Source: a virus. Taken from it: 57,595 nucleotides of DNA. Each line of letters starts with the position of its first letter. Within the stretch, counting starts at the first letter, position 1. The DNA lies in IMG/VR virus record IMGVR_UViG_3300037189_024976, positions 1 through 57,595 of that record; one strand, given 5' to 3'. The position numbers and the translations under genes were made by a program. Under the pieces are notes generated by a model. The model had not been told where the DNA came from. It saw only the letters and a list, made by a program, of their open reading frames with translations, and did no database searches. Positions 1 to 57,595 of this stretch are shown piece after piece.

Positions 1-600
1 GCGGTGACTTGTGTAAAGCCATCAGGTACAGTATCTCAATTGGTCGGGGTGTCTTCAGGAATGCATGCATGGCATTCAGATTATTATATTAGAACGGTTC
101 GTGGAGATAAGAAAGATCCACTAACTCAATTCCTTAAGGATTCAGGAATTCCTGCAGAAGATGATTTTATGAAGCCACAAGATACAACAGTATTTTCATT
201 TCCAGTAAAAGCACCAAGCAATGCAATTACTAGAGATAAGTTAAATGCAATTCAACAGTTAGACATTTGGCTTGTATACCAGCGTCACTGGTGTGAGCAT
301 AAGCCTTCTATTACTGTTTCAGTAAAAGAAGATGAATGGATGGAAGTTGGAGCTTGGGTATATAAGAACTTTGATGAAGTTTCTGGAATTTCTTTCCTTC
401 CTTATTCTGATCATACTTATGTTCAAGCACCATATCAAGAAATTGATGAGGCAGCTTATTTAGATCTTGCTTCAAAGATGCCAAAATCAATTAATTGGGA
501 AGCTTTATCACTTTATGAGCTTGAGGATACTACAACTGGAACCCAAGCACTAGCATGTGTTTCTGGGGAATGTGAAATTGTAGATATCGGTAAAAACTGA
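1..600 (+). CDS. nrdJ: Class II (adenosylcobalamin-dependent) ribonucleoside-triphosphate reductase, C-terminal part
   Basis: The reading frame is open from base 1, so the gene is cut by the left edge and only about 199 C-terminal residues remain. The segment begins with the conserved KPSGTVSQL active-site loop followed by GMHAWHSDYYIRTVRGD, typical of monomeric B12-dependent reductases of the Lactobacillus RTPR type. It ends with a C-x4-C pair (CVSGEC) near the C-terminus, the spacing of the redox-shuttle cysteines that re-reduce the active site. The enzyme makes deoxyribonucleotides in the cytoplasm for phage DNA synthesis. It is the only nucleotide-metabolism gene in the window. Its TGA stop is embedded in the extended -10 element of the next transcription unit. 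The family call is firm; the missing N-terminus cannot be judged. Confidence 0.93.
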   Translation, partial: AVTCVKPSGTVSQLVGVSSGMHAWHSDYYIRTVRGDKKDPLTQFLKDSGIPAEDDFMKPQDTTVFSFPVKAPSNAITRDKLNAIQQLDIWLVYQRHWCEHKPSITVSVKEDEWMEVGAWVYKNFDEVSGISFLPYSDHTYVQAPYQEIDEAAYLDLASKMPKSINWEALSLYELEDTTTGTQALACVSGECEIVDIGKN

Positions 601-606
601 TATAAT
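598..606 (+). promoter_or_regulatory. Extended -10 promoter element TGATATAAT
   Basis: TGATATAAT is a perfect extended -10, and its TGA is the stop codon of the reductase. The ATG at 637 lies 30 nt after it. A weak -35 (TTGTAG, 578-583) sits 17 nt upstream of TATAAT. The same element recurs before seven other gene groups in this window. Confidence 0.65.
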
Positions 607-636
607 GTCAATACAAATAAACTAATAAGAGGTATC

Positions 637-990
637 ATGTCAGTCATCAAAGATGTTAATTGGGAAGTAATTCAAGGAGACACATGGAGTGTTGAGATTG
701 ATGTTACTGATTCATTAAATACACCAATTAACTGGACTGGTTATACTTTTTATATGGAAGTAAGAGATAAAGATGGTGGTTCAATTCTTTGTGCCACCGC
801 TGCTTTAAATGATGGAATAACTGTTGCAAGTCCTTTTAGCGGAATATTACAAGTAGAATTAACTCCTGCTAAAACAAGAAAATTTAATTATCCAAGATCA
901 AGATATCAAATTCAAGCAATAGACGTAGTTGGAAGAAGAACAACCCTTCTTTGTGGTTGGTTTATGGTACAGGCAGGAGTAATTTCATGA
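637..990 (+). CDS. Small virion-type beta protein, BppU N-terminal-like
   Basis: This 117-residue protein has the pattern of the immunoglobulin-like N-terminal domain of phage baseplate or fibre proteins. It shows QGDTWSVEIDVTD near residue 14, WTGYTFYMEVRDK around residues 33-45, and a final strand of hydrophobic residues. It is the first gene after the 598 promoter and opens the fibre block. Its stop overlaps the next start (ATGA at 987-990), so the two genes are probably translationally coupled. It may be an adaptor that joins fibres to the tail tip. That role is inferred from domain resemblance and position only. Confidence 0.55.
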   Translation: MSVIKDVNWEVIQGDTWSVEIDVTDSLNTPINWTGYTFYMEVRDKDGGSILCATAALNDGITVASPFSGILQVELTPAKTRKFNYPRSRYQIQAIDVVGRRTTLLCGWFMVQAGVIS

Positions 991-1574
991 CAATTGATAA
1001 AGTAACAATAATTAAAAAAGATAATAAAGTTACTGTAGCGACAGCTGGTGTTCAAGGACCTAGAGGATCCTTAATCTACTCAGGGTCGGGACTTCCAAGT
1101 AATTCTCTTGGTATTGTCGGAGATTATTATATCAATACAGATAATCCAGAAACACTCTATGGTCCAAAAGGACAAACAACTTGGCCTTCAACAGGCGTTG
1201 TTATTAAAGGTGTTCAAGGAGATAAAGGTGTTCAGGGATATTCAGTTTTTGCAGACACTACAAATCCCGCAGACACTTTAGGCTTAGATGGAGACGTTTT
1301 TATCCAGTCTACCGCCAATAAAATATACAATAAGGTAAACGGGCATTGGACAAATGCTCAACAAATTATAACTCAAGCAGCTTTTTCATATTCATACGAA
1401 CAACAGTCAAATTCAACAACATGGGTTATCAATCATAATTTAGGTTATAAACCATCTGTTGCTATAATGGACTATGGTAACAACAATATTGAGGGGGATA
1501 TCGTCCACAATAGCGTAAATCGTTTAACAATAACATTTACATCATCTATTTCTGGTTACGCATATCTCACCTAA
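987..1574 (+). CDS. Short tail fibre protein with collagen-like triplets and a fibre-tip domain
   Basis: The ATG at 987 is chosen because it overlaps the preceding stop as ATGA; an upstream in-frame ATG at 951 lies inside the previous gene. The 195-residue product carries short Gly-X-Y runs (GVQGPRGS, GPKGQ, GVQGDKGVQGYS) that resemble collagen-like trimer stalks. It also has two GxxGDxx strand motifs (GIVGDYYI, GLDGDVFI). The C-terminus, with WVINHNLGYKPSVAIMDYG and SGYAYLT, matches the recurrent tip domain of many phage fibres. It is likely a trimeric fibre or fibre segment. The collagen-like part is too short to be a full stalk. Confidence 0.75.
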   Translation: MTIDKVTIIKKDNKVTVATAGVQGPRGSLIYSGSGLPSNSLGIVGDYYINTDNPETLYGPKGQTTWPSTGVVIKGVQGDKGVQGYSVFADTTNPADTLGLDGDVFIQSTANKIYNKVNGHWTNAQQIITQAAFSYSYEQQSNSTTWVINHNLGYKPSVAIMDYGNNNIEGDIVHNSVNRLTITFTSSISGYAYLT

Positions 1575-1594
1575 AAAGGGGAGTGTAACAACAC

Positions 1595-3958
1595 ATGGCA
1601 AAAATCTTTAGAACTAATATTAATTTAGTCGGAAATCAATTAATTAATGCAGCACTGCATCCTGCAGGCTCAGCACCTTCTGGCGTAACACAAGGTCAAA
1701 TTTATTACAACACTGGAAATAATCTTCTTTACACATATACAGGTTCTGCATGGAATCCTGTTAATGGTGGTATTATTGTTGGTGCTTCTACATTTTATGG
1801 CGTTACCACTTTTGCTGGAACTTCTAATCAAATTGTTCTTACCCCTTCAGGTTCTACACCAAATGGAACAGTTACCGCATCTCTTTCAACAGCATTAACA
1901 TTACCAGGTTCACTTACAGTTTCAACTGGAAATGCTACAACTCTTGATTCAACAACATTTACTAATAAGGCAACATTTGCTGCATCAACAACTTCTAATG
2001 CATCAATTAATATTCCTGTTGCTACAGCAGCACCAACAACACCAGCAACTGGTGATATTTGGTTAACTTCATCAGGACTTACAGCAAGATATGGCGGAAC
2101 TCCTGCAAATCATATTCTTGTTGATCTTGACAGCACACAAACACTTCAAAATAAAACTTTAACTGCACCAACTATTGCAACAATTCTTAATACAGGAACA
2201 TTAACTCTTCCTACATCTACAGATACACTTGTGGGTCGTGCAACAGTTGATACACTAACAAATAAGACATTTGATACTGCTGCTACAGGCAACGTATTCA
2301 AGATCAATGGAGTTACACTTTCAGATGTAACTGGAACTGGCAAAGTAGTTCTTCAAACATCTCCAACTCTCATTACACCAGCTTTAGGTGTAGCAACAGC
2401 TACATCTGTAAATAAGGTTGCAATTACAGCACCAACAACTGCTGCAACACTTACAATTGCTGATGGTGGAACACTTCAAACAACTGGTGCGTATGTAATT
2501 AATATTACAGCAACTGGTGCAACAGCAGTAACTCTTCCAACATCTGGAACACTTGTTAATACTGCAGTAACATCTCTTACATCTTTAGGCACAATATCAA
2601 CATCATTAAGTGGACACATTTCTGCAACCTCTGGAGTTCTTTCAGCTTCATCTACAATTCCAGGTTCTGATATTTCAGGAAATATTACTGGAAATGCTGC
2701 AAACGTAACAGGTGTTGTTGCTCTTGCAAATGGTGGAACAAATGCTAATCTTACAGCAACTGCTGGAGGAATAGTTTATTCTGGTGCATCAGCACTTGCA
2801 ATTACTTCAGCGGGAACATCTGGATATCTTCTAACTTCTGGAGGTTCAGGAGCACCAACATGGACACAAGCAACTGCTACAAATGTAAACAATGCAGTTG
2901 TACAACGTGATTCTTCAGGTAATATTTCTGTTACTCAAGTTGCAGTTACCGCAGATCCTACACAAGCACTACAGGTTGCTACAAAGCAATATGTTGACAA
3001 CATTTCTTCTGGAATTAATGCTCATGATGCAGTAATTGCAGCAACAGTTTCTTCACTTTCTGCAGTATATGCAGCAGGAACAACAGGTGGAGACGGTGGA
3101 ACTGGTGTAGGAGCTACACTTACAGCTTCTGCAAATTCAGCATTAATAATTGATAATGTAACGTTAGCATCTGGAGACAGAGTGCTTGTTAAGAATCAAG
3201 CAACTGCAACTCAAAATGGTATTTACGTAGTAACAAATATTGGTTCAGGATCTTCAAAGTGGGTACTTACTCGTGCTACAGATTATGATAATCATGTTGC
3301 TGCTCAAGCAAATGCTGGTGACCTTACATTTGTGGTTTCACATCCATCACAATTTACAGTTACACCAACAAATCAAAATGTTTCGTTTGTAATGAACGCA
3401 CAGGGAACTGGAACAGGAAAGTCAATTGTAATTGGAACAGATTCAATTACATGGACACAGTTCTCTGGAGCATCATCAATTACAGCAGGTTCTGGTATCT
3501 CGACAGCTGGAAATCAAATTGCAATTGCTCTTGGTTCTTCAACAGATACTACAACTGGTTCGGATTCAACTGGCTTGTCATTAAGTGGAAACACACTTCA
3601 ATTAAGACTTAATTCAGCTGGTGGTTTAACCACAACTTCAGCGGGATTGAAGATTAATACAGGAACTGGTTTCAATACAACAGGCAACACACTTAACTTT
3701 GCTTCAGGTTATGGAGTAAGAAAGTATGTTGGAACAATTACTGGAGATGCATCAACATCTAACTTTACAATTACTCACAGCTTAGCTACAAGAGATATTA
3801 CAGTTCGTGTATATCAGACTTCTGCAAGCCCAGATACTCAATATGGCGATGTTGAAGTAGATATTACAAGAAGTGCAGCAAATACAAACGATGTAACGAT
3901 TGGATTCGCATCAGCCCCAGCCTCTGGTACTACATATAACGTTGTAATTGTTGGATAA
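1595..3958 (+). CDS. Long tail fibre protein with repetitive beta shaft
   Basis: This 787-residue protein is rich in Thr, Ser, Ala, Asn and Gly and depleted in charged residues, the composition of a beta-solenoid or triple-beta-spiral shaft. The N-terminus (AKIFRTNINLVGNQLINAA) and the GQIYYNTGNNLLYTYTGSAW segment are common in phage fibre anchor regions. Shaft repeats include variants of DTLTNKTF and LVGRATVDTL. The C-terminal tip has an FTITHSLATRDITVRVYQ segment typical of fibre heads. A ribosome-binding site AAGGGGAG lies just upstream. It is expected to be a trimeric side or tip fibre. The receptor is unknown. Confidence 0.85.
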   Translation: MAKIFRTNINLVGNQLINAALHPAGSAPSGVTQGQIYYNTGNNLLYTYTGSAWNPVNGGIIVGASTFYGVTTFAGTSNQIVLTPSGSTPNGTVTASLSTALTLPGSLTVSTGNATTLDSTTFTNKATFAASTTSNASINIPVATAAPTTPATGDIWLTSSGLTARYGGTPANHILVDLDSTQTLQNKTLTAPTIATILNTGTLTLPTSTDTLVGRATVDTLTNKTFDTAATGNVFKINGVTLSDVTGTGKVVLQTSPTLITPALGVATATSVNKVAITAPTTAATLTIADGGTLQTTGAYVINITATGATAVTLPTSGTLVNTAVTSLTSLGTISTSLSGHISATSGVLSASSTIPGSDISGNITGNAANVTGVVALANGGTNANLTATAGGIVYSGASALAITSAGTSGYLLTSGGSGAPTWTQATATNVNNAVVQRDSSGNISVTQVAVTADPTQALQVATKQYVDNISSGINAHDAVIAATVSSLSAVYAAGTTGGDGGTGVGATLTASANSALIIDNVTLASGDRVLVKNQATATQNGIYVVTNIGSGSSKWVLTRATDYDNHVAAQANAGDLTFVVSHPSQFTVTPTNQNVSFVMNAQGTGTGKSIVIGTDSITWTQFSGASSITAGSGISTAGNQIAIALGSSTDTTTGSDSTGLSLSGNTLQLRLNSAGGLTTTSAGLKINTGTGFNTTGNTLNFASGYGVRKYVGTITGDASTSNFTITHSLATRDITVRVYQTSASPDTQYGDVEVDITRSAANTNDVTIGFASAPASGTTYNVVIVG

Positions 3959-3986
3959 ATTTTGTAGTAGTAAGTAAAGGAGAGTC

Positions 3987-4391
3987 GTGTCTAAAAAATT
4001 TCTAACACCTATTGCGTTAGCATCTATTAGTACTAACCCGACTACTCAGAATTCTAAAGCGGGATCTCTTTATTTTAACTCTAATACACTAACTGTTAAT
4101 TATTATGACGGTTTTAGTTGGTATTCATTACTTACTTCTTCATCCCTGCCAGTTGCTGGTGTAGATTATATATCTTATTCTCAACTTGGAGTTCCAGGTG
4201 GTGTAGCAACATTAGATGGATCTGGATATATTCCAACATCTCAAATTAATCCATCAGCTTTATCTTCTTTGCCTTCTCAAACAGGTAATTCAGGAAAATA
4301 CCTTACAACTAATGGAACTGCAGCATCTTGGGGTATAATTAATGCTGATACAAGTAATCTTGAGATGAATATAATTATGGGGGTTTACTAA
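3987..4391 (+). CDS. Short fibre-like protein
   Basis: The start is GTG at 3987, supported by AAAGGAGAG at 3975-3984 at good spacing. The 134-residue product resembles a miniature of the preceding fibre: GSLYFNSNTLTVNYYDGFSW near residue 26 parallels GQIYYNTGNNLLYTYTGSAW, followed by GGVATLDGSGYIPTSQI and a GKYLTTNGTAASW strand motif also found in neighbouring fibres. It lacks a receptor-binding tip domain, so it could be a linker or a partner subunit. The last base of its stop codon is the first base of the next ATG (4391), which suggests coupling. Confidence 0.6.
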   Translation: MSKKFLTPIALASISTNPTTQNSKAGSLYFNSNTLTVNYYDGFSWYSLLTSSSLPVAGVDYISYSQLGVPGGVATLDGSGYIPTSQINPSALSSLPSQTGNSGKYLTTNGTAASWGIINADTSNLEMNIIMGVY

Positions 4392-4696
4392 TGGCTACTA
4401 ATACACCAGTCACTATGGCAGAAACAGCAGCCTCAACCTCATCTACAACTCTTTATACTTCCCCGTCAAATGGTAAAGCAATTTTGACGGAAATTATTAT
4501 TTCTAATACAACAACATTGCAACAAAACGTAACAATCACTGTTGGCGGAGTTAACCTACTCCCAGCTATTGCAATTCCAGCAGCTTCTGTAGTTAATTTT
4601 CAATTTAAAAAGGTAATTAATTCAAGCAAGATTGTAGCTGGTTTTGCAACCTCTACTGGGGTGACGTTACATATCTCAGGAGTTGAGAGTGTATGA
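4391..4696 (+). CDS. Small beta-sandwich virion-type protein
   Basis: This 101-residue protein has alternating hydrophobic and polar residues that predict a single beta-sandwich, with TSSTTLYTSPSNGKAILTEI at the start and a hydrophobic core near residues 35-75. It resembles in size and pattern the protein at 23770-24129 in the second fibre block, which also sits between fibre genes. Starts and stops overlap on both sides (TAATG at 4389-4393, ATGA at 4693-4696), so it belongs to the fibre operon. I do not recognise a named family. A small decoration or fibre-capping role is a guess from context. Confidence 0.45.
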   Translation: MATNTPVTMAETAASTSSTTLYTSPSNGKAILTEIIISNTTTLQQNVTITVGGVNLLPAIAIPAASVVNFQFKKVINSSKIVAGFATSTGVTLHISGVESV

Positions 4697-5829
4697 CAGT
4701 AACGCAATATCCTCCTGCGGAAAGTATTTTAACAACCCTAACTTGGGTTAAAACAGCGGGATCAGCAATAACATCTCTTTCAGGTAATGACGATACAGGT
4801 CAAACTTTAGCATATACTCCAGGACAAGAACAAGTTTATTTAAATGGTGTTCTATTAACTCGTGGTATAGATTATATTGCTACTACAGGAAACACAATAA
4901 CAGGGCTTTCTGGAATTACCAGCGGAGATAATTTAAAAGTATATGCAGCAAGCAATTATAGCCTTGCAGCATTTCCTGCAGCATCTATTACAGGTTCTAT
5001 AGCAAATTCACAATTAGCAAACAATGCAATTACAGTAAATGGCGTATCTATTCCACTTGGAGGATCTGTAACTGCAGGTGCAATTAACTCTATAGTTGCA
5101 GGAACGGGATTAACTGGTGGTGGAACAACAGGTGCAGTTACAATTGGTTTAAATCCATCATCTGTTATTCCTGCACAAGCAGGTAAAGCAGGTTATTATC
5201 TTACAACTGATGGAGTAAATCTTTATTGGACAAACTCAAATGTTATTCCAGGTCAAGCAGGTAATGGTGGAAAATTTTTACAAACAGACGGAACTAGTTT
5301 AACTTGGCAGCCAGCAGTAAGTTATTTAGCACCAACTATTGGAAATACTTCTATATCTTCTGGATCCACAAATACAACTATTACAGGCCTTGCATCACTT
5401 TCTTCAACCTCTTTAACAGCATCAGGAACATATAACGGAATACTTTCTGTTGGAACAAGCGTATTAAATGCAGATTTTAATGCATTAACAACATCTGGCC
5501 ATTATAGAGTTAATAATAATAATACAAATGGTCCACAATCTTTAGGTGCAAGTGAGTGGGGTCAATTAATAGTAGTTCATTCTGCTGCAGATACAATAAC
5601 TCAAATTTATGGAGATTACGCAACTGGAAATTTATGGACAAGATCTGGAAATCCTACATCAATCGGTGGAGGTGGAGTTTGGCAACCTTGGAGAAAAATA
5701 ATTGATTCTTTGGGTGGAGCATTAACAACTGCACAAACCACCACTACTGGAACATTAAGAAATATTTATACTGCTACAACAGCACCATCTGGAGGAAATG
5801 ATGGAGATGTTTGGCTTGTTTACGTATAG
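4693..5829 (+). CDS. Tail fibre with conserved anchor domain and pyocin-knob-like domain
   Basis: The 378-residue protein begins with an anchor of about 90 residues containing QVYLNGVLLTRGIDYIATTG, which is also the N-terminus of the fibre at 7463-10021. A low-complexity shaft follows. Residues about 250-345 hold a knob-like domain: ADFNALTTSGHYRV, then WGQLIVVHSAADTITQIYGD, then WTRSG and WQPWRKI. That is the pattern of pyocin_knob domains, which form trimeric fibre knobs. The C-terminus GDVWLVYV parallels the end of the 51752-55555 protein (GDLWVSF). In both places the next gene starts with repeated SGTW motifs. Confidence 0.8.
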   Translation: MTVTQYPPAESILTTLTWVKTAGSAITSLSGNDDTGQTLAYTPGQEQVYLNGVLLTRGIDYIATTGNTITGLSGITSGDNLKVYAASNYSLAAFPAASITGSIANSQLANNAITVNGVSIPLGGSVTAGAINSIVAGTGLTGGGTTGAVTIGLNPSSVIPAQAGKAGYYLTTDGVNLYWTNSNVIPGQAGNGGKFLQTDGTSLTWQPAVSYLAPTIGNTSISSGSTNTTITGLASLSSTSLTASGTYNGILSVGTSVLNADFNALTTSGHYRVNNNNTNGPQSLGASEWGQLIVVHSAADTITQIYGDYATGNLWTRSGNPTSIGGGGVWQPWRKIIDSLGGALTTAQTTTTGTLRNIYTATTAPSGGNDGDVWLVYV

Positions 5830-5838
5830 GAAATCAAT

Positions 5839-6756
5839 ATGACTGCATCAATAAAAGTTTCTGGAACATGGAGATCTGTTTCTTCAGCATATATAAAAGT
5901 TTCTGGAACCTGGAGAACTGTTTCTCAAGGTTGGACAAGAATTGGTGGGACTTGGAGACAATGGTTTTCTACAGTAAGAGCATTTACTGGATTAAGTAAT
6001 AATTACCCAGATAATAAAGGTGCAGTAGGTTTTGGCGTATATAGCAATAGTGTATGTATAAGATTTGGTGGAGAATCACCTTTTTCTAATTTATGTTATA
6101 GTGCAGATCTTATAAATAGTCCATCAACTTGGACTTCTAAAACAAACTATCCAACATCCACACAAGGTCCATTTGGAGATAATTTATCAGGTACAATATG
6201 GGGAATTGCTGGATATCCCGCTACAACAAATGTTTATGGAACATCAAATACAGCGTCATCTTGGACAACTGGAGCTTCATGCTCATCAGCATATTGGCAC
6301 GAATCAACATATGCAGCAGGGCTAGGTGCAATATTAAAAGCAGGTGGATTTAGCAGCACTGTAGAAAGCTTTAATGGATCTTCTTGGACAAATAGAGGTT
6401 CAACTCCAGCATCAATGGGATTTGGAGCTTTAGTTGATGTAAATAGCAGAACATATTATTTTGGCGGACCAGGATCAGAATCTGATTCAACTGCAGTATA
6501 TTCATATAATGGAAGTGCTTGGACAACAGAAACTTCCCAGCCTGTTGCAACAAGAAGAACTTATGGAACTAATTTAGATGGTAAAATAGTAGAATTGGGT
6601 GGAACCAATTTATCAACTGCATATATTTATAGTGGAACTGGTGGAAGTTGGTCAGTAGGGCCAAGCGGTAGCCCAGGAAGCTCATATACAACAGGAACCG
6701 TATCTGGAACAGCAGCATACGGATCCACTGGAACATATACATGGAAGTACGCATAA
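5839..6756 (+). CDS. Fibre-associated protein with SGTW anchor repeats and Kelch-like beta-propeller
   Basis: This 305-residue protein has two parts. Residues 1-45 carry tandem copies of a KVSGTWRxV motif (IKVSGTWRSV, IKVSGTWRTV, RIGGTWRQW). Residues about 60-300 contain recurrent blades with GG doublets followed by a hydrophobic strand and an aromatic W strand, for example SSWTTG, SSWTNRGSTPAS, YYFGGPG, SAWTTETSQPVATRR and KIVELGG. That is a Kelch-type beta-propeller pattern. Such domains in tail proteins usually bind a receptor. The anchor matches the N-terminus of the protein at 55556. Its stop overlaps the next start as TAATG. Confidence 0.65.
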   Translation: MTASIKVSGTWRSVSSAYIKVSGTWRTVSQGWTRIGGTWRQWFSTVRAFTGLSNNYPDNKGAVGFGVYSNSVCIRFGGESPFSNLCYSADLINSPSTWTSKTNYPTSTQGPFGDNLSGTIWGIAGYPATTNVYGTSNTASSWTTGASCSSAYWHESTYAAGLGAILKAGGFSSTVESFNGSSWTNRGSTPASMGFGALVDVNSRTYYFGGPGSESDSTAVYSYNGSAWTTETSQPVATRRTYGTNLDGKIVELGGTNLSTAYIYSGTGGSWSVGPSGSPGSSYTTGTVSGTAAYGSTGTYTWKYA

Positions 6757-7208
6757 TGACAAAATACGATATTAGATTAACTAAAAAAAGAAATAAAATT
6801 ACCGTTTGGATTGATAAAGACGGAGAAATTTGCATTAAACAACCGATGAGACCAGGACGTTCAGAAAAAGAAGGCTGGGAATCAGAAGAAGAAGCACTTA
6901 GATGGGCAGAGGCACACAAAAAAAATCTTCTTGAAAATGCTGCATATACAGAAGTTGTAGAGATTAATAGGCAAGCAAATGAAGAGTTACAAAGACAAGC
7001 AAATCGTGCAACTATTTTGCAAGCTGCAGCACTTGCTGTTTTTGCATCAAAAGAAAATGAAGAGTTTGCAGATTTATTTATGACCGAAGCCAGACATAAT
7101 TTGTCTGTATTAAATGAATTAGGAACTAAATATAACTCTGCAATAGAAAACGTTAAGTCAAATTATAAGGAGATAGGTTCATGGCAACAAATTTTAGCGT
7201 TAGAATAG
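6756..7208 (+). CDS. Small fibre-operon protein with WESEEEA motif, possible fibre chaperone
   Basis: The start at 6756 is preferred because it overlaps the previous stop as TAATG; an in-frame ATG at 6741 is an alternative. The 150-residue protein has an N-terminal domain (ITVWIDKDGEICIKQP, then GWESEEEALRWAEAH) and a C-terminal Ala/Glu/Asn-rich helical region likely to form a coiled coil. The next gene encodes a shorter paralogue of the N-terminal domain. Small acidic helical proteins placed right after fibre genes are often fibre-assembly chaperones. That is inference here, and no catalytic motif is visible. Confidence 0.45.
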   Translation: MTKYDIRLTKKRNKITVWIDKDGEICIKQPMRPGRSEKEGWESEEEALRWAEAHKKNLLENAAYTEVVEINRQANEELQRQANRATILQAAALAVFASKENEEFADLFMTEARHNLSVLNELGTKYNSAIENVKSNYKEIGSWQQILALE

Positions 7209-7438
7209 AAAAAAATGCACAAGATTTTATAACTGCATGGATTGATAGAGATGGCTCAATATGTATTGAACAGCCTTTTAATCCTGAAAAAAATGGTGCA
7301 ACTTGGGAATCTGAAGAAGAAGCTCTGGTATGGGCAAATGCTCATGTAGAAATGCTTAATAATCAAGAATCACAAATAGATAGAATAGTTCTACTTGAGC
7401 AAAAAGTTGATCAAATTCTTGAAGCATTAAATAAGTAG
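7181..7438 (+). CDS. Short paralogue of the WESEEEA protein
   Basis: This 85-residue protein repeats the pattern of its neighbour: ITAWIDRDGSICIEQP, then ATWESEEEALVWANAH. It ends in a leucine-heptad helix (IVLLEQKVDQILEALNK) able to form a coiled coil. The start ATG has AAGGAG at 7167-7172 with 8-nt spacing and lies within the end of the previous gene, a 28-nt overlap. The paired paralogues suggest a local tandem duplication. A role as oligomerising helper or chaperone for the adjacent fibres is plausible but unproven. Confidence 0.5.
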   Translation: MATNFSVRIEKNAQDFITAWIDRDGSICIEQPFNPEKNGATWESEEEALVWANAHVEMLNNQESQIDRIVLLEQKVDQILEALNK

Positions 7439-7447
7439 ACATTATAG

Positions 7448-7453
7448 TATAAT
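7448..7453 (+). promoter_or_regulatory. TATAAT box close to the next start codon
   Basis: A perfect TATAAT lies in the 24-nt gap before the 7463 gene, without the TG extension found at other sites. Only 9 nt separate it from the ATG, so transcription from it would remove most of the AGGAG ribosome-binding site (7454-7458). It is therefore a doubtful promoter for that gene. Confidence 0.25.
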
Positions 7454-7462
7454 AGGAGTATT

Positions 7463-10021
7463 ATGGCAATAGATAAATATCCACCAACTAGCAGAACATT
7501 AACCGAACTAAATTGGTCATATGTTGCTGCAGGCGGAGAATTAATACTTTCTGGCTATGATTCTTCAAATAACGTACTTCAGTATTTCCTAGGAAAAGAA
7601 AAGTTTTTCCTAAATGGAGTACTCTTGCAAAGAGGTATAGACTATACAGCAACTGATGGATCTACAATAACATTGGCAAATGCTTTAACAGCTAGCGATG
7701 TTGTTACAATTCAAGCAAATAATAACTATGCTTCTACATATATTGCTGCATCTTCTATTAATGGATTAATTACATCCACACAGGTGGATTCTACTATTGC
7801 TACCACCGCCTCATCCCAATCTTTATCTAATAAATCAATTTCGGGTGCACTTAATACATTAAGTAATATTCCCAATACAGCACTTACAAATTACTCTATT
7901 ACTCTTGGCTCAACAAATATTGCTTTAGGACAAACAGCATCAGCTGTCACTGGTCTTTCAATTAATGGTGCTTTAAATACATTAACTAATATTCCAAACT
8001 CAGCTTTGGCTAACTCTACTATTACATTAAATGGAACAGTTATTCCTTTGGGCGGTACCGCAACATTTACAGGTGGTTCTGGATCTGGTTTAATTGGTAT
8101 TACAACATCTTCAAATACAGCATTAGGATCAGCAGCATTACAGCAATTAACCTCTGGTACTAAGAATACTGCTTTGGGTGTAAATGCTCAACTTAATATA
8201 ACAAACGGTTCAAACAACACAGCAGTTGGAGATACAGCTTTATACGCAAATGCATCAGGTACAGAAAACGTTGCAATAGGTCAAAATGCCCTAGCATCTG
8301 GAGTTTCATCATCTGGAAACGTTGCAGTAGGATCTCAATCATATAAAAATAATATAAGCGGTGGAAATAATACAGTTGTTGGATACAATGCAGCAACAAC
8401 TTTAAATAGCGGATCTAATAATATAATTATTGGAAACAGTGCAAACTCTTCATCTGCTTCATCGTCAAATGAGATCACACTGGGTAATGCTAATATATCA
8501 AGACTTAGAATTCCAGGACTTGGGTTTGATACAAACGGAGTAACAAATGGATATATTCTTTCATGGAATGGATCACAGCTTGTCTGGATTACCCCGCCAG
8601 TTACCACAAATATTCCAAACACATCTTTGCAGAATTCATCTATAACTATTGGAACATCTGGAGTTTCATTGGGTGGATCAGTTACAACAATTACTGGCTT
8701 AACACTTACAAATCCAACAATTACATTGCCAGCAATTGGTTCAAGTGGATTTACAATTGCAGGTTCTACTTCAGGAACAACTACAGTAACTTCTTCAACA
8801 GTTGCGTCGGGAACAATAGTGATTCCTTCTACAGCAACAACAGATGTACTTGTAGGTAGAAATACAACAGATACTCTTACTAATAAAACCCTTACATCTC
8901 CAGTAATTGCTACTATTTCAAACGGCGGTACTTTAACATTACCTGCAAATGTCACAGATACTTTAGTTGCTAGAACAACTGCAGAATCATTTATGAATAA
9001 AACCATTGATGGTTTGACAAATATTCTTAAGATGAAAGCAAATTCAAGTGCATCTTGGGCATCATACGCATCAATACTCTACAATGGTGAAATTGGTTAT
9101 GATTATGAAAAAGGATATTTTAGAATTGGTAATGGATCATATGCATGGTCATCTATGCCTTACGGATTTTATCCACAACCAAATTTAACAAACAATATTA
9201 ACAAATTCTTACAGGTTACTGGTTCAGTAGGATCAGAAACTCTTTCTTGGTCTCAACCAGCATATTCTCAACTATCAGATAATCCAAATGCCCTAACAAT
9301 TGACCAAGCAGCGGGAATTGCAGCGACAAATCTTACAGTAGGAAATGTTGCACAAACCGCATATACATTTAACAGCCATTATTCAGGAAATAATCCAACA
9401 ATATCTGTAACTGGTGGAACAACAGTTGCATTTAATCTAGGTGCAGCAGGACATCCATTCCAAATTCAATCAAACGGTGGATCTGGCTCAACTTATTCAA
9501 ACATCACAACTGGTTTAACATGGGTGGGAACTAATGGAACTGTTCAAAGTGGATCATTAGCACAATCACAAATGAGTGGTACTTTATATTGGAACGTACC
9601 AGCATCAGTACCAGCAGGAACTTTATATAAGTATCAATGTGCATCACATGCAGCTATGAATGGTGCAATTACTTGGCTTGCCCCACTTCCAACATATATT
9701 GCTCCAAGAACTACAACTGTAACAGATACAGCAACTCCCGCTCCATCTGCAAATACAGATGATTTTTATGTAATTACAGGATTAACTCAAACTGCAACAT
9801 TTGCAGCACCAGCGGGAACTCCAGTAAATGGTCAGAGCCTTAAAATAAGAATTAAAGATAACGGTACAGCAAGAACTCTTGCATGGAATGCTATTTATAG
9901 AGGATCATCAGATTTAGCATTGCCAACTATAACTGTGGCAAATAAAACTTTATATCTTGGATTTGTATATAATTCAACAGATTCTAAGTGGGATTTGGTT
10001 GCCAGATTAGGAAACTTCTAA
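7463..10021 (+). CDS. Large modular tail fibre with YadA-head-like repeats and cupredoxin-like domain
   Basis: The 852-residue protein opens with the anchor shared with the 4693 gene (FFLNGVLLQRGIDYTATDG, residues about 45-65). Residues about 215-350 carry NTALG/NTAVG/NVAIG/NTVVG repeats as in the left-handed beta-roll heads of YadA-type trimeric adhesins. Residues about 525-570 contain GEIGYDYEKGYFRIGNGSYAW, a recurrent fibre module. Residues about 625-740 resemble a cupredoxin, with candidate copper ligands His664 (GHPFQI), Cys726, His729 and Met732 in YQCASHAAMNG. The C-terminal 100 residues are a common fibre tip (LKIRIKDNGTARTLAWNA). It is likely a trimeric receptor-binding fibre. Confidence 0.82.
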   Translation: MAIDKYPPTSRTLTELNWSYVAAGGELILSGYDSSNNVLQYFLGKEKFFLNGVLLQRGIDYTATDGSTITLANALTASDVVTIQANNNYASTYIAASSINGLITSTQVDSTIATTASSQSLSNKSISGALNTLSNIPNTALTNYSITLGSTNIALGQTASAVTGLSINGALNTLTNIPNSALANSTITLNGTVIPLGGTATFTGGSGSGLIGITTSSNTALGSAALQQLTSGTKNTALGVNAQLNITNGSNNTAVGDTALYANASGTENVAIGQNALASGVSSSGNVAVGSQSYKNNISGGNNTVVGYNAATTLNSGSNNIIIGNSANSSSASSSNEITLGNANISRLRIPGLGFDTNGVTNGYILSWNGSQLVWITPPVTTNIPNTSLQNSSITIGTSGVSLGGSVTTITGLTLTNPTITLPAIGSSGFTIAGSTSGTTTVTSSTVASGTIVIPSTATTDVLVGRNTTDTLTNKTLTSPVIATISNGGTLTLPANVTDTLVARTTAESFMNKTIDGLTNILKMKANSSASWASYASILYNGEIGYDYEKGYFRIGNGSYAWSSMPYGFYPQPNLTNNINKFLQVTGSVGSETLSWSQPAYSQLSDNPNALTIDQAAGIAATNLTVGNVAQTAYTFNSHYSGNNPTISVTGGTTVAFNLGAAGHPFQIQSNGGSGSTYSNITTGLTWVGTNGTVQSGSLAQSQMSGTLYWNVPASVPAGTLYKYQCASHAAMNGAITWLAPLPTYIAPRTTTVTDTATPAPSANTDDFYVITGLTQTATFAAPAGTPVNGQSLKIRIKDNGTARTLAWNAIYRGSSDLALPTITVANKTLYLGFVYNSTDSKWDLVARLGNF

Positions 10022-10584
10022 TGGCTATTAGAAAAAAAATATGGGTATATCCAGATTCTCTTCCGACATTTAGTCAAACATATTTAACCAGCGGAAGCTC
10101 AAATTTAACAACTTTTTCTTTGTCTAGCGATTACATTTCTGCTTCTGGATATTTAACTGGAACTGGGAATCTTTATAATTATGCAGACATAACAAGTATT
10201 GGATCTTATACTATACAGGCAGGAGATTATCTTGAGTATGACGTATATTGGGTGGGTTCTGGAAATATACAGATGTCAATGGATCTTCATGTAAGTGATG
10301 GTAATAATTTAAGAGACTCAGGTGCAACAGATCAAAATGGAATTCTTTGCCATCCATCAACAGATTTATCTTCTTATGCTTATGGAAAATGGTATCATCG
10401 TGTTATTCCGATTACCACATTTACTGGCGGATCTTCAATTGGTAAAAGCTTAAATCACTATAATCTAGTTGCGGAGATGGACACATCTGGAGCAACATCA
10501 GTTGCTTATTTTAAAAATATTGCTATAACAGACGGACAAGGAACTGGAGAATATAATATTTCTTCGTTCCATGAACTTTTATAA
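10021..10584 (+). CDS. Galactose-binding-like beta-sandwich protein of the fibre operon
   Basis: The ATG at 10021 overlaps the preceding stop as TAATG and is preferred to an in-frame ATG at 9988 inside the previous gene. The 187-residue product has a jelly-roll-like pattern: a strand with QAGDYLEYDVYWVGSG near residue 67, a loop SDGNNLRDSGATDQNG, then GKWYHRVIPITTF and a final VAYFKNIAITDGQG strand. This resembles carbohydrate-binding jelly-roll domains. It is co-transcribed with fibres, so a role as a sugar-binding accessory of a fibre is likely. The ligand is unknown. Confidence 0.5.
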   Translation: MAIRKKIWVYPDSLPTFSQTYLTSGSSNLTTFSLSSDYISASGYLTGTGNLYNYADITSIGSYTIQAGDYLEYDVYWVGSGNIQMSMDLHVSDGNNLRDSGATDQNGILCHPSTDLSSYAYGKWYHRVIPITTFTGGSSIGKSLNHYNLVAEMDTSGATSVAYFKNIAITDGQGTGEYNISSFHELL

Positions 10585-10599
10585 TTAACTATTTAACGA

Positions 10600-10605
10600 T
10601 ATAAT
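10600..10605 (+). promoter_or_regulatory. TATAAT box before the 10621 gene
   Basis: CGATATAAT precedes the start codon by 15 nt and the AGGAGG ribosome-binding site (10611-10616) by 5 nt. It lacks the TG of the other elements. The geometry would place the transcript start at the ribosome-binding site, so it is a weak candidate. Confidence 0.3.
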
Positions 10606-10620
10606 AGGATAGGAGGAAAT

Positions 10621-11004
10621 ATGCCAAGTAAATCGTATCAGATAGCAAATGGTTTAACAGCTTCGGTTGTTTCGGACATCATTCCTCTTGACCCGCCTTT
10701 TTTTGACGGGCTTGAAAGTAGATTTGCAGCATTATATCAAGGCGTACAACAATCAATAACTAATCCATTTAGGCTTTTAATCAGTGTAAATGGTATAATT
10801 CAAACTGTAGGAACTCCAGAATACGTCTGGCAGTCTATGGTGAATATTGATGGCTACTTTGTGGATTCAGATGGATATATATCGTTTTCTGAAGTTCCCC
10901 CAGCAGGATCAACATTTGACGGCAGGATTGTAGTAGGTCCAACCACTACAACTATAAACAAAAACTATCCTTTCAAAGCATTGGATATATTACTAGGAGC
11001 GTAA
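10621..11004 (+). CDS. Hypothetical virion-associated protein
   Basis: This 127-residue protein follows a strong AGGAGG ribosome-binding site. It contains a DIIPLDPPFFDGLESRFAAL segment and a beta-rich second half (FRLLISVNGIIQTVG, DGYISFSEVPPAGSTFDGRI). The latter resembles the VNG/GDxV anchor strands seen in neighbouring fibres (VYLNGVLL, SGDNLKV). It may be an adaptor with an FNG-type anchor fold. It sits directly before the 1069-residue protein and shares its orientation with a 4-nt gap, so the two probably work together. I do not recognise a named family. Confidence 0.45.
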   Translation: MPSKSYQIANGLTASVVSDIIPLDPPFFDGLESRFAALYQGVQQSITNPFRLLISVNGIIQTVGTPEYVWQSMVNIDGYFVDSDGYISFSEVPPAGSTFDGRIVVGPTTTTINKNYPFKALDILLGA

Positions 11005-11008
11005 AAAC

Positions 11009-14000
11009 ATGGCAAGAAAAGTATTAAAGGATACGGCGTATACATTTACTCCATCTACAAGAACATTGGTTATTCCAAGATATATACCTAGAGAGCGTAT
11101 GATCTTAATCACTAACGTTACTGCCAACAAGGTAATATATAACTTTTCAGACGCATCCCTTTTAGCTACTTCTTATACACCTGCATACGACTCTGTAATG
11201 AATGAAACAACCACAATTGTACTTAACTACAATACAACTGCTATGGCAGCTACAGATAAAATTCAAGTTACAATTGATGAATGGGATGAAAGATTTACTC
11301 CTGCAGAAAACCTTACAGATCCAACAAATAAGCTTCGTGTGACACAGCCACAAGCACTTATTGATACTGACTTTGAATATGGAACTCAGATTTCTAAGTG
11401 GGAAAATCTTACAATGATTAATAATCGCCCATTTGCTTCTCAGTCTCCAGCAGTTGTTCCTTACGTAACAGATCTTACTATTCCTACATCTTCACGTACA
11501 GTAACAATTACAACATCTCAAGCTCACGGTTTTGCTGTTGGAACTCCAATTACCGTGCAAGATGGATATTTTTCTTTTGTTAATGGTAATTTTATTATTG
11601 AAACAGTTCCAACATCAACTACATTTACCTATACAGCACGTACTGTAAATACAACAACAGTTACATCAATGTATGATCCAAATAAAACAGCTATCTACTC
11701 AGGTACACTTTATTCAAATGCACAAATTGGTGCAGCTCCAACATCTGTAACTTATAGCGGTAATATGGTTACAGTAATAACATCTGTACCACATGGACTT
11801 TCACTTGGAAATGAAGTTGCTATCATTGGTTTAACAGCTTCAACAAATGCTCCAAATGGCTCTTATGTTGTAAGTGGAATTACAAACAATGCTACATTCT
11901 CTTATTACACACCAAGTACTCCAACAGGAACTATTGGATTCTCATCAGCAGCGATCTATGTACGTCCACAAGGACAGTTCTTGCACCGTGCATTTGATGG
12001 CGGAGTTATATTTTCTGCTAATGGTTCTTCCAACTTTGAACAGGCTGTTCGTCAGACCCGCCGTTATTTCCGTTATCAATCAGGTAAAGGTATTCAGATG
12101 TCATCTGGAACAACACTTAAGCCATATGCAGGTATTGATAATTTAACTTCATCAGGTACTACAGTAACTGTTACAACCAAAGAACGTCACAATATTCAAC
12201 CAGGAACCACAGTAACAATTTCTGGAGCTAACGAATCTGCTTACAATGGAACATTTTCAGTTACTAACGTTACTTCATACAATCAGTTTACATATACTGC
12301 AGCAACAGTTCCATCAGCGGTAGTTGCAACAGGTGCTCCAAATGCTTCTATATCAACATGGTATGGTGCAACAAACCGTCTAGGAATTTTTGATCAACAA
12401 AATGGTCTTTTCTGGCAGTATGATGGACAAAATATTTCTATTGTTAAAAGAAATTCTACTCTTCAGGTAGCGGGACGTGTAACAGTAACTCAGGGTTCTA
12501 ACACAGTTACTCAAACAAATGCATCATACCCTACATATTTTTCAAAGCAATTAAATCCAGGAGACTTTATTGTTCTTCGTGGACAATCATATCGTGTTAC
12601 TGAAATTGCTTCAGATACATCTCTTACAATCTCTCCATCATATCGTGGAGCATCAGCAAGCTTTGTAGTTATTTCAAAGACTGTAGATACAGTAATTCCA
12701 CAATCTCAGTTTAACATTGATAAACTTGATGGTACTGGACCTTCTGGATATAATGCAAACTTTAATACAATGCAGATGTTCTATGTAGACTATACATGGT
12801 ACGGTGCAGGTTTTGTGCGTTGGGGTGTAAGAGGTCCAAAGGGTGAAATTATTTATGCTCACCGCATGCCTAATAACAACTTAAACCCAATGGCTTATAT
12901 GCGTTCAGGTAACTTGCCAGGACGTTACGAAACATTTACAAATCCAATTACAACTACTATTTCTCAAAGCATTGGTACTTCTGATACAACAGTCAACGTT
13001 GCATCTACAACAGGTTTTAATCCTGCAGGTGGAACAATATGTATTAGAAATGCAAGCCAATTTGAGTTTGTAAACTATACAGGAATAACTTCAACATCAT
13101 TTACTGGTGTTACAAGAGCACAAACAGGTAATCTGTCAATTGCTCTTACAGCTGCAGCAGGATCTAACATTGCAACAGTTTCTTCTACATCAGGATTACA
13201 AGTCGGACAACGTGTATTTGGAACTGGTATTGCAGATGGAACATGGATCAGCTCAATTAGCGGAACAACACTTACTCTTTCTCAAGGTGTTACATCTTCT
13301 AATCCAACAGCTATAATTCCTCCAATGGCGGGAACTGCACAAGCATTTACATATGCTGCAACAGCTCCAGTTATGGTAGAAACAGCATATCCAACATTTT
13401 CTCCAACACTATCGCACTGGGGAACATCTGTTATTATGGATGGTCGTTTTGATGATGATAAGTCTCTTCTCTTTACTTATGGACAAACAACACAGACAGC
13501 AATTGCTGGAACAGCAGCAACTGTAACAACAATTACTGGAACATCTGGAACAAATACAATTACAGTGGGTGCAAATACAAACCTTGTAAACGGTATGTCA
13601 GTAACTGGAACAGGTATTGGAACAGGTGCTATCATTACAAATATTAATGGTACAACATTAACTTTGTCTGTTAACAATTCTGGAACAGTATCTGGTAACG
13701 GAACATTCAGCGGAGGAACAACAAAAGCATTGTTCTCGATCAGAATTTCTCCATCAGTTGATAATGGTATAGCAGCTCCATTTGGTGCTCGTGAACTTAT
13801 TAATAGAATGCAGTTAGTTCTTCGTGCTCTTGACCTTACACTTTCTAATACAAACAACGTACTTGTTACTGCAATTTTGAATGGTGTACCAACAATTTCA
13901 CAGGCATATACAAATGCAGTTGGAAACATTGCAGGACGTGCAAACTCATCTCTTGCACAGATTGCAGACTATGCAGGTGGATATGCAAACGTATCTGGTG

Positions 14001-14218
14001 GTGAAAATACTGGTGGATTCTTTACAAATTCAACAGGATCCGTTGATCTTTCACTAGTACGTGATCTAGGTAACTCAATTCTTGGTGGTGGTGGAACAAA
14101 CTCTAACACTAACATTTACCCAGATGGTCCAGATAACCTTACAATTGTTGTACAGAACCTTTCTGCAACTCCTGTAAACGTTGCAGGTCGTTTATCTTGG
14201 ACTGAAGCACAAGCTTAA
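11009..14218 (+). CDS. Large modular virion structural protein, tail-fibre or baseplate type
   Basis: The 1069-residue protein has a distinct N-terminal domain (residues about 1-130, with VLKDTAYTFTPSTRTLVIPR). Three related beta modules follow, each with a xHGxxxGxxVxI core, at about 160-212, 245-305 and 379-432. A conserved central region contains FDQQNGLFWQYDGQNISI and MFYVDYTWYGAGFVRWGVRG. Two copies of a GTGIxxGTxIxxxxGTTLTLS module lie in the second half. Its C-terminal domain includes LINRMQLVLRALDLTLS. It uses more CGT arginine codons than neighbouring fibres, consistent with higher expression. Large proteins of this build occur in virions of aquatic phages. The exact position in the particle is unknown. 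Confidence 0.65.
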   Translation: MARKVLKDTAYTFTPSTRTLVIPRYIPRERMILITNVTANKVIYNFSDASLLATSYTPAYDSVMNETTTIVLNYNTTAMAATDKIQVTIDEWDERFTPAENLTDPTNKLRVTQPQALIDTDFEYGTQISKWENLTMINNRPFASQSPAVVPYVTDLTIPTSSRTVTITTSQAHGFAVGTPITVQDGYFSFVNGNFIIETVPTSTTFTYTARTVNTTTVTSMYDPNKTAIYSGTLYSNAQIGAAPTSVTYSGNMVTVITSVPHGLSLGNEVAIIGLTASTNAPNGSYVVSGITNNATFSYYTPSTPTGTIGFSSAAIYVRPQGQFLHRAFDGGVIFSANGSSNFEQAVRQTRRYFRYQSGKGIQMSSGTTLKPYAGIDNLTSSGTTVTVTTKERHNIQPGTTVTISGANESAYNGTFSVTNVTSYNQFTYTAATVPSAVVATGAPNASISTWYGATNRLGIFDQQNGLFWQYDGQNISIVKRNSTLQVAGRVTVTQGSNTVTQTNASYPTYFSKQLNPGDFIVLRGQSYRVTEIASDTSLTISPSYRGASASFVVISKTVDTVIPQSQFNIDKLDGTGPSGYNANFNTMQMFYVDYTWYGAGFVRWGVRGPKGEIIYAHRMPNNNLNPMAYMRSGNLPGRYETFTNPITTTISQSIGTSDTTVNVASTTGFNPAGGTICIRNASQFEFVNYTGITSTSFTGVTRAQTGNLSIALTAAAGSNIATVSSTSGLQVGQRVFGTGIADGTWISSISGTTLTLSQGVTSSNPTAIIPPMAGTAQAFTYAATAPVMVETAYPTFSPTLSHWGTSVIMDGRFDDDKSLLFTYGQTTQTAIAGTAATVTTITGTSGTNTITVGANTNLVNGMSVTGTGIGTGAIITNINGTTLTLSVNNSGTVSGNGTFSGGTTKALFSIRISPSVDNGIAAPFGARELINRMQLVLRALDLTLSNTNNVLVTAILNGVPTISQAYTNAVGNIAGRANSSLAQIADYAGGYANVSGGENTGGFFTNSTGSVDLSLVRDLGNSILGGGGTNSNTNIYPDGPDNLTIVVQNLSATPVNVAGRLSWTEAQA

Positions 14219-14239
14219 AATAAAAAGGGGTGGGTATTA

Positions 14240-15370
14240 ATGGCTCTAGCTAAATTAAACCATAATTACCTTGATCCGCTTAAGGTAAGCAATGAAATTG
14301 TTGATGGTATTTTAAGTGTTTCATCTAAATTATCGGTACCATCAATATCAGCCCCTTCAGGAACAGTTTCTATTGTAGGAAATATATCAGCATCAGGAAT
14401 TTTTTCAGGTTCTGGAGCAGGATTAACAAATATCCCTAATGGTGCTTTAACAAATTCATCTGTAACTATTAATGGTACATCTGTATCTTTAGGTGGATCT
14501 ATAAGTATTATTGCTCTTCCCGCCCAATCTGCAGGAACTACAGGATATTATCTTCAATCAAATGGTACATCTGCTTCATGGGTAGCATTAGGACTTGCAG
14601 CACCAGCAGTAGCAGGAACTATGTATGGATACTCTTCATCTCAATTTGCAAATACAGGAGTTGGATACCAAGCTTTACAAAATAATAATGGTGCTTATGC
14701 TACAGCTCTTGGCAATGCAGCGGGATTTTCAAACAACGGATCATGGAATACATTTCTTGGAAATAGTGCAGGTACCATAACATTAAATGGTAGCTATAAT
14801 ATAATTATTGGTGGAAATGTTCAACCATCATCATCTTCAGTAAGTGGAGAAGTTACAATAGGTGATACAAATGTAACATCTTTTAGAATGCCAGGTGTTG
14901 GTATTAACTTTACAAGAACTTCAAACTTAATTCAATCTCAAGCAACAACACAAATTCCTCTTTCTATTCAAGGTATAGCAAGTCAAACTGCCTCTCTTCA
15001 AAATTGGTTAAACTCTGCAGGAACAGTTGTTGGATCCATAGATAACTCAGGTAACTTGGTAGCAGCTGGAGATATTACAACAAACTCTGATTCCCGCCTT
15101 AAAGATAATATTGAAAAAATTACAGATGCTCTTGCAATTGTAGATCAAATTAATGGTGTAACATATAGTCTTATCTCTGATGATAAAAAGATTCGTCACG
15201 TAGGATTAATTGCTCAAGATGTAGAGGCAGTTATGCCAGAAGCAGTTCTTGAAAATGAAAATGGAATCAAATCGGTTGCCTATGGCAACTTGGTTGGACT
15301 GCTGGTAGAAGCCATTAAAGAACTCCGTGCAGAAGTTACAGAATTGCGGGGTATCATAGATGGCATTTAA
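14240..15370 (+). CDS. Fibre or spike protein with C-terminal S74 intramolecular chaperone
   Basis: The 376-residue product has a low-complexity fibre body with GYYLQSNGTSASW and NTGVGYQALQNN/YATALGNAAG repeats, related to the YadA-head-like repeats in the 7463 gene. From about residue 282 it carries the peptidase S74 (endosialidase-type) chaperone domain: SDSRLKDNIEKI, GLIAQDVEAVMPEAV, YGNLVGLLVEAIKELRAEV. In this family the domain trimerises the fibre and then cleaves itself off at the serine of the S-D-x-R-L-K motif, which is present here. The stop overlaps the next start by 11 nt. This is the only S74 domain in the window. Confidence 0.88.
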   Translation: MALAKLNHNYLDPLKVSNEIVDGILSVSSKLSVPSISAPSGTVSIVGNISASGIFSGSGAGLTNIPNGALTNSSVTINGTSVSLGGSISIIALPAQSAGTTGYYLQSNGTSASWVALGLAAPAVAGTMYGYSSSQFANTGVGYQALQNNNGAYATALGNAAGFSNNGSWNTFLGNSAGTITLNGSYNIIIGGNVQPSSSSVSGEVTIGDTNVTSFRMPGVGINFTRTSNLIQSQATTQIPLSIQGIASQTASLQNWLNSAGTVVGSIDNSGNLVAAGDITTNSDSRLKDNIEKITDALAIVDQINGVTYSLISDDKKIRHVGLIAQDVEAVMPEAVLENENGIKSVAYGNLVGLLVEAIKELRAEVTELRGIIDGI

Positions 15371-16661
15371 AGTAGGTTCAACATCTTATTTCCCTGGAGT
15401 ATTTAACTTTCCTTCATCTGCAACAATTGGTGCACCTTTAGAAACTGATGGAAACTCAACATATTTTGCTTATCCAGGACAAACATCAAATAACCCAGGT
15501 ACAGGACTTCAATATAGAAGTATATTAACTCACGGATTTTTGGCGGGAGGCTATAAAGGTTCAAGCCCTTGGCGTTCTGTAAATAAAACATGGCATGCTA
15601 ATGACACTACATTTTTAGTAGGAGATCAAATAGATAGAGCTATGGCATATGGAGATGGAACAACATCTGATTATAATGCTTATGTTCATGGAACTATCAA
15701 TGCTTATTCTGGATCTTCCCCGCACACTTCTTCATATAATCTTCATAATGGAGTTGGTAGACAACGTGGAATGCAGCAATGGGATTATAACGTAAATGCA
15801 ATTTCAACTTCAACAACAGCTGGATATGTAGCACCAGCCTATAATACTGGAATATTTAGACCTACAGGAACATCTTCTGGAGATGGATCTTTTGGTACAT
15901 CATCAGTTCCATTTGGTTATATTGGTCTTGATCCAGCACATGATGGTGCAGGAGTTTCATATGGTAGTCAGATTGAAAATACTGGTAGCACAACTCTTAC
16001 AGATTCAACTCTTTATCAATCAGCAGGTGTTGGTGGATGGGATACAGCAGAAGCCAGAGACTTTCATGGTTGCTCAAATGATCAAATAAACCAAGTTGGA
16101 TATGTACACGGTGGTGGTACATCAGCAACAGATAGACTTCATTTCCCTACAGAAACAATGTACACAACAACATCAGCTCCAGTTACTGCAGGAATGACAA
16201 CTTGTGTTTTTGGAACAAGTTATGCATGGGTAAATTTTGACGGTAATCATCAACAATTTAATTTTAGCAATCAAGCATATACAACATGGAATAACACTTC
16301 AGGATCATCAACAAATGGTCAGGGTGCATGGTATAAAGCTGTTTCAAGTAAATTGGGTCAACACTATGTTGTTGTTGGAGATAATATATTTAAAACTTCT
16401 GATTCTACTGGCAATACAATATCTACATTTGCTAAATCATATACTGGAACATCTGAAGAAAATGGTGAAATGGGGCAGAACTGGGGATATTTTCTTGGAA
16501 ACTATAATGGACAACAAAATAATCAAACTATGAAAATTTATTACACAACAGATAGCTGTGTATCAATAGGTGCAGCGGGAATGCCAAAAGGACACTTTGG
16601 ACAATCTTCAGCAGCATGTTCATTTGCAGCAGCAACTATAACGTCAGGATATCCAGTATAA
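15360..16661 (+). CDS. Tandem paralogue 1 of 3, probable virion protein
   Basis: This 433-residue protein is the first of three consecutive homologues. All begin MAFK and then share THGFLxGGYKxSxPWRSVNKTWHAxDTT near residues 55-85. All end with EENxEMGQxWGYxLGxYxGxQNN and MPKGHxGQSS about 60 and 30 residues from the C-terminus. The middle differs in length and sequence, here with GYIGLDPAHDGAGVSYG. Repeated W/Y/G motifs suggest a beta-propeller or prism. The gene overlaps the S74 gene, so it belongs to the fibre operon. A receptor-binding role is inferred from the diversified centre between fixed ends. I do not recognise a named family. Confidence 0.6.
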   Translation: MAFKVGSTSYFPGVFNFPSSATIGAPLETDGNSTYFAYPGQTSNNPGTGLQYRSILTHGFLAGGYKGSSPWRSVNKTWHANDTTFLVGDQIDRAMAYGDGTTSDYNAYVHGTINAYSGSSPHTSSYNLHNGVGRQRGMQQWDYNVNAISTSTTAGYVAPAYNTGIFRPTGTSSGDGSFGTSSVPFGYIGLDPAHDGAGVSYGSQIENTGSTTLTDSTLYQSAGVGGWDTAEARDFHGCSNDQINQVGYVHGGGTSATDRLHFPTETMYTTTSAPVTAGMTTCVFGTSYAWVNFDGNHQQFNFSNQAYTTWNNTSGSSTNGQGAWYKAVSSKLGQHYVVVGDNIFKTSDSTGNTISTFAKSYTGTSEENGEMGQNWGYFLGNYNGQQNNQTMKIYYTTDSCVSIGAAGMPKGHFGQSSAACSFAAATITSGYPV

Positions 16662-17767
16662 TGGCATTTAAAATAGGCGGAACTCAAATATATCCAGGAA
16701 CTTTACCAACACCTTCAAGTGCTGATCAAGGTTCACCAATGTACAATGATGGAACAAATTATTATTTTGCATATCCAGGTGCAATAAGCACTGTCCCAGG
16801 AACTGGTTGGAGATATCGCACAATTTATACTCACGGATTTTTATGTAATGGATACAAAGGCTCAAATCCATGGAGATCAGTTAATAAAACTTGGCATGCA
16901 ACAGATACTACTTATTATGTTGGAGAGCAAATGGATAGAGCGGGAGCTTATGTAGGTGGTGCATATTCAGATTACAACGGATATATGTTTGGAACAATGG
17001 ATACATTCCAAGGTGCATCTTCTCACGTTTCTTCAATTAATTTACATAATGGTTTGATGAGACAAAATGGACCAGGCACATTTTCTGGAACAGCATCTAA
17101 TTTTGGATATACAGATGCACAAGGTGCAACAGCAGACGTAGGTGGATGGAATCTTTCAGGAACTATAGCTGTTGGTAGTGGAATGACAAATATAACTGGT
17201 CAAGTAGGATATGTTTTGGGCGGTGGAAGAACTGCAATTGATAAATTACATTTTCCTACAGAAATAATGTATGCAACTTCAATAGTGGGTCCTAATACAG
17301 GACAGTCAGTAGCCCCTTGGGGCGGACAAACATATGGTTGGATGCAATATCCATCAGCAGGAAGATATATTACCTGGTCAAATGATTCTATATCTACATG
17401 GGCAGCAGCAACTTCAACTGATGGTCAAAATAAAACTTTGGGATCAAAATATGGATGGGCATATGCGGGAATGGGTGGAAATACTGATTCTAGAATTATG
17501 AAATTTTCAGATTCCACTGGAGCTGCTTTAGCAACACTTTCAAAGCTTAGAGGTTTGGGAGAAGAAAATATGGAGATGGGTCAAGATTGGGGTTATATGT
17601 TGGGTCAATATGATGGACAACAAAATAATCATACAGTTAAAACTCTTTATTCTACAGATGTACAAACTCAAATGGGTTCTGCTTGTATGCCTAAAGGTCA
17701 CGTTGGTCAATCTTCTGGGGATTGTTTTACAGCAGCAGCTACAATAACTTCGGCGGTATCTACATAA
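16661..17767 (+). CDS. Tandem paralogue 2 of 3, probable virion protein
   Basis: This 368-residue protein starts with MAFKIGGTQIYPG at the ATG that overlaps the previous stop as TAATG. A longer reading from an ATG at 16616 is rejected because it lies inside the preceding gene and would destroy the shared MAFK start. It is the shortest of the three homologues because the central region after the MRQNG segment (about residue 122) is reduced. The shared blocks are intact: THGFLCNGYKGSNPWRSVNK, EENMEMGQDWGYMLG and MPKGHVGQSSG. No signal peptide or transmembrane segment is visible. Confidence 0.6.
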   Translation: MAFKIGGTQIYPGTLPTPSSADQGSPMYNDGTNYYFAYPGAISTVPGTGWRYRTIYTHGFLCNGYKGSNPWRSVNKTWHATDTTYYVGEQMDRAGAYVGGAYSDYNGYMFGTMDTFQGASSHVSSINLHNGLMRQNGPGTFSGTASNFGYTDAQGATADVGGWNLSGTIAVGSGMTNITGQVGYVLGGGRTAIDKLHFPTEIMYATSIVGPNTGQSVAPWGGQTYGWMQYPSAGRYITWSNDSISTWAAATSTDGQNKTLGSKYGWAYAGMGGNTDSRIMKFSDSTGAALATLSKLRGLGEENMEMGQDWGYMLGQYDGQQNNHTVKTLYSTDVQTQMGSACMPKGHVGQSSGDCFTAAATITSAVST

Positions 17768-18945
17768 TGGCATTTAAACTTTCTACAACTTCAGTATTTC
17801 CTGGTATATATAATGCACCAACTGCTACAGCAGGCGGAACGCATTTATATTCAAACGGATCAACAACATATTGGAATTATCCAGGTGAAACAAATACATT
17901 AATTAATAACGCAAGCTTTCAATATAGAAGTATAATCACTCACGGATTTCTTTTAGGCGGATACAAAAACTCTAATCCTTGGCGTTCAGTTAACAAGACA
18001 TGGCATGCAACTGACACTACCTATTATGTTGGAGAACAAATGGACAGAGCAGGCGGGTATTTTGATGGTTTTTGGTCAGATTACAATGCGTATGGACTAG
18101 GTACATTTTTAAATGAATCATATACATGTTGCTCAAACTCAGGAGGAACAGTTCATACATCTTCAATCAATTTACATACTGGGTCTGCAAGAACAAGGGG
18201 TTACGGAACATTTGGATCGGGAACAGCTCCAAATTTTGGATATATTGGAGATAACCCAACTGCACAAGGTGTAACATACGGATCTGGATATGCAGCAGAA
18301 GGAACCGCAACACCAGGTGTTGGTGGATGGGATATGTCTGTTCCACGACACACACACGGAGCAATAACAGATCAAGTAGGTCAAAAAGGATACGCAATTG
18401 GTGGCGGTTATGCTGCAGTAGATAAAATGGATTTTGCTACAGAAGTTATGTATACCACAACATCTGCACCATTTTCTACAGGAGCTGGAACTGGTGGAAT
18501 GGGTCAAACTTATGGATGGGCAGTAAACGCTGGAACGGGATACAAACTTACATTCTCAAATGATTCATGGGTTACATGGTCACAACCAGGATCCGATGGT
18601 TATAGAAAGTTTTTGTGTACTAAATTGGGATATTTTTATATTGGAACTGGCGGAAACGTTACTTTGGGCTGGGCACAAGTAAATGATACAACAGGTGCAT
18701 CAATCACAACATTTAATGGTATATCCACCATAGGTGAAGAAAACCTTGAAATGGGACAAAGTTGGGGATACATGCTTGGAAACTATAATGGTAATCAAAA
18801 TAATATGACATGGAAGTTTACTTATTCAAACAATGCTGTAACAGCTATGGGTACAACAACTATGCCAAAGGGACATAATGGACAATCTTCTGGTTTTTGT
18901 GCATCCGCAGCAGCTTCAGTAACTGCTACAAGATACGGTGCATAG
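17767..18945 (+). CDS. Tandem paralogue 3 of 3, probable virion protein
   Basis: This 392-residue protein begins MAFKLSTTSVFPG at the TAATG junction with paralogue 2. It carries the common blocks (THGFLLGGYKNSNPWRSVNK, EENLEMGQSWGYMLG, MPKGHNGQSSG). In the centre it has a CCSNSGG cysteine pair absent from the others, and a GYIGDNPTAQGVTYGSGY stretch shared with paralogue 1 (GYIGLDPAHDGAGVSYG). It ends the operon: a gap with a new extended -10 follows. Three homologues in one operon may form a hetero-oligomer or provide alternative binding specificities. Both ideas are inference. Confidence 0.6.
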   Translation: MAFKLSTTSVFPGIYNAPTATAGGTHLYSNGSTTYWNYPGETNTLINNASFQYRSIITHGFLLGGYKNSNPWRSVNKTWHATDTTYYVGEQMDRAGGYFDGFWSDYNAYGLGTFLNESYTCCSNSGGTVHTSSINLHTGSARTRGYGTFGSGTAPNFGYIGDNPTAQGVTYGSGYAAEGTATPGVGGWDMSVPRHTHGAITDQVGQKGYAIGGGYAAVDKMDFATEVMYTTTSAPFSTGAGTGGMGQTYGWAVNAGTGYKLTFSNDSWVTWSQPGSDGYRKFLCTKLGYFYIGTGGNVTLGWAQVNDTTGASITTFNGISTIGEENLEMGQSWGYMLGNYNGNQNNMTWKFTYSNNAVTAMGTTTMPKGHNGQSSGFCASAAASVTATRYGA

Positions 18946-18957
18946 TTTGCAATATTC

Positions 18958-18966
18958 TGATATAAT
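18958..18966 (+). promoter_or_regulatory. Extended -10 promoter element TGATATAAT
   Basis: A perfect extended -10 sits in the 44-nt gap after the triplicated genes. The ATG at 18990 is 23 nt downstream, with AGGAG (18979-18983) between. No recognisable -35 is present at 16-18 nt spacing. Confidence 0.65.
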
Positions 18967-18989
18967 AGAAAAGTTAATAGGAGAAAATA

Positions 18990-19934
18990 ATGACTGATGA
19001 AACAAATACAAATGATTTGAGCGTTCCATCGCCATATACAGATACTCCTGCATCAGCAGTTGTTTCTACAGATCCCGCAACACCAGTTGCTCCACCTACA
19101 CCTCCAACTATGAAGTATTTAATCATGCGTCAAAGCATGGTTAATGATTTCCTTCATGGGGATGGACACGGGGATATAAATTTAACATGTACAGATGTTT
19201 ATTCAATTTATGATATTGTTTGTGTAAAGATAAGTAGCACGTTATACAACACCTTCAGGCCACAATGGACTGGCAAAGTATTAGAGATAGATGAAGAGAC
19301 TGCTATTTATGGTGCAGCATTCTTCTCTGAAATTCGTCCTGAAGGTAAGATGTGGGAAGCAAAGATGCCACATTATCAAAATACTAAGTCCTCAGTTAGC
19401 TATACAGATAGCGTAGCAGATCAAATTCCACTTAAAAAGATTCCTGTTGTTATTACTCCAGAAATTGAAGAAAAAGTTGTTAAGTTTATGTACATGTTTG
19501 CTAAGATGATTATTGAAGTAGAATTTAATGATAGATATCATGAAATGGTTGACGTATCAACACTAGAGCAAGAATCGTGGGATGTTCAAAAGCACGAAGC
19601 ACAAGAATTCTTAAATAACCCAGAAACTGCATATACTCCATTCCTAGATTATATAGTTCAAGAAAGAGGAATAGAAGATAAAGCAGCTTTCTGTCAAAAA
19701 ATATTAAAAAAGTCAGAAGACTATTATGACAATCTTTCCAAGCTCCTAGTAGATTTTCAAAGACTACTTAAAGCAGCAGAAGGATGTAAAACAATTTGGG
19801 ACATGAATATGTTCTATGAATTCCACTTTGGCATATTAATGCCTCAAAGCCAGGCAATTCAACTAGGTTTAACAGTTAGCGATACCGATTGGAATAGAAA
19901 AGTAGAGGTCAAAGCACATGCATTCAACTTCTGA
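18990..19934 (+). CDS. Hypothetical protein with proline-rich N-terminus
   Basis: This 314-residue soluble protein starts with an acidic, Ser/Thr/Pro-rich leader (residues 1-38, ending ATPVAPPTPPT). A mixed alpha/beta domain follows, with FLHGDGHGDINLTCTDVYSI near residue 52, and then a mainly helical, Lys/Glu-rich second half. It is the first gene of the transcription unit started at 18958 and overlaps the next gene by 17 nt. No catalytic or nucleotide-binding motif is visible. Together with the next gene it may be a structural or assembly pair. I do not recognise a family. Confidence 0.5.
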   Translation: MTDETNTNDLSVPSPYTDTPASAVVSTDPATPVAPPTPPTMKYLIMRQSMVNDFLHGDGHGDINLTCTDVYSIYDIVCVKISSTLYNTFRPQWTGKVLEIDEETAIYGAAFFSEIRPEGKMWEAKMPHYQNTKSSVSYTDSVADQIPLKKIPVVITPEIEEKVVKFMYMFAKMIIEVEFNDRYHEMVDVSTLEQESWDVQKHEAQEFLNNPETAYTPFLDYIVQERGIEDKAAFCQKILKKSEDYYDNLSKLLVDFQRLLKAAEGCKTIWDMNMFYEFHFGILMPQSQAIQLGLTVSDTDWNRKVEVKAHAFNF

Positions 19935-20826
19935 CAATATTGTGGAACAAGCCACAATAATTACAGATGAAAGCAATTTAGTTTCTGGAAATATAGTATC
20001 AAGTGATTTAAATACAATTAACATTTCAGGACAATTTATAGAAAAATACGATTTACAAGGTTATGATATTGATTTAATTAAACAATCAGTTTTGTCTAAT
20101 AATGGACAAACAGATTTTCAATCAAAGTATTTTGTTGCTAATTCTCAAATTACTCCTTATAAGAAGGTAAGACAAGCATTAATGGAACTTGAAGTTCGTT
20201 ATCATGCTTATTTTGAGATTAACAATAGTCTAAAGAAAGCAGAGATTATTGATAAGAAGTTTGCCAGAGATATCGAAGCTAACTTAGATGCGGGACTTGA
20301 TCTAGAAGCAGAAATGTTAAAGATTGATAAAGATAAGAATCTTTATGACATTACAATCTGGAAGCGTAAGATGAGACAATCTGAAATTGAAATCAAGACC
20401 TTCCTAGATATTATCAAAGAGCATGCACCAGATCAAGATAGTTTAGAATATTTTTTAAGAGATAATCCAGAAGAAGAACGCAAGTATTGGATACTTAGAA
20501 TGGGTAAGCAAGCTGCAATGGATATTCTTTCATTTGGTCGTTTAGGAACTGGAAATATGGATTCAATTGCCATGATGGATAGAGAAGATCAGATTGAAAC
20601 TTTAACAGTAGCAATTCAATATTCAGGTATTGTAAATGCAAATGTAGCAGCAATTAGCGATAGTGTTCAGAAGCAAGTGAATGAACTTATTGCAGCAAAT
20701 CAACTAGAATTACCACTAATAGAAGACGGGTTAGAAGAAACAGCATCAAATGTTTTCAGTGCCATTGAATCCAAAGTTAACGGAGAAAGACTTTCAGAAC
20801 TTCCTGGAGTTTCTCAAGCGGAATAA
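19918..20826 (+). CDS. Hypothetical mainly helical protein
   Basis: This 302-residue protein starts inside the end of the previous gene. A Ser/Asn/Ile-rich N-terminus of about 40 residues is followed by long amphipathic helices, for example KKVRQALMELEVRYHAYFEI, AEIIDKKFARDIEANLDAG and DITIWKRKMRQSEIEIKTFL, and a region with LGTGNMDSIAMMDREDQIET. It resembles a coiled-coil structural or assembly protein. The next gene starts 77 nt before its stop in another frame, an unusually long overlap. No enzymatic motif was recognised. Confidence 0.5.
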   Translation: MHSTSDNIVEQATIITDESNLVSGNIVSSDLNTINISGQFIEKYDLQGYDIDLIKQSVLSNNGQTDFQSKYFVANSQITPYKKVRQALMELEVRYHAYFEINNSLKKAEIIDKKFARDIEANLDAGLDLEAEMLKIDKDKNLYDITIWKRKMRQSEIEIKTFLDIIKEHAPDQDSLEYFLRDNPEEERKYWILRMGKQAAMDILSFGRLGTGNMDSIAMMDREDQIETLTVAIQYSGIVNANVAAISDSVQKQVNELIAANQLELPLIEDGLEETASNVFSAIESKVNGERLSELPGVSQAE

Positions 20827-22414
20827 AGATCTAATATACGATTTTTATTTTACATGCCGTATCCCCCCATTTAGTCAAGATGCTATGGGGGATACGTTTA
20901 AAAATGAAGAAGACCACAATTATCTTATTGGAATGGCTACATATGTCCAAGAGGTTACTGGTATTACCGCTTCCGCCGTATTTAACAATATTGAAGTAAG
21001 ACCTTCACAACAAAACCTAGACCTATGGATAGAAAGCTTTAAACCCGTCTATGAGGCTGGAATAAGATCTGTCACAATACCCCATACACATTGGGTGTCT
21101 ACAGGTCAAATACAAGCAAGTTTTCCAGAGTTATTTATAAAGAACACAATCCTCAGAAATGTATCAGAGCCAAGAGATATTGAAAAGCTTGCAAAAGCAG
21201 GATTTAATTATATTAATCTTGATAGAGATTTGATGAGAGATCACGAAAAACTTTTAAGGTTTAAAAAAGCTAAAGAAAAGTACGGAGTTAAACTTTCATT
21301 ATTGGCAAACGAAGGCTGTGCTGGCGGTTGTATTATGATGGATGAACATTATCAGTTTAATAATACAAGAATCTCTACAACCCCGCAATACTTTAATGAT
21401 CCAATCAGTCGTGTATCTTGTCCAAAGTGGGATCATGAAGATCCCGCAATGCCCCTTAAAACAGCTAATTTTCCCCCTTGGAAGGCTGACTGGGACGAGT
21501 TCTTAAATGACCTAGGCATAGATGTTATAAAGATGCATGGGCGGGAATCTACAAGTAGACTCCGTGAAACCATGGACATAATTGATAAGTACAGAGAAGG
21601 TCACGAAATCTTGTTTGAATCATTTAAGGGTTTCTTAGAAGAAACAAATCTAGCAGATAAGCCTATTGATGTATGGCGTAATAAGATTAAAAATTGTAAG
21701 TTTGACTGCTGGGATTGTGGTTTTTGCGATAAGATTTATAATGCTAAATATGGCAAGACTCAAGATCCTATTGTGATGCAAGTCACACAAGAACTAGTTG
21801 ATTCTGTAAACAGAAGAGTAGAACTTGATATTCCAGGATTAACTAGTACTAGAGTGCAATCACTTATAAATGGACTTGCTGGAAAGCTCGGATCATATTT
21901 AGAGGTTGGCTCATATCTCGGATCTACTGGAGCAGCAGCATTAAAAGATAATAGTATAAAAGCTTATTTTGTAGACAATTGGAAAGAAGATGTGACACCC
22001 GTTACACAAGATGGCATTAACATTGTTGAGAATAAGAAAGATAAGTTTATCAATAATATTAAACCATATATCAAAGGCAACGATGTTATGCTCTTTGATT
22101 CTCATATGTTTGCTGTAAATACATCTGATATTAAAGATGTAAAGTTTTTCTTTTACGATGGTCCCCACGATCCTGTTAATACAGCAAATGCAGTACAATA
22201 TTATAAAGATTGTCTTGCTGATACCGCCGTTATTATATTTGATGATGCAAATTGGGACGGGGTTGTAAAAGGTGCAGCAGATGGTATTAAGAAAGCAGGA
22301 TTAAGTATACTGTATTCAAAAATGGTCCTTAACGACATTGAATCTGAAAAAGATTGGTGGAATGGGCTTTATATAGTGGTAGTTACAAAGGAGAAATTAG
22401 ATGCCATCACTTAA
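20750..22414 (+). CDS. Fusion of a U32-like TIM-barrel domain with a class I methyltransferase-like domain
   Basis: The 554-residue protein has two halves. Residues about 25-330 resemble peptidase U32-type TIM barrels: YDFYFTCRIPPFSQDAMGD at the start, GFNYINLDRDLM and VKLSLLANEGCAGGCIMMDE (C-x3-C near residue 190). The half closes with a cysteine cluster CKFDCWDCGFC (about 316-326), suited to an iron-sulphur cluster. Residues about 365-545 resemble a class I methyltransferase: GSYLEVGSYLGSTGAAAL as the glycine-rich loop, an acidic FVDNW strand end, FFFYDGPHD and AVIIFDDANWDG. Members of U32 include RNA-hydroxylating and ubiquinone-hydroxylating Fe-S proteins as well as peptidases, so the reaction is uncertain. 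The start is set by overlap with the previous gene. Confidence 0.55.
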   Translation: MFSVPLNPKLTEKDFQNFLEFLKRNKDLIYDFYFTCRIPPFSQDAMGDTFKNEEDHNYLIGMATYVQEVTGITASAVFNNIEVRPSQQNLDLWIESFKPVYEAGIRSVTIPHTHWVSTGQIQASFPELFIKNTILRNVSEPRDIEKLAKAGFNYINLDRDLMRDHEKLLRFKKAKEKYGVKLSLLANEGCAGGCIMMDEHYQFNNTRISTTPQYFNDPISRVSCPKWDHEDPAMPLKTANFPPWKADWDEFLNDLGIDVIKMHGRESTSRLRETMDIIDKYREGHEILFESFKGFLEETNLADKPIDVWRNKIKNCKFDCWDCGFCDKIYNAKYGKTQDPIVMQVTQELVDSVNRRVELDIPGLTSTRVQSLINGLAGKLGSYLEVGSYLGSTGAAALKDNSIKAYFVDNWKEDVTPVTQDGINIVENKKDKFINNIKPYIKGNDVMLFDSHMFAVNTSDIKDVKFFFYDGPHDPVNTANAVQYYKDCLADTAVIIFDDANWDGVVKGAADGIKKAGLSILYSKMVLNDIESEKDWWNGLYIVVVTKEKLDAIT

Positions 22415-23318
22415 CATACTATTCGAAGAATGGTATTACATTTTAATGCTTGGAACCGTATTGGTTCTTTCATATTATGCACGTAAATATGACGTGTTTC
22501 AACCTCTTTATGCATTTATTGCAAAGAGAATAAAATCAAAAAGAGCAGTAATTGCTCTTACATCAGCCATTTCTGGAGTTCTTCCAATTAATGGTCGTGT
22601 AGTTATTTCTGCTGGAGTTTTAAATACATTAGCACCAGTACACGGAGATGAGCGTAGAAAGAAGTATGGAGTTATTGATTATTTAGCAACTCATCATTTC
22701 TATTTTTGGTCTCCTCTAGAAAAAACAGTTATTCTGCCAATGGCAGCACTTAATATTGGATACTGGTCATTTCTAGGATCAACATGGCCATTACTTGCAA
22801 CAGTAGCCGTATGCACCCTATGGTATATCTTTGGAAAGATCAAGGAAGATGACGTAGAAATTAATGTTAGATCAAGGCGGGAAGTTCAAAAGCTAGACAC
22901 AAAAGCTATTGTAAAAGACAATATAATCACACTGCTTATTGTAACTGGACTTTTGGTTCTTGGTAATTTTGTTGGATATCATAGAGACGCTATTGCAAGT
23001 GCTTTAGGTAATGGACAAAATTCATCATTTTTGATTGTTGCATTAATTGGCTCATTTGTACTTTCATTCATTCTTGGGAGTAGCGGAAAATTTGCAGGAG
23101 TTCTTGGAATCCTTCTTCCAATTTATGGTCAAATGTATCTTCCAATTCTTTTTGCAGTTAATTGGGCGGGATATATATTGTCCCCTATGCATAAGTGCAT
23201 GATAATTGGTAAGCGTATTTTTGGCTCAGATTTTAAAGACTATTACAAGGTATTAGTTGGAGTAGTTGCAGCAGTAATAGCCGTGGCCCTGGTTCATACA
23301 TATACAACTGGATTATAA
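22401..23318 (+). CDS. Polytopic integral membrane protein, possible transporter of the DUF401/ion-transporter type
   Basis: This 305-residue protein has about eight hydrophobic stretches, including WYYILMLGTVLVLSYYA, RAVIALTSAISGVLPINGRV, TWPLLATVAVCTLWYIFG, NIITLLIVTGLLVLGNFVG, FLIVALIGSFVLSFILGSSG and VLVGVVAAVIAVALVHTY. Re-entrant-like loops GVLPINGR and GSSGKFAGVLG are symmetrically placed in the two halves, as in ion-transporter-superfamily carriers. It overlaps the end of the U32-like gene by 14 nt, so both are probably expressed together in the infected cell. It is too large and too polytopic for a holin. The substrate is unknown. Confidence 0.55.
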   Translation: MPSLNILFEEWYYILMLGTVLVLSYYARKYDVFQPLYAFIAKRIKSKRAVIALTSAISGVLPINGRVVISAGVLNTLAPVHGDERRKKYGVIDYLATHHFYFWSPLEKTVILPMAALNIGYWSFLGSTWPLLATVAVCTLWYIFGKIKEDDVEINVRSRREVQKLDTKAIVKDNIITLLIVTGLLVLGNFVGYHRDAIASALGNGQNSSFLIVALIGSFVLSFILGSSGKFAGVLGILLPIYGQMYLPILFAVNWAGYILSPMHKCMIIGKRIFGSDFKDYYKVLVGVVAAVIAVALVHTYTTGL

Positions 23319-23326
23319 GCCTAAAA

Positions 23327-23335
23327 TGGTATAAT
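23327..23335 (+). promoter_or_regulatory. Extended -10 promoter element TGGTATAAT
   Basis: It lies in the 39-nt gap after the membrane protein. The ATG at 23358 follows 22 nt later, with an AGAGGTG ribosome-binding site between. No -35 box was seen. Confidence 0.65.
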
Positions 23336-23357
23336 TAACTAGTAAAAGAGGTGTGTA

Positions 23358-23768
23358 ATGACAAGAGCTAATGACTTAGGAATAGCCTTAACTGGCAATA
23401 GTTCTCTTGCGTTGCACTCTGAAATTCCAACTGCTATATCTACGCATAATGCTGCAGCAGACCCACATACGGCATATATCAAAAAGCTTGCTTATAATGC
23501 CAAAGGAGATATACTTGTTGGAACATCTCAGGGAAATTATCTTAATTTAACTGTGGGTGCAGATGGAACTTTGTTAATTGCAGATGCCACACAAACTGGC
23601 GGTATTCGTTGGGCTGTTTACCCAGTACTTGGATCAACATCTTTAACCCCAGGAACAACAATATCAAATCTTGCGGGAGTAACAATAAATAACACAACAA
23701 TACCATCATCAGCAGCACTAGCAACAATGGGAAAGTCTATTGCTATGGCAATAGTATTCGGAGGATAA
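23358..23768 (+). CDS. Short tail fibre protein with NAKGDILVGT repeat module
   Basis: This 136-residue protein carries a module common in phage tail fibres: STHNAAADPHTAYIKK, NAKGDILVGTSQGN and LTVGADGTLLIADATQTGGI (residues about 28-80). A short Gly/Thr/Ile-rich tail follows. It has no recognisable tip domain, so it may be a fibre base or a connector for the lectin-bearing proteins encoded next. It opens the second fibre block. GGAGG at its 3' end serves the next gene 2 nt downstream. Confidence 0.7.
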   Translation: MTRANDLGIALTGNSSLALHSEIPTAISTHNAAADPHTAYIKKLAYNAKGDILVGTSQGNYLNLTVGADGTLLIADATQTGGIRWAVYPVLGSTSLTPGTTISNLAGVTINNTTIPSSAALATMGKSIAMAIVFGG

Positions 23769-23769
23769 A

Positions 23770-24129
23770 ATGGCAGCACCAAATATAGTAAACGTTGTTA
23801 ATATTAGCGGAAGCACTGCAGTACAACAAGTTACAACATCTGCAACAGCTATTGTTTCAAATACTGCAGCAAGCAATACAGTTGTAAAAGTAAATAACCT
23901 TGTTGTTGCAAATGTTAATGGAACGGCAGCAGCAACAATTACTGCAACAGTTTATAGAGGTAGCGTTGATTACAGATTAGCTTATTTAATTTCTGTTCCA
24001 GCAGGTTCTTCTTTAGTGGTAATTGATAAAGCGACTGGAATATATCTTCAAGAAGGGGACAGTCTTCGTTTAACAGCATCTGCTAACTCATATTTAGAAG
24101 CTGTTTGCTCATACGAAACACTTAGCTAG
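23770..24129 (+). CDS. Small beta-sandwich virion-type protein
   Basis: This 119-residue protein is beta-rich and almost free of charged residues in its first half (VNISGSTAVQQVTTSATAIV). It continues with a typical sandwich pattern: TVYRGSVDYRLAYLISVPAG, SLVVIDKATGIYLQEGDSL and RLTASANSYLEAVCSYE. Small proteins of this pattern accompany fibres in many aquatic phages. It resembles the 4391-4696 protein in size, position and composition. GGAGG lies 5 nt before its ATG. No enzymatic function is suggested. Confidence 0.5.
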   Translation: MAAPNIVNVVNISGSTAVQQVTTSATAIVSNTAASNTVVKVNNLVVANVNGTAAATITATVYRGSVDYRLAYLISVPAGSSLVVIDKATGIYLQEGDSLRLTASANSYLEAVCSYETLS

Positions 24130-24131
24130 TT

Positions 24132-25061
24132 ATGACTAAAAACCATGCGGGAATCAATAGATATATTGGAAATCCAACAGTAAGTTCTGGTACAGCAAAA
24201 GGCATTTTTAAAATGCAAGATCAGCTGGGACTTAATGCAAATTCCGCATGGGTTAAAGATGGACTTTCTGCTGCAACAGCGGGAATTTCTGCAGTACAGC
24301 TTAAAAATGATTTTGGATATAACACGGACGGTGCCTATTGGATTAATTTGCCAAATGTTGGTCCAACACAAATTTATTGCATAATGAACTCGGCTTATGA
24401 TGGCGGGGGATGGATGATGGCAATGAAAGCAACAACAGGAACAACTTTTTCCTATAGTGCAAATTATTGGACAACAACAAATACATTAAACCCAACAGAT
24501 GTTACAAGAAATAATGCTGATGCAAAATATCACACTTTTAATTATTTTAAAGCAAAAGATTTGCTTGCAATTTGGCCTGATATAACCACAGGAACAGGCG
24601 GAAGTATAACTGGGCAAGGCGTTTGGACATGGCTAGAGAATAATTTTTATGTTAATTCAAATAGAATAGAGCCTGTTAATTTTTTTAATTCAAACGTAGG
24701 CGTTGGCAGTACTTCTGGAGGAACAGGTTACTTCAAAAGAGATGCTAAAACTTTTTCTGGTTGGGGTTCTGGAGTATTTAGTAGTCAAGTAGATGTTAGA
24801 TTTTATGGATTTAATTATTATCCTTTCCCAGGATACTCGGTTTCTGGAGGAGTAAGGTGGGGATTTGGTTGGAATGAAAACGGTGAAGGATTGTGGCCTA
24901 GCTTAGCCCCAGTACCAATTTATTTAGGCTCTAATGACGTATCTGGTGGAATTGGTATGGACACAGGTTTCGGAAGCTATTCTGCAGGTGATAAAATTAG
25001 TTGTTGTCAAGATACGACGGGAATTAATAGATCTGCCCGAGTAGAGGTGTATGTTAGATAA
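24132..25061 (+). CDS. Fibre protein with fibrinogen-related lectin domain
   Basis: The 309-residue protein has a short N-terminal part (NHAGINRYIGNPTVSSGT) and a fibrinogen C-terminal-like domain from about residue 55. Typical elements are DGAYWINLPNVGPTQIYCIM and GGGWMMAMKATTG, then SANYWTTTNTLNP and a FNYFKAKDLLAIWP segment, and late Gly/Trp-rich strands (GGVRWGFGWNENGEG). The family binds acetylated or other sugars in animals (ficolins, intelectins) and occurs in some phage fibres. No strong ribosome-binding site precedes ATG 24132, so coupling to the upstream gene is likely. The sugar ligand is unknown. Confidence 0.75.
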   Translation: MTKNHAGINRYIGNPTVSSGTAKGIFKMQDQLGLNANSAWVKDGLSAATAGISAVQLKNDFGYNTDGAYWINLPNVGPTQIYCIMNSAYDGGGWMMAMKATTGTTFSYSANYWTTTNTLNPTDVTRNNADAKYHTFNYFKAKDLLAIWPDITTGTGGSITGQGVWTWLENNFYVNSNRIEPVNFFNSNVGVGSTSGGTGYFKRDAKTFSGWGSGVFSSQVDVRFYGFNYYPFPGYSVSGGVRWGFGWNENGEGLWPSLAPVPIYLGSNDVSGGIGMDTGFGSYSAGDKISCCQDTTGINRSARVEVYVR

Positions 25062-26422
25062 TGGCTAATAACAGAAGAATAGGCATATACGCACCATTAG
25101 GACCATTATTTACATATGAGTCAACTGGAATTTGGCAAGAAGAAGATTTATATGCATTCACTAAAAGAACTCCAATACAAGATGGATTACAATTTTATAT
25201 AGATCCCAATTTAAGACCTACTAATATTTATGGAACCGATTTAAGTGGCAATGGCAGAAATATTTTAAATTGGAATAATTATTACGGACAACCTGGAGCA
25301 GGTACATATGGTAATGTTTTTAGATTTTTGCCTGGATATAATGCTCTTTTTCAAATTCCAAGTTTTGGATCTTTTTATACACAAGGAACAATATCTTTTT
25401 GGATGAACTCCACAGATGTAAGCAATTATAGAAATCCAATACATTCACATTTTCAAGGGTCAAATGTTGGTTTTAGATTTGAACAAGCTGGAACAACTGG
25501 TTCAAGTGGAACAATGGGAATGTTATTTGGTACTGACGCAGGCACACTAACAAGTCATCAATTTGGCTCCATCTCATCCGACACCTGGTATCAAATTACT
25601 GTAACTTGGAACACATCTACAAACTTAGCTATTGGCTATGTAAATGCATCTCAAGTTTTTAATGAATCTAATACAACATGGCCTACACAAATTCCTTCTC
25701 TTACAGTTGGCAATGGATTTTCTTCAAGTCCAGAAAGATTTTATAGCGGTAGTATTGGAGCAGTAATGCTTTATAATCGTGCACTATCAGCTGCTGAAGT
25801 TGCACAAAACTATTCTGTTTTTAATGGAATATACGGAACTATTTCAACAAATGTTCCAAACACACCAACAATAGGTACTGCTACAAGAACAAGTAATACA
25901 ACGGTAAGTTTATCGTATACAGACTCAGCAATTACAGGCGGAAGATTAATACAAGGACACTATGTTCTTTCTTCTCCAATTACTAATATTACTGTAACGT
26001 CACAAGGCAATCCACTGACAGTAACGGGATCATTTGTACAAGGAACTGCATATCAATTTACAGTAAATGCATATAATCAAAATGGATATAGTACGATGTC
26101 AACAGCATCAAATCAAGTTACCCCTTATGCTGCTGCAGTGACCCCACCTGTTACACCACCTGTTACCCCACCTGTTACCCCACCTGCAGTAACCCCACCT
26201 GTTACACCACCTGCAGTAACCCCACCTGTTACCCCACCTGCAGTAACCCCACCTGTTACCCCACCTGTTACACCACCTGTAACCCCACCTGTTACACCAC
26301 CTGTTACACCACCTGTTACCCCACCTACAGGTTGCGATTGCGTAACCAATTGTTTCAGCAGTGTTACTTGTTGCCGTAGTTGCGGAGGAATTGTTTCTGG
26401 AGGACGTTGCGTAGCTTGTTAA
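25061..26422 (+). CDS. LamG/Fn3 lectin-type fibre protein with VTPP stalk and cysteine-rich tail
   Basis: The 453-residue protein overlaps its predecessor as TAATG. Residues about 35-265 form a concanavalin A-like (LamG) domain: GLQFYIDPNLR, DLSGNGRNI, GTISFWMNS, WYQITVTWNTSTN, YSGSIGAVMLYNRALSAAEV. Residues about 267-357 look like a fibronectin type III domain. Residues 360-422 are 15 VTPP tetrapeptides, three preceded by Ala, forming an extended proline-rich stalk. The last 31 residues hold eight cysteines (CDC, C, CC, C, C, C), probably a disulphide knot or metal site. LamG domains bind glycans, so the protein probably binds a surface sugar. Confidence 0.78.
   Translation: MANNRRIGIYAPLGPLFTYESTGIWQEEDLYAFTKRTPIQDGLQFYIDPNLRPTNIYGTDLSGNGRNILNWNNYYGQPGAGTYGNVFRFLPGYNALFQIPSFGSFYTQGTISFWMNSTDVSNYRNPIHSHFQGSNVGFRFEQAGTTGSSGTMGMLFGTDAGTLTSHQFGSISSDTWYQITVTWNTSTNLAIGYVNASQVFNESNTTWPTQIPSLTVGNGFSSSPERFYSGSIGAVMLYNRALSAAEVAQNYSVFNGIYGTISTNVPNTPTIGTATRTSNTTVSLSYTDSAITGGRLIQGHYVLSSPITNITVTSQGNPLTVTGSFVQGTAYQFTVNAYNQNGYSTMSTASNQVTPYAAAVTPPVTPPVTPPVTPPAVTPPVTPPAVTPPVTPPAVTPPVTPPVTPPVTPPVTPPVTPPVTPPTGCDCVTNCFSSVTCCRSCGGIVSGGRCVAC
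26138..26326 (+). repeat. Tandem 12-bp repeat encoding VTPP
   Basis: Fifteen copies of a 12-bp unit (consensus GTTACCCCACCT, with GTTACACCACCT and GTAACCCCACCT variants) encode VTPP; three copies are preceded by a GCA alanine codon. The reading frame is maintained throughout. Copy number may vary between isolates by slippage. The antisense strand is open only as a by-product of the repeat. Confidence 0.95.
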
Positions 26423-26428
26423 TTGTTC

Positions 26429-26458
26429 TTGACAAAAATAATAAATTACTGATATAAT
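26429..26458 (+). promoter_or_regulatory. Consensus sigma-70-type promoter with extended -10
   Basis: TTGACA (26429-26434), an 18-nt spacer and TGATATAAT (26450-26458) form a near-ideal promoter. The ATG at 26485 follows 26 nt after the -10. This is the only one of the eight extended -10 sites with a full consensus -35. It drives the accessory modification island. Confidence 0.85.
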
Positions 26459-26484
26459 CAGTAAAAGAGATATTGGAGAAAAAA

Positions 26485-26700
26485 ATGATAAGAAAGTTTG
26501 TTTTAGTTATAGACGGAGAAGTTGGTCCAGATTTAACTTTTGAAGATGGTGAGCCAGGTTCAAGCGATAAATATGATCACAATAAAGCATTGGCAGCTGC
26601 TCTTTCTTCAGAACCAACAATTATTGAAATTCCTTATGATTCAGAAGTTCAATCTGGCTGGACTTGGGACGGCACAGAATTTAAAAGACCACAGGCTTAA
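26485..26700 (+). CDS. Small hypothetical acidic protein
   Basis: The ATG at 26485 is preferred to an in-frame TTG at 26473 because GGAG (26475-26478) lies 6 nt before the ATG and would itself be inside the longer reading. The 71-residue protein starts MIRKFVLVIDGEVGPDLTF and ends GWTWDGTEFKRPQA. The final W-x-x-D-G-x-x-F motif resembles C-termini of small fibre-operon proteins of unknown role. It is the first gene after the strongest promoter in the window. No family was recognised. Confidence 0.55.
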   Translation: MIRKFVLVIDGEVGPDLTFEDGEPGSSDKYDHNKALAAALSSEPTIIEIPYDSEVQSGWTWDGTEFKRPQA

Positions 26701-26703
26701 TAA

Positions 26704-26946
26704 ATGTCAGAAGAAAAACTAACACCTTGGCAACAATATAAAAAAAATCTTGGTGACACAAGGCCATGGGATTTAATAAATCCAAAAACAGAATGGGCTT
26801 TGCCTATTGTTGCAGAAAATAGAATGAAAATATGTAATTCATGTCCAGAATTAATATCTTTATCAAAACAATGCAAAAAGTGTGGTTGTTTTATGCCTTC
26901 AAAAACTAAACTTGCAGAAGCTTCATGTCCTTTAGGAAAGTGGTAG
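26704..26946 (+). CDS. Small cysteine-rich zinc-binding-like protein (DUF6171-like)
   Basis: This 80-residue protein has six cysteines: Cys44 and Cys47 (CNSC), Cys57, Cys60 and Cys62 (CKKCGC) and Cys75 (CPLGKW). Phage proteins with the layout RMKICNSCPE, then QCKKCGCFM, then a final CPLGKW are common and usually listed as DUF6171. A zinc or Fe-S site is likely. The N-terminus is rich in Trp, Lys and Glu. It lies 3 nt after the previous stop and 5 nt before the glycosyltransferase. The function is unknown. Confidence 0.7.
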   Translation: MSEEKLTPWQQYKKNLGDTRPWDLINPKTEWALPIVAENRMKICNSCPELISLSKQCKKCGCFMPSKTKLAEASCPLGKW

Positions 26947-26951
26947 TGTAA

Positions 26952-27941
26952 ATGTCAAAAATAATAATATCTATAATAGCTTATAAAGAAAAAGATTTAA
27001 AAGGAACAGTTTTAAGTGCATATAATAATGCTAAAAACAAAGAAAATTTATATTTTTCTATTGTTGAAGAAGATGAAGAAAGCAATTATTCAGATCTTAG
27101 CTTTATCCCAGAAAATCAAATTGTATATAGAAAGTTTGATTTGTCTGAATATAGAGGTATTTTGTGGGCAAGAAATTTAACAACTAAAGTTGATTTTGAT
27201 TATGATTACATACTTTATATTTGTGGTCATACACTTTTTGCAGAAAATTGGGATGAAACATGCCTTTATGAATACAAAAAAGCTTTATTAAAATCTGAAA
27301 AACCAATCATTACATATTGTGGTCCAGATTATGAAGTTGCAGAAGATGGATCTATTAAAATACATGATACACAATTAAATATAGAAGAAAACTTATATCA
27401 CCCACAAATATCTGAAGGATTTATTCCAGGTTTTTGGTTTCCAAACTCTACTCATCCTCCAAAAGATGGTGATGTTCATGAAGGATATTGGGTTCATTTT
27501 ACTTGGTGTTTTGCGGATAAATCTTTTGTTCAAGAAGTACCGCTTGATCCAGAAATGAATTTTAATGGAGAAGAACCTTATGTAACAGTACAAGCATGGT
27601 GCAGGGGCTGGAGATTTTTTGTAACACCTGAAATTCTATACTGGCACAATACAGTAAAGAAATATCCAGGAGAAGAAAAACCAAGATACCTTACTCACAG
27701 ACCGTGGATGGATAAAAATAAAAAAGATTATTGGAATAATTCAGATCAATCTATGATTAAATTAAACTTACTGCTGTCTGGAAATCTTAAAGGAATTTAT
27801 GGGGACATATCAAAAGAACAGGTTGTAGAATTTTGTTTAGCTAGTGGTATGGATGTTAAATATACAGAGTATAACCCTGAATATCATAAAACAGAAGGTT
27901 ATCAACACTGCGTATATCATAGAAATGAAGATCCAGTTTAA
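26952..27941 (+). CDS. Glycosyltransferase, GlcNAc-transferase (GT2-fold) type
   Basis: The 329-residue protein starts with a GT-A nucleotide-binding pattern (IIISIIAYKEKDLKGTVLSA). The middle contains WARNLT and DYDYILYICGHTLFAENWDE. A later region has HFTWCFADKSFVQEVPLDP, FNGEEPYVTVQAWCRGW and TPEILYWHN, as in the GlcNAc-transferase family found in phages and protists. The classical DxD is modified to a DYDYI stretch and a CGHT loop. It is cytoplasmic, with no membrane segment. It is followed directly by an SGNH-like enzyme (TAAATG junction), which suggests a sugar-decoration pathway. Acceptor and donor are unknown. Confidence 0.75.
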   Translation: MSKIIISIIAYKEKDLKGTVLSAYNNAKNKENLYFSIVEEDEESNYSDLSFIPENQIVYRKFDLSEYRGILWARNLTTKVDFDYDYILYICGHTLFAENWDETCLYEYKKALLKSEKPIITYCGPDYEVAEDGSIKIHDTQLNIEENLYHPQISEGFIPGFWFPNSTHPPKDGDVHEGYWVHFTWCFADKSFVQEVPLDPEMNFNGEEPYVTVQAWCRGWRFFVTPEILYWHNTVKKYPGEEKPRYLTHRPWMDKNKKDYWNNSDQSMIKLNLLLSGNLKGIYGDISKEQVVEFCLASGMDVKYTEYNPEYHKTEGYQHCVYHRNEDPV

Positions 27942-28862
27942 ATGATATTGGATGGATTATCTGATGAAGATATCCAATTTTTTGGATCAAATAATTTTTT
28001 TCAATTTGGTTTTAAATCTAGATTTGGTTTTGAAACTATTAGGGAAGATAATCTTTTTATAGCAAGTCCAAATATAGAATATAAATACAATAGCATGGGA
28101 TATCGGTCTCAAGAATTTTCACCAAAATGTAATATTTTAATATCTGGGTGTTCACATTCTTTTGGATTAGGAGTTCCTCAAAATGAAACTTGGGCTGATA
28201 TTTTATCAAAAAATATAAATAGTGAATATCAAAATATTTCTGTAGTAGGCGGAGCAATTAATACTATTGTGCAAAATATTTTTGCTTATATTAAAAAATT
28301 TGGAAATCCAAAAAATATTTTTATTCTTTTTCCAGATTTAAATAGAATACATTTACCAAACATCAATAATATTTTAAATAATGAAAATTATTTTGGGTTT
28401 AATTTTGCATATGCAAATGAATTTGGATCAGATGTAGCATCAGAAAGACCTAAATTTTCTAAAATTCCTCATAAAATAAGTGATGTATTTCCAAATGAAT
28501 CAATCTTATATATAAATTGTCATTCAATATTAAATTTAGAAATGTATTGTAAAGAAGCTGGGATTAACTTAATATATTCTATTTGGGGCAAAAATTCAAT
28601 TAATATTATTAAAAAAATTAAAGAAAAAAACAAACAATCATTTTTAAATTTTATAGAAGTTGATATTTATAAATTTAAAAGATATAACAGTCTAGAAAAA
28701 ACTAATATAGATGATCCAGAATGTCATCAAGAGTATAAAGATATTTGGGGAGAAAGATATTTTTATGCGGAAGATCATTATAAAAATTATATTGGTCATT
28801 TTAATTCACACATGCATATGCATATTGCTGAATCTTTTTTAAAGGAAAATAATGATTACTAA
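27942..28862 (+). CDS. SGNH/GDSL-like hydrolase or acyltransferase
   Basis: This 306-residue protein has an SGNH block I variant ILISGCSHSFG, with Ser71 as candidate nucleophile. It has a GGAINTI segment in the place of block II and ends with HFNSHMHMHIAESFL, which may supply the catalytic His and an acidic or Asn partner. The family removes or transfers acyl groups on sugars. The gene is markedly more AT-rich than its neighbours, with many AAA, AAT and ATT codons, which suggests separate acquisition. It is flanked by a glycosyltransferase and a carbamoyltransferase. The fold assignment rests on short motifs. Confidence 0.6.
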   Translation: MILDGLSDEDIQFFGSNNFFQFGFKSRFGFETIREDNLFIASPNIEYKYNSMGYRSQEFSPKCNILISGCSHSFGLGVPQNETWADILSKNINSEYQNISVVGGAINTIVQNIFAYIKKFGNPKNIFILFPDLNRIHLPNINNILNNENYFGFNFAYANEFGSDVASERPKFSKIPHKISDVFPNESILYINCHSILNLEMYCKEAGINLIYSIWGKNSINIIKKIKEKNKQSFLNFIEVDIYKFKRYNSLEKTNIDDPECHQEYKDIWGERYFYAEDHYKNYIGHFNSHMHMHIAESFLKENNDY

Positions 28863-28938
28863 TATAAAATATTATTTAGAAAAAATTATTAGAAAAATTT
28901 TTAAAAAAAATAAAAATAAGAAAGATTATATATATTAA
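28852..28938 (+). CDS. Very small basic peptide gene (28 residues)
   Basis: A short frame starts at ATG 28852, preceded by AAAGGAAAA, overlaps the end of the SGNH-like gene by 11 nt, and ends at TAA 28936-28938. Its last base is the first base of the next ATG (TAATG). The peptide begins MITNIKYYLEKIIRKIF and continues with a run rich in Lys and Asn. It fills the gap between two coupled genes and may mainly keep ribosomes flowing to the carbamoyltransferase. It could also be the decayed end of a longer gene. Confidence 0.4.
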   Translation: MITNIKYYLEKIIRKIFKKNKNKKDYIY

Positions 28939-30362
28939 TGATTATTTTAGGAATTAATGAAACATCTCATGATGCCTCTGTTTCTTTAATTAAAGATAGC
29001 AAAATTCTTTTTGCTGGTCATGCTGAAAGATATAGTAAAGAAAAAAATGACTGGTATGTTAATAATAGTTTAATTAGTGATGCTTTGCAGTATGGGGTAC
29101 CTGATGCCATAGCTTATTACGAAAAACCTTTTTTGAAAGCCTCCAGACTGTTTTTAAAAGGTGGATCTGGTGACTGGAAGCCAAGATTTAATATAAAAGA
29201 AATACCTAGAAAATCCTTTAGCCATCATTATTCTCATGCTGCTGCAGGATATTATACAAGCTCTTTTAATGATGCTGTTATTGTTGTTCTTGATTCTATT
29301 GGCGAATACAATACTTCCACAATATGGGTTGGTGAGGGGAATAAAATAAGGTTGAAATATAAGCAAAACTACCCAGTTAGTTTTGGATTATTTTATTCTG
29401 CATTTACAAAACTAATCGGACTTATGCCCAACCAGGAAGAATATATTATGATGGGGATGGCTGCATATGGAGATTGGAAAAAATACTATAGAAAAGTTGA
29501 TGACTATTTTCCTTCCTATACAAAACAAAAATATAACTTTCATAAAGGAATTACTGATTGGGGATGGATTGAATCTGAGCAAGATAAATTTGATATAGCA
29601 GCAGCAGTTCAAGTTGTGTACCAACAAAGACTTAATGATTTTATGCACATGGCATATTCAATAACTGGTAAAAAGAATTTGGTATTTATGGGTGGATGTG
29701 CACTCAACTCATCAGCCAACACATTACTATGGAATATATTTGATATGATTTGGATTATGCCAAACCCAGGCGATGCGGGTAGCTCTTTAGGAGCAGCAGC
29801 AGCATTATACGGAAGACATTTGGACTGGAAGACACCTTATCTTGGCTATGATCTTAAGGGTGAATATCCAGTTGACAAAATAATTGACGGTATATTAAAA
29901 GATGGGGTTGTAGCGGTAGCAACAGGTAGAGCAGAGTATGGCCCTAGGGCTCTTGGCAACAGAAGTATATTAGCAGATCCTAGAAACACATCTATTAAAG
30001 ATAAAGTTAATCTAATTAAACAAAGAGAGCTTTTTAGACCATTTGCACCAGTTGTTATGGAAGAGTTTGCAGATAAATGGTTTGATATGGACTTTGCCTC
30101 TCCGTATATGCAATACACAGTTAAATGTTTAAAACCAGATTTAATCCCCGCCGTTGTTCATAAAGATGGGACTTCAAGAGTTCAAACTGTAAATAAAAAT
30201 CAACACTCAGGGCTTTATTCCGTATTGTCTGAATGGTATAAATTAACTGGTATCCCAGTTCTTTTGAATACTAGTTTAAACATAAAAGGTCAACCAATGA
30301 TTAATGATATTTATGATGTAAAGGCGTGGGAAAAACAATATAATTGTAAAATACTTATGTGA
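28938..30362 (+). CDS. Carbamoyltransferase of the NodU/CmcH/TobZ family
   Basis: The 474-residue protein starts with MIILGINETSHDASVSL, the nucleotide-binding start of this family. It has the metal-binding HHYSHAAAGYY near residue 93, FMGGCALNSSAN near residue 250, and the C-terminal-domain signature ATGRAEYGPRALGNRSILADPR near residues 327-348. The end (LLNTSLNIKGQPM) is typical but finishes somewhat earlier than cellular relatives. The family transfers a carbamoyl group from carbamoyl phosphate via an adenylate to hydroxyls of sugars or secondary metabolites. Its TGA stop forms part of the next extended -10. It sits with a glycosyltransferase and an SGNH-like enzyme, so the target is probably a sugar. 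Confidence 0.9.
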   Translation: MIILGINETSHDASVSLIKDSKILFAGHAERYSKEKNDWYVNNSLISDALQYGVPDAIAYYEKPFLKASRLFLKGGSGDWKPRFNIKEIPRKSFSHHYSHAAAGYYTSSFNDAVIVVLDSIGEYNTSTIWVGEGNKIRLKYKQNYPVSFGLFYSAFTKLIGLMPNQEEYIMMGMAAYGDWKKYYRKVDDYFPSYTKQKYNFHKGITDWGWIESEQDKFDIAAAVQVVYQQRLNDFMHMAYSITGKKNLVFMGGCALNSSANTLLWNIFDMIWIMPNPGDAGSSLGAAAALYGRHLDWKTPYLGYDLKGEYPVDKIIDGILKDGVVAVATGRAEYGPRALGNRSILADPRNTSIKDKVNLIKQRELFRPFAPVVMEEFADKWFDMDFASPYMQYTVKCLKPDLIPAVVHKDGTSRVQTVNKNQHSGLYSVLSEWYKLTGIPVLLNTSLNIKGQPMINDIYDVKAWEKQYNCKILM

Positions 30363-30368
30363 TATAAT
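30360..30368 (+). promoter_or_regulatory. Extended -10 promoter element TGATATAAT
   Basis: The element overlaps the TGA stop of the carbamoyltransferase, as at 598. The ATG at 30391 is 22 nt downstream, after AGGAG (30380-30384). No good -35 is seen at standard spacing. Confidence 0.6.
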
Positions 30369-30390
30369 AGAAAAAAGCCTAGGAGTAAAA

Positions 30391-30966
30391 ATGACAATAG
30401 ATTTATCTGAAATAGATAAAGCAAGACAAGAAAATAGAATACATATATTTAAAAATCCATTTCCAGAACTCCCATCTTGGGATACAATTTTAAATGTTAT
30501 TGCAAGTTATGTAGAAACGGATATAGAAAAGTTTCCAGATAGATCGTATTTAGATACAGAAAATTTAGATGAAGAGTATTTAAGCTTTAAGCTCAAGTGT
30601 AGATTTTGGTCAAGGTTAGCTTTTCAGCTATTTGATCCAGAGGATCTTTACATGAAAGTAATACCAGAATTAAAACCAGTCACAGAATGGGGATTATCTG
30701 TGTATCCAAGTGATATATATACTAATAACTTTGCATTGATAACATTTATGAAAAATAGAGGTGTAGTTGGAAAAAACCACAGAGATTTGGTTGATCAATT
30801 TCAATGGGTTATTAAGGGAGAAATGATTTGGCGAACAGGTGAAAATTTAGAAAATGAATATCATGTTACTGAAGGAGATTTTATTTTTGTTCCGAAGCTT
30901 CTAGCTCATGAAGTAGAAACTTTTAAAGCTCCAAGAGCTTGCATTAACCTAGCGATTAGAAATTAA
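30391..30966 (+). CDS. Cupin-fold protein
   Basis: This 191-residue protein has a helical N-terminal half (DTILNVIASYVETDIEKFPD) and a C-terminal cupin pattern. The pattern includes GKNHRDLVDQFQWVIKGE with His130, then TEGDFIFVPKLLAHEVETF with His173, and a closing strand CINLAIRN. The two histidines sit where cupin metal ligands are expected. Cupins include sugar epimerases, dioxygenases and binding proteins, so the reaction is open. It is the first gene after the 30360 promoter and precedes a 2-oxoglutarate oxygenase by 10 nt. Confidence 0.65.
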   Translation: MTIDLSEIDKARQENRIHIFKNPFPELPSWDTILNVIASYVETDIEKFPDRSYLDTENLDEEYLSFKLKCRFWSRLAFQLFDPEDLYMKVIPELKPVTEWGLSVYPSDIYTNNFALITFMKNRGVVGKNHRDLVDQFQWVIKGEMIWRTGENLENEYHVTEGDFIFVPKLLAHEVETFKAPRACINLAIRN

Positions 30967-30976
30967 TTATATACAT

Positions 30977-31573
30977 ATGGATATTGAAAAAACTATATTG
31001 GCACCAGGAATAATTTTGTACAAAGCAAAAAAAGAAGAAGCAGATTACCTACTAAGTTTAGTAGAACCCACCCTAGGATCAAGTTGGACTCCAGCAATGG
31101 GCGTAAATACAGAAAGTTATTCTGATGAAATTGTTCCATCAAGAAGTTGTTTTAATTCTGCATTATCAGAAAATAATAATAATGATGCGTTAGATATGCT
31201 ATATGAAGGAATAAATAATTGGATTGAACCAAAAATTAATGATTATGCAATTAATTATCATGTAGAAAAAATACAAAAAGGGCCATATATTTTTCTTAAA
31301 TATCAAAATAATGATAAATTTGATTGGCATATTGATGATGGTAAAAAGTTTCCACGTACAGTTTCTGTAAGTGCATATCTTAATGATAATTATGAAGGCG
31401 GAGAATTTGAATTTCAGCATTTTGGCATAAGTCATAAACCAGAAGCTGGAGATATTATAGTATTTAGTTCATCATTCCCATATCTTCATCGTGTAAAACC
31501 AGTGACATCTGGAACACGATACGCAGTAGTCAATTGGTATCGTTATGATGGATACCCAGCTATGTTTGAATAG
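30977..31573 (+). CDS. 2-oxoglutarate/Fe(II)-dependent oxygenase, prolyl 4-hydroxylase-like
   Basis: The 198-residue protein carries the complete iron triad: His118 and Asp120 (WHIDDG) and His171 (YLHRV), with Arg181 (SGTRYAVV) placed to bind 2-oxoglutarate. Flanking segments YIFLKYQNNDKF, VSAYLNDNYEGGEFEF and AGDIIVFSSSFPYLHRV are standard for the P4Hc fold. Family members hydroxylate prolines, other residues or small substrates using oxygen. Phage copies are common in aquatic phages and their targets are mostly unknown. The nearby VTPP-rich fibre is one possible substrate, which is speculation. It is cytoplasmic. Confidence 0.85.
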   Translation: MDIEKTILAPGIILYKAKKEEADYLLSLVEPTLGSSWTPAMGVNTESYSDEIVPSRSCFNSALSENNNNDALDMLYEGINNWIEPKINDYAINYHVEKIQKGPYIFLKYQNNDKFDWHIDDGKKFPRTVSVSAYLNDNYEGGEFEFQHFGISHKPEAGDIIVFSSSFPYLHRVKPVTSGTRYAVVNWYRYDGYPAMFE

Positions 31574-31608
31574 CAATAAATTATTTAGAAAAAAACAAGG
31601 AGAAAAAT

Positions 31609-32358
31609 ATGGGAAGTCCATATATTAATGATATAGGGTATGAAGTACCAGAAAATAAAATTCTTATTGTGCCAAACGCAGTTAATGCTATAACATATTT
31701 TGAAGAAATTATAGATCCATTAAAAGGTAAGGCAAAAAGAGAATGGTTCGATGCACATGCATATTATTGCCTTCCATTAACTATAGGAAATCAATATGGA
31801 TTTTTAATTAAATCTATGAGAGACTTTGACATTATTTGGGGTGGCACAACTAAAGATGCAGAAATAACTTTTTTAAACAATGATAATGAAGAAAAACAAT
31901 ATATAAAAAATGGTTTTGGAAGTGGAATAGTTACTATTCAAAATAATTTTGCTCTTAAAACTCCTCCAAATATTAATATTATGACTATACAACCACCAAA
32001 TTTATTTATTCCTGGATGTATTGCTTTAACTGGGGTCATAGAATGCGACAATATAAGAAGGGATTTTACTTTTAATTTTAAAGTAACGGTGCCAAATATT
32101 GTTATTTCTGTAAGAAAAGGTGACCCTTTAGGTGCTTTTATTCCTATACCAAGAAATTTTGTTGAAAAATTTTCTGTAGAAAAAGTAGAAAATTATTTTA
32201 ATGATGATTTAATACAAAAAGAAAATGAGGAGTCTCAAAGACTTTCTACAGAAAGAGTAACGGTGGATTTAGAAAAAAATCATCAATCTGGAAGAAGATA
32301 TTTTAAGGGTGTACATACGGATGAAACTAAGTACGTTAATCATCAAAAAAATATGTAA
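31609..32358 (+). CDS. DUF6065-like protein of the modification island
   Basis: This 249-residue protein follows an AAGGAG ribosome-binding site. It has REWFDAHAYYCLPLTIGNQY near residue 44, DFDIIWGGTTKDAEITF near residue 72, TIQPPNLFIPGCI near residue 125 and VRKGDPLGAFIPIPRNF near residue 170. The C-terminus is charged and probably helical. The pattern agrees with the DUF6065 family of phages and bacteria, whose function is not established. It closes the modification island; head genes begin 60 nt later. Confidence 0.6.
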   Translation: MGSPYINDIGYEVPENKILIVPNAVNAITYFEEIIDPLKGKAKREWFDAHAYYCLPLTIGNQYGFLIKSMRDFDIIWGGTTKDAEITFLNNDNEEKQYIKNGFGSGIVTIQNNFALKTPPNINIMTIQPPNLFIPGCIALTGVIECDNIRRDFTFNFKVTVPNIVISVRKGDPLGAFIPIPRNFVEKFSVEKVENYFNDDLIQKENEESQRLSTERVTVDLEKNHQSGRRYFKGVHTDETKYVNHQKNM

Positions 32359-32402
32359 GATGGCAGTCTTAAGTACATTTATTAGGCTTTAGTTGATAGA
32401 AA

Positions 32403-32411
32403 TGGTATTAT
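32403..32411 (+). promoter_or_regulatory. Weak extended -10-like element TGGTATTAT
   Basis: TGGTATTAT differs from the recurring TGNTATAAT by one base and lies in the 59-nt gap before the head module. It is only 6 nt from the start codon at 32418 (15 nt from an alternative ATG at 32427). The same nonamer occurs before the protease gene (34377-34385). Evidence is modest. Confidence 0.3.
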
Positions 32412-32417
32412 AACGTT

Positions 32418-32756
32418 ATGGGAAAAATGAAAATCACCCCAATTGATGAAGTTAACTGGGGATTATATATGTGGCAGATGCCAGACGAATCTCTGGTTAT
32501 GGATGATGAAGGTGGACACCTTTGCATCCCGTCGCTTAAAGGCGACATTCGTCAGATACAAAAGCTTAGAAGAGCTGCAAGAGAATATGGTGTTGATGAA
32601 GGTCAGCCTATTTTTTTTGCAGGACACAGACAGGTAACTGATGAAGAATTAGTTGAGCAAAGACAAAGAGCAGATCTAGGACTTGTTCCAGATCCACAAG
32701 ACTTACCAGCAATGATGGAATTTATTAAAGAACAAAGGGAAATGGGTATAGCGTAA
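32418..32756 (+). CDS. Conserved small phage protein upstream of portal
   Basis: This 112-residue acidic protein contains IDEVNWGLYMWQMPDESLVM, DDEGGHLCIPSLKGDIRQIQ, GVDEGQPIFFAGHRQVTDEE and QRADLGLVPDPQDLPAM. I recall similar proteins just before portal genes in actinobacteriophages, without a known role. ATG 32418 or ATG 32427 could be the start; the latter is preceded by GGGAAA. It overlaps the portal start as TAATG and so is coupled to it. A head-assembly role is inferred from position. It is not a terminase: no Walker motif or nuclease motif is present. Confidence 0.6.
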   Translation: MGKMKITPIDEVNWGLYMWQMPDESLVMDDEGGHLCIPSLKGDIRQIQKLRRAAREYGVDEGQPIFFAGHRQVTDEELVEQRQRADLGLVPDPQDLPAMMEFIKEQREMGIA

Positions 32757-34342
32757 TGGAACATTCAGTAAGCATTGTAAACGACGATAATGAAGATAGA
32801 GAAGTCCAAGTAAGATCTAACGTAGATTTTGGACTAGGCAATGCTGCTGCAGATTCTTTTGAAGATCCATTTTCTAAGTCATGGGATGAAATTAAAAAGA
32901 TGGACGGGCTTAATCCAAATGTTCGTCGTCAAGCAAACAGACTAGAAAAGTCATTTACAGGTATAGATGATGCTAAGTCTAAGAAGTTAGACCCACTAGA
33001 TTTAACTGGATATTCTTTATTCCAAATTGTACAGCCTCCATACAACATGCTTTATCTTTCACAACTTTATGACGTATCTCCATATCATCACTCAGCAGTT
33101 AATGCTAAGGTAGCAAACGTAATTGGCTTGGGATATAAATTTGAAGAAACATTTAAGGTTACACAAAAGGTTCAAGATGTAATTGATGATCCTAAGAAGC
33201 TAGACAAATTACGCACAAAAATTGAAGCTGCAAAAGTAGAACTTCGTGATTTTATTGAGTCATTAAACTCAGATGATTCTTTTTCAGAAACTATGAAAAA
33301 GCTTTACACAGACTTAGAGTCTACTGGTAATGCTTATCTTGAAGTAGGTCGCACAACAAACGGAAAGATTGGATATCTTGGTCATATTCCAACTACCACA
33401 ATGCGTATTCGCCGTCACAGAGATGGGTTTGTGCAGGTTGTTTACAACCGCTACACATTCTTTAGAAACTTTGGGGATACAGAAACTCCAGATCAAATTG
33501 GTACAGATCCACAACCAAATGAAGTAATTCATTTTAAAAAGTTTACTCCTTCAAACACTTATTACGGAGTTCCAGATATTCTTTCTGCTAAAAATGCAGT
33601 AGCTGGTGACGAATTTGCACAGCGTTTCAACTTAGATTATTTCGAAAACAAAGCTGTTCCACGCTATATAATTACGGTAAAGGGTGCAAAGCTTACAGCA
33701 GATTCTGAGCGTAAGCTTCTTGAATTTTTCCAAACTGGTTTGCGTGGACGCAACCATAGAACTCTCTACATACCTCTTCCTTCAGATGGAGAAAATAGCC
33801 GTGTTGAGTTTAATATGGATCCAGTTGAGGCGGGAGTACAAGATTCCTCATTCAAAAACTATGCAGTAGAGAATAGAGATCGTATTCTTATTGCTCACCG
33901 TGTTCCAATTTCTAAAATTGGTATGCCAGCAGACGTTTCACTTGCAAACGCCAAAGATGCAGATAAGACATTTAAAGAGCAAGTATGTCGTCCAATGCAA
34001 GAAGAGCTTGAGTATAAGCTTAATAAAATCATGTCAGAGTTTACTGATGCTTTCCAAATCAGATTTAACGAGTTGGCACTTACAGATGAAGAAACTCAGT
34101 CAAGAATTGATGCTTCGTACCTAGTAAACAAGGTTATATTGCCAAATGAAGTACGTGCTCAAAAGGGTCTTGCCCCTATTGAAGGCGGGGATGTTCCTCT
34201 TGAACTTAAGCCACAAGATGCTGCTGAAAAGATAACAGATGGCAAAGGCACAAGGGCACGGGATCAAGAAAGAACAGTAAACACTTCAGATAAGAGCAAC
34301 ACAGCTAGAAATCCTCAAGGAGAAGGTAGAAAACAACAATAA
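32756..34342 (+). CDS. Portal protein
   Basis: The 528-residue protein has the conserved portal core. It includes PYNMLYLSQLYDVSPYHHSAVNAKVANVIG (residues about 93-122), STGNAYLEVGRTTNGKIGYL, IHFKKFTPSNTYYGVPDI, FAQRFNLDYFENKAVPRYII and ENRDRILIAHRVPISKIG with KTFKEQVCRPMQEELE. This is the pattern of HK97/PBSX-type phage portals. Twelve copies form the DNA gateway at one capsid vertex and bind terminase and the neck. The C-terminus is Lys/Glu-rich and flexible. The protease follows after 53 nt, but no terminase gene precedes it. Confidence 0.92.
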   Translation: MEHSVSIVNDDNEDREVQVRSNVDFGLGNAAADSFEDPFSKSWDEIKKMDGLNPNVRRQANRLEKSFTGIDDAKSKKLDPLDLTGYSLFQIVQPPYNMLYLSQLYDVSPYHHSAVNAKVANVIGLGYKFEETFKVTQKVQDVIDDPKKLDKLRTKIEAAKVELRDFIESLNSDDSFSETMKKLYTDLESTGNAYLEVGRTTNGKIGYLGHIPTTTMRIRRHRDGFVQVVYNRYTFFRNFGDTETPDQIGTDPQPNEVIHFKKFTPSNTYYGVPDILSAKNAVAGDEFAQRFNLDYFENKAVPRYIITVKGAKLTADSERKLLEFFQTGLRGRNHRTLYIPLPSDGENSRVEFNMDPVEAGVQDSSFKNYAVENRDRILIAHRVPISKIGMPADVSLANAKDADKTFKEQVCRPMQEELEYKLNKIMSEFTDAFQIRFNELALTDEETQSRIDASYLVNKVILPNEVRAQKGLAPIEGGDVPLELKPQDAAEKITDGKGTRARDQERTVNTSDKSNTARNPQGEGRKQQ

Positions 34343-34343
34343 A

Positions 34344-34380
34344 ACCAACTGATAATTATGCGTTAATTATAAATGTTGGT
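34344..34380 (+). other. Hairpin in the portal-protease gap
   Basis: An inverted repeat pairs ACCAAC (34344-34349) with GTTGGT (34375-34380) and ATAATTA (34352-34358) with TAATTAT (34364-34370) around a 5-nt loop. A T-rich stretch follows. It could be a weak terminator or an RNA processing site. The 3' arm also overlaps the TGGTATTAT element. Confidence 0.5.
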
Positions 34381-34395
34381 ATTATTTATTTACAT

Positions 34396-35772
34396 ATGGA
34401 TATTCAAAAGACTTATTGGCAAAATAGCGGATCATCACTTTCCTTAGCCTTCCCAATTGCGAAGGTCAATAAGGAAAAAAGAACTGTATCTGGATTTGCA
34501 TCGCTAGACAATATAGACCGTCATGGAGATATTGTAACTGCTGAAGCAAGCAAGAAAGCATTTGAAAATTTCAGAGGAAATATTCGTGAAATGCACGGAC
34601 CATCTGCTGTAGGCAAGATGATTGATTTTAAGGAAGATGCCTTTTTTGATAAGGCTACTGGTAAAAAATATAGCGGTGTTTATGTTACTGCATACATTTC
34701 AAAGGGTGCACAAGATGCTTGGGAAAAAGTTCTTGATGGCACATATTCTGGTTTCTCAATTGGCGGTAATATTGTAGATGCAAAGATGGAAAAATCTGAC
34801 AATGGACAAGAAGATCATAGAGTTATTCATAACTACGATCTTCACGAACTTTCATTAGTTGATTCACCAGCAAATCCACTTGCTAATTTCTTTTCTATTC
34901 AAAAGATGGCAAAAGGAATGACATTAGAAAATGTATTCTGGTGCAATGAAGATGAAGTTGCTTCAACAACAACTGAAATGTCAAAGAATTGTGTAGTTTG
35001 CGGAGATTCAATGTCTAACATTGGTTGGGTTGAACAAACTGATACAGATAAGTTTGAAGCAATTGAAAAGGTAATTGATTCTTATTTCAAGAAAGATGAT
35101 GCACCAGGTCCAGACCATGCTGCAACAACTCATGAATCAGATAATGTAGTTAATAGTTCAACAGCTATTAATCTTTATCCAGATCAAAACAAAGCAAAAA
35201 AGGTTTCGCCTATTGACGTAAGTACGGCGACTATAAAGAAGAATGAAGGAGGTAATGAAATGACAGAAGAAACAAACGCAGAAGTAGCTCCAGAAGTTAC
35301 TGAAGTTGAAGCTCCAGCTGCAGAAGCAGTTGTTGCTGTTGATGAAACAGCAGTTGATACAGGAGAAGCAATCGAAAAGGCTGTTGCTATTTCAGAGGTT
35401 GAGGATACACTTGATTTCACAAAAATGGTAACCGACCTTAAGACCCTCTTGAGTGATTCCCTAGAAAAGAATTATGCAACACATGCTGCTACTGTTCAAG
35501 ATGTTTATCGCATGGTAGAGGAAACCAGAGCGGAAATGTCAAAGGCTATTGATGATGTCAAGGCTAAGATGGCAGAAAAGGACGAAGAAATGAAGAAGAC
35601 GATTGCAGATATGTACGGAAAGATAGAGTACGTTGACCATGCCCTTAAGGGTTTTGAGTCTGCAACCGCAGTTAAGAAGTCCAGTGATCTTAACGGATCA
35701 ATGGAAGAAACAAAAATACAAAAAAGTATATGGCAAGGACACTTCCTCGGTGTTAATAGCTTAACTAAATAA
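34396..35772 (+). CDS. Prohead protease fused to scaffold (HK97/U35 type)
   Basis: The 458-residue protein has an N-terminal serine protease (residues about 15-170) with RTVSGFASLDNIDRHGDIV, candidate catalytic His67 in REMHGPSA and Ser121 in GFSIGG, and DLHELSLVDSPANPL. This matches the HK97-type (U35) prohead protease fold. A linker with a CVVCGDSM motif follows. The C-terminal part is acidic then helical (AEMSKAIDDVKAKMAEKDEE), as in delta/scaffold domains. A strong internal start at 35260 should release the scaffold separately. The protease matures the capsid inside the prohead and then degrades the scaffold. Confidence 0.9.
   Translation: MDIQKTYWQNSGSSLSLAFPIAKVNKEKRTVSGFASLDNIDRHGDIVTAEASKKAFENFRGNIREMHGPSAVGKMIDFKEDAFFDKATGKKYSGVYVTAYISKGAQDAWEKVLDGTYSGFSIGGNIVDAKMEKSDNGQEDHRVIHNYDLHELSLVDSPANPLANFFSIQKMAKGMTLENVFWCNEDEVASTTTEMSKNCVVCGDSMSNIGWVEQTDTDKFEAIEKVIDSYFKKDDAPGPDHAATTHESDNVVNSSTAINLYPDQNKAKKVSPIDVSTATIKKNEGGNEMTEETNAEVAPEVTEVEAPAAEAVVAVDETAVDTGEAIEKAVAISEVEDTLDFTKMVTDLKTLLSDSLEKNYATHAATVQDVYRMVEETRAEMSKAIDDVKAKMAEKDEEMKKTIADMYGKIEYVDHALKGFESATAVKKSSDLNGSMEETKIQKSIWQGHFLGVNSLTK
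35246..35262 (+). promoter_or_regulatory. Internal ribosome-binding site and ATG for a nested scaffold
   Basis: AAGGAGGT (35246-35253), a full anti-Shine-Dalgarno match, lies 6 nt before an in-frame ATG at 35260 inside the protease-scaffold gene. This is the strongest Shine-Dalgarno I saw in the head genes. Confidence 0.75.
35260..35772 (+). CDS. Nested capsid scaffold protein (internal in-frame start)
   Basis: Translation from the internal ATG at codon 289 of the protease gene gives a 170-residue protein with the same C-terminus. It starts MTEETNAEVAPEVTEVEA, an acidic Ala/Glu/Val-rich leader. Helices suited to coiled-coil assembly follow (LKTLLSDSLEKN, AEMSKAIDDVKAKMAEK). The start is supported by AAGGAGGT at ideal spacing. 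Nested scaffolds within protease genes are established for lambda C/Nu3 and related systems. The product would assemble the capsid shell in excess over the protease. Confidence 0.7.
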   Translation: MTEETNAEVAPEVTEVEAPAAEAVVAVDETAVDTGEAIEKAVAISEVEDTLDFTKMVTDLKTLLSDSLEKNYATHAATVQDVYRMVEETRAEMSKAIDDVKAKMAEKDEEMKKTIADMYGKIEYVDHALKGFESATAVKKSSDLNGSMEETKIQKSIWQGHFLGVNSLTK

Positions 35773-35780
35773 TCTAGAAA

Positions 35781-35796
35781 AAATAAGGTGGTGAAA
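35781..35796 (+). promoter_or_regulatory. Strong ribosome-binding leader shared by capsid and tail-tube genes
   Basis: AAATAAGGTGGTGAAA is identical to 40104-40119. Its AAGGTGGTGA core matches 9 of 10 positions of the extended Shine-Dalgarno AAGGAGGTGA. It lies 9 nt (measured from the core) before the capsid ATG. Confidence 0.75.
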
Positions 35797-35803
35797 TAAA
35801 TAA

Positions 35804-36937
35804 ATGAGTAATGAACTTTTACAAAAAGTAATTGATACAACAAATCTCGGAACTGCAGGTTCTGATCTCTCAGGCGACGGACGTACCCTTTCAGGTACTG
35901 GTCTCCTATACCCAGATCAAGCTAACCGTTTCCTAGATTATATGTGGGATGCAACAATTTTGGCAAAGGCAGCACGTACAATCCGTATGCGTTCCAATAC
36001 AACCGAAATTGATCGTGTTTCTGTAGGTCAGAGAATCATGACTGTTGCTTCTGAAGATAATCCTCGTGACTACACTGGATATGACGCAGGTGCAACTGGA
36101 CAATATTCAAACGCTGCTGCAACGTTCTCAAAGGTTTCTTTGACAACACGCAAGCTTCGTCTTGATTGGGAACTCTCATCTGAGTCTCTTGAGGATAACC
36201 TTGAGGGTCCAGATCTAGAAGATCACATTGCACGTTTGATGGCTACCCAGGCTGGTAACGATATTGAGGATGTTCTCATCAATGGTACAGGAACTAGCAC
36301 AGGTTTGCTTTCAGCATTCAAGGGATTCCGTCAACTAGCATTGGACAACGCACACGTTGTTGATGCACAAGGTGTTGGACTTGATAAGGCAGTATTCAAT
36401 CTTGCTATCAAGACCCTTCCACGTAAGTACAAGCAACGCAGAAATCAACTTCGCTTCTTCACAGGATCGAACTTGGTTCAAGACTACTTGTACAACCTAA
36501 CATCATCAACAACAGCTACTCCATTCGATATCGGTTCAACCGTTATCCGTGGTGATGTTGCTGCTAACGATGGTGGTCCAGGTACTGTAACTCCATTCGC
36601 TTTTGGTATCCCAGTTATCAACGTTCCGTTGATGGATGAGACCCGTGCAGGTGACTATTCAAGCCCAACAGGCTTGCATGGTGATCTTCACCTCGCATTC
36701 CCACAGAACTTTGTAATCGGTATCAAGCGTGATGTTACTGTCTATCGTCTCTTCCAGCCAAAGAAGGACACAATTGAATACACTCTATTCATTCGTGTTG
36801 GTTGCGTTATGGAAAACTACGATGCACACGTTATCGTTAAGAACGTTAAGGTTGCAGGTTCAGTAGCTTCTGGTGCATTCGGCTCCGTTACACACGGTGC
36901 AAATGTAACTGGTGGTTCTGGAACATACACATACTAA
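35804..36937 (+). CDS. Major capsid protein (HK97 fold)
   Basis: The 377-residue protein has an N-terminal arm, then YMWDATILAKAARTIRMRSN and a long E-loop-like stretch (DRVSVGQRIMTVASEDNPRD). The helix and P-domain follow (RKLRLDWELSSESLEDNLEG, HIARLMATQAGNDIEDVLING), then GLLSAFKGFRQLA and an A-domain-like end (DTIEYTLFIRVGCVMENYDA). This is the layout of HK97-type capsid proteins. Nineteen of about 21 arginines are CGT or CGC, unlike the AGA-rich neighbours. The gene has its own strong leader and is followed by a terminator, as expected for the most abundant virion protein. Confidence 0.92.
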   Translation: MSNELLQKVIDTTNLGTAGSDLSGDGRTLSGTGLLYPDQANRFLDYMWDATILAKAARTIRMRSNTTEIDRVSVGQRIMTVASEDNPRDYTGYDAGATGQYSNAAATFSKVSLTTRKLRLDWELSSESLEDNLEGPDLEDHIARLMATQAGNDIEDVLINGTGTSTGLLSAFKGFRQLALDNAHVVDAQGVGLDKAVFNLAIKTLPRKYKQRRNQLRFFTGSNLVQDYLYNLTSSTTATPFDIGSTVIRGDVAANDGGPGTVTPFAFGIPVINVPLMDETRAGDYSSPTGLHGDLHLAFPQNFVIGIKRDVTVYRLFQPKKDTIEYTLFIRVGCVMENYDAHVIVKNVKVAGSVASGAFGSVTHGANVTGGSGTYTY

Positions 36938-36954
36938 TATTTTATTAGTTGCAA

Positions 36955-36991
36955 GGCGGGGGGATACACAAGTATCCCCCTTAGCCATTTT
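36955..36991 (+). terminator. Rho-independent terminator after the capsid gene
   Basis: GGGGGATAC (36959-36967) pairs perfectly with GTATCCCCC (36972-36980) around an ACAA loop. An outer GGC/GCC pair and ATTTT follow. It lies 18 nt after the capsid stop. Confidence 0.85.
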
Positions 36992-36992
36992 C

Positions 36993-37001
36993 TGCTATAA
37001 T
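36993..37001 (+). promoter_or_regulatory. Extended -10 promoter element TGCTATAAT
   Basis: It begins right after the capsid terminator. The ATG at 37028 is 26 nt downstream. It probably restarts transcription for the neck genes. The region where a -35 would lie is inside the terminator stem and does not match consensus. Confidence 0.65.
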
Positions 37002-37027
37002 TACATTACATTAACGAGAGGAAGATA

Positions 37028-37414
37028 ATGTCATTTACAGATCTTAAGATCTCAGATCTTAGAAAAGTTGCAGATACATTTGGTGTAGATGCAAAAGAAG
37101 CAAAAACAAAGAATGAAATAGTAGCTCTTTTAGAAGAAGAAGGCATTTCATATCAAATGTATGATAAGCTTTCTGGTGCTGAAAAGGTTGAAGTTAAGGT
37201 TACAGAGAGAAAAGAGAAGAAGATTTTAAAGAAAGAAGAGTCAGTTTTAGTTAAAATGGAGCGATCAAATCACTCTTATCAAATTGGGGATTATACATTC
37301 TCACAAGAACACCCATTTGTTGTTATGTCAGAAAGTGATGCTCAGCGTGTTTTTGACACACAAAATGGTTTCCGCCTTGCGACTCCACGAGAGGCTCAAG
37401 AGTACTACAGATAA
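37028..37414 (+). CDS. HeH/SAP-like small protein following the capsid gene
   Basis: This 128-residue protein starts with a helix-extension-helix pattern, LKISDLRKVADTFGVDAKEA and TKNEIVALLEEEG (residues 5-39), as in HeH/SAP-like domains often found just after capsid genes. A Lys/Glu-rich linker and a C-terminal beta domain (YTFSQEHPFVVMSESDAQRV, RLATPREAQEYY) follow. In other phages such proteins take part in head completion or act as connector accessories. That role is inferred from position. GAGAGGAAG precedes the ATG. Confidence 0.6.
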   Translation: MSFTDLKISDLRKVADTFGVDAKEAKTKNEIVALLEEEGISYQMYDKLSGAEKVEVKVTERKEKKILKKEESVLVKMERSNHSYQIGDYTFSQEHPFVVMSESDAQRVFDTQNGFRLATPREAQEYYR

Positions 37415-37429
37415 AATAGGGGGATTTGA

Positions 37430-38368
37430 GTGCAAACCATATCCAAAAGATCTCAACAAAAAATACATTTAAACATATATAGCGATGGTGTTTTGGTGCA
37501 AGCGGATGCTGTACCAACTATTAACATTATTGATGCTGACACAGGAGCAACTCTGCTACAGGCAGCAACTGTTGATGAACCACAGATTGGTTTGTACTCG
37601 TTCTTTTTATCAAGTGCTTTAACACAAGCAAATGTAATGCTCCAGGTTACCTGGAACTATATACTTAATGGTGTTCATAATCAAGAAATAGAATTTTATC
37701 AGGTTGAAACAGTATATTCTGAAATTTCAGAAATAGTTGATTTTTTTGGGTTTGGTGCCAAGCCATCAGATCCAAATTATTTTGATCCAAAATCAATATC
37801 TGCTGCAGAAAAAATAGCAAGAACAATTATTGAAGGATATACAAATCAAAGATTTTATCAGCGTTATGGCTCACAAGAACAATTTGGTAAGGGTTCCGAT
37901 GCTTTAGAGTTAATTGAAAATATGTTAACGATTGATAAAGTTTGGGAAAACGACGTCTTACTTATTGACAATACTAGAAATCCAGTGTTTAATACTTTTG
38001 GTTTCCCGCTGGAAATCAGCCCTACTGGAAGAGCTGTAAGAATTATAAATCAAGGCTGGGATGTCAGATATGACAATCAAGTAGATCCAGCAGTTCTTTA
38101 CTATGGAAGATTTAGAGACAACTCAAGATACAAAGTTGAAGGACAAATTGGATACAGATATGTTCCAAATGATATTAAAATTGCATCAATGCTTCTTGTT
38201 AACGACATACTAGCTAATGATTTTAACTGGAGAAATAAGTATTTAAGTAAAGTTAATCTTTCAGAAATTTCATTTGAGATGGCGGGAGGAGCATTTAACG
38301 GTACGGGTAATGTTACAGTAGATAACATCCTAGATCAATACCGTAACGTTAATATTGTAATTATATAA
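37430..38368 (+). CDS. Head-tail adaptor protein with N-terminal beta domain
   Basis: The start is GTG 37430 after AGGGGGA. The 312-residue protein has an N-terminal Ig-like domain (KIHLNIYSDGVLVQADAVPT, residues about 10-100). A C-terminal helical adaptor (about 115-300) follows, with SISAAEKIARTIIEGYTNQR, ENMLTIDKVWENDVLLI, and VPNDIKIASMLLVNDILAND. The latter matches HK97 gp6/SPP1 gp15-type connector proteins, which form a ring below the portal. The extra N-terminal domain makes it about twice the usual size. Its stop overlaps the next start (TAATG). Confidence 0.75.
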   Translation: MQTISKRSQQKIHLNIYSDGVLVQADAVPTINIIDADTGATLLQAATVDEPQIGLYSFFLSSALTQANVMLQVTWNYILNGVHNQEIEFYQVETVYSEISEIVDFFGFGAKPSDPNYFDPKSISAAEKIARTIIEGYTNQRFYQRYGSQEQFGKGSDALELIENMLTIDKVWENDVLLIDNTRNPVFNTFGFPLEISPTGRAVRIINQGWDVRYDNQVDPAVLYYGRFRDNSRYKVEGQIGYRYVPNDIKIASMLLVNDILANDFNWRNKYLSKVNLSEISFEMAGGAFNGTGNVTVDNILDQYRNVNIVII

Positions 38369-38823
38369 TGTTAAATTCTTTTATCACTTCTGTTATGAAT
38401 ATGAAAGCTGATATTTATAAGCAGCAAAATTTTCAAGACCCAGATACTGGAGCAATAAGCAGAGAATGGTTGTATGAAAAAACAATTGCTTGTAAAATTG
38501 AGCCAATTAAAACTAGGGGCACATCAACAAAAGGTGATAATAAAAATTTTGGTAATAACCAAAACGCTCAAGCAGAATATAATGAAGGCTTGCAAATTAA
38601 ATTAAAGTGTACAGAACTTTTAAGTAAGCGTTGGAGAATTGGTTCAATTAGATCAAGTGATAATCAACAGGTATTTGTTGAAATTGATAGATATAATCAA
38701 CCAGATACAGTTTTTGAAGTAATGTCGTCACATGCGGTTTTGGATCCTTTTGGAAAAATTTCTTATTACGAAGCTACTTTGGTTAGGGTGCCAATTCAAG
38801 ACAATGATAACACTATCAATTAG
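38368..38823 (+). CDS. Head closure (stopper) protein
   Basis: This 151-residue protein has the small beta-barrel pattern of head-closure proteins: MKADIYKQQNFQDPDTGAIS with REWLYEKTIACKIEPIKTRG, QIKLKCTELLSKRWRIG, then VFVEIDRYNQPDTVFEVMSS. It fits SPP1 gp16/HK97 gp7-type stoppers in size and order, directly after the adaptor. It would form the second neck ring, which retains DNA until tail attachment. The next gene starts 20 nt before its stop. Confidence 0.65.
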   Translation: MLNSFITSVMNMKADIYKQQNFQDPDTGAISREWLYEKTIACKIEPIKTRGTSTKGDNKNFGNNQNAQAEYNEGLQIKLKCTELLSKRWRIGSIRSSDNQQVFVEIDRYNQPDTVFEVMSSHAVLDPFGKISYYEATLVRVPIQDNDNTIN

Positions 38824-39532
38824 CAAAAAAGATATAGACAATTTAAATAAACAAGTTACTATGAAAGTAGAGTCAATTAAATATTTGACAAATACAGAAT
38901 TTTCAGATGCAATATGCAGAGCAGCTTTTGTTATAGTAACAAGAAAGTTTATGCCAGCAATAGATAAATTTTCTGGAATGAATCCAAAAGTAATGCACCA
39001 CGTTTATGAATGGGGCAAGGTGGGTTCTCCAAGAGGAAGATTGTTTGTCATGAGTAGAATGAAAATAACAAACGGATCTTATTTAATTCAGTCAACATTT
39101 ACAAAATCAAAAGTTCCGTCTCCAGTTGACCCAGAACTTTTAATGCCAGGAAAAACTGGAAAGTATGTTTACCCACGCAACATTTTTAAAAATAAAGCTG
39201 AAGTAATGGAAAAAGGACTTTCAATAAATTATCAAGCAAAAAGGTTTCAACCATTTGTTGGAATCAATGGAATGCAATTTATAAGGCCAGGGCAAAGAGT
39301 TTATATTCAAAATCCAGGAGGCAAGTATACAAAAGGTTCTTTTGAAAGTTTTATGACAGCTTGGTATTCAAAAAACTCTCAAGTAATTATGGATTCCTCT
39401 GGATTGTATGAGAAAATAGCTAATGAAGCATCTATTGTTTTGAGCAGAAACAATGCTGGCATTGAAGATCTTAAAAAGATGGTTGATGAAATTGTATTTA
39501 ATATTACAAATGGGGTGGAGATAATTAAATGA
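38804..39532 (+). CDS. HK97 gp10-like neck/tail completion protein
   Basis: The start at ATG 38804 is preferred because it gives a 20-nt overlap with the stopper gene; an in-frame ATG at 38732 lies deep inside that gene and would add an unrelated hydrophobic leader. The 242-residue protein has an N-terminal helix (SISKKDIDNLNKQVTMKV), an internal domain with MHHVYEWGKVGSPRGRLFVM near residue 65, and a beta part with GQRVYIQNPGGKYTKGSF. HK97 gp10-type proteins of this region connect neck and tail. It is longer than the typical 140-160 residues. Confidence 0.6.
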   Translation: MITLSISKKDIDNLNKQVTMKVESIKYLTNTEFSDAICRAAFVIVTRKFMPAIDKFSGMNPKVMHHVYEWGKVGSPRGRLFVMSRMKITNGSYLIQSTFTKSKVPSPVDPELLMPGKTGKYVYPRNIFKNKAEVMEKGLSINYQAKRFQPFVGINGMQFIRPGQRVYIQNPGGKYTKGSFESFMTAWYSKNSQVIMDSSGLYEKIANEASIVLSRNNAGIEDLKKMVDEIVFNITNGVEIIK

Positions 39533-40032
39533 GTTATGAAAAAATTGCAGCATATGAAGTAAGAGACATTATATGGAGAGAATTACGAGATTTTGGTGTT
39601 CTTGACATAAATGATTATTATGCGGATGGCTTTATGGATCCGCTTGTGCCAATAATTCCAGCTCAACAAATTCCAGAATTTAACAATAATCTTCCAGGAA
39701 AAACGTATATTGTTTATGATGTTTCTATGAAGTTAATACCAGTTCAATTTTGGATGATAGAAGAGACAATGACTCTAGACGTAGTATCAAGAGACCCAAA
39801 AGAAATTCAAAAAATCATCAATTTTCTAATAGATATCTTTAGAAGATACGATTTGTCTGCTAGAGAGGTCAATGAGTCAACTGCATCTACAACCTTTAAT
39901 TATCATTATTTTAAGATTGATTCTGCAGACCCAGTACAAGCTTTTCAGCATGAAGGCGGGTTTATGAATGGCACTATTGCTATATCATACGGATACAGCC
40001 GTGAAACAAATGCTGAAGGAAGATACCTATAA
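39529..40032 (+). CDS. Tail terminator protein
   Basis: The ATG overlaps the previous stop as ATGA. The 167-residue protein has an alpha/beta pattern typical of tail terminators: EVRDIIWRELRDFGVLD as first helix, KTYIVYDVSMKLIPVQFWMI and ETMTLDVVSRDPKEIQKIIN, then a late beta strand GTIAISYGYSR. Its position between the gp10-like gene and the tail tube gene is the standard slot. A hexameric ring caps the tail tube and stops its growth. Sequence similarity is generic, so position carries most of the weight. Confidence 0.7.
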   Translation: MSYEKIAAYEVRDIIWRELRDFGVLDINDYYADGFMDPLVPIIPAQQIPEFNNNLPGKTYIVYDVSMKLIPVQFWMIEETMTLDVVSRDPKEIQKIINFLIDIFRRYDLSAREVNESTASTTFNYHYFKIDSADPVQAFQHEGGFMNGTIAISYGYSRETNAEGRYL

Positions 40033-40042
40033 ATTTGTTTTA

Positions 40043-40062
40043 TGATAGATTAATGCTATCAT
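40043..40062 (+). promoter_or_regulatory. Inverted repeat with -10-like box before the tail-tube gene
   Basis: TGATAG (40043-40048) pairs with CTATCA (40056-40061) around a 7-nt loop. The right arm also forms TGCTATCAT (40054-40062), one mismatch from the extended -10 used elsewhere. The tail-tube ATG is 65 nt downstream. It may be a promoter, an operator or a weak terminator. Confidence 0.35.
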
Positions 40063-40103
40063 TTCTATGAGGAAGTAAATTGTCATCTTTTTTATCCTAA
40101 AAT

Positions 40104-40119
40104 AAATAAGGTGGTGAAA
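40104..40119 (+). promoter_or_regulatory. Strong ribosome-binding leader of the tail-tube gene
   Basis: AAATAAGGTGGTGAAA is identical to the capsid leader at 35781-35796. Its Shine-Dalgarno core AAGGTGGTGA (40108-40117) ends 10 nt before the ATG at 40128. Confidence 0.75.
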
Positions 40120-40127
40120 AATAAAAT

Positions 40128-40871
40128 ATGGCTACAAGTACTAGAAACGTTATTGTCGGTTCCGCTAATCTATTCATTTCGAATAAGAATGGTGCAAACC
40201 GCCCAACTACAAAGGCAACAGACATCGCAAGTCTTCTCACAGCAGGTTCATCTGCTCGTGCTCAGATCAATGCAGGATCTGATTATCGTGAAGTAGGATT
40301 TACATCAACAGGTATTGAGATTTCATACGAACCAAATTATGGTGAGGTTATGGTTGATCAACTTCTTGACGCTGCTCGTCTATTCAAGCAGACTCTTAAG
40401 GTTGTTCTAAAGACAGAACTCGTTGAAGCAACTCTAGAAAACTTGACTCTTTCATGGGGTCAATCAGATTTCTACACAGATGCAAACGGATCTCCAGTCT
40501 ACACATTGACAAATACAGGAACATCTTCAACATACAAGTCCACACTCAATCTAGCAGCAGGTGCTGTTGGTGATACACCAGTTGAGCGTGTTCTTCTTGC
40601 AGTTGGATCTGCTCCACGTCAGATTGGTTCTTCTTATGATCCAGCTTCTGCAGCAGCAGTTACACCTCTTCATACTTCAGATTTGAAGCAAAAAGAGCGT
40701 GTTTATGTTGCACGTCGTGTTGTTAACATTGATACAACAATGCACGGATTAAAGCGTGATGCAGCAACAGTATTCCCAGTGAATTTCCGTTGCTTACCAG
40801 ATGACTCACAAACTGAGTATGCTGGAACTGAATACGGTATCGTTATTGATCGTGTTTGGGGAACTATCTAA
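40128..40871 (+). CDS. Major tail protein (tail tube)
   Basis: This 247-residue protein lies between the tail terminator and the tail chaperones, the standard slot. It has VIVGSANLFISNKNG at the start and a middle EVGFTSTGIEISYEPNYGEV followed by DQLLDAARLFKQTLKVVLKT. Later come ATLENLTLSWGQ and VARRVVNIDTTMHGL. Alternating beta strands and a helix fit the tail-tube fold. Arginines are nearly all CGT, and the gene has the strong leader and its own terminator, as expected for a very abundant protein. Confidence 0.88.
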   Translation: MATSTRNVIVGSANLFISNKNGANRPTTKATDIASLLTAGSSARAQINAGSDYREVGFTSTGIEISYEPNYGEVMVDQLLDAARLFKQTLKVVLKTELVEATLENLTLSWGQSDFYTDANGSPVYTLTNTGTSSTYKSTLNLAAGAVGDTPVERVLLAVGSAPRQIGSSYDPASAAAVTPLHTSDLKQKERVYVARRVVNIDTTMHGLKRDAATVFPVNFRCLPDDSQTEYAGTEYGIVIDRVWGTI

Positions 40872-40900
40872 TCTAAGGATTAGAATACAACTTAATATAG

Positions 40901-40940
40901 AATTTCAAGCCCCCGTCAGAAATGGCGGGGTCTTGAATTT
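40901..40940 (+). terminator. Terminator hairpin after the tail-tube gene
   Basis: CCCCG (40911-40915) pairs with CGGGG (40926-40930), then one C/T mismatch, then CAAG (40906-40909) with CTTG (40932-40935), then AATT-rich flanks that extend the stem. A T-rich tail follows on the + strand and the A-rich left flank makes it possibly bidirectional. It lies 30 nt after the stop. Confidence 0.85.
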
Positions 40941-40957
40941 GTTTATGCGTATAATAT

Positions 40958-40966
40958 TGGTATAAT
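40958..40966 (+). promoter_or_regulatory. Extended -10 promoter element TGGTATAAT
   Basis: It directly follows the tail-tube terminator. A second TATAAT lies at 40950-40955. The TTG start at 40992 is 25 nt downstream with GGAG (40981-40984) between. It probably restarts transcription for the chaperones and tape measure. Confidence 0.65.
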
Positions 40967-40991
40967 TTACTAGAGGAAAAGGAGCATTAAC

Positions 40992-41324
40992 TTGCCAACA
41001 ACAGTATATGACATTGTAGAAATTGAATTATCAAACGGTGAAACAATCACCTTAAAACCACTGACTATTAAGCAGATGAGAAAGTTTATGGAAATCATTA
41101 ATAGTACAGATACAGAAAAAGCATCAACAGAATATGATATGATGGAAATTTTCATCAAAGCAGCAATAGTCTGTTTAGAAGTATTAAAGCCAGAGTTGGC
41201 TGATAGAGATAAGTTTGAAGAAGTTATAGAAGTTCCAACCATGATGAAGATTCTTGAAATTGCTGGAGGGTTAAAATTTGACGACCCAAACCTTCTGGGA
41301 GCGGCTCTAGCTGGGACGAACTAG
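40992..41324 (+). CDS. Tail assembly chaperone, short form (gpG-like)
   Basis: The start is TTG 40992, with GGAG at 7-nt spacing. The 110-residue protein contains VEIELSNGETITLKPLTIKQ and helical MRKFMEIINSTDTEKASTE, then IFIKAAIVCLEVLKPELADR, the usual pattern of small tail chaperones. It sits between the tail tube and the tape measure. A fraction of ribosomes should shift by -1 at CCCAAAC (41285-41291) to make a longer fusion. Chaperones coat the tape measure during tail assembly and are absent from the virion. The low-expression TTG start is notable. Confidence 0.85.
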   Translation: MPTTVYDIVEIELSNGETITLKPLTIKQMRKFMEIINSTDTEKASTEYDMMEIFIKAAIVCLEVLKPELADRDKFEEVIEVPTMMKILEIAGGLKFDDPNLLGAALAGTN

Positions 41325-41335
41325 ACCTACGCTCC
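41285..41335 (+). other. Programmed -1 ribosomal frameshift signal
   Basis: The heptamer C CCA AAC (41285-41291) is in the correct frame of the short chaperone and fits X XXY YYZ. Six nt downstream a hairpin starts: GGAGCG (41298-41303) pairs with CGCTCC (41330-41335), enclosing TCTAG (41306-41310) paired with CTAGA (41321-41325). The -1 frame is open from 41282 to 41614. Confidence 0.88.
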
Positions 41336-41614
41336 TTAGAGTCTGAAATTTTCTTGCTCGGTCATTGGAAAAACTTTGATGAGTTAGAAAGTAATCTTTC
41401 TCTAGATGAACTTATGGCACTCATAGAGTTCACTAGAAAAAAAGATTATGATGATAAGATGTTTCTTGCAAAAATGAACGGCTTAGATGTTGATGATCAA
41501 GAATCTGAAACCGTTGAAAGAACTAGCGATATTCTTGTTAATCAAGGTTACGCTGCTCAGCAAGAAGGATTCGGTATCAATGAAGGCCTAGGCTACATTG
41601 AATTGGGGGGATGA
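41291..41614 (+). CDS. Tail assembly chaperone, frameshift extension (gpT-like part of gpGT)
   Basis: This part is read after a -1 shift at 41285-41291 and gives a fusion of about 207 residues: 100 from the first frame and 107 from here. It begins PSGSGSSWDELDLRSLESEI and continues with LLGHWKNFDELESNLSLDEL, LIEFTRKKDYDDKMFL and an acidic, Gln/Gly-rich end. The join point lies just after a stop in the -1 frame (41279-41281), so the extension cannot start much earlier. An independent TTG start at 41354 lacks a good ribosome-binding site. The layout matches lambda gpG/gpGT and many siphophages. Confidence 0.85.
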   Translation, partial: PSGSGSSWDELDLRSLESEIFLLGHWKNFDELESNLSLDELMALIEFTRKKDYDDKMFLAKMNGLDVDDQESETVERTSDILVNQGYAAQQEGFGINEGLGYIELGG

Positions 41615-41617
41615 TGA

Positions 41618-44600
41618 ATGGCTAAAATAGAACTTAATATAGTTGCCCTTGGCGATTTTAAATCCGTTAATACAGAAATAGGCAAGTTAAAAGCTCAAGT
41701 TGATCTTTTAAATAAAAGCCTTGCAGGTATTGGATTAAGTTCTAATAACAACCTTTCAAAACAGTTAAAAGAAGCAAATGATGCATTTAAAGCAACAATG
41801 CTTTCCACTGGACAATTTACTGCCAATACAGTAAAGCTTACTGCAGAAACAGATAAATTTGGACAGTCTCTTGTAACTGGTAAATTAAAGCTCACCGAGT
41901 ACTTTAGTATAATTAAGAATGGAACATCTAACGCATCCGCACAGATGCGGGCACTTGCGTTAGAACAAACAAAGTTACAAAATTCCATAGTTCAATCAGA
42001 CCCTACAAAACAAGGGGTCATGTCTGTATATACTCCTACCAAGATTAATCAAGTAGCTAATGCTACAAAAATTGCTGCAAATATGCAGAACATATATAAT
42101 CTTGCAGTTGACAAAGGAACACAATCTTTAATTAACTGGGGTAAAAATACTCAGTGGGCGGGTCGTCAATTAACAGTTGGTATGACAGTACCCCTTACAA
42201 TATTTGGTAATACAGCGATGCAGACATTCCAACAAGTAAATGATGAACTTGTTAGACTTCAAAAAGTTTATGGAACAGGATTATCTCAGCCAACACAAGC
42301 AGTTCTTGATTCAATTAAGTCACAGGTTCTCGGCCTATCTAGAGAGCTTGCATCAAGTATGGGTATAGCAGCAAAAGATACTGCAGCAATGGCTGCCGAT
42401 TTAGCTGCAACAGGTAAAACTGGAAACGATCTTATTGTAGCAACAAGAGAAGCAATGCGTCTTTCTAAGTTAGGTGAGCTTGATACACAAGCTGCAATGA
42501 AAGCAACTGTGTCATTACAAAATGTCTATAAGCTGAGCACACAGGATCTATCTGGTGCAGTTAACTTCCTTAACGCAGTTGAAAACCAAACATCAACAAG
42601 TCTTCAAGATTTAGTTGATGGTATTCCTCGTGTAGGTCCAATTGTTAAACAGTTAGGCGGGTCATTTAAAGATACTGCTGTAATGATGGTGGCTATGAAA
42701 GAAGCTGGAATTCCAGCAGCTCAATCAGCTAACGCAATTAAATCTGCTATAGCATCTTTAATCAACCCAACAAAAGCAGCAAGGGACGCCTTCGCTGCTT
42801 ATAATATTGATCTTGGAAGCATTTCAACAAAGACCAAGGGTAATCCAGTAGAAATGATTATGATGCTTCAACAAGCATTAAAGGGATTAGCCCCACTAGC
42901 ACAAGCACAATTAATTGAAAAGCTTTTTGGTAAGTTTCAGGAAGCAAGAATTCAAGCACTTATTACAAACTTAGGTGCAGTAAACAGTCAAACAAAAACT
43001 GCTTTTGATCTTATGAGTGCAAGCGATAGTCAACTTTCTAGTATTGCTTCTTCTGAAATGAAAATTGCTACCGAGTCTACAACGGGTAGATTTAAAAGAG
43101 CTGTAGAAACAGTCAAAGCAGATTTAATTCCGCTAGGTCAAAAAGTAATGGAAATTGCAACTAGTCTTTTAAATTTTGGAAATAGTGTTGCACATGTATT
43201 TAGTGGATTGCCAGGACCAGTAAAAACTGTGTTAGGCATTATTGCAGGCGGTATAGCACTATCTGGACCAGTCATTATGTTTACTGGTGTGCTTGCAAAC
43301 TTTGTAGGATATTTGCTCAAAGGTCTTTTTGCCATGAAAGATCTTTTAAATGGTACAAAAACATTTGGCCAATTATTTACTCCAGAGATGATTGCTTCTC
43401 AAAATGCAGCAGAACTGTTTAGCAAAAAAATGCTTACAGATGCAGAGTCTACAGCCATATTAAATTCTGCTGTAAGAACTTTAACCATGAATATTGAAGC
43501 AATGTCAGTAGCAATGAATACTGCAAGTACAACTTCATTTATTGAAAGAGCTGCGTTATCAATTCCATTTAAGGCTCCAAAAATGGCAACAGGTGGATGG
43601 GTTCCAGGAAATCCTTCTGAAGGAGATGCTTATCCTGCTATGTTAATGGGCGGGGAAGCAGTTATTCCTACAGTTGTAGCAAAACAATATGCACCATTTA
43701 TTAATGGAATGTTAAATGGTAATTTGCCAGGTTATGAAGATGGTACTGAAAAAACTGTGTTAGGTCACATGCGTTCAAACTTTAAGTCAGGCGATAAAAT
43801 TTATGATGAATTTATGGCAAACAACCCAGACATAGCCAGATTCAAAGAAAATGTTGAAGGTGCAGAAGTTAGAATTATGTCTAACCTTACTGCAAGAATG
43901 CCACATTCGCTTAATGCAAAGTTAAGAGATAGCAGTGCAACAGAGGAAGACATTAGAACTGGATTAACACATCCGCTTGCATTTGGAGAAGCAGCAGGTA
44001 AAGGTGGTTTAACCGAACAAGAACTTCAGGATCCAGCAACTAGAAAAGCTTTAACAGATTTGCAAAATCAAGTAAGAAGAAGAGCACAGGCGTTAGCAAG
44101 AATCTCTGGACCATTGGGTGATGAAGAAATGGATCAGGTAACAAGAGACGTTATACAACGTTTTAAAAAACTTGGAGGAGCATCTGCAAGGGTTGCCGAA
44201 ACTTTAGATAAAGCAGGTTCGACTTTTGGTGGTAGCAGAGTATTTCTTGAAAAAGAAAGAATGCAAGCAGAAATTGAAAAGGGTACTGTAAGAAGAAGAG
44301 CTGGCACAAGAAGCAGTTATGAGACTTATGGTCAGCTCATGTACGGTGATGCACAAGTTGGAGAATATGGCGGGTCAGATCCAAATAGAATTAAAGATAG
44401 AAATAAAAATGCCTATGCTTCAACAAATCCAAAGTATAAATCAGCATTAAATAAAGCAAGAGAAGAAGAGTTAGGTATTGCTTTAGATCAAGCATCTCAG
44501 TCTCAATCTCCATCAAGAGCAACAAAACGTGCAGCTAAAAATATGGTTGATGGTGCAATAGAAGGAATTAAAGAAGGAAAGCCTAGAGTTAAAAATGCTG

Positions 44601-46618
44601 CAAACATAGCATTTGAAGAAGCTTTACTTGCTTCAAATGCGGGACCAGTTGCATCTGGAATGGATGAAACAGCACTTGCAACAGAAACAACGCCAGGTCT
44701 AGCAGCAACACAGTCTGGAAGATTTGCAAAAATTAGAGCAGCAAGAATGAGAGTAAGATCGAAACTTCCTGGATTTATGACTGGAAGATTTAGCGGATTA
44801 GGAATGGGTATTGGTTTACAAATTGCTTCACAATTTGCTGGACCAATGATTGATAAACTTCCAGGTGGAAATATTGCTAATGATGCAATTCAAGGTGCAA
44901 GCTTTGGTTCGTTCCTAGGACCAGAAGGTGCTTTAGTTGGTGCAGCATTTGGAGGTCTATTTGGCGGAATCAAAAAGCTTATGGACATGGAAAAAATGCA
45001 TGCTGCAAATGCTCAAGCAACATTTAAATCAAGTTCAGATGCAGCACAAATGTTTAATGGAGTAGTACAAGACACAACAACCCCAGTAATTAATCTAGAT
45101 AAAATTACTGCTGCAGCACTTCCAAAAATGGATGCAATTAAATCTCAAGCAAAGAATTTTTCTGATGCTATAGCAAAGCTTCCAAAAGATAATGCTATGT
45201 CTTTAATATTTGATCAAATGAAAAATACAAGTGATAGCAAAGCTGCAGCAATTGCTAAAGCATTTGCAGACACACAGGTAGCTGTAGGTAACTTAGATCC
45301 AACAAAAGCACAGCAAATGATTGATCTTTATCTAGCTTCGACAGGACACGCAAGTGCCGTTGGAACCCCAACAGCAACAGGAGCAACTTCAGTTAAGTCT
45401 GCAACTGCAGCAGCAATTAAAAATGCACAAGGTAAAACAGGTTTGTCTTATAGAGAACAGCAAGCTCTTCAGATACAACAATCAATATTGAATGATCCTG
45501 CTTATGCAGGTACTGCACATACTATTGCAGAAAATAATATAAAAGCATTACAATCAAAAGCAGCCGTAGGAAATCAACAACAACTTGGCAAAACATTAAA
45601 AGAAATTGTTAATCCTATGGAAAAAGCATCTATTAGTGCTAAGGATTATGCAGATAAAATTGCAGCAATTACAGAAAACACTGTTGTAAATAAAAATGGA
45701 CTTGCTGCATATGCTTCTGCCTTAACAAGTAAAGCAGAAGCACCAACAAAAAATGCAGCACTTCAGCTTGCTGGATTAAATATAAATCTTGCAGATGGAA
45801 TTAAATATTTAACTCTTTATACAGCAACAAAAGGAAATTCTCCAATACTTGCTCAAATCATGAAAGATGCAAAAGATCCAAATGGTGCAGCAAAACTTGC
45901 TGCAGATATGAAATTGTTAAATGATGAAATTAATAAGCTATTGGGCAAAAAACCCGACAGCAACGGAAGTAACTCTGGAAATGGAAAACAAAATCCTGAT
46001 CCATATGCAAGTGCTACGGTATTCTCTGGAACCACAGCTCAAAAAGCTTTAAAGAAACTTCTTGAAGCAAGAGTTAAAGATGAAAACGTTGTCCTTAAAG
46101 GACTTAATGATCAACTTAAAAACTACAAAGAACAAGTTGCTGAAGCAAAGCGTTTGTCTGATTATGAACAACAAAGATTTAGTTTGCTACAAGATCAAAA
46201 AACAGCCCTGATGTCTGGAAATTATTTAGGTGCTGCAGAATTTAAACAAGCATCTACTGCTTTAACAGTTGATTTTAACGCAGGAACTAAAGAATACAAG
46301 ATGCAAAAAGCAATTGATAAAGTACAAACCCAAGGTGACAGGTTTGCCATAGCACTTGCAGACCTTAATGATGCAATAGCTAACGGTTCAAAAAAGATTG
46401 ATGCTTCAATTTCAAAAATTGCTGGAGAAAAAAGAATTGCAGCGGATGCAACAGGAACTGGTACAATTAGTGTGCAGAATAATATTACAATTAGCAGTCT
46501 TGAAAGTCCTCAACAAATTGCAACAGCAGTTGCAAAGCAAGCACAAGCTGGCACTATATCAGGAATTCATGCAGCTAAAAAACAAACTAATGGAAAAACA
46601 GTGGCGGTGGCTAGATGA
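41618..46618 (+). CDS. Tape measure protein
   Basis: The 1666-residue protein is the longest in the window and follows the frameshifted chaperones. Its N-terminal third is rich in Ala, Gln, Lys and Thr helices, with LVDGIPRVGPIVKQLGGSFK typical of the phage tape-measure core domain. A hydrophobic stretch spans residues about 531-575 (GPVKTVLGIIAGGIALSGPV onwards). GGWVPGNPSEGDAYPAMLMG with GEAVIP (about 658-685) is a recurrent tape-measure motif. A second Gly/hydrophobic region is at about 1048-1110, and the C-terminus is coiled coil (about 1470-1600). No lysozyme or peptidase signature was seen. At about 0.15 nm per residue the tail would be near 250 nm. Confidence 0.95.
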   Translation: MAKIELNIVALGDFKSVNTEIGKLKAQVDLLNKSLAGIGLSSNNNLSKQLKEANDAFKATMLSTGQFTANTVKLTAETDKFGQSLVTGKLKLTEYFSIIKNGTSNASAQMRALALEQTKLQNSIVQSDPTKQGVMSVYTPTKINQVANATKIAANMQNIYNLAVDKGTQSLINWGKNTQWAGRQLTVGMTVPLTIFGNTAMQTFQQVNDELVRLQKVYGTGLSQPTQAVLDSIKSQVLGLSRELASSMGIAAKDTAAMAADLAATGKTGNDLIVATREAMRLSKLGELDTQAAMKATVSLQNVYKLSTQDLSGAVNFLNAVENQTSTSLQDLVDGIPRVGPIVKQLGGSFKDTAVMMVAMKEAGIPAAQSANAIKSAIASLINPTKAARDAFAAYNIDLGSISTKTKGNPVEMIMMLQQALKGLAPLAQAQLIEKLFGKFQEARIQALITNLGAVNSQTKTAFDLMSASDSQLSSIASSEMKIATESTTGRFKRAVETVKADLIPLGQKVMEIATSLLNFGNSVAHVFSGLPGPVKTVLGIIAGGIALSGPVIMFTGVLANFVGYLLKGLFAMKDLLNGTKTFGQLFTPEMIASQNAAELFSKKMLTDAESTAILNSAVRTLTMNIEAMSVAMNTASTTSFIERAALSIPFKAPKMATGGWVPGNPSEGDAYPAMLMGGEAVIPTVVAKQYAPFINGMLNGNLPGYEDGTEKTVLGHMRSNFKSGDKIYDEFMANNPDIARFKENVEGAEVRIMSNLTARMPHSLNAKLRDSSATEEDIRTGLTHPLAFGEAAGKGGLTEQELQDPATRKALTDLQNQVRRRAQALARISGPLGDEEMDQVTRDVIQRFKKLGGASARVAETLDKAGSTFGGSRVFLEKERMQAEIEKGTVRRRAGTRSSYETYGQLMYGDAQVGEYGGSDPNRIKDRNKNAYASTNPKYKSALNKAREEELGIALDQASQSQSPSRATKRAAKNMVDGAIEGIKEGKPRVKNAANIAFEEALLASNAGPVASGMDETALATETTPGLAATQSGRFAKIRAARMRVRSKLPGFMTGRFSGLGMGIGLQIASQFAGPMIDKLPGGNIANDAIQGASFGSFLGPEGALVGAAFGGLFGGIKKLMDMEKMHAANAQATFKSSSDAAQMFNGVVQDTTTPVINLDKITAAALPKMDAIKSQAKNFSDAIAKLPKDNAMSLIFDQMKNTSDSKAAAIAKAFADTQVAVGNLDPTKAQQMIDLYLASTGHASAVGTPTATGATSVKSATAAAIKNAQGKTGLSYREQQALQIQQSILNDPAYAGTAHTIAENNIKALQSKAAVGNQQQLGKTLKEIVNPMEKASISAKDYADKIAAITENTVVNKNGLAAYASALTSKAEAPTKNAALQLAGLNINLADGIKYLTLYTATKGNSPILAQIMKDAKDPNGAAKLAADMKLLNDEINKLLGKKPDSNGSNSGNGKQNPDPYASATVFSGTTAQKALKKLLEARVKDENVVLKGLNDQLKNYKEQVAEAKRLSDYEQQRFSLLQDQKTALMSGNYLGAAEFKQASTALTVDFNAGTKEYKMQKAIDKVQTQGDRFAIALADLNDAIANGSKKIDASISKIAGEKRIAADATGTGTISVQNNITISSLESPQQIATAVAKQAQAGTISGIHAAKKQTNGKTVAVAR

Positions 46619-47112
46619 CATATCAAATTCCTCAAGGAGTTCAAGTATCATTAGATTATAACTCATCAACTGGGTCGGGAACTTGGTACAAGCTTTCTGA
46701 TCATAATCGTCAACCAATTAACATTACATATAACCTTATTGAAGCAACAGATAGAATGGCTAACGGAACACTTCGCAAGTATATAGTTGCAAGAAAATTT
46801 GTTATTACAGCCGATTGGAAAGATTTTCCAACACTTGATTCTAATTTAGTTGATTATTCTTCTGGATCTAAAGCTGGAGCATGGATTAAAGCTTTTTATG
46901 AGGGTAATGCTTTTCAACCAGTATACTTAAAGCTTATATTTGCACAACAAGGTGCTGTTAAAAATAGTGTGCCAGATGGAAACTATGTTGATTCTAAGGC
47001 AACTAATGGTCAAATATTTGTTGCTTACATGACCACATTTACATATAATATTACAAAAAGAAGAAATGGTTACGATTACGTAGACCTTAAAATAGAATTT
47101 ACGGAGATTTAA
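46615..47112 (+). CDS. Distal tail-like protein
   Basis: The ATG overlaps the tape-measure stop as ATGA. The 165-residue protein is beta-rich: GVQVSLDYNSSTGSGTWYKL, PINITYNLIEATDRMANGTL, KYIVARKFVITADWKDFPTL, FTYNITKRRNGYDYVDLKIE. Its size and position right after the tape measure fit a tube-fold distal or tip protein that starts tube assembly. No long C-terminal galectin-like domain is present, so it is shorter than SPP1-type Dit. The next gene overlaps as TAATG. Confidence 0.65.
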   Translation: MTYQIPQGVQVSLDYNSSTGSGTWYKLSDHNRQPINITYNLIEATDRMANGTLRKYIVARKFVITADWKDFPTLDSNLVDYSSGSKAGAWIKAFYEGNAFQPVYLKLIFAQQGAVKNSVPDGNYVDSKATNGQIFVAYMTTFTYNITKRRNGYDYVDLKIEFTEI

Positions 47113-50100
47113 TGTTATCGGTAACAGACGTAACTTCGGATATATTTTTAAATTCCAGTGCTGTTGAGCTTCAACCAGTTGTTTCTGCTGAATGGAATCA
47201 AAACTTGTTTAACCCGCCATATATAACAACGGCGGGAGACGGAACAAAAGAAGCAGTATCACCTAATGGTAGCAATATAACTAACGTTGGAAATGATTCT
47301 ACACTTCCAGGATTTACTGTTAAAAGCTTTCCCCTTACATCAGGGTCTGGAAGCGTAAGTTATAGCGTAACAACTTCAGGTGGATCAGCATACAAAATTG
47401 TAACTTTTGTAAAAACCAACAATGCTTTTCCAATAATATTTACAGCATATGCAAAAGGAACAAGCACCCAATATGGATCCACATCTCAAGAAGCAAACTC
47501 ATATGGCTGGACTAAATTAGAAACATATATTGGTGGCCAGAATTCATCTGATACTATGACTTCTTTTACTTATACACTTTCTGTAAATTCTGTAGATTCA
47601 GATACAAATACTACAATAGCATACTTTTCTGTTCCAGAGGTATATAGAACAACTCATTTTGATTACCAATACAATTCTTATTGGCCAACAGATACAGCGT
47701 TTACTTATTTTAGACCAGGGGAATCATACGTAGGGTCTGGAAATGCACAATGTACTTTTCCTTCAAATTATAGAAAAGTAACATCTCCAATACTAAATAA
47801 CTATACAGGTAAAACATATTCTCCAATCAGCTCTATTATTCAAACACCAAGCTTTACTATGGCATCTGCTCCAGTTCCTTTATACAAAAATGCTTTGCCA
47901 AACGATATGGCAACTTATAAATATTTTGTATCTTCCGCATCAACAAAAAGCATAGCTGCTATGTATGCTCAAAATATTAATAGCAATAAAATTGTTATAA
48001 AGTTTAATACATTAATGACTGTTCCAACAATCAATCTTTATATTGATGGATCTATTGTAACCGTAGACGGAAGTACTTCTATAACCCCTCCAAATAATTC
48101 AGAGAGCGTAGATACGGGAACTATTGTATTATATTGGACAGGAACCGCTTGGACAAAAACTAAATGGTCAGTAATGCCACAGTTTGATTCTACTGGGATA
48201 CTTACTAAATATACATCTTTTAAAAAAATCTCTGTAACTCAAATTAGTCAAACTACTAAATCAGATTTCAGTTCTTATACAAATTCAAATTTTGTAAACG
48301 ATCTTGGAAGAATGCAATTAATTGAGGTATCTCCAAGATTAGAAATTGATTTAACAAATTTTGTAAAAAATGTTTCAATAAATAAATCTCTTGATAGTAA
48401 AAACAACTTTGTTCCAATTTCTTCTGTCAACGCAGATGACGCAACAATTAATTTATCAGCAATACCAATTGCATTAAATAATGGATTTGTTCCAATTTTC
48501 TCCAGCCAAAGCAATTTATCTACAAATGTTTTATCAAATATGTTAAGAAAAAATATTAAATTTTATATTAATTTTAATATTAAATCTTATTTTAATTTAA
48601 GTACAAATTCATTTACAACTTTAAATTCTGGTAATGGAAGATATATACCTGGTGGAGTATTTTATTCAGATAGCTGGGATGAAACAGATATCAAAGATGT
48701 CAGAATAGTTGCTTATGATATAACAAGATATTTGCAAACAACTGCTGTTTCAGATTATGTTGCAAATCTTAAGCCAGTATTTGACGTAATAACAAACATC
48801 CTTGATCTATCAGGATTTACTGATTACGATGTAGATTCTTTATATCAAGTTTGTAATGACAAAACAACGCCCCTTGATCTTGCTTATTTTTACACTAATA
48901 GTCGAGACACAACAATCATAGATACCCTAGCTCAAATATTTTTGGCCTATCAAATCGGTGCCTACATTAATGAATACGGAGTTATGACATTTAAAAGCTT
49001 GTCTCAAATTTTAAATTCTAATAATTCTGTAATGACTATATCAGATTCAAGCATATTAGAAGGTGGCTATAGCGTAAACAATAAAGCAAAGCCAGGTAAA
49101 TTATCTTTAAGATATGAAATGCCAAAAATTAAACAATCAGCAGCATTGCAAAATGCACAAGATCCATCAATTAAAAATTCTCCATCTTTTGTTTACACTA
49201 CATCGAATGACGTTGCTTGGTCTCAAGAAACAACAGATTCTGTAGGATTTAATTATCTTTATGATGATATGCTTGAAAAAGATAATTTTTATACAATTAA
49301 TAAAAATGATTTCTTAGACCTATTCCATACATTTACTTTAAACAATAACGGTTATGCAATGATTGAAGATGAACTTGTTTCTTTTGTTTATAAAGAGTAT
49401 ACAATATCAAACACTTCTGGATCTACTACTGTATCTGTAAAAAATGATATTGAGCTTTCTGCAGAAGTTAATAGATTTATTAAAAAATATTCAACAGGAT
49501 TGGTTATTTCGGACGGGTCAACAAAAGGTGACTATAACGTAGTTGTTACCCCGACTGGAAGAATAACTAATGTTAAAAGAGGGCTGTTTGGAACAGCTCC
49601 AAAAGATCACACAATTATAACCAGTCTTTCTGATAAAGGACTATTAGAAGCAGCTTTAGATATAACAAACTTTAATAATATCAGCATGGCAACTGGAACA
49701 TCAAATACTAGCTTAACAAATAATCAGGTTGATGCACCAAATCTTCCAAATGTAGAAAAGATTGCAATATCATCTACATCAACTAAAAAATGTTTAATTT
49801 ATCCTTCTCAAAAAGACAAAAATTACAAAACACATTTAGTTAAATTTGATATACCAACAGACAACGTAGGTTCTACTGGTTTGTTTTTTAATAATAATGG
49901 TTCTTCTCCAGAAGGATCTTATTTTGTTGAATTAGTTAAATCTGAATATTTAAACCCGTTAACATTGCAATCGTATAGTATTAAAAAATATACTTATACA
50001 ATTGAAATTTCAACCATTACAAGTGCAGCAAAAAGACTAATAGCCTGGTCAGATGTTACAGGCATAGTAAATAATGTAATGGCTAATCTACAAAAAGTTT

Positions 50101-51203
50101 TTGTTAAAAATGGATCAGCATATACAACTGTTTCAGATAAAGTTTTTACTCTTAAATCTGTAAATTGGTATTCAGATGGAACTGATGCAACAAATTCCGC
50201 TGGAGAGGACACTGGACAGCTTATAAATGTTTTCTTAAATAATATAGAAATTAGAAGTTGGCAGGTTCCAACATTAGCTTATAACGGTGCATCTTTATAT
50301 ACTGGGTGGAAGCCAACAGATAAAAATCAAACAACTGGTTTAAGAAAAAAAGTTATTATAGATTTAAATTTACTTAACACCACAGACAAATATTTTGGTT
50401 TTTGCAGTCAAGCATCTTCTAATTTAAGAGAAATTTATGCAAGTGAAAAACCACTTGTTGAAAGAAGTGTTAATTATTGGTATCAAGATAGAGAATTTTT
50501 AAACGGAATTGTTCAAGGATTAAATACGTTCAGTAGATATAAAAATTATATGATGCAAACAAATCCAGAAGTTGTAGGAATAAATACTTATGATGTTCAA
50601 TATACTAATCCAGCAGCTGTCTCAGTTGATAGTTTTTGGCTGGGATATAGACTTCAGTATTTTCCAGGTCCAGAACAATCTGATCAAGCATATGCACAAA
50701 CACAAAACATTGATGAATATGCATTATCTTTTTCTACCCCAATAAATACAGGATTTAGAGCAAAGTTTGCTGTAGCAAATAATTCACCACAAATGATTTA
50801 TTTGGCTCGTAAGCCAGATGATAAGGTGCATGTAGATTCAAGATTTACTTTATTTACACATGAAATTGTTGGACCTTCAGATCCACAAATTATAGAAAGA
50901 ATAACGGATAGGTCTAATGCAACAGAAATTGCACAAGTTGATTCTCCATGGATTCAATCTCAAGAGGCAGCACAAAGGCTATTGTCTGTTATAGAAAAAG
51001 GTTTTGACGGGTTCTCAAAAGACACTACAGTGCAAATATTTGGAAACCCTCTTGTACAGGTGGGCGATGTTATAACAATTAATTATTCATTGTCTAAATT
51101 AAATCAGCAAAAATATGCAGTTCACTCAGTTTCCCATAATTTTAGTCAGGGGCTAAAAACAACCCTTGTATTAAACATGATTGATAGAGGTGTTTCGTAT
51201 TAA
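47112..51203 (+). CDS. Tail hub / tip protein (Tal or gp27-like end)
   Basis: The 1363-residue protein is large and multi-domain. The first 400 residues look like beta-sandwich carbohydrate-binding insertions (for example LYIDGSIVTVDGSTSITPPN). The middle contains helical and OB-like parts (DYVANLKPVFDVITNILDLS, DTIIDTLAQIFLAYQIGAY... region, near residue 590). The last 120 residues, QSQEAAQRLLSVIEKGFDGF, NPLVQVGDVITINYS and KYAVHSVSHNFSQGLKTTLV, match the hub end of gp27/Tal-type proteins. It probably forms the trimeric tip that caps the tube and carries fibres. No peptidase motif was seen. Confidence 0.75.
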   Translation: MLSVTDVTSDIFLNSSAVELQPVVSAEWNQNLFNPPYITTAGDGTKEAVSPNGSNITNVGNDSTLPGFTVKSFPLTSGSGSVSYSVTTSGGSAYKIVTFVKTNNAFPIIFTAYAKGTSTQYGSTSQEANSYGWTKLETYIGGQNSSDTMTSFTYTLSVNSVDSDTNTTIAYFSVPEVYRTTHFDYQYNSYWPTDTAFTYFRPGESYVGSGNAQCTFPSNYRKVTSPILNNYTGKTYSPISSIIQTPSFTMASAPVPLYKNALPNDMATYKYFVSSASTKSIAAMYAQNINSNKIVIKFNTLMTVPTINLYIDGSIVTVDGSTSITPPNNSESVDTGTIVLYWTGTAWTKTKWSVMPQFDSTGILTKYTSFKKISVTQISQTTKSDFSSYTNSNFVNDLGRMQLIEVSPRLEIDLTNFVKNVSINKSLDSKNNFVPISSVNADDATINLSAIPIALNNGFVPIFSSQSNLSTNVLSNMLRKNIKFYINFNIKSYFNLSTNSFTTLNSGNGRYIPGGVFYSDSWDETDIKDVRIVAYDITRYLQTTAVSDYVANLKPVFDVITNILDLSGFTDYDVDSLYQVCNDKTTPLDLAYFYTNSRDTTIIDTLAQIFLAYQIGAYINEYGVMTFKSLSQILNSNNSVMTISDSSILEGGYSVNNKAKPGKLSLRYEMPKIKQSAALQNAQDPSIKNSPSFVYTTSNDVAWSQETTDSVGFNYLYDDMLEKDNFYTINKNDFLDLFHTFTLNNNGYAMIEDELVSFVYKEYTISNTSGSTTVSVKNDIELSAEVNRFIKKYSTGLVISDGSTKGDYNVVVTPTGRITNVKRGLFGTAPKDHTIITSLSDKGLLEAALDITNFNNISMATGTSNTSLTNNQVDAPNLPNVEKIAISSTSTKKCLIYPSQKDKNYKTHLVKFDIPTDNVGSTGLFFNNNGSSPEGSYFVELVKSEYLNPLTLQSYSIKKYTYTIEISTITSAAKRLIAWSDVTGIVNNVMANLQKVFVKNGSAYTTVSDKVFTLKSVNWYSDGTDATNSAGEDTGQLINVFLNNIEIRSWQVPTLAYNGASLYTGWKPTDKNQTTGLRKKVIIDLNLLNTTDKYFGFCSQASSNLREIYASEKPLVERSVNYWYQDREFLNGIVQGLNTFSRYKNYMMQTNPEVVGINTYDVQYTNPAAVSVDSFWLGYRLQYFPGPEQSDQAYAQTQNIDEYALSFSTPINTGFRAKFAVANNSPQMIYLARKPDDKVHVDSRFTLFTHEIVGPSDPQIIERITDRSNATEIAQVDSPWIQSQEAAQRLLSVIEKGFDGFSKDTTVQIFGNPLVQVGDVITINYSLSKLNQQKYAVHSVSHNFSQGLKTTLVLNMIDRGVSY

Positions 51204-51216
51204 AATGATCAAAAAA

Positions 51217-51225
51217 TGGTATAAT
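51217..51225 (+). promoter_or_regulatory. Extended -10 promoter element TGGTATAAT
   Basis: It lies in the 50-nt gap after the hub gene. The ATG at 51254 is 28 nt downstream, after AAAGGTGGGG. No -35 is seen at standard spacing. Confidence 0.65.
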
Positions 51226-51253
51226 CTATATATAAATAATAAAGGTGGGGCAA

Positions 51254-51739
51254 ATGTCTTATATTAAAATCTCAGATCCTAACATCATAGACCTGGCAGC
51301 TTGGCATCAGGTCATAAATGTTGTAAATCAGCACAGCGATAGCATAACTTCAATGACCAATAACTTTGGTTTGTCTAGCACAGTTGACTGGACATCTGCA
51401 GCTTTATCACATCAATTTGATCCAGCCTCACAAAATATAATTTTTGGAAGAGCAAAAAGCACTTCTTCAGACACTCCAACAAGTAATATTTACTATAATA
51501 CTGTAACTTTTGCTGATGCTACAACAGGAGCTAGCTCTTTTTCAGCAGCACCAATAGTTAATGCAACCGTATATTCGGGCAACACCAGCGGATCTGTTTC
51601 AACCTCAAATGATGATATTGCAATATCTGTTTACAATGTAAACGCAACTGGTTTTTCATATAGAATATTTAGAACTGGCTCTACAAAAGCAATTTCAGGA
51701 ACAGTGTACGTCAATTGGATGGCAATAGGTCCAAAGTAA
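51254..51739 (+). CDS. Tail-tip-associated beta protein
   Basis: ATG 51254 is preferred to an in-frame GTG at 51245, since AAAGGTGGGG serves it at good spacing. The 161-residue protein has a helical start (LAAWHQVINVVNQHSDSITS), then a beta domain ending GTVYVNWMAIGPK. That matches the short C-terminal beta-sandwich (H-type) domain seen in phage fibre proteins with a final VNWMAIG-like strand. It probably sits at the tail tip between the hub and the next large protein. No enzymatic motif is visible. Confidence 0.6.
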   Translation: MSYIKISDPNIIDLAAWHQVINVVNQHSDSITSMTNNFGLSSTVDWTSAALSHQFDPASQNIIFGRAKSTSSDTPTSNIYYNTVTFADATTGASSFSAAPIVNATVYSGNTSGSVSTSNDDIAISVYNVNATGFSYRIFRTGSTKAISGTVYVNWMAIGPK

Positions 51740-51751
51740 TACGGGGGGAAA

Positions 51752-54700
51752 ATGAAAGCTACACCAGAAGGCAGTAATAAAGCCCCTAAAAAGCCAACGC
51801 TTTTTATTGATAAAAATGATCCACGCTTACTTCCAGCAAACATAGGCAAAACGTTATCAAGAAGTAATGCCGAAATTATGATTGTTGATAAATCTGGTTT
51901 AGTTGGTTTAGCTGGAGCAAACATTGCTGCATTTAGTGGTTTGCCAGATCCAGATACTAAAGATACAACTCCTACTCCAACACCCATTCCAGGTCCAGGT
52001 ACATCATCAACGCCAACAGGTGTAAGCGGATGTGCATCAACGTGGGTGGGGTCAACATTACATATTACATGGAATTTTGATTCAACAAATGTTGCTAATG
52101 CATATGTTTTTGAATTTGTAATAACTTTTACTGTAGGAAGCGTAACTAAAACAGTTTATGCACCAATAAATAAAGCAAGTACAAGTCAATTTTATGATTT
52201 AAATTATGATACTAATGCATATCTTTTTGGGTTTTTTCAGCAAAAATTTGATTCTATAGTTATCAAAGCATCAGACTCTCTTAACAATTTTGGTGGATCA
52301 TGTAGCCATGTGTCACCTTTATACAAAAACTCTTTACCAATACCAGTAATTACAGTAACAACAATAAACCAAGGATATTCAGTTGCCTGGACTCCAATAA
52401 CAGATACAACTTTTAATTTTATATCTATTGAAGAATATATATCTACAGATAATGTTAATATACCAACAGGAGATTATACTCAAGTTTATTTAGATAGTGT
52501 TAATCCAGCAATTGTTATAGCATCTACAACAGAAGGAAGATGGGTAAAAGCTAGGTTTACAGACAAGGCAGGAACATATGGAGAATATTGTACGGCAGTA
52601 TATGTAACACCAACTGCAACAGTTGCAGTAAATACAACACCTCCAAATGCTGTAACTGCTGTATCTGCAGTATGGAGTGGTAATGATATCGTTATATCAT
52701 ACACACTACCAACAACTTTGGCTGGATCATATTTTCAGGTAGCATTAACACCTACTACTGGAGTTAATGGATATTTTTATATTTATCCAGATGGAACATC
52801 TAATTTAAATCAAACAGCAACAATTAGAAAAGCAGACATCTTCTCACAATTTGGAAGATATTATTCATCATTCCCATCTGCTTTACTTACCAGCTTTTCC
52901 GCACTTGGAATTAAAGATCCTCATGGAGTATCATTTTCTGTTGCACAAAGAGCAAATCCATTTCTTATTAATGGCAGTTTACTTGTACCTACATTTACTT
53001 TAACTGGAATTGTTAATGGATATTCAGCAACATTTAGCTTACCATCATATGCTACATTTGGAGAAGTTTATCAAAAGTATACAAGTTGGTCTGGTATAAC
53101 ATCACCAGTAGATTCTTTTACAGGAAGTTACTCATCAGGTGGTACCAGTGGTACAGCAACAATAACTTTAACAAATGTAAAAGATAATCATAATGCTACC
53201 TTATCACCAATACCTACGGGGTATATTATAACTGGAACTGGAATTCCAGCAAACACTTATATTTTATCTGTAAATGGAAATACAATAACATTAAGTAATA
53301 ACTTAACTGCACAAGCTTCAGGCACATATTCAGCACAAGGACTTGTTTATGCTGGTACGGGTCCAGCTAACATCCCATCAACTTTATATCAAAATACATA
53401 TATTTTGGTTCGCTATTATGATGACTTTGATAATGGATCTGCGGTGTCTGCAGAACAAATTGTTATTCCATATCAACCAGTAACAGCAGATGTTATTGGA
53501 CCACCAAATGTTTCAAGTACTGGATTGTCAACTACAAGCGGTATTGATTCAAGTGGTACATTAGGTTTTAATGGATATATAAATCTTTCATGGCCTGCTG
53601 TTACAGATTCACAATTGCGTGGATATAGAATTAGATTTACAACAGATGCCTTAAGTCCAGTTTATTCTTATGTTGATTATCCAATTGATCAATCAAATCC
53701 GCCAACAGGAACTCTATCTTATAAGTTGACGGGACTTGCGGTAGGTGCTACATATAAATTAGCTGTAGCAACATATGATCAATATAATAATCTATCTACA
53801 GCATTTACAGCTTTTACAGATGTTGCAATTTCTGGAACCCCCGCAATAACCAATTACATATCAGCTGGTAACTTTAAGTTTGGATATGGCGTAAATACAT
53901 CTACGGATAAAGGTTTATATTTTGACTCAAGTAATTATTGGTATATAACATCTACAAATTCTGCAAGATTAAAAGTTGGTGGAGACACAAGTAATTATTT
54001 ATTATGGGATGGATCAAGTTTTACAATTGATGGAAATATATCTGCAAGAGGTGGATCATTTCAGGGAAATGTTGCATTAACTGCATCAGGAGCATCTATA
54101 TATAGCGGAGATGTTACAACCAATCCTGGAAATTTAACTGGTGATGGGTTTATATTAAATAGCGGTGGCTTGCTCATAAGAAAAGGCACCAACCAAGTTT
54201 CTATGGATACAACAACTGGTGGAATATCAGCTAACTATGGCTCTATAGCTGGATGGGATATAACCTCTGCAAAGATTGAAAAATTATCATCAACAAAATA
54301 TGCGGGTCTTTCTCCAAGTGGAACATATGCTTTCTGGGCGGGAAGTTCAGTATCTGGTGGAGATACAAATCAATTTGCAGTAGATCGTACAGGAAAAGTA
54401 TATGCTTCAGCTGTACAAATTACTGGTGGTGCTTTAGATATAGGTGCAACATCATCAAATCTAACATCAGGGTTTCACGTAACATCTTTGGGTAAAATGT
54501 ATGCAGATGGTGCACAAATTACGGGTACATTATCTGTAACTGGAGATTCAACATTTAAATCAAATATTCAGTTATGGACAGATAATACAACTTACGGATC
54601 TATATATGGTGGTGCATCACCAACATCTGGTGCAAGAACTGTAATGAATTATAAAGGTTTTGCAGCATATTCATCCGCATCAACTGGAAATAATAATTCT

Positions 54701-55555
54701 GTAACAGAAATACTTACAACGCCAATAGGAGATACACAAACAACTCCAGGTGGAAATACAATTTCAATGCCAACACTTTACAATGGAATTAACTTCTTTA
54801 CAAAGGGTGCAATAATTGGTGGATGGATTGTTAATGATGGAGTAATAACATCAGATAAAAGCAAACAAATAACACTAACTTCTGGAACAAACGCTGGAAT
54901 AGTAATGTCTGGAATAGTTGGTACTAACACTAACTATACTGTAGGGATGAGCGTACCATCAGCAGCAGGAGATAAAGTGTTTTGGGCTGGATCTTCAAAA
55001 TCTGCTGCTAATTTTTATGTAGATACAACAGGATCTCTTACAGCAACAGGTGCAACAATTACTGGAATTTTAAAGAGTGCAGATAGAACTTCATCTACAG
55101 ACACTTCAAATAACGGATATTACTTTACTTCATCAGATGGTTCATTTATTGCAGGAAGTGCATCATCTTATATTCAATACAATGGTTCGTTAAACCCAAT
55201 TACATTGCAAGCATCTGCATCAAGATCTATTGTAGATAATACAAATTTGCCAACAGGTGATACAGCAACTGGTTATTCAAGTTTCTCCAGAATATCCTTA
55301 GATCCAACATATGGAACTTTAATTAAAGGAGTTCCTATTCAAGGAAATATTGATATGACAGATGCAGGAAGCGGTGGGCATTATCTTGGAATTTCTTCTA
55401 TGGGACGTTTACCAAGACAAAGAATGGTTGTTGAAAATCCATCAACTGGAGTTTTACAATTAGGCATGGCAGTATATTATCAAAATTTAAGTACATCAAC
55501 ATCAGTTCCTGGAGCAAGCTCAGGTTATGTAGGAGATTTGTGGGTGTCATTTTAA
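51752..55555 (+). CDS. Large minor tail protein with Fn3-like domains and fibre-like C-terminus
   Basis: The 1267-residue protein starts with a short leader and a Pro/Thr linker (TPTPTPIPGPGTSSTPTG, about 70-87). Several Fn3-like domains follow, including one ending YKLAVATYDQYNNLSTAF (about 660-690). A GTGIPANTYILSVNGNTITLS module near residue 490-515 is also present twice in the 11009 gene. The last 500 residues are fibre-like repeats (FWAGSSVSGGDTNQFAVDRTGK, FWAGSSKSAANFYVDTTG). The end is GYVGDLWVSF. It is probably a tip fibre or receptor-binding protein. The next gene starts at once (TAAATG). Confidence 0.75.
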   Translation: MKATPEGSNKAPKKPTLFIDKNDPRLLPANIGKTLSRSNAEIMIVDKSGLVGLAGANIAAFSGLPDPDTKDTTPTPTPIPGPGTSSTPTGVSGCASTWVGSTLHITWNFDSTNVANAYVFEFVITFTVGSVTKTVYAPINKASTSQFYDLNYDTNAYLFGFFQQKFDSIVIKASDSLNNFGGSCSHVSPLYKNSLPIPVITVTTINQGYSVAWTPITDTTFNFISIEEYISTDNVNIPTGDYTQVYLDSVNPAIVIASTTEGRWVKARFTDKAGTYGEYCTAVYVTPTATVAVNTTPPNAVTAVSAVWSGNDIVISYTLPTTLAGSYFQVALTPTTGVNGYFYIYPDGTSNLNQTATIRKADIFSQFGRYYSSFPSALLTSFSALGIKDPHGVSFSVAQRANPFLINGSLLVPTFTLTGIVNGYSATFSLPSYATFGEVYQKYTSWSGITSPVDSFTGSYSSGGTSGTATITLTNVKDNHNATLSPIPTGYIITGTGIPANTYILSVNGNTITLSNNLTAQASGTYSAQGLVYAGTGPANIPSTLYQNTYILVRYYDDFDNGSAVSAEQIVIPYQPVTADVIGPPNVSSTGLSTTSGIDSSGTLGFNGYINLSWPAVTDSQLRGYRIRFTTDALSPVYSYVDYPIDQSNPPTGTLSYKLTGLAVGATYKLAVATYDQYNNLSTAFTAFTDVAISGTPAITNYISAGNFKFGYGVNTSTDKGLYFDSSNYWYITSTNSARLKVGGDTSNYLLWDGSSFTIDGNISARGGSFQGNVALTASGASIYSGDVTTNPGNLTGDGFILNSGGLLIRKGTNQVSMDTTTGGISANYGSIAGWDITSAKIEKLSSTKYAGLSPSGTYAFWAGSSVSGGDTNQFAVDRTGKVYASAVQITGGALDIGATSSNLTSGFHVTSLGKMYADGAQITGTLSVTGDSTFKSNIQLWTDNTTYGSIYGGASPTSGARTVMNYKGFAAYSSASTGNNNSVTEILTTPIGDTQTTPGGNTISMPTLYNGINFFTKGAIIGGWIVNDGVITSDKSKQITLTSGTNAGIVMSGIVGTNTNYTVGMSVPSAAGDKVFWAGSSKSAANFYVDTTGSLTATGATITGILKSADRTSSTDTSNNGYYFTSSDGSFIAGSASSYIQYNGSLNPITLQASASRSIVDNTNLPTGDTATGYSSFSRISLDPTYGTLIKGVPIQGNIDMTDAGSGGHYLGISSMGRLPRQRMVVENPSTGVLQLGMAVYYQNLSTSTSVPGASSGYVGDLWVSF

Positions 55556-57595
55556 ATGCCATTCTATGTTAAAACATCCTCAACTGGTTCATGGAAAACT
55601 ATTACAAAATTTTTTGTTAAAACTTCAACAACTGGAGATTGGAAAGCTGTACAAAAAGCTTTTATTAAAAATGTAAGTGGAGGATGGTCTCAATTTTGGC
55701 CAAAAGCTGGCCCCACACTTTCAACGCCTCTTGCAATAACAGCAGATAAATTGCAATACCCATCATCTGGAACTGCATATCCTAAACTTACTGGCTATAA
55801 CTATAATTGGAGTTATAATGGTTCTTTAACTTTAAACTATAGTTTTCAAAAATCTAAAAGTCTAAACGGTTCGTATTCAAATTTAACAGGCACTGGCGGA
55901 ACAGGAACAATTTCAAATCCAACAATAGCTTCAGGAGGTAATTCTCCAAGCGATTATACTTTACAGTACCCAAGAGATTTTGTTGCTAACCCTACATATT
56001 TTACATTTAATATTACTGCAACAGACAGTAATGGTGTAACAACAGAAACAAGTAATAATAATAATAATGGAAACGGATATGTTGCAATATATGGCCCTAC
56101 AGTAACTATCTCAACTGGAACGTGGTCATCTGGCCCATATTTTTCAAATTCAAGTGCTACTTATACTATAGGTACGGTTGCAAATTCTAGCTATACAAGA
56201 ACATACATAACAAGAAGTGATGGTACAGTTGTTTTAAATGATACAACATTTAGTTCAAAAGTTAAATACGTTGGGGCAACGCCAACAGATAATAAAGGAA
56301 GCACTTATACACTTTATTTTGATAGCACAGATGTAGGTAAAACTTATAGTGCATATACAATAGCTTATGATTTAAGTGATAATGGAACTTCAAGCGGAAC
56401 TGCAACGATGTCTTCATCAGTAATTCAAGCTCTAACTATATCAACACAACCAACAACTATATTAGATGGCCAATATCTAGGGGCAGGATACCAACTTTTA
56501 GGAAATACAGGAACATTTTCTACTACACCAGACGGGGTGTATTGGGTATGGCAATATTCTCCTGATAATGTCCCTGCTAATTTTAAGACAATGTACAATA
56601 GTTCTGGAATACCACTTTCTAGTGGGGTAGATACTTTACAAGCACAAAATCATTATTTTACAATTCCATCAGCATCTTATATTTATAATGTTAGTAATAG
56701 TTTGGTTTATACTCCCACATTAAATGGATATATAAGGCTTTATTCAAATGCTTATATAGGATCAACATATGCCGATCCTCCAACTAATACTGGAGTGGGA
56801 CCAATTGTAAATACACTTCCATCACCAACAGTTTCTGCAAGCATTTTATCTCCAACAACTGTTTCAAAAACAACATATGGAACTTTTGGAACATGGGATT
56901 ATGTTAATGCTAACGATACAACTTATAGTTATGTTTGGCAATATTATAATGGAACTGGCTACAGTCAAATAGTTAACCCTTCGGGAACTGCATTTATTAC
57001 AAATAAGCAATTATATGGAACCACTGGAGTGCTAACAACTCGAACTCCTGGAGGATATAGGGCGGGAGGAAGTTTATCGGTAGCTGGTGTAGATAGCTTA
57101 TTTAATGGAACTTGGAACATAACTGGTATATATAGAGATCAGATATATATAGATTTAAGTACTATTGCATCGTATTCCTATACAACAGTGTATACAGCAA
57201 ATTCTGGTTACCTTACATATCAAGGTGCAATTTATCAACCTGCTATAAATTTATCTGCTCCAACTGCTTTTTCTTATTCAACAAGCTATTCTGTTGGAGC
57301 AAATGTTACCAGTACATATAGGTATTATTGCACTACTGCATATAATGGAAATGGTTGGTCTTCGACAACAAGCTATAGTTCTGGAAATACTGTAATTTAC
57401 GCTAATCATTTGTACTCCTCAAATACAAACAATAATCTTAATCATTCTCCAACAGGAGCAAACGGATATATTTATTGGTCAGATTTAGGAGATGTAACAC
57501 CAAGTGCGGGAGTGTATTGGAAATTAGTAAGTCCAACAGATACCTTTTTCTTTTCTCTAATAAATGTTTCAAGTACTTCAAGTAGTGGAGCAGTA
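55556..57595 (+). CDS. Fibre-type protein with SGTW-like anchor and carbohydrate-binding-like repeats (cut by window end)
   Basis: The frame is open from ATG 55556 to the end of the window, 680 codons, without a stop. The N-terminus holds three anchor motifs: VKTSSTGSWKTITKFF, VKTSTTGDWKAVQKAF and IKNVSGGWSQFW, the counterpart of the repeats at 5839. Beta-sandwich repeats rich in Ser, Thr, Tyr and Asn follow. Near residues 600-650, NGWSSTTSYSSGNTVIYANH, LYSSNTNNNLNHSP and a later YWKL resemble a CBM5/12-type chitin-binding repeat. It would be an adhesin at the tail tip. The true length is unknown. Confidence 0.7.
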   Translation, partial: MPFYVKTSSTGSWKTITKFFVKTSTTGDWKAVQKAFIKNVSGGWSQFWPKAGPTLSTPLAITADKLQYPSSGTAYPKLTGYNYNWSYNGSLTLNYSFQKSKSLNGSYSNLTGTGGTGTISNPTIASGGNSPSDYTLQYPRDFVANPTYFTFNITATDSNGVTTETSNNNNNGNGYVAIYGPTVTISTGTWSSGPYFSNSSATYTIGTVANSSYTRTYITRSDGTVVLNDTTFSSKVKYVGATPTDNKGSTYTLYFDSTDVGKTYSAYTIAYDLSDNGTSSGTATMSSSVIQALTISTQPTTILDGQYLGAGYQLLGNTGTFSTTPDGVYWVWQYSPDNVPANFKTMYNSSGIPLSSGVDTLQAQNHYFTIPSASYIYNVSNSLVYTPTLNGYIRLYSNAYIGSTYADPPTNTGVGPIVNTLPSPTVSASILSPTTVSKTTYGTFGTWDYVNANDTTYSYVWQYYNGTGYSQIVNPSGTAFITNKQLYGTTGVLTTRTPGGYRAGGSLSVAGVDSLFNGTWNITGIYRDQIYIDLSTIASYSYTTVYTANSGYLTYQGAIYQPAINLSAPTAFSYSTSYSVGANVTSTYRYYCTTAYNGNGWSSTTSYSSGNTVIYANHLYSSNTNNNLNHSPTGANGYIYWSDLGDVTPSAGVYWKLVSPTDTFFFSLINVSSTSSSGAV

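What the first reader, a model, noticed from the sequence alone, without database searches (positions are those of the whole stretch)
20750..22414. Fusion of a U32-like Fe-S type domain with a methyltransferase-like domain in a structural gene neighbourhood
The first half has U32-like TIM-barrel motifs and a C-x3-C plus C-x4-C-x2-C-x2-C cysteine set. The second half has a glycine-rich SAM-type loop and a DDANWDG strand. U32 relatives include O2-independent hydroxylases of RNA and quinones. A two-step modification (hydroxylation then methylation) of RNA, cofactor or protein by one phage enzyme would be new to me.
Basis: partly seen in the sequence, partly recalled or inferred. Interest (0 to 1): 0.7.

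Follow-up and report, generated by a model that had tools for sequence, protein, structure and literature searches.

The report
Phage fibre-linked hydroxylase–methyltransferase fusion enzyme
Many aquatic phages carry, beside their tail-fibre genes, one enzyme that looks built to add an oxygen to a molecule and then cap it with a methyl group; its job is not known, and it may be how these phages chemically finish their host-binding fibres.

Summary
The ORF at 20750-22414 (554 aa) is real and has two domains. The first half is a TIM barrel whose best solved match by VIA-align is the U32 protein Mk0906, tied to the U32 family through intermediate sequences. Seven cysteines are invariant in 105 of 105 sequences but do not form the canonical U32 motif. 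The second half is a Methyltransf_24-type O-methyltransferase with conserved SAM and metal-site residues. The two halves are joined in 165 of 167 loci; the other two run off their contigs. The family (phrog_1458, T4-GC 354) has no assigned function. It travels with a 'sericin-like' fibre gene and T4-GC 353: 123 phage records each and 76 of 76 loci with enough flank. Relatives of the first half lie beside chorismate mutase in some T4-like phages, and beside DAHP synthase or an O-methyltransferase in a few bacteria. Best reading: a C–H to C–OCH3 enzyme, Fe-S and probably prephenate-dependent, serving the fibre module. Cluster, chemistry and substrate are inferred.

The parts
20750..22414 (+). 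U32-like / O-methyltransferase fusion protein, 554 aa (phrog_1458, T4-GC 354)
20750..21763 (+). N-terminal U32-like TIM-barrel domain, residues 1-338
   Evidence: AF2 model; VIA Z 17.5 to 5d88; HMM link to L170-L178
21317..21331 (+). NE-x-C190-x3-C194, aligned by MAFFT with the first two canonical U32 cysteines
21419..21421 (+). C224, aligned by MAFFT with the third canonical U32 cysteine
21695..21727 (+). C316-x3-C320-x2-C323-x2-C326, extra C-terminal cysteine run of this subfamily
21833..22411 (+). C-terminal class I O-methyltransferase domain, residues 362-554
   Evidence: Methyltransf_24 27.2 bits vs cut-off 26.3; fold matches
21902..21922 (+). SAM-binding loop E385-x-G387-x3-G391
   Evidence: G387 and G391 in 105 of 105, E385 in 99 of 105, D in the other 6
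22157..22252 (+). putative metal site: D470, D498, D499, N501
   Evidence: D470 105 of 105; others 104 of 104 with letters; aligned with FIDA and TDN of TrmR
15360..18942 (+). three tandem 'sericin-like' fibre-type genes (15360-16658, 16616-17764, 17722-18942); the first two were scanned and hit phrog_1417
   Evidence: family present in 76 of 76 distinct loci with >=6 kb upstream
18990..19934 (+). T4-GC 352-like neighbour (phrog_1604), unknown function
   Evidence: 61 of 76 loci
19918..20826 (+). T4-GC 353 neighbour (phrog_1409), unknown function
   Evidence: 76 of 76 loci
22401..23318 (+). DUF401-like membrane protein, frequent downstream partner
   Evidence: DUF401 40.8 bits vs cut-off 24; 49 of 70 loci

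Best explanation
A bifunctional modifying enzyme of a mobile phage tail-fibre module. The N-terminal U32-type TIM barrel, probably carrying an Fe-S cluster on C190, C194 and C224 plus one or more of the C-terminal cysteines, hydroxylates a substrate without O2, most likely with prephenate as oxygen donor. The fused, probably metal-dependent O-methyltransferase then methylates the new hydroxyl with SAM (C-H to C-OH to C-OCH3). The likeliest substrate is the fibre protein it travels with (an aromatic side chain, or a group attached to it), with T4-GC 353/352 as assembly partners. Shown: both folds by prediction, conserved residues, the fusion, linkage to the fibre gene. Inferred: cluster, prephenate, metal, reaction order, substrate.
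For: Fold: 5d88 (U32 Mk0906) is the top VIA match of the lone domain, Z 17.5, rmsd 3.2, 223 aligned; next is MTHFR at Z 14.2, rmsd 4.5. Sequence chain: the N-domain profile hits bacterial proteins at E 4e-7 to 8e-32, and one of them, L175, is PF01136 at 57.7 bits against a cut-off of 22.4. The A2-A7 profile match is 99.9%, E 3.7e-34, with the cysteines aligned. Seven Cys invariant, 105 of 105. MTase: 28 of 32 members match Methyltransf_24, and SAM and metal-site residues are conserved. Fusion: 165 of 167 loci (duplicated contigs included); the other two are cut by contig ends. Linkage: fusion gene, 353 and fibre each in 123 of 50,697 phage records with the same name tallies; 76 of 76 distinct loci. 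Prephenate hint: a CM_2 chorismate mutase within two genes of the same U32 subfamily in 3 of 4 T4-like regions read. Methylation hint: an O-methyltransferase (PF00891 in the one scanned) directly upstream of bacterial relatives in 3 of 34 loci, all among the 6 closest. S-SM1, with no T4-GC 351-354 annotated in the stretches read, has 2OG-Fe(II) oxygenases and a leprecan-like gene at the syntenic spot.
Against: No direct PF01136 hit, and the direct profile match to four E. coli U32 enzymes is only 2.6%. In Foldseek's own ranking MTHFR chains stand above 5d88. The canonical CX6CX15CX3/4C motif is not met. C224 and C316-C326 lie in low-confidence stretches of the models. A DAHP synthase is near only 3 of 34 bacterial relatives; 13 of 34 instead have a reductase-like gene of a fatty-acid-type set nearby (labels by eye). 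The gene after the U32 gene in RB69 has no CM_2 hit. No chorismate mutase was found among the 12 window proteins scanned with Pfam; the rest were not scanned. 2OG oxygenases co-occur with the fusion gene in three isolates, so they do not simply replace it. Fibre tyrosine enrichment is slight (5.9% against 4.5%). That the fibre is the substrate rests on linkage alone.
Confidence: 0.4

Rival explanations
1. RNA-modifying fusion: the U32 domain makes 5-hydroxyuridine (TrhP-like) and the methyltransferase turns it into 5-methoxyuridine (TrmR-like) in host tRNA.
For: TrmR is the only solved sequence hit of the methyltransferase profile below E 0.01 (full-sequence E 4.8e-4, domain E 0.0057). trhP1/trhP2 and YrrM (TrmR) act in series in B. 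subtilis (PMC6599085, passages).
Against: By fold TrmR (Z 15.2) stands slightly below TomG, MycF and COMT (16.3-16.6). The gene is locked to a fibre gene, and the window's portal resembles Streptomyces phages while its other carriers among isolates are cyanophages. ARAGORN found no tRNA gene in the window. The link from the N domain to TrhP is only indirect.
Confidence: 0.17
2. Glycan enzyme: it modifies sugars on the fibre or receptor; the methyltransferase is a sugar O-methyltransferase like MycF.
For: MycF is tied at the top of the methyltransferase fold matches (Z 16.4). The window has a GlcNAc-type glycosyltransferase and a carbamoyltransferase 4.5-8 kb downstream.
Against: Families of those two genes lie within eight genes of the fusion in 2 and 0 of 166 loci; characterised U32 oxidases act in ubiquinone synthesis and on RNA bases (PMC11574389, passages).
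Confidence: 0.15
3. DNA or nucleotide hypermodification, as suggested for the U32 gene by its place in the arabinosyl-5-hydroxycytosine cluster of T4-like phages.
For: Same U32 subfamily beside dCMP-hydroxymethylase-like or thymidylate-synthase-like genes in 4 of 4 T4-like regions read, and near chorismate mutase in 3 of 4.
Against: The family here sits in fibre modules; 5-hydroxycytosine synthesis is credited in print to a thymidylate-synthase relative (PMC13390438, passages).
Confidence: 0.1
4. The U32 half is not a redox enzyme: its cysteines hold structural metal and it serves as a scaffold or folding partner for the fibre, with only the methyltransferase active.
For: The cysteine motif departs from the catalytic U32 motif; strict co-occurrence with the fibre could reflect a chaperone.
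Against: N187, E188, H200, H263 and R265 of the barrel are as invariant as the cysteines, and the N half is better conserved than the methyltransferase (mean column identity 69% against 46%).
Confidence: 0.13

Closest known systems
phrog_1458 / T4-GC 354 (cyanophage hypothetical proteins)
   Same: Same protein over its full length, about 42-46% identity to the isolates listed
   Different: No function assigned; five isolate annotations read here start about 42-46 residues in and lose the first barrel strand
U32 hydroxylases (TrhP, RlhA, UbiU-UbiV)
   Same: Barrel fold by comparison with 5d88; three of the four cysteine columns align with TrhP and RlhA in a MAFFT alignment
   Different: Fourth canonical Cys missing, extra CX3CX2CX2C run, fused methyltransferase, no direct profile match
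U32-type 'peptidase' of T4-like phages (RB69ORF050c)
   Same: Same U32 subfamily with a similar cysteine set
   Different: Stands alone, in a DNA-modification gene cluster, in three of four regions near chorismate mutase; profile A2 does not hit it directly
TrmR (YrrM) tRNA 5-hydroxyuridine O-methyltransferase
   Same: Only solved sequence hit under E 0.01 of the methyltransferase profile
   Different: Partial coverage (profile 63-155 of 186); other O-methyltransferases score as well or better by fold

Membership tests
Peptidase_U32 (PF01136) superfamily | Match to the Pfam profile | tested here: not met
   No hit for the window protein at E<=1, for any of 32 members at E<=1, or in the window at E<=10
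Peptidase_U32 (PF01136) superfamily | Homology through intermediate sequences that are themselves members | tested here: met
   Profile A2 hits L175 and L176, which score 57.7 and 31.1 bits to PF01136, cut-off 22.4; L170, L172 and L177 do not
Peptidase_U32 (PF01136) superfamily | TIM-barrel fold like Mk0906 (5d88) | tested here: met
   Top VIA match, Z 17.5, rmsd 3.2, 223 aligned; runner-up family Z 14.2; rank 10 by Foldseek E-value
U32 oxidases / hydroxylases | Four-cysteine motif CX6CX15CX3/4C | tested here: not met
   CX3C, C, CX3CX2CX2C instead; motif as stated in PMC6747719 (passages)
U32 oxidases / hydroxylases | Bound [4Fe-4S] cluster | not testable with these tools
   No coordinates or bench data
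U32 oxidases / hydroxylases | Prephenate dependence | not testable with these tools
   Only gene-neighbour hints in relatives
Methyltransf_24 (PF13578) | Profile score over the curated cut-off | tested here: met
   27.2 bits against 26.3; 28 of 32 members match at E<=1
Methyltransf_24 (PF13578) | Intact SAM loop and metal-site acids (residue roles recalled) | tested here: met
   G387, G391, D409, D470 in 105 of 105; D498, D499, N501 in 104 of 104 with letters
TrmR tRNA methyltransferases | Closest relative among O-methyltransferases | tested here: inconclusive
   Best sequence hit but not best by fold: Z 15.2 against 16.3-16.6 for TomG, MycF, COMT
phrog_1458 / T4-GC 354 | Full-length sequence homology | tested here: met
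   E 5.1e-171; 123 records; label T4-GC 354 in P-HM2, S-ShM2, P-SSM4

The most novel reading that the evidence does not exclude
A one-chain O2-independent methoxylase, and a U32 enzyme that works on a virion protein, both of which would be firsts as far as the papers I could search show: a mobile fibre module brings its own Fe-S hydroxylase-methyltransferase to finish the fibre, at a locus where another cyanophage keeps O2-dependent 2OG-Fe(II) hydroxylases, so phages could make modified fibres with or without oxygen.
Probability: 0.28. Interest if true: 0.82.

Novelty: new variant of a known kind. Interest (0 to 1): 0.6.

Why it matters
U32 enzymes are a young class of O2-independent hydroxylases, characterised on RNA and in ubiquinone synthesis. 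A U32-like domain fused to an O-methyltransferase that could use its product, with a cysteine set unlike the catalytic one, and tied to a phage fibre gene in every locus with enough flank, would extend the class to a new substrate type. It would also expose a chemical maturation step of phage adhesins, with a simple mass-spectrometry test.

Tried and rejected
Direct Pfam, NCBIfam and PADLOC annotation of the N half gave nothing useful. Direct profile match to E. coli U32 enzymes failed. Plasmids held no match to the whole protein (E<=0.01) or to L176 (E<=1e-5). The two hits in MAG contigs look like phage DNA: one by its gene order in L188, the other by identity only. Exactly 123 records were found for each of three genes, but I did not compare the sets row by row. 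Tyrosine content of the fibre was examined and is only weakly raised. A 902-aa reading of L070 was an artefact of an alignment that crossed a stop codon; the next gene follows in frame. Neighbour order 352-353-354 is not universal: 18 of 76 loci, 353-352-354 in 40, other in 18. Counts over 166 or 167 loci hold contigs fetched twice; one search keeps one locus per distinct DNA sequence of the gene (110 of 166; 76 with >=6 kb upstream, 8 of these isolates). Bacterial neighbour counts are per locus held (35 fetched, 34 with a U32 gene detected; many short contigs), and the gene labels there are by cluster, with Pfam run on single members only. A second phylum gave only 2 of 292 genomes with a match, one of them the phage-like contig. 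The window's lineage was judged from one protein, the portal. Papers: searches listed no report that I recognised as naming this fusion's function; the library holds open-licence papers only, and two papers on 5-hydroxycytosine in phage DNA were not held.

Full report
What is there. Window 20750-22414, + strand, is one ORF of 554 codons. It is phrog_1458 (E 5.1e-171), labelled T4-GC 354 in cyanophage records. tblastn finds it in 123 of 50,697 phage records, all cyanophages by name, and 121 of these are covered over at least 80% of the query. In the eight isolate regions read where the gene is annotated it is a 'hypothetical protein'; in P-SSM3 no gene is annotated there.

First half. Pfam finds no family in residues 1-338 of the window protein. 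The AlphaFold model of that part (mean pLDDT 78.6, pTM 0.80) matches 5d88, the U32 protein Mk0906, best of the 1000 chains compared by VIA-align: Z 17.5, rmsd 3.2, 223 residues; the next family, MTHFR, has Z 14.2 and rmsd 4.5. In Foldseek's own list MTHFR chains rank above 5d88, which is tenth, so the barrel alone is not decisive. Sequence supports it: profile A2 matched 9 of 400 genomes of one phylum (one of them the phage-like contig itself), with E down to 8e-32, and 2 of 292 of another (again one phage-like). Of the relatives scanned, L175 and L176 pass the PF01136 cut-off, while L170, L172 and L177 do not. Profile A2 against these relatives: 99.9%, E 3.7e-34; they against four E. coli U32 enzymes: 78%, E 1.7e-5; A2 against E. 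coli directly: 2.6%. I therefore call it U32-like, a distant branch of the superfamily.

Cysteines. In 105 of 105 distinct sequences of at least 480 aa C190, C194, C224, C316, C320, C323 and C326 are invariant, as are N187, E188, H200, H263, G264 and R265. In a joint alignment C190, C194 and C224 share columns with the first three canonical U32 cysteines; the fourth is missing, and the CX3CX2CX2C run is shared only with the bacterial branch and, in part, with T4-like phage homologues. The aligner may be steered by the cysteines themselves. Published U32 hydroxylases use CX6CX15CX3/4C (PMC6747719, passages; PMC11574389, passages). So the test for the catalytic motif fails, while the position of three ligands appears to be kept. 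Whether the cysteines meet in space could not be tested, and C224 and C316-C326 lie in stretches of low model confidence.

Second half. Residues 384-499 score 27.2 bits to Methyltransf_24, cut-off 26.3, and 28 of 32 members match it. The SAM-loop glycines, D409 and the acids D470, D498, D499 with N501 are conserved in every row that has letters there; E385 is D in 6 of 105. The profile's only solved hit under E 0.01 is TrmR, the tRNA 5-hydroxyuridine methyltransferase (E 4.8e-4, domain E 0.0057). By fold TomG, MycF and COMT-type enzymes are tied at Z 16.3-16.6 and TrmR is a little lower at 15.2, so the substrate class cannot be read from this. That the aligned acids bind metal in COMT, MycF and TrmR is recalled.

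Fusion. 165 of 167 loci with the first half have a match to the second in the same frame; the other two run off the contig. P-SSM3 is split into two frames, with part of the second half in each. The 167 include contigs fetched twice.

Linkage. The 353 gene and the fibre-type gene were each found in 123 of 50,697 records, with the same tallies of names as the fusion: 77, 38 and 8; the sets were not compared row by row, and many are near-identical isolates. A neck-protein control finds 378 Synechococcus and 61 'Cyanophage' records, so the module is optional. After removal of duplicates, 76 of 76 loci with 6 kb upstream hold the fibre family and 353, 61 of 76 hold 352, and 49 of 70 with 2 kb downstream hold the DUF401-like membrane gene. 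In S-ShM2 the fusion lies about 6 kb from 353, yet both are kept. The window's portal is 56% identical to that of Streptomyces phages, whereas the isolates that carry the module are cyanophages: on this one window, the module seems to cross phage lineages.

Hints of chemistry. The same U32 branch is a lone gene, often called 'peptidase', in T4-like phages (302 records matched the bacterial query, 134 of them Escherichia). In three of four regions read (Klebsiella, Serratia, Yersinia phages) a CM_2 chorismate mutase lies within two genes downstream; in RB69 only the next gene was scanned, without a hit. Chorismate mutase makes prephenate, which TrhP needs (PMC6599085, passages). These regions also carry sugar-type and thymidylate-synthase-like genes. 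In Mosigvirus such a cluster is tied to arabinosylated 5-hydroxycytosine, and the hydroxylation is credited to the synthase-like enzyme (PMC13390438, passages), so the U32 role is open. In bacteria a DAHP synthase is near 3 of 34 relatives (PF00793 in the two scanned) and an O-methyltransferase (PF00891 in the one scanned) directly upstream of 3 of 34, all three within the six relatives closest to the phage domain; 13 of 34 instead have a reductase-like gene of a fatty-acid-type set nearby. In S-SM1, between the fibre genes and denV, two 2OG-Fe(II) oxygenases and a 'leprecan' gene are annotated where P-SSM4 has 351-354, with a third oxygenase two genes after denV; I read 20-45 kb and 60-110 kb of S-SM1 and saw no 351-354 label there. 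Other phages hold both kinds of gene.

Reading. I favour a two-step C-H to C-OCH3 enzyme that serves the fibre module. My own step estimates: U32-like fold 0.9, active O-methyltransferase 0.8, Fe-S cluster 0.7, hydroxylase 0.55, the two steps on one molecule 0.5, fibre as substrate 0.4. The strongest point is the linkage; the weakest is the substrate.

Noticed in passing
window 32756-34342: The portal protein is closest (56% identity) to Streptomyces phages of about 126-131 kb, not to cyanomyoviruses, so the window mixes an actinophage-like head gene with a cyanophage-like fibre module.
   Followed up: partly
L207:8113-8355, L208:7975-8316, L209:8312-8602: Three T4-like phages carry a small CM_2 chorismate mutase next to or near a U32-family gene in a sugar/thymidylate-synthase-like cluster; this suggests a prephenate-dependent step that the passages I could read do not mention.
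   Followed up: partly
   Followed up: partly
L083:9139, L085:9127, L086:9139, L088:9127, L089:9139: Five public cyanophage annotations of this gene start about 42-46 residues inside the conserved region and drop the first barrel strand.
   Followed up: yes
window 26952-30359: A GlcNAc-type glycosyltransferase and a carbamoyltransferase lie downstream, hinting at decorated surface glycans.
   Followed up: partly
window 22401-23318: A phage-borne DUF401-like membrane protein is a frequent downstream partner of the fusion gene (49 of 70 loci).
   Followed up: partly
window 25061-26422: A lectin-like (Laminin_G_3) protein with a weak Fn3 match below cut-off, a long VTPP repeat and a Cys-rich tail.
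   Followed up: no
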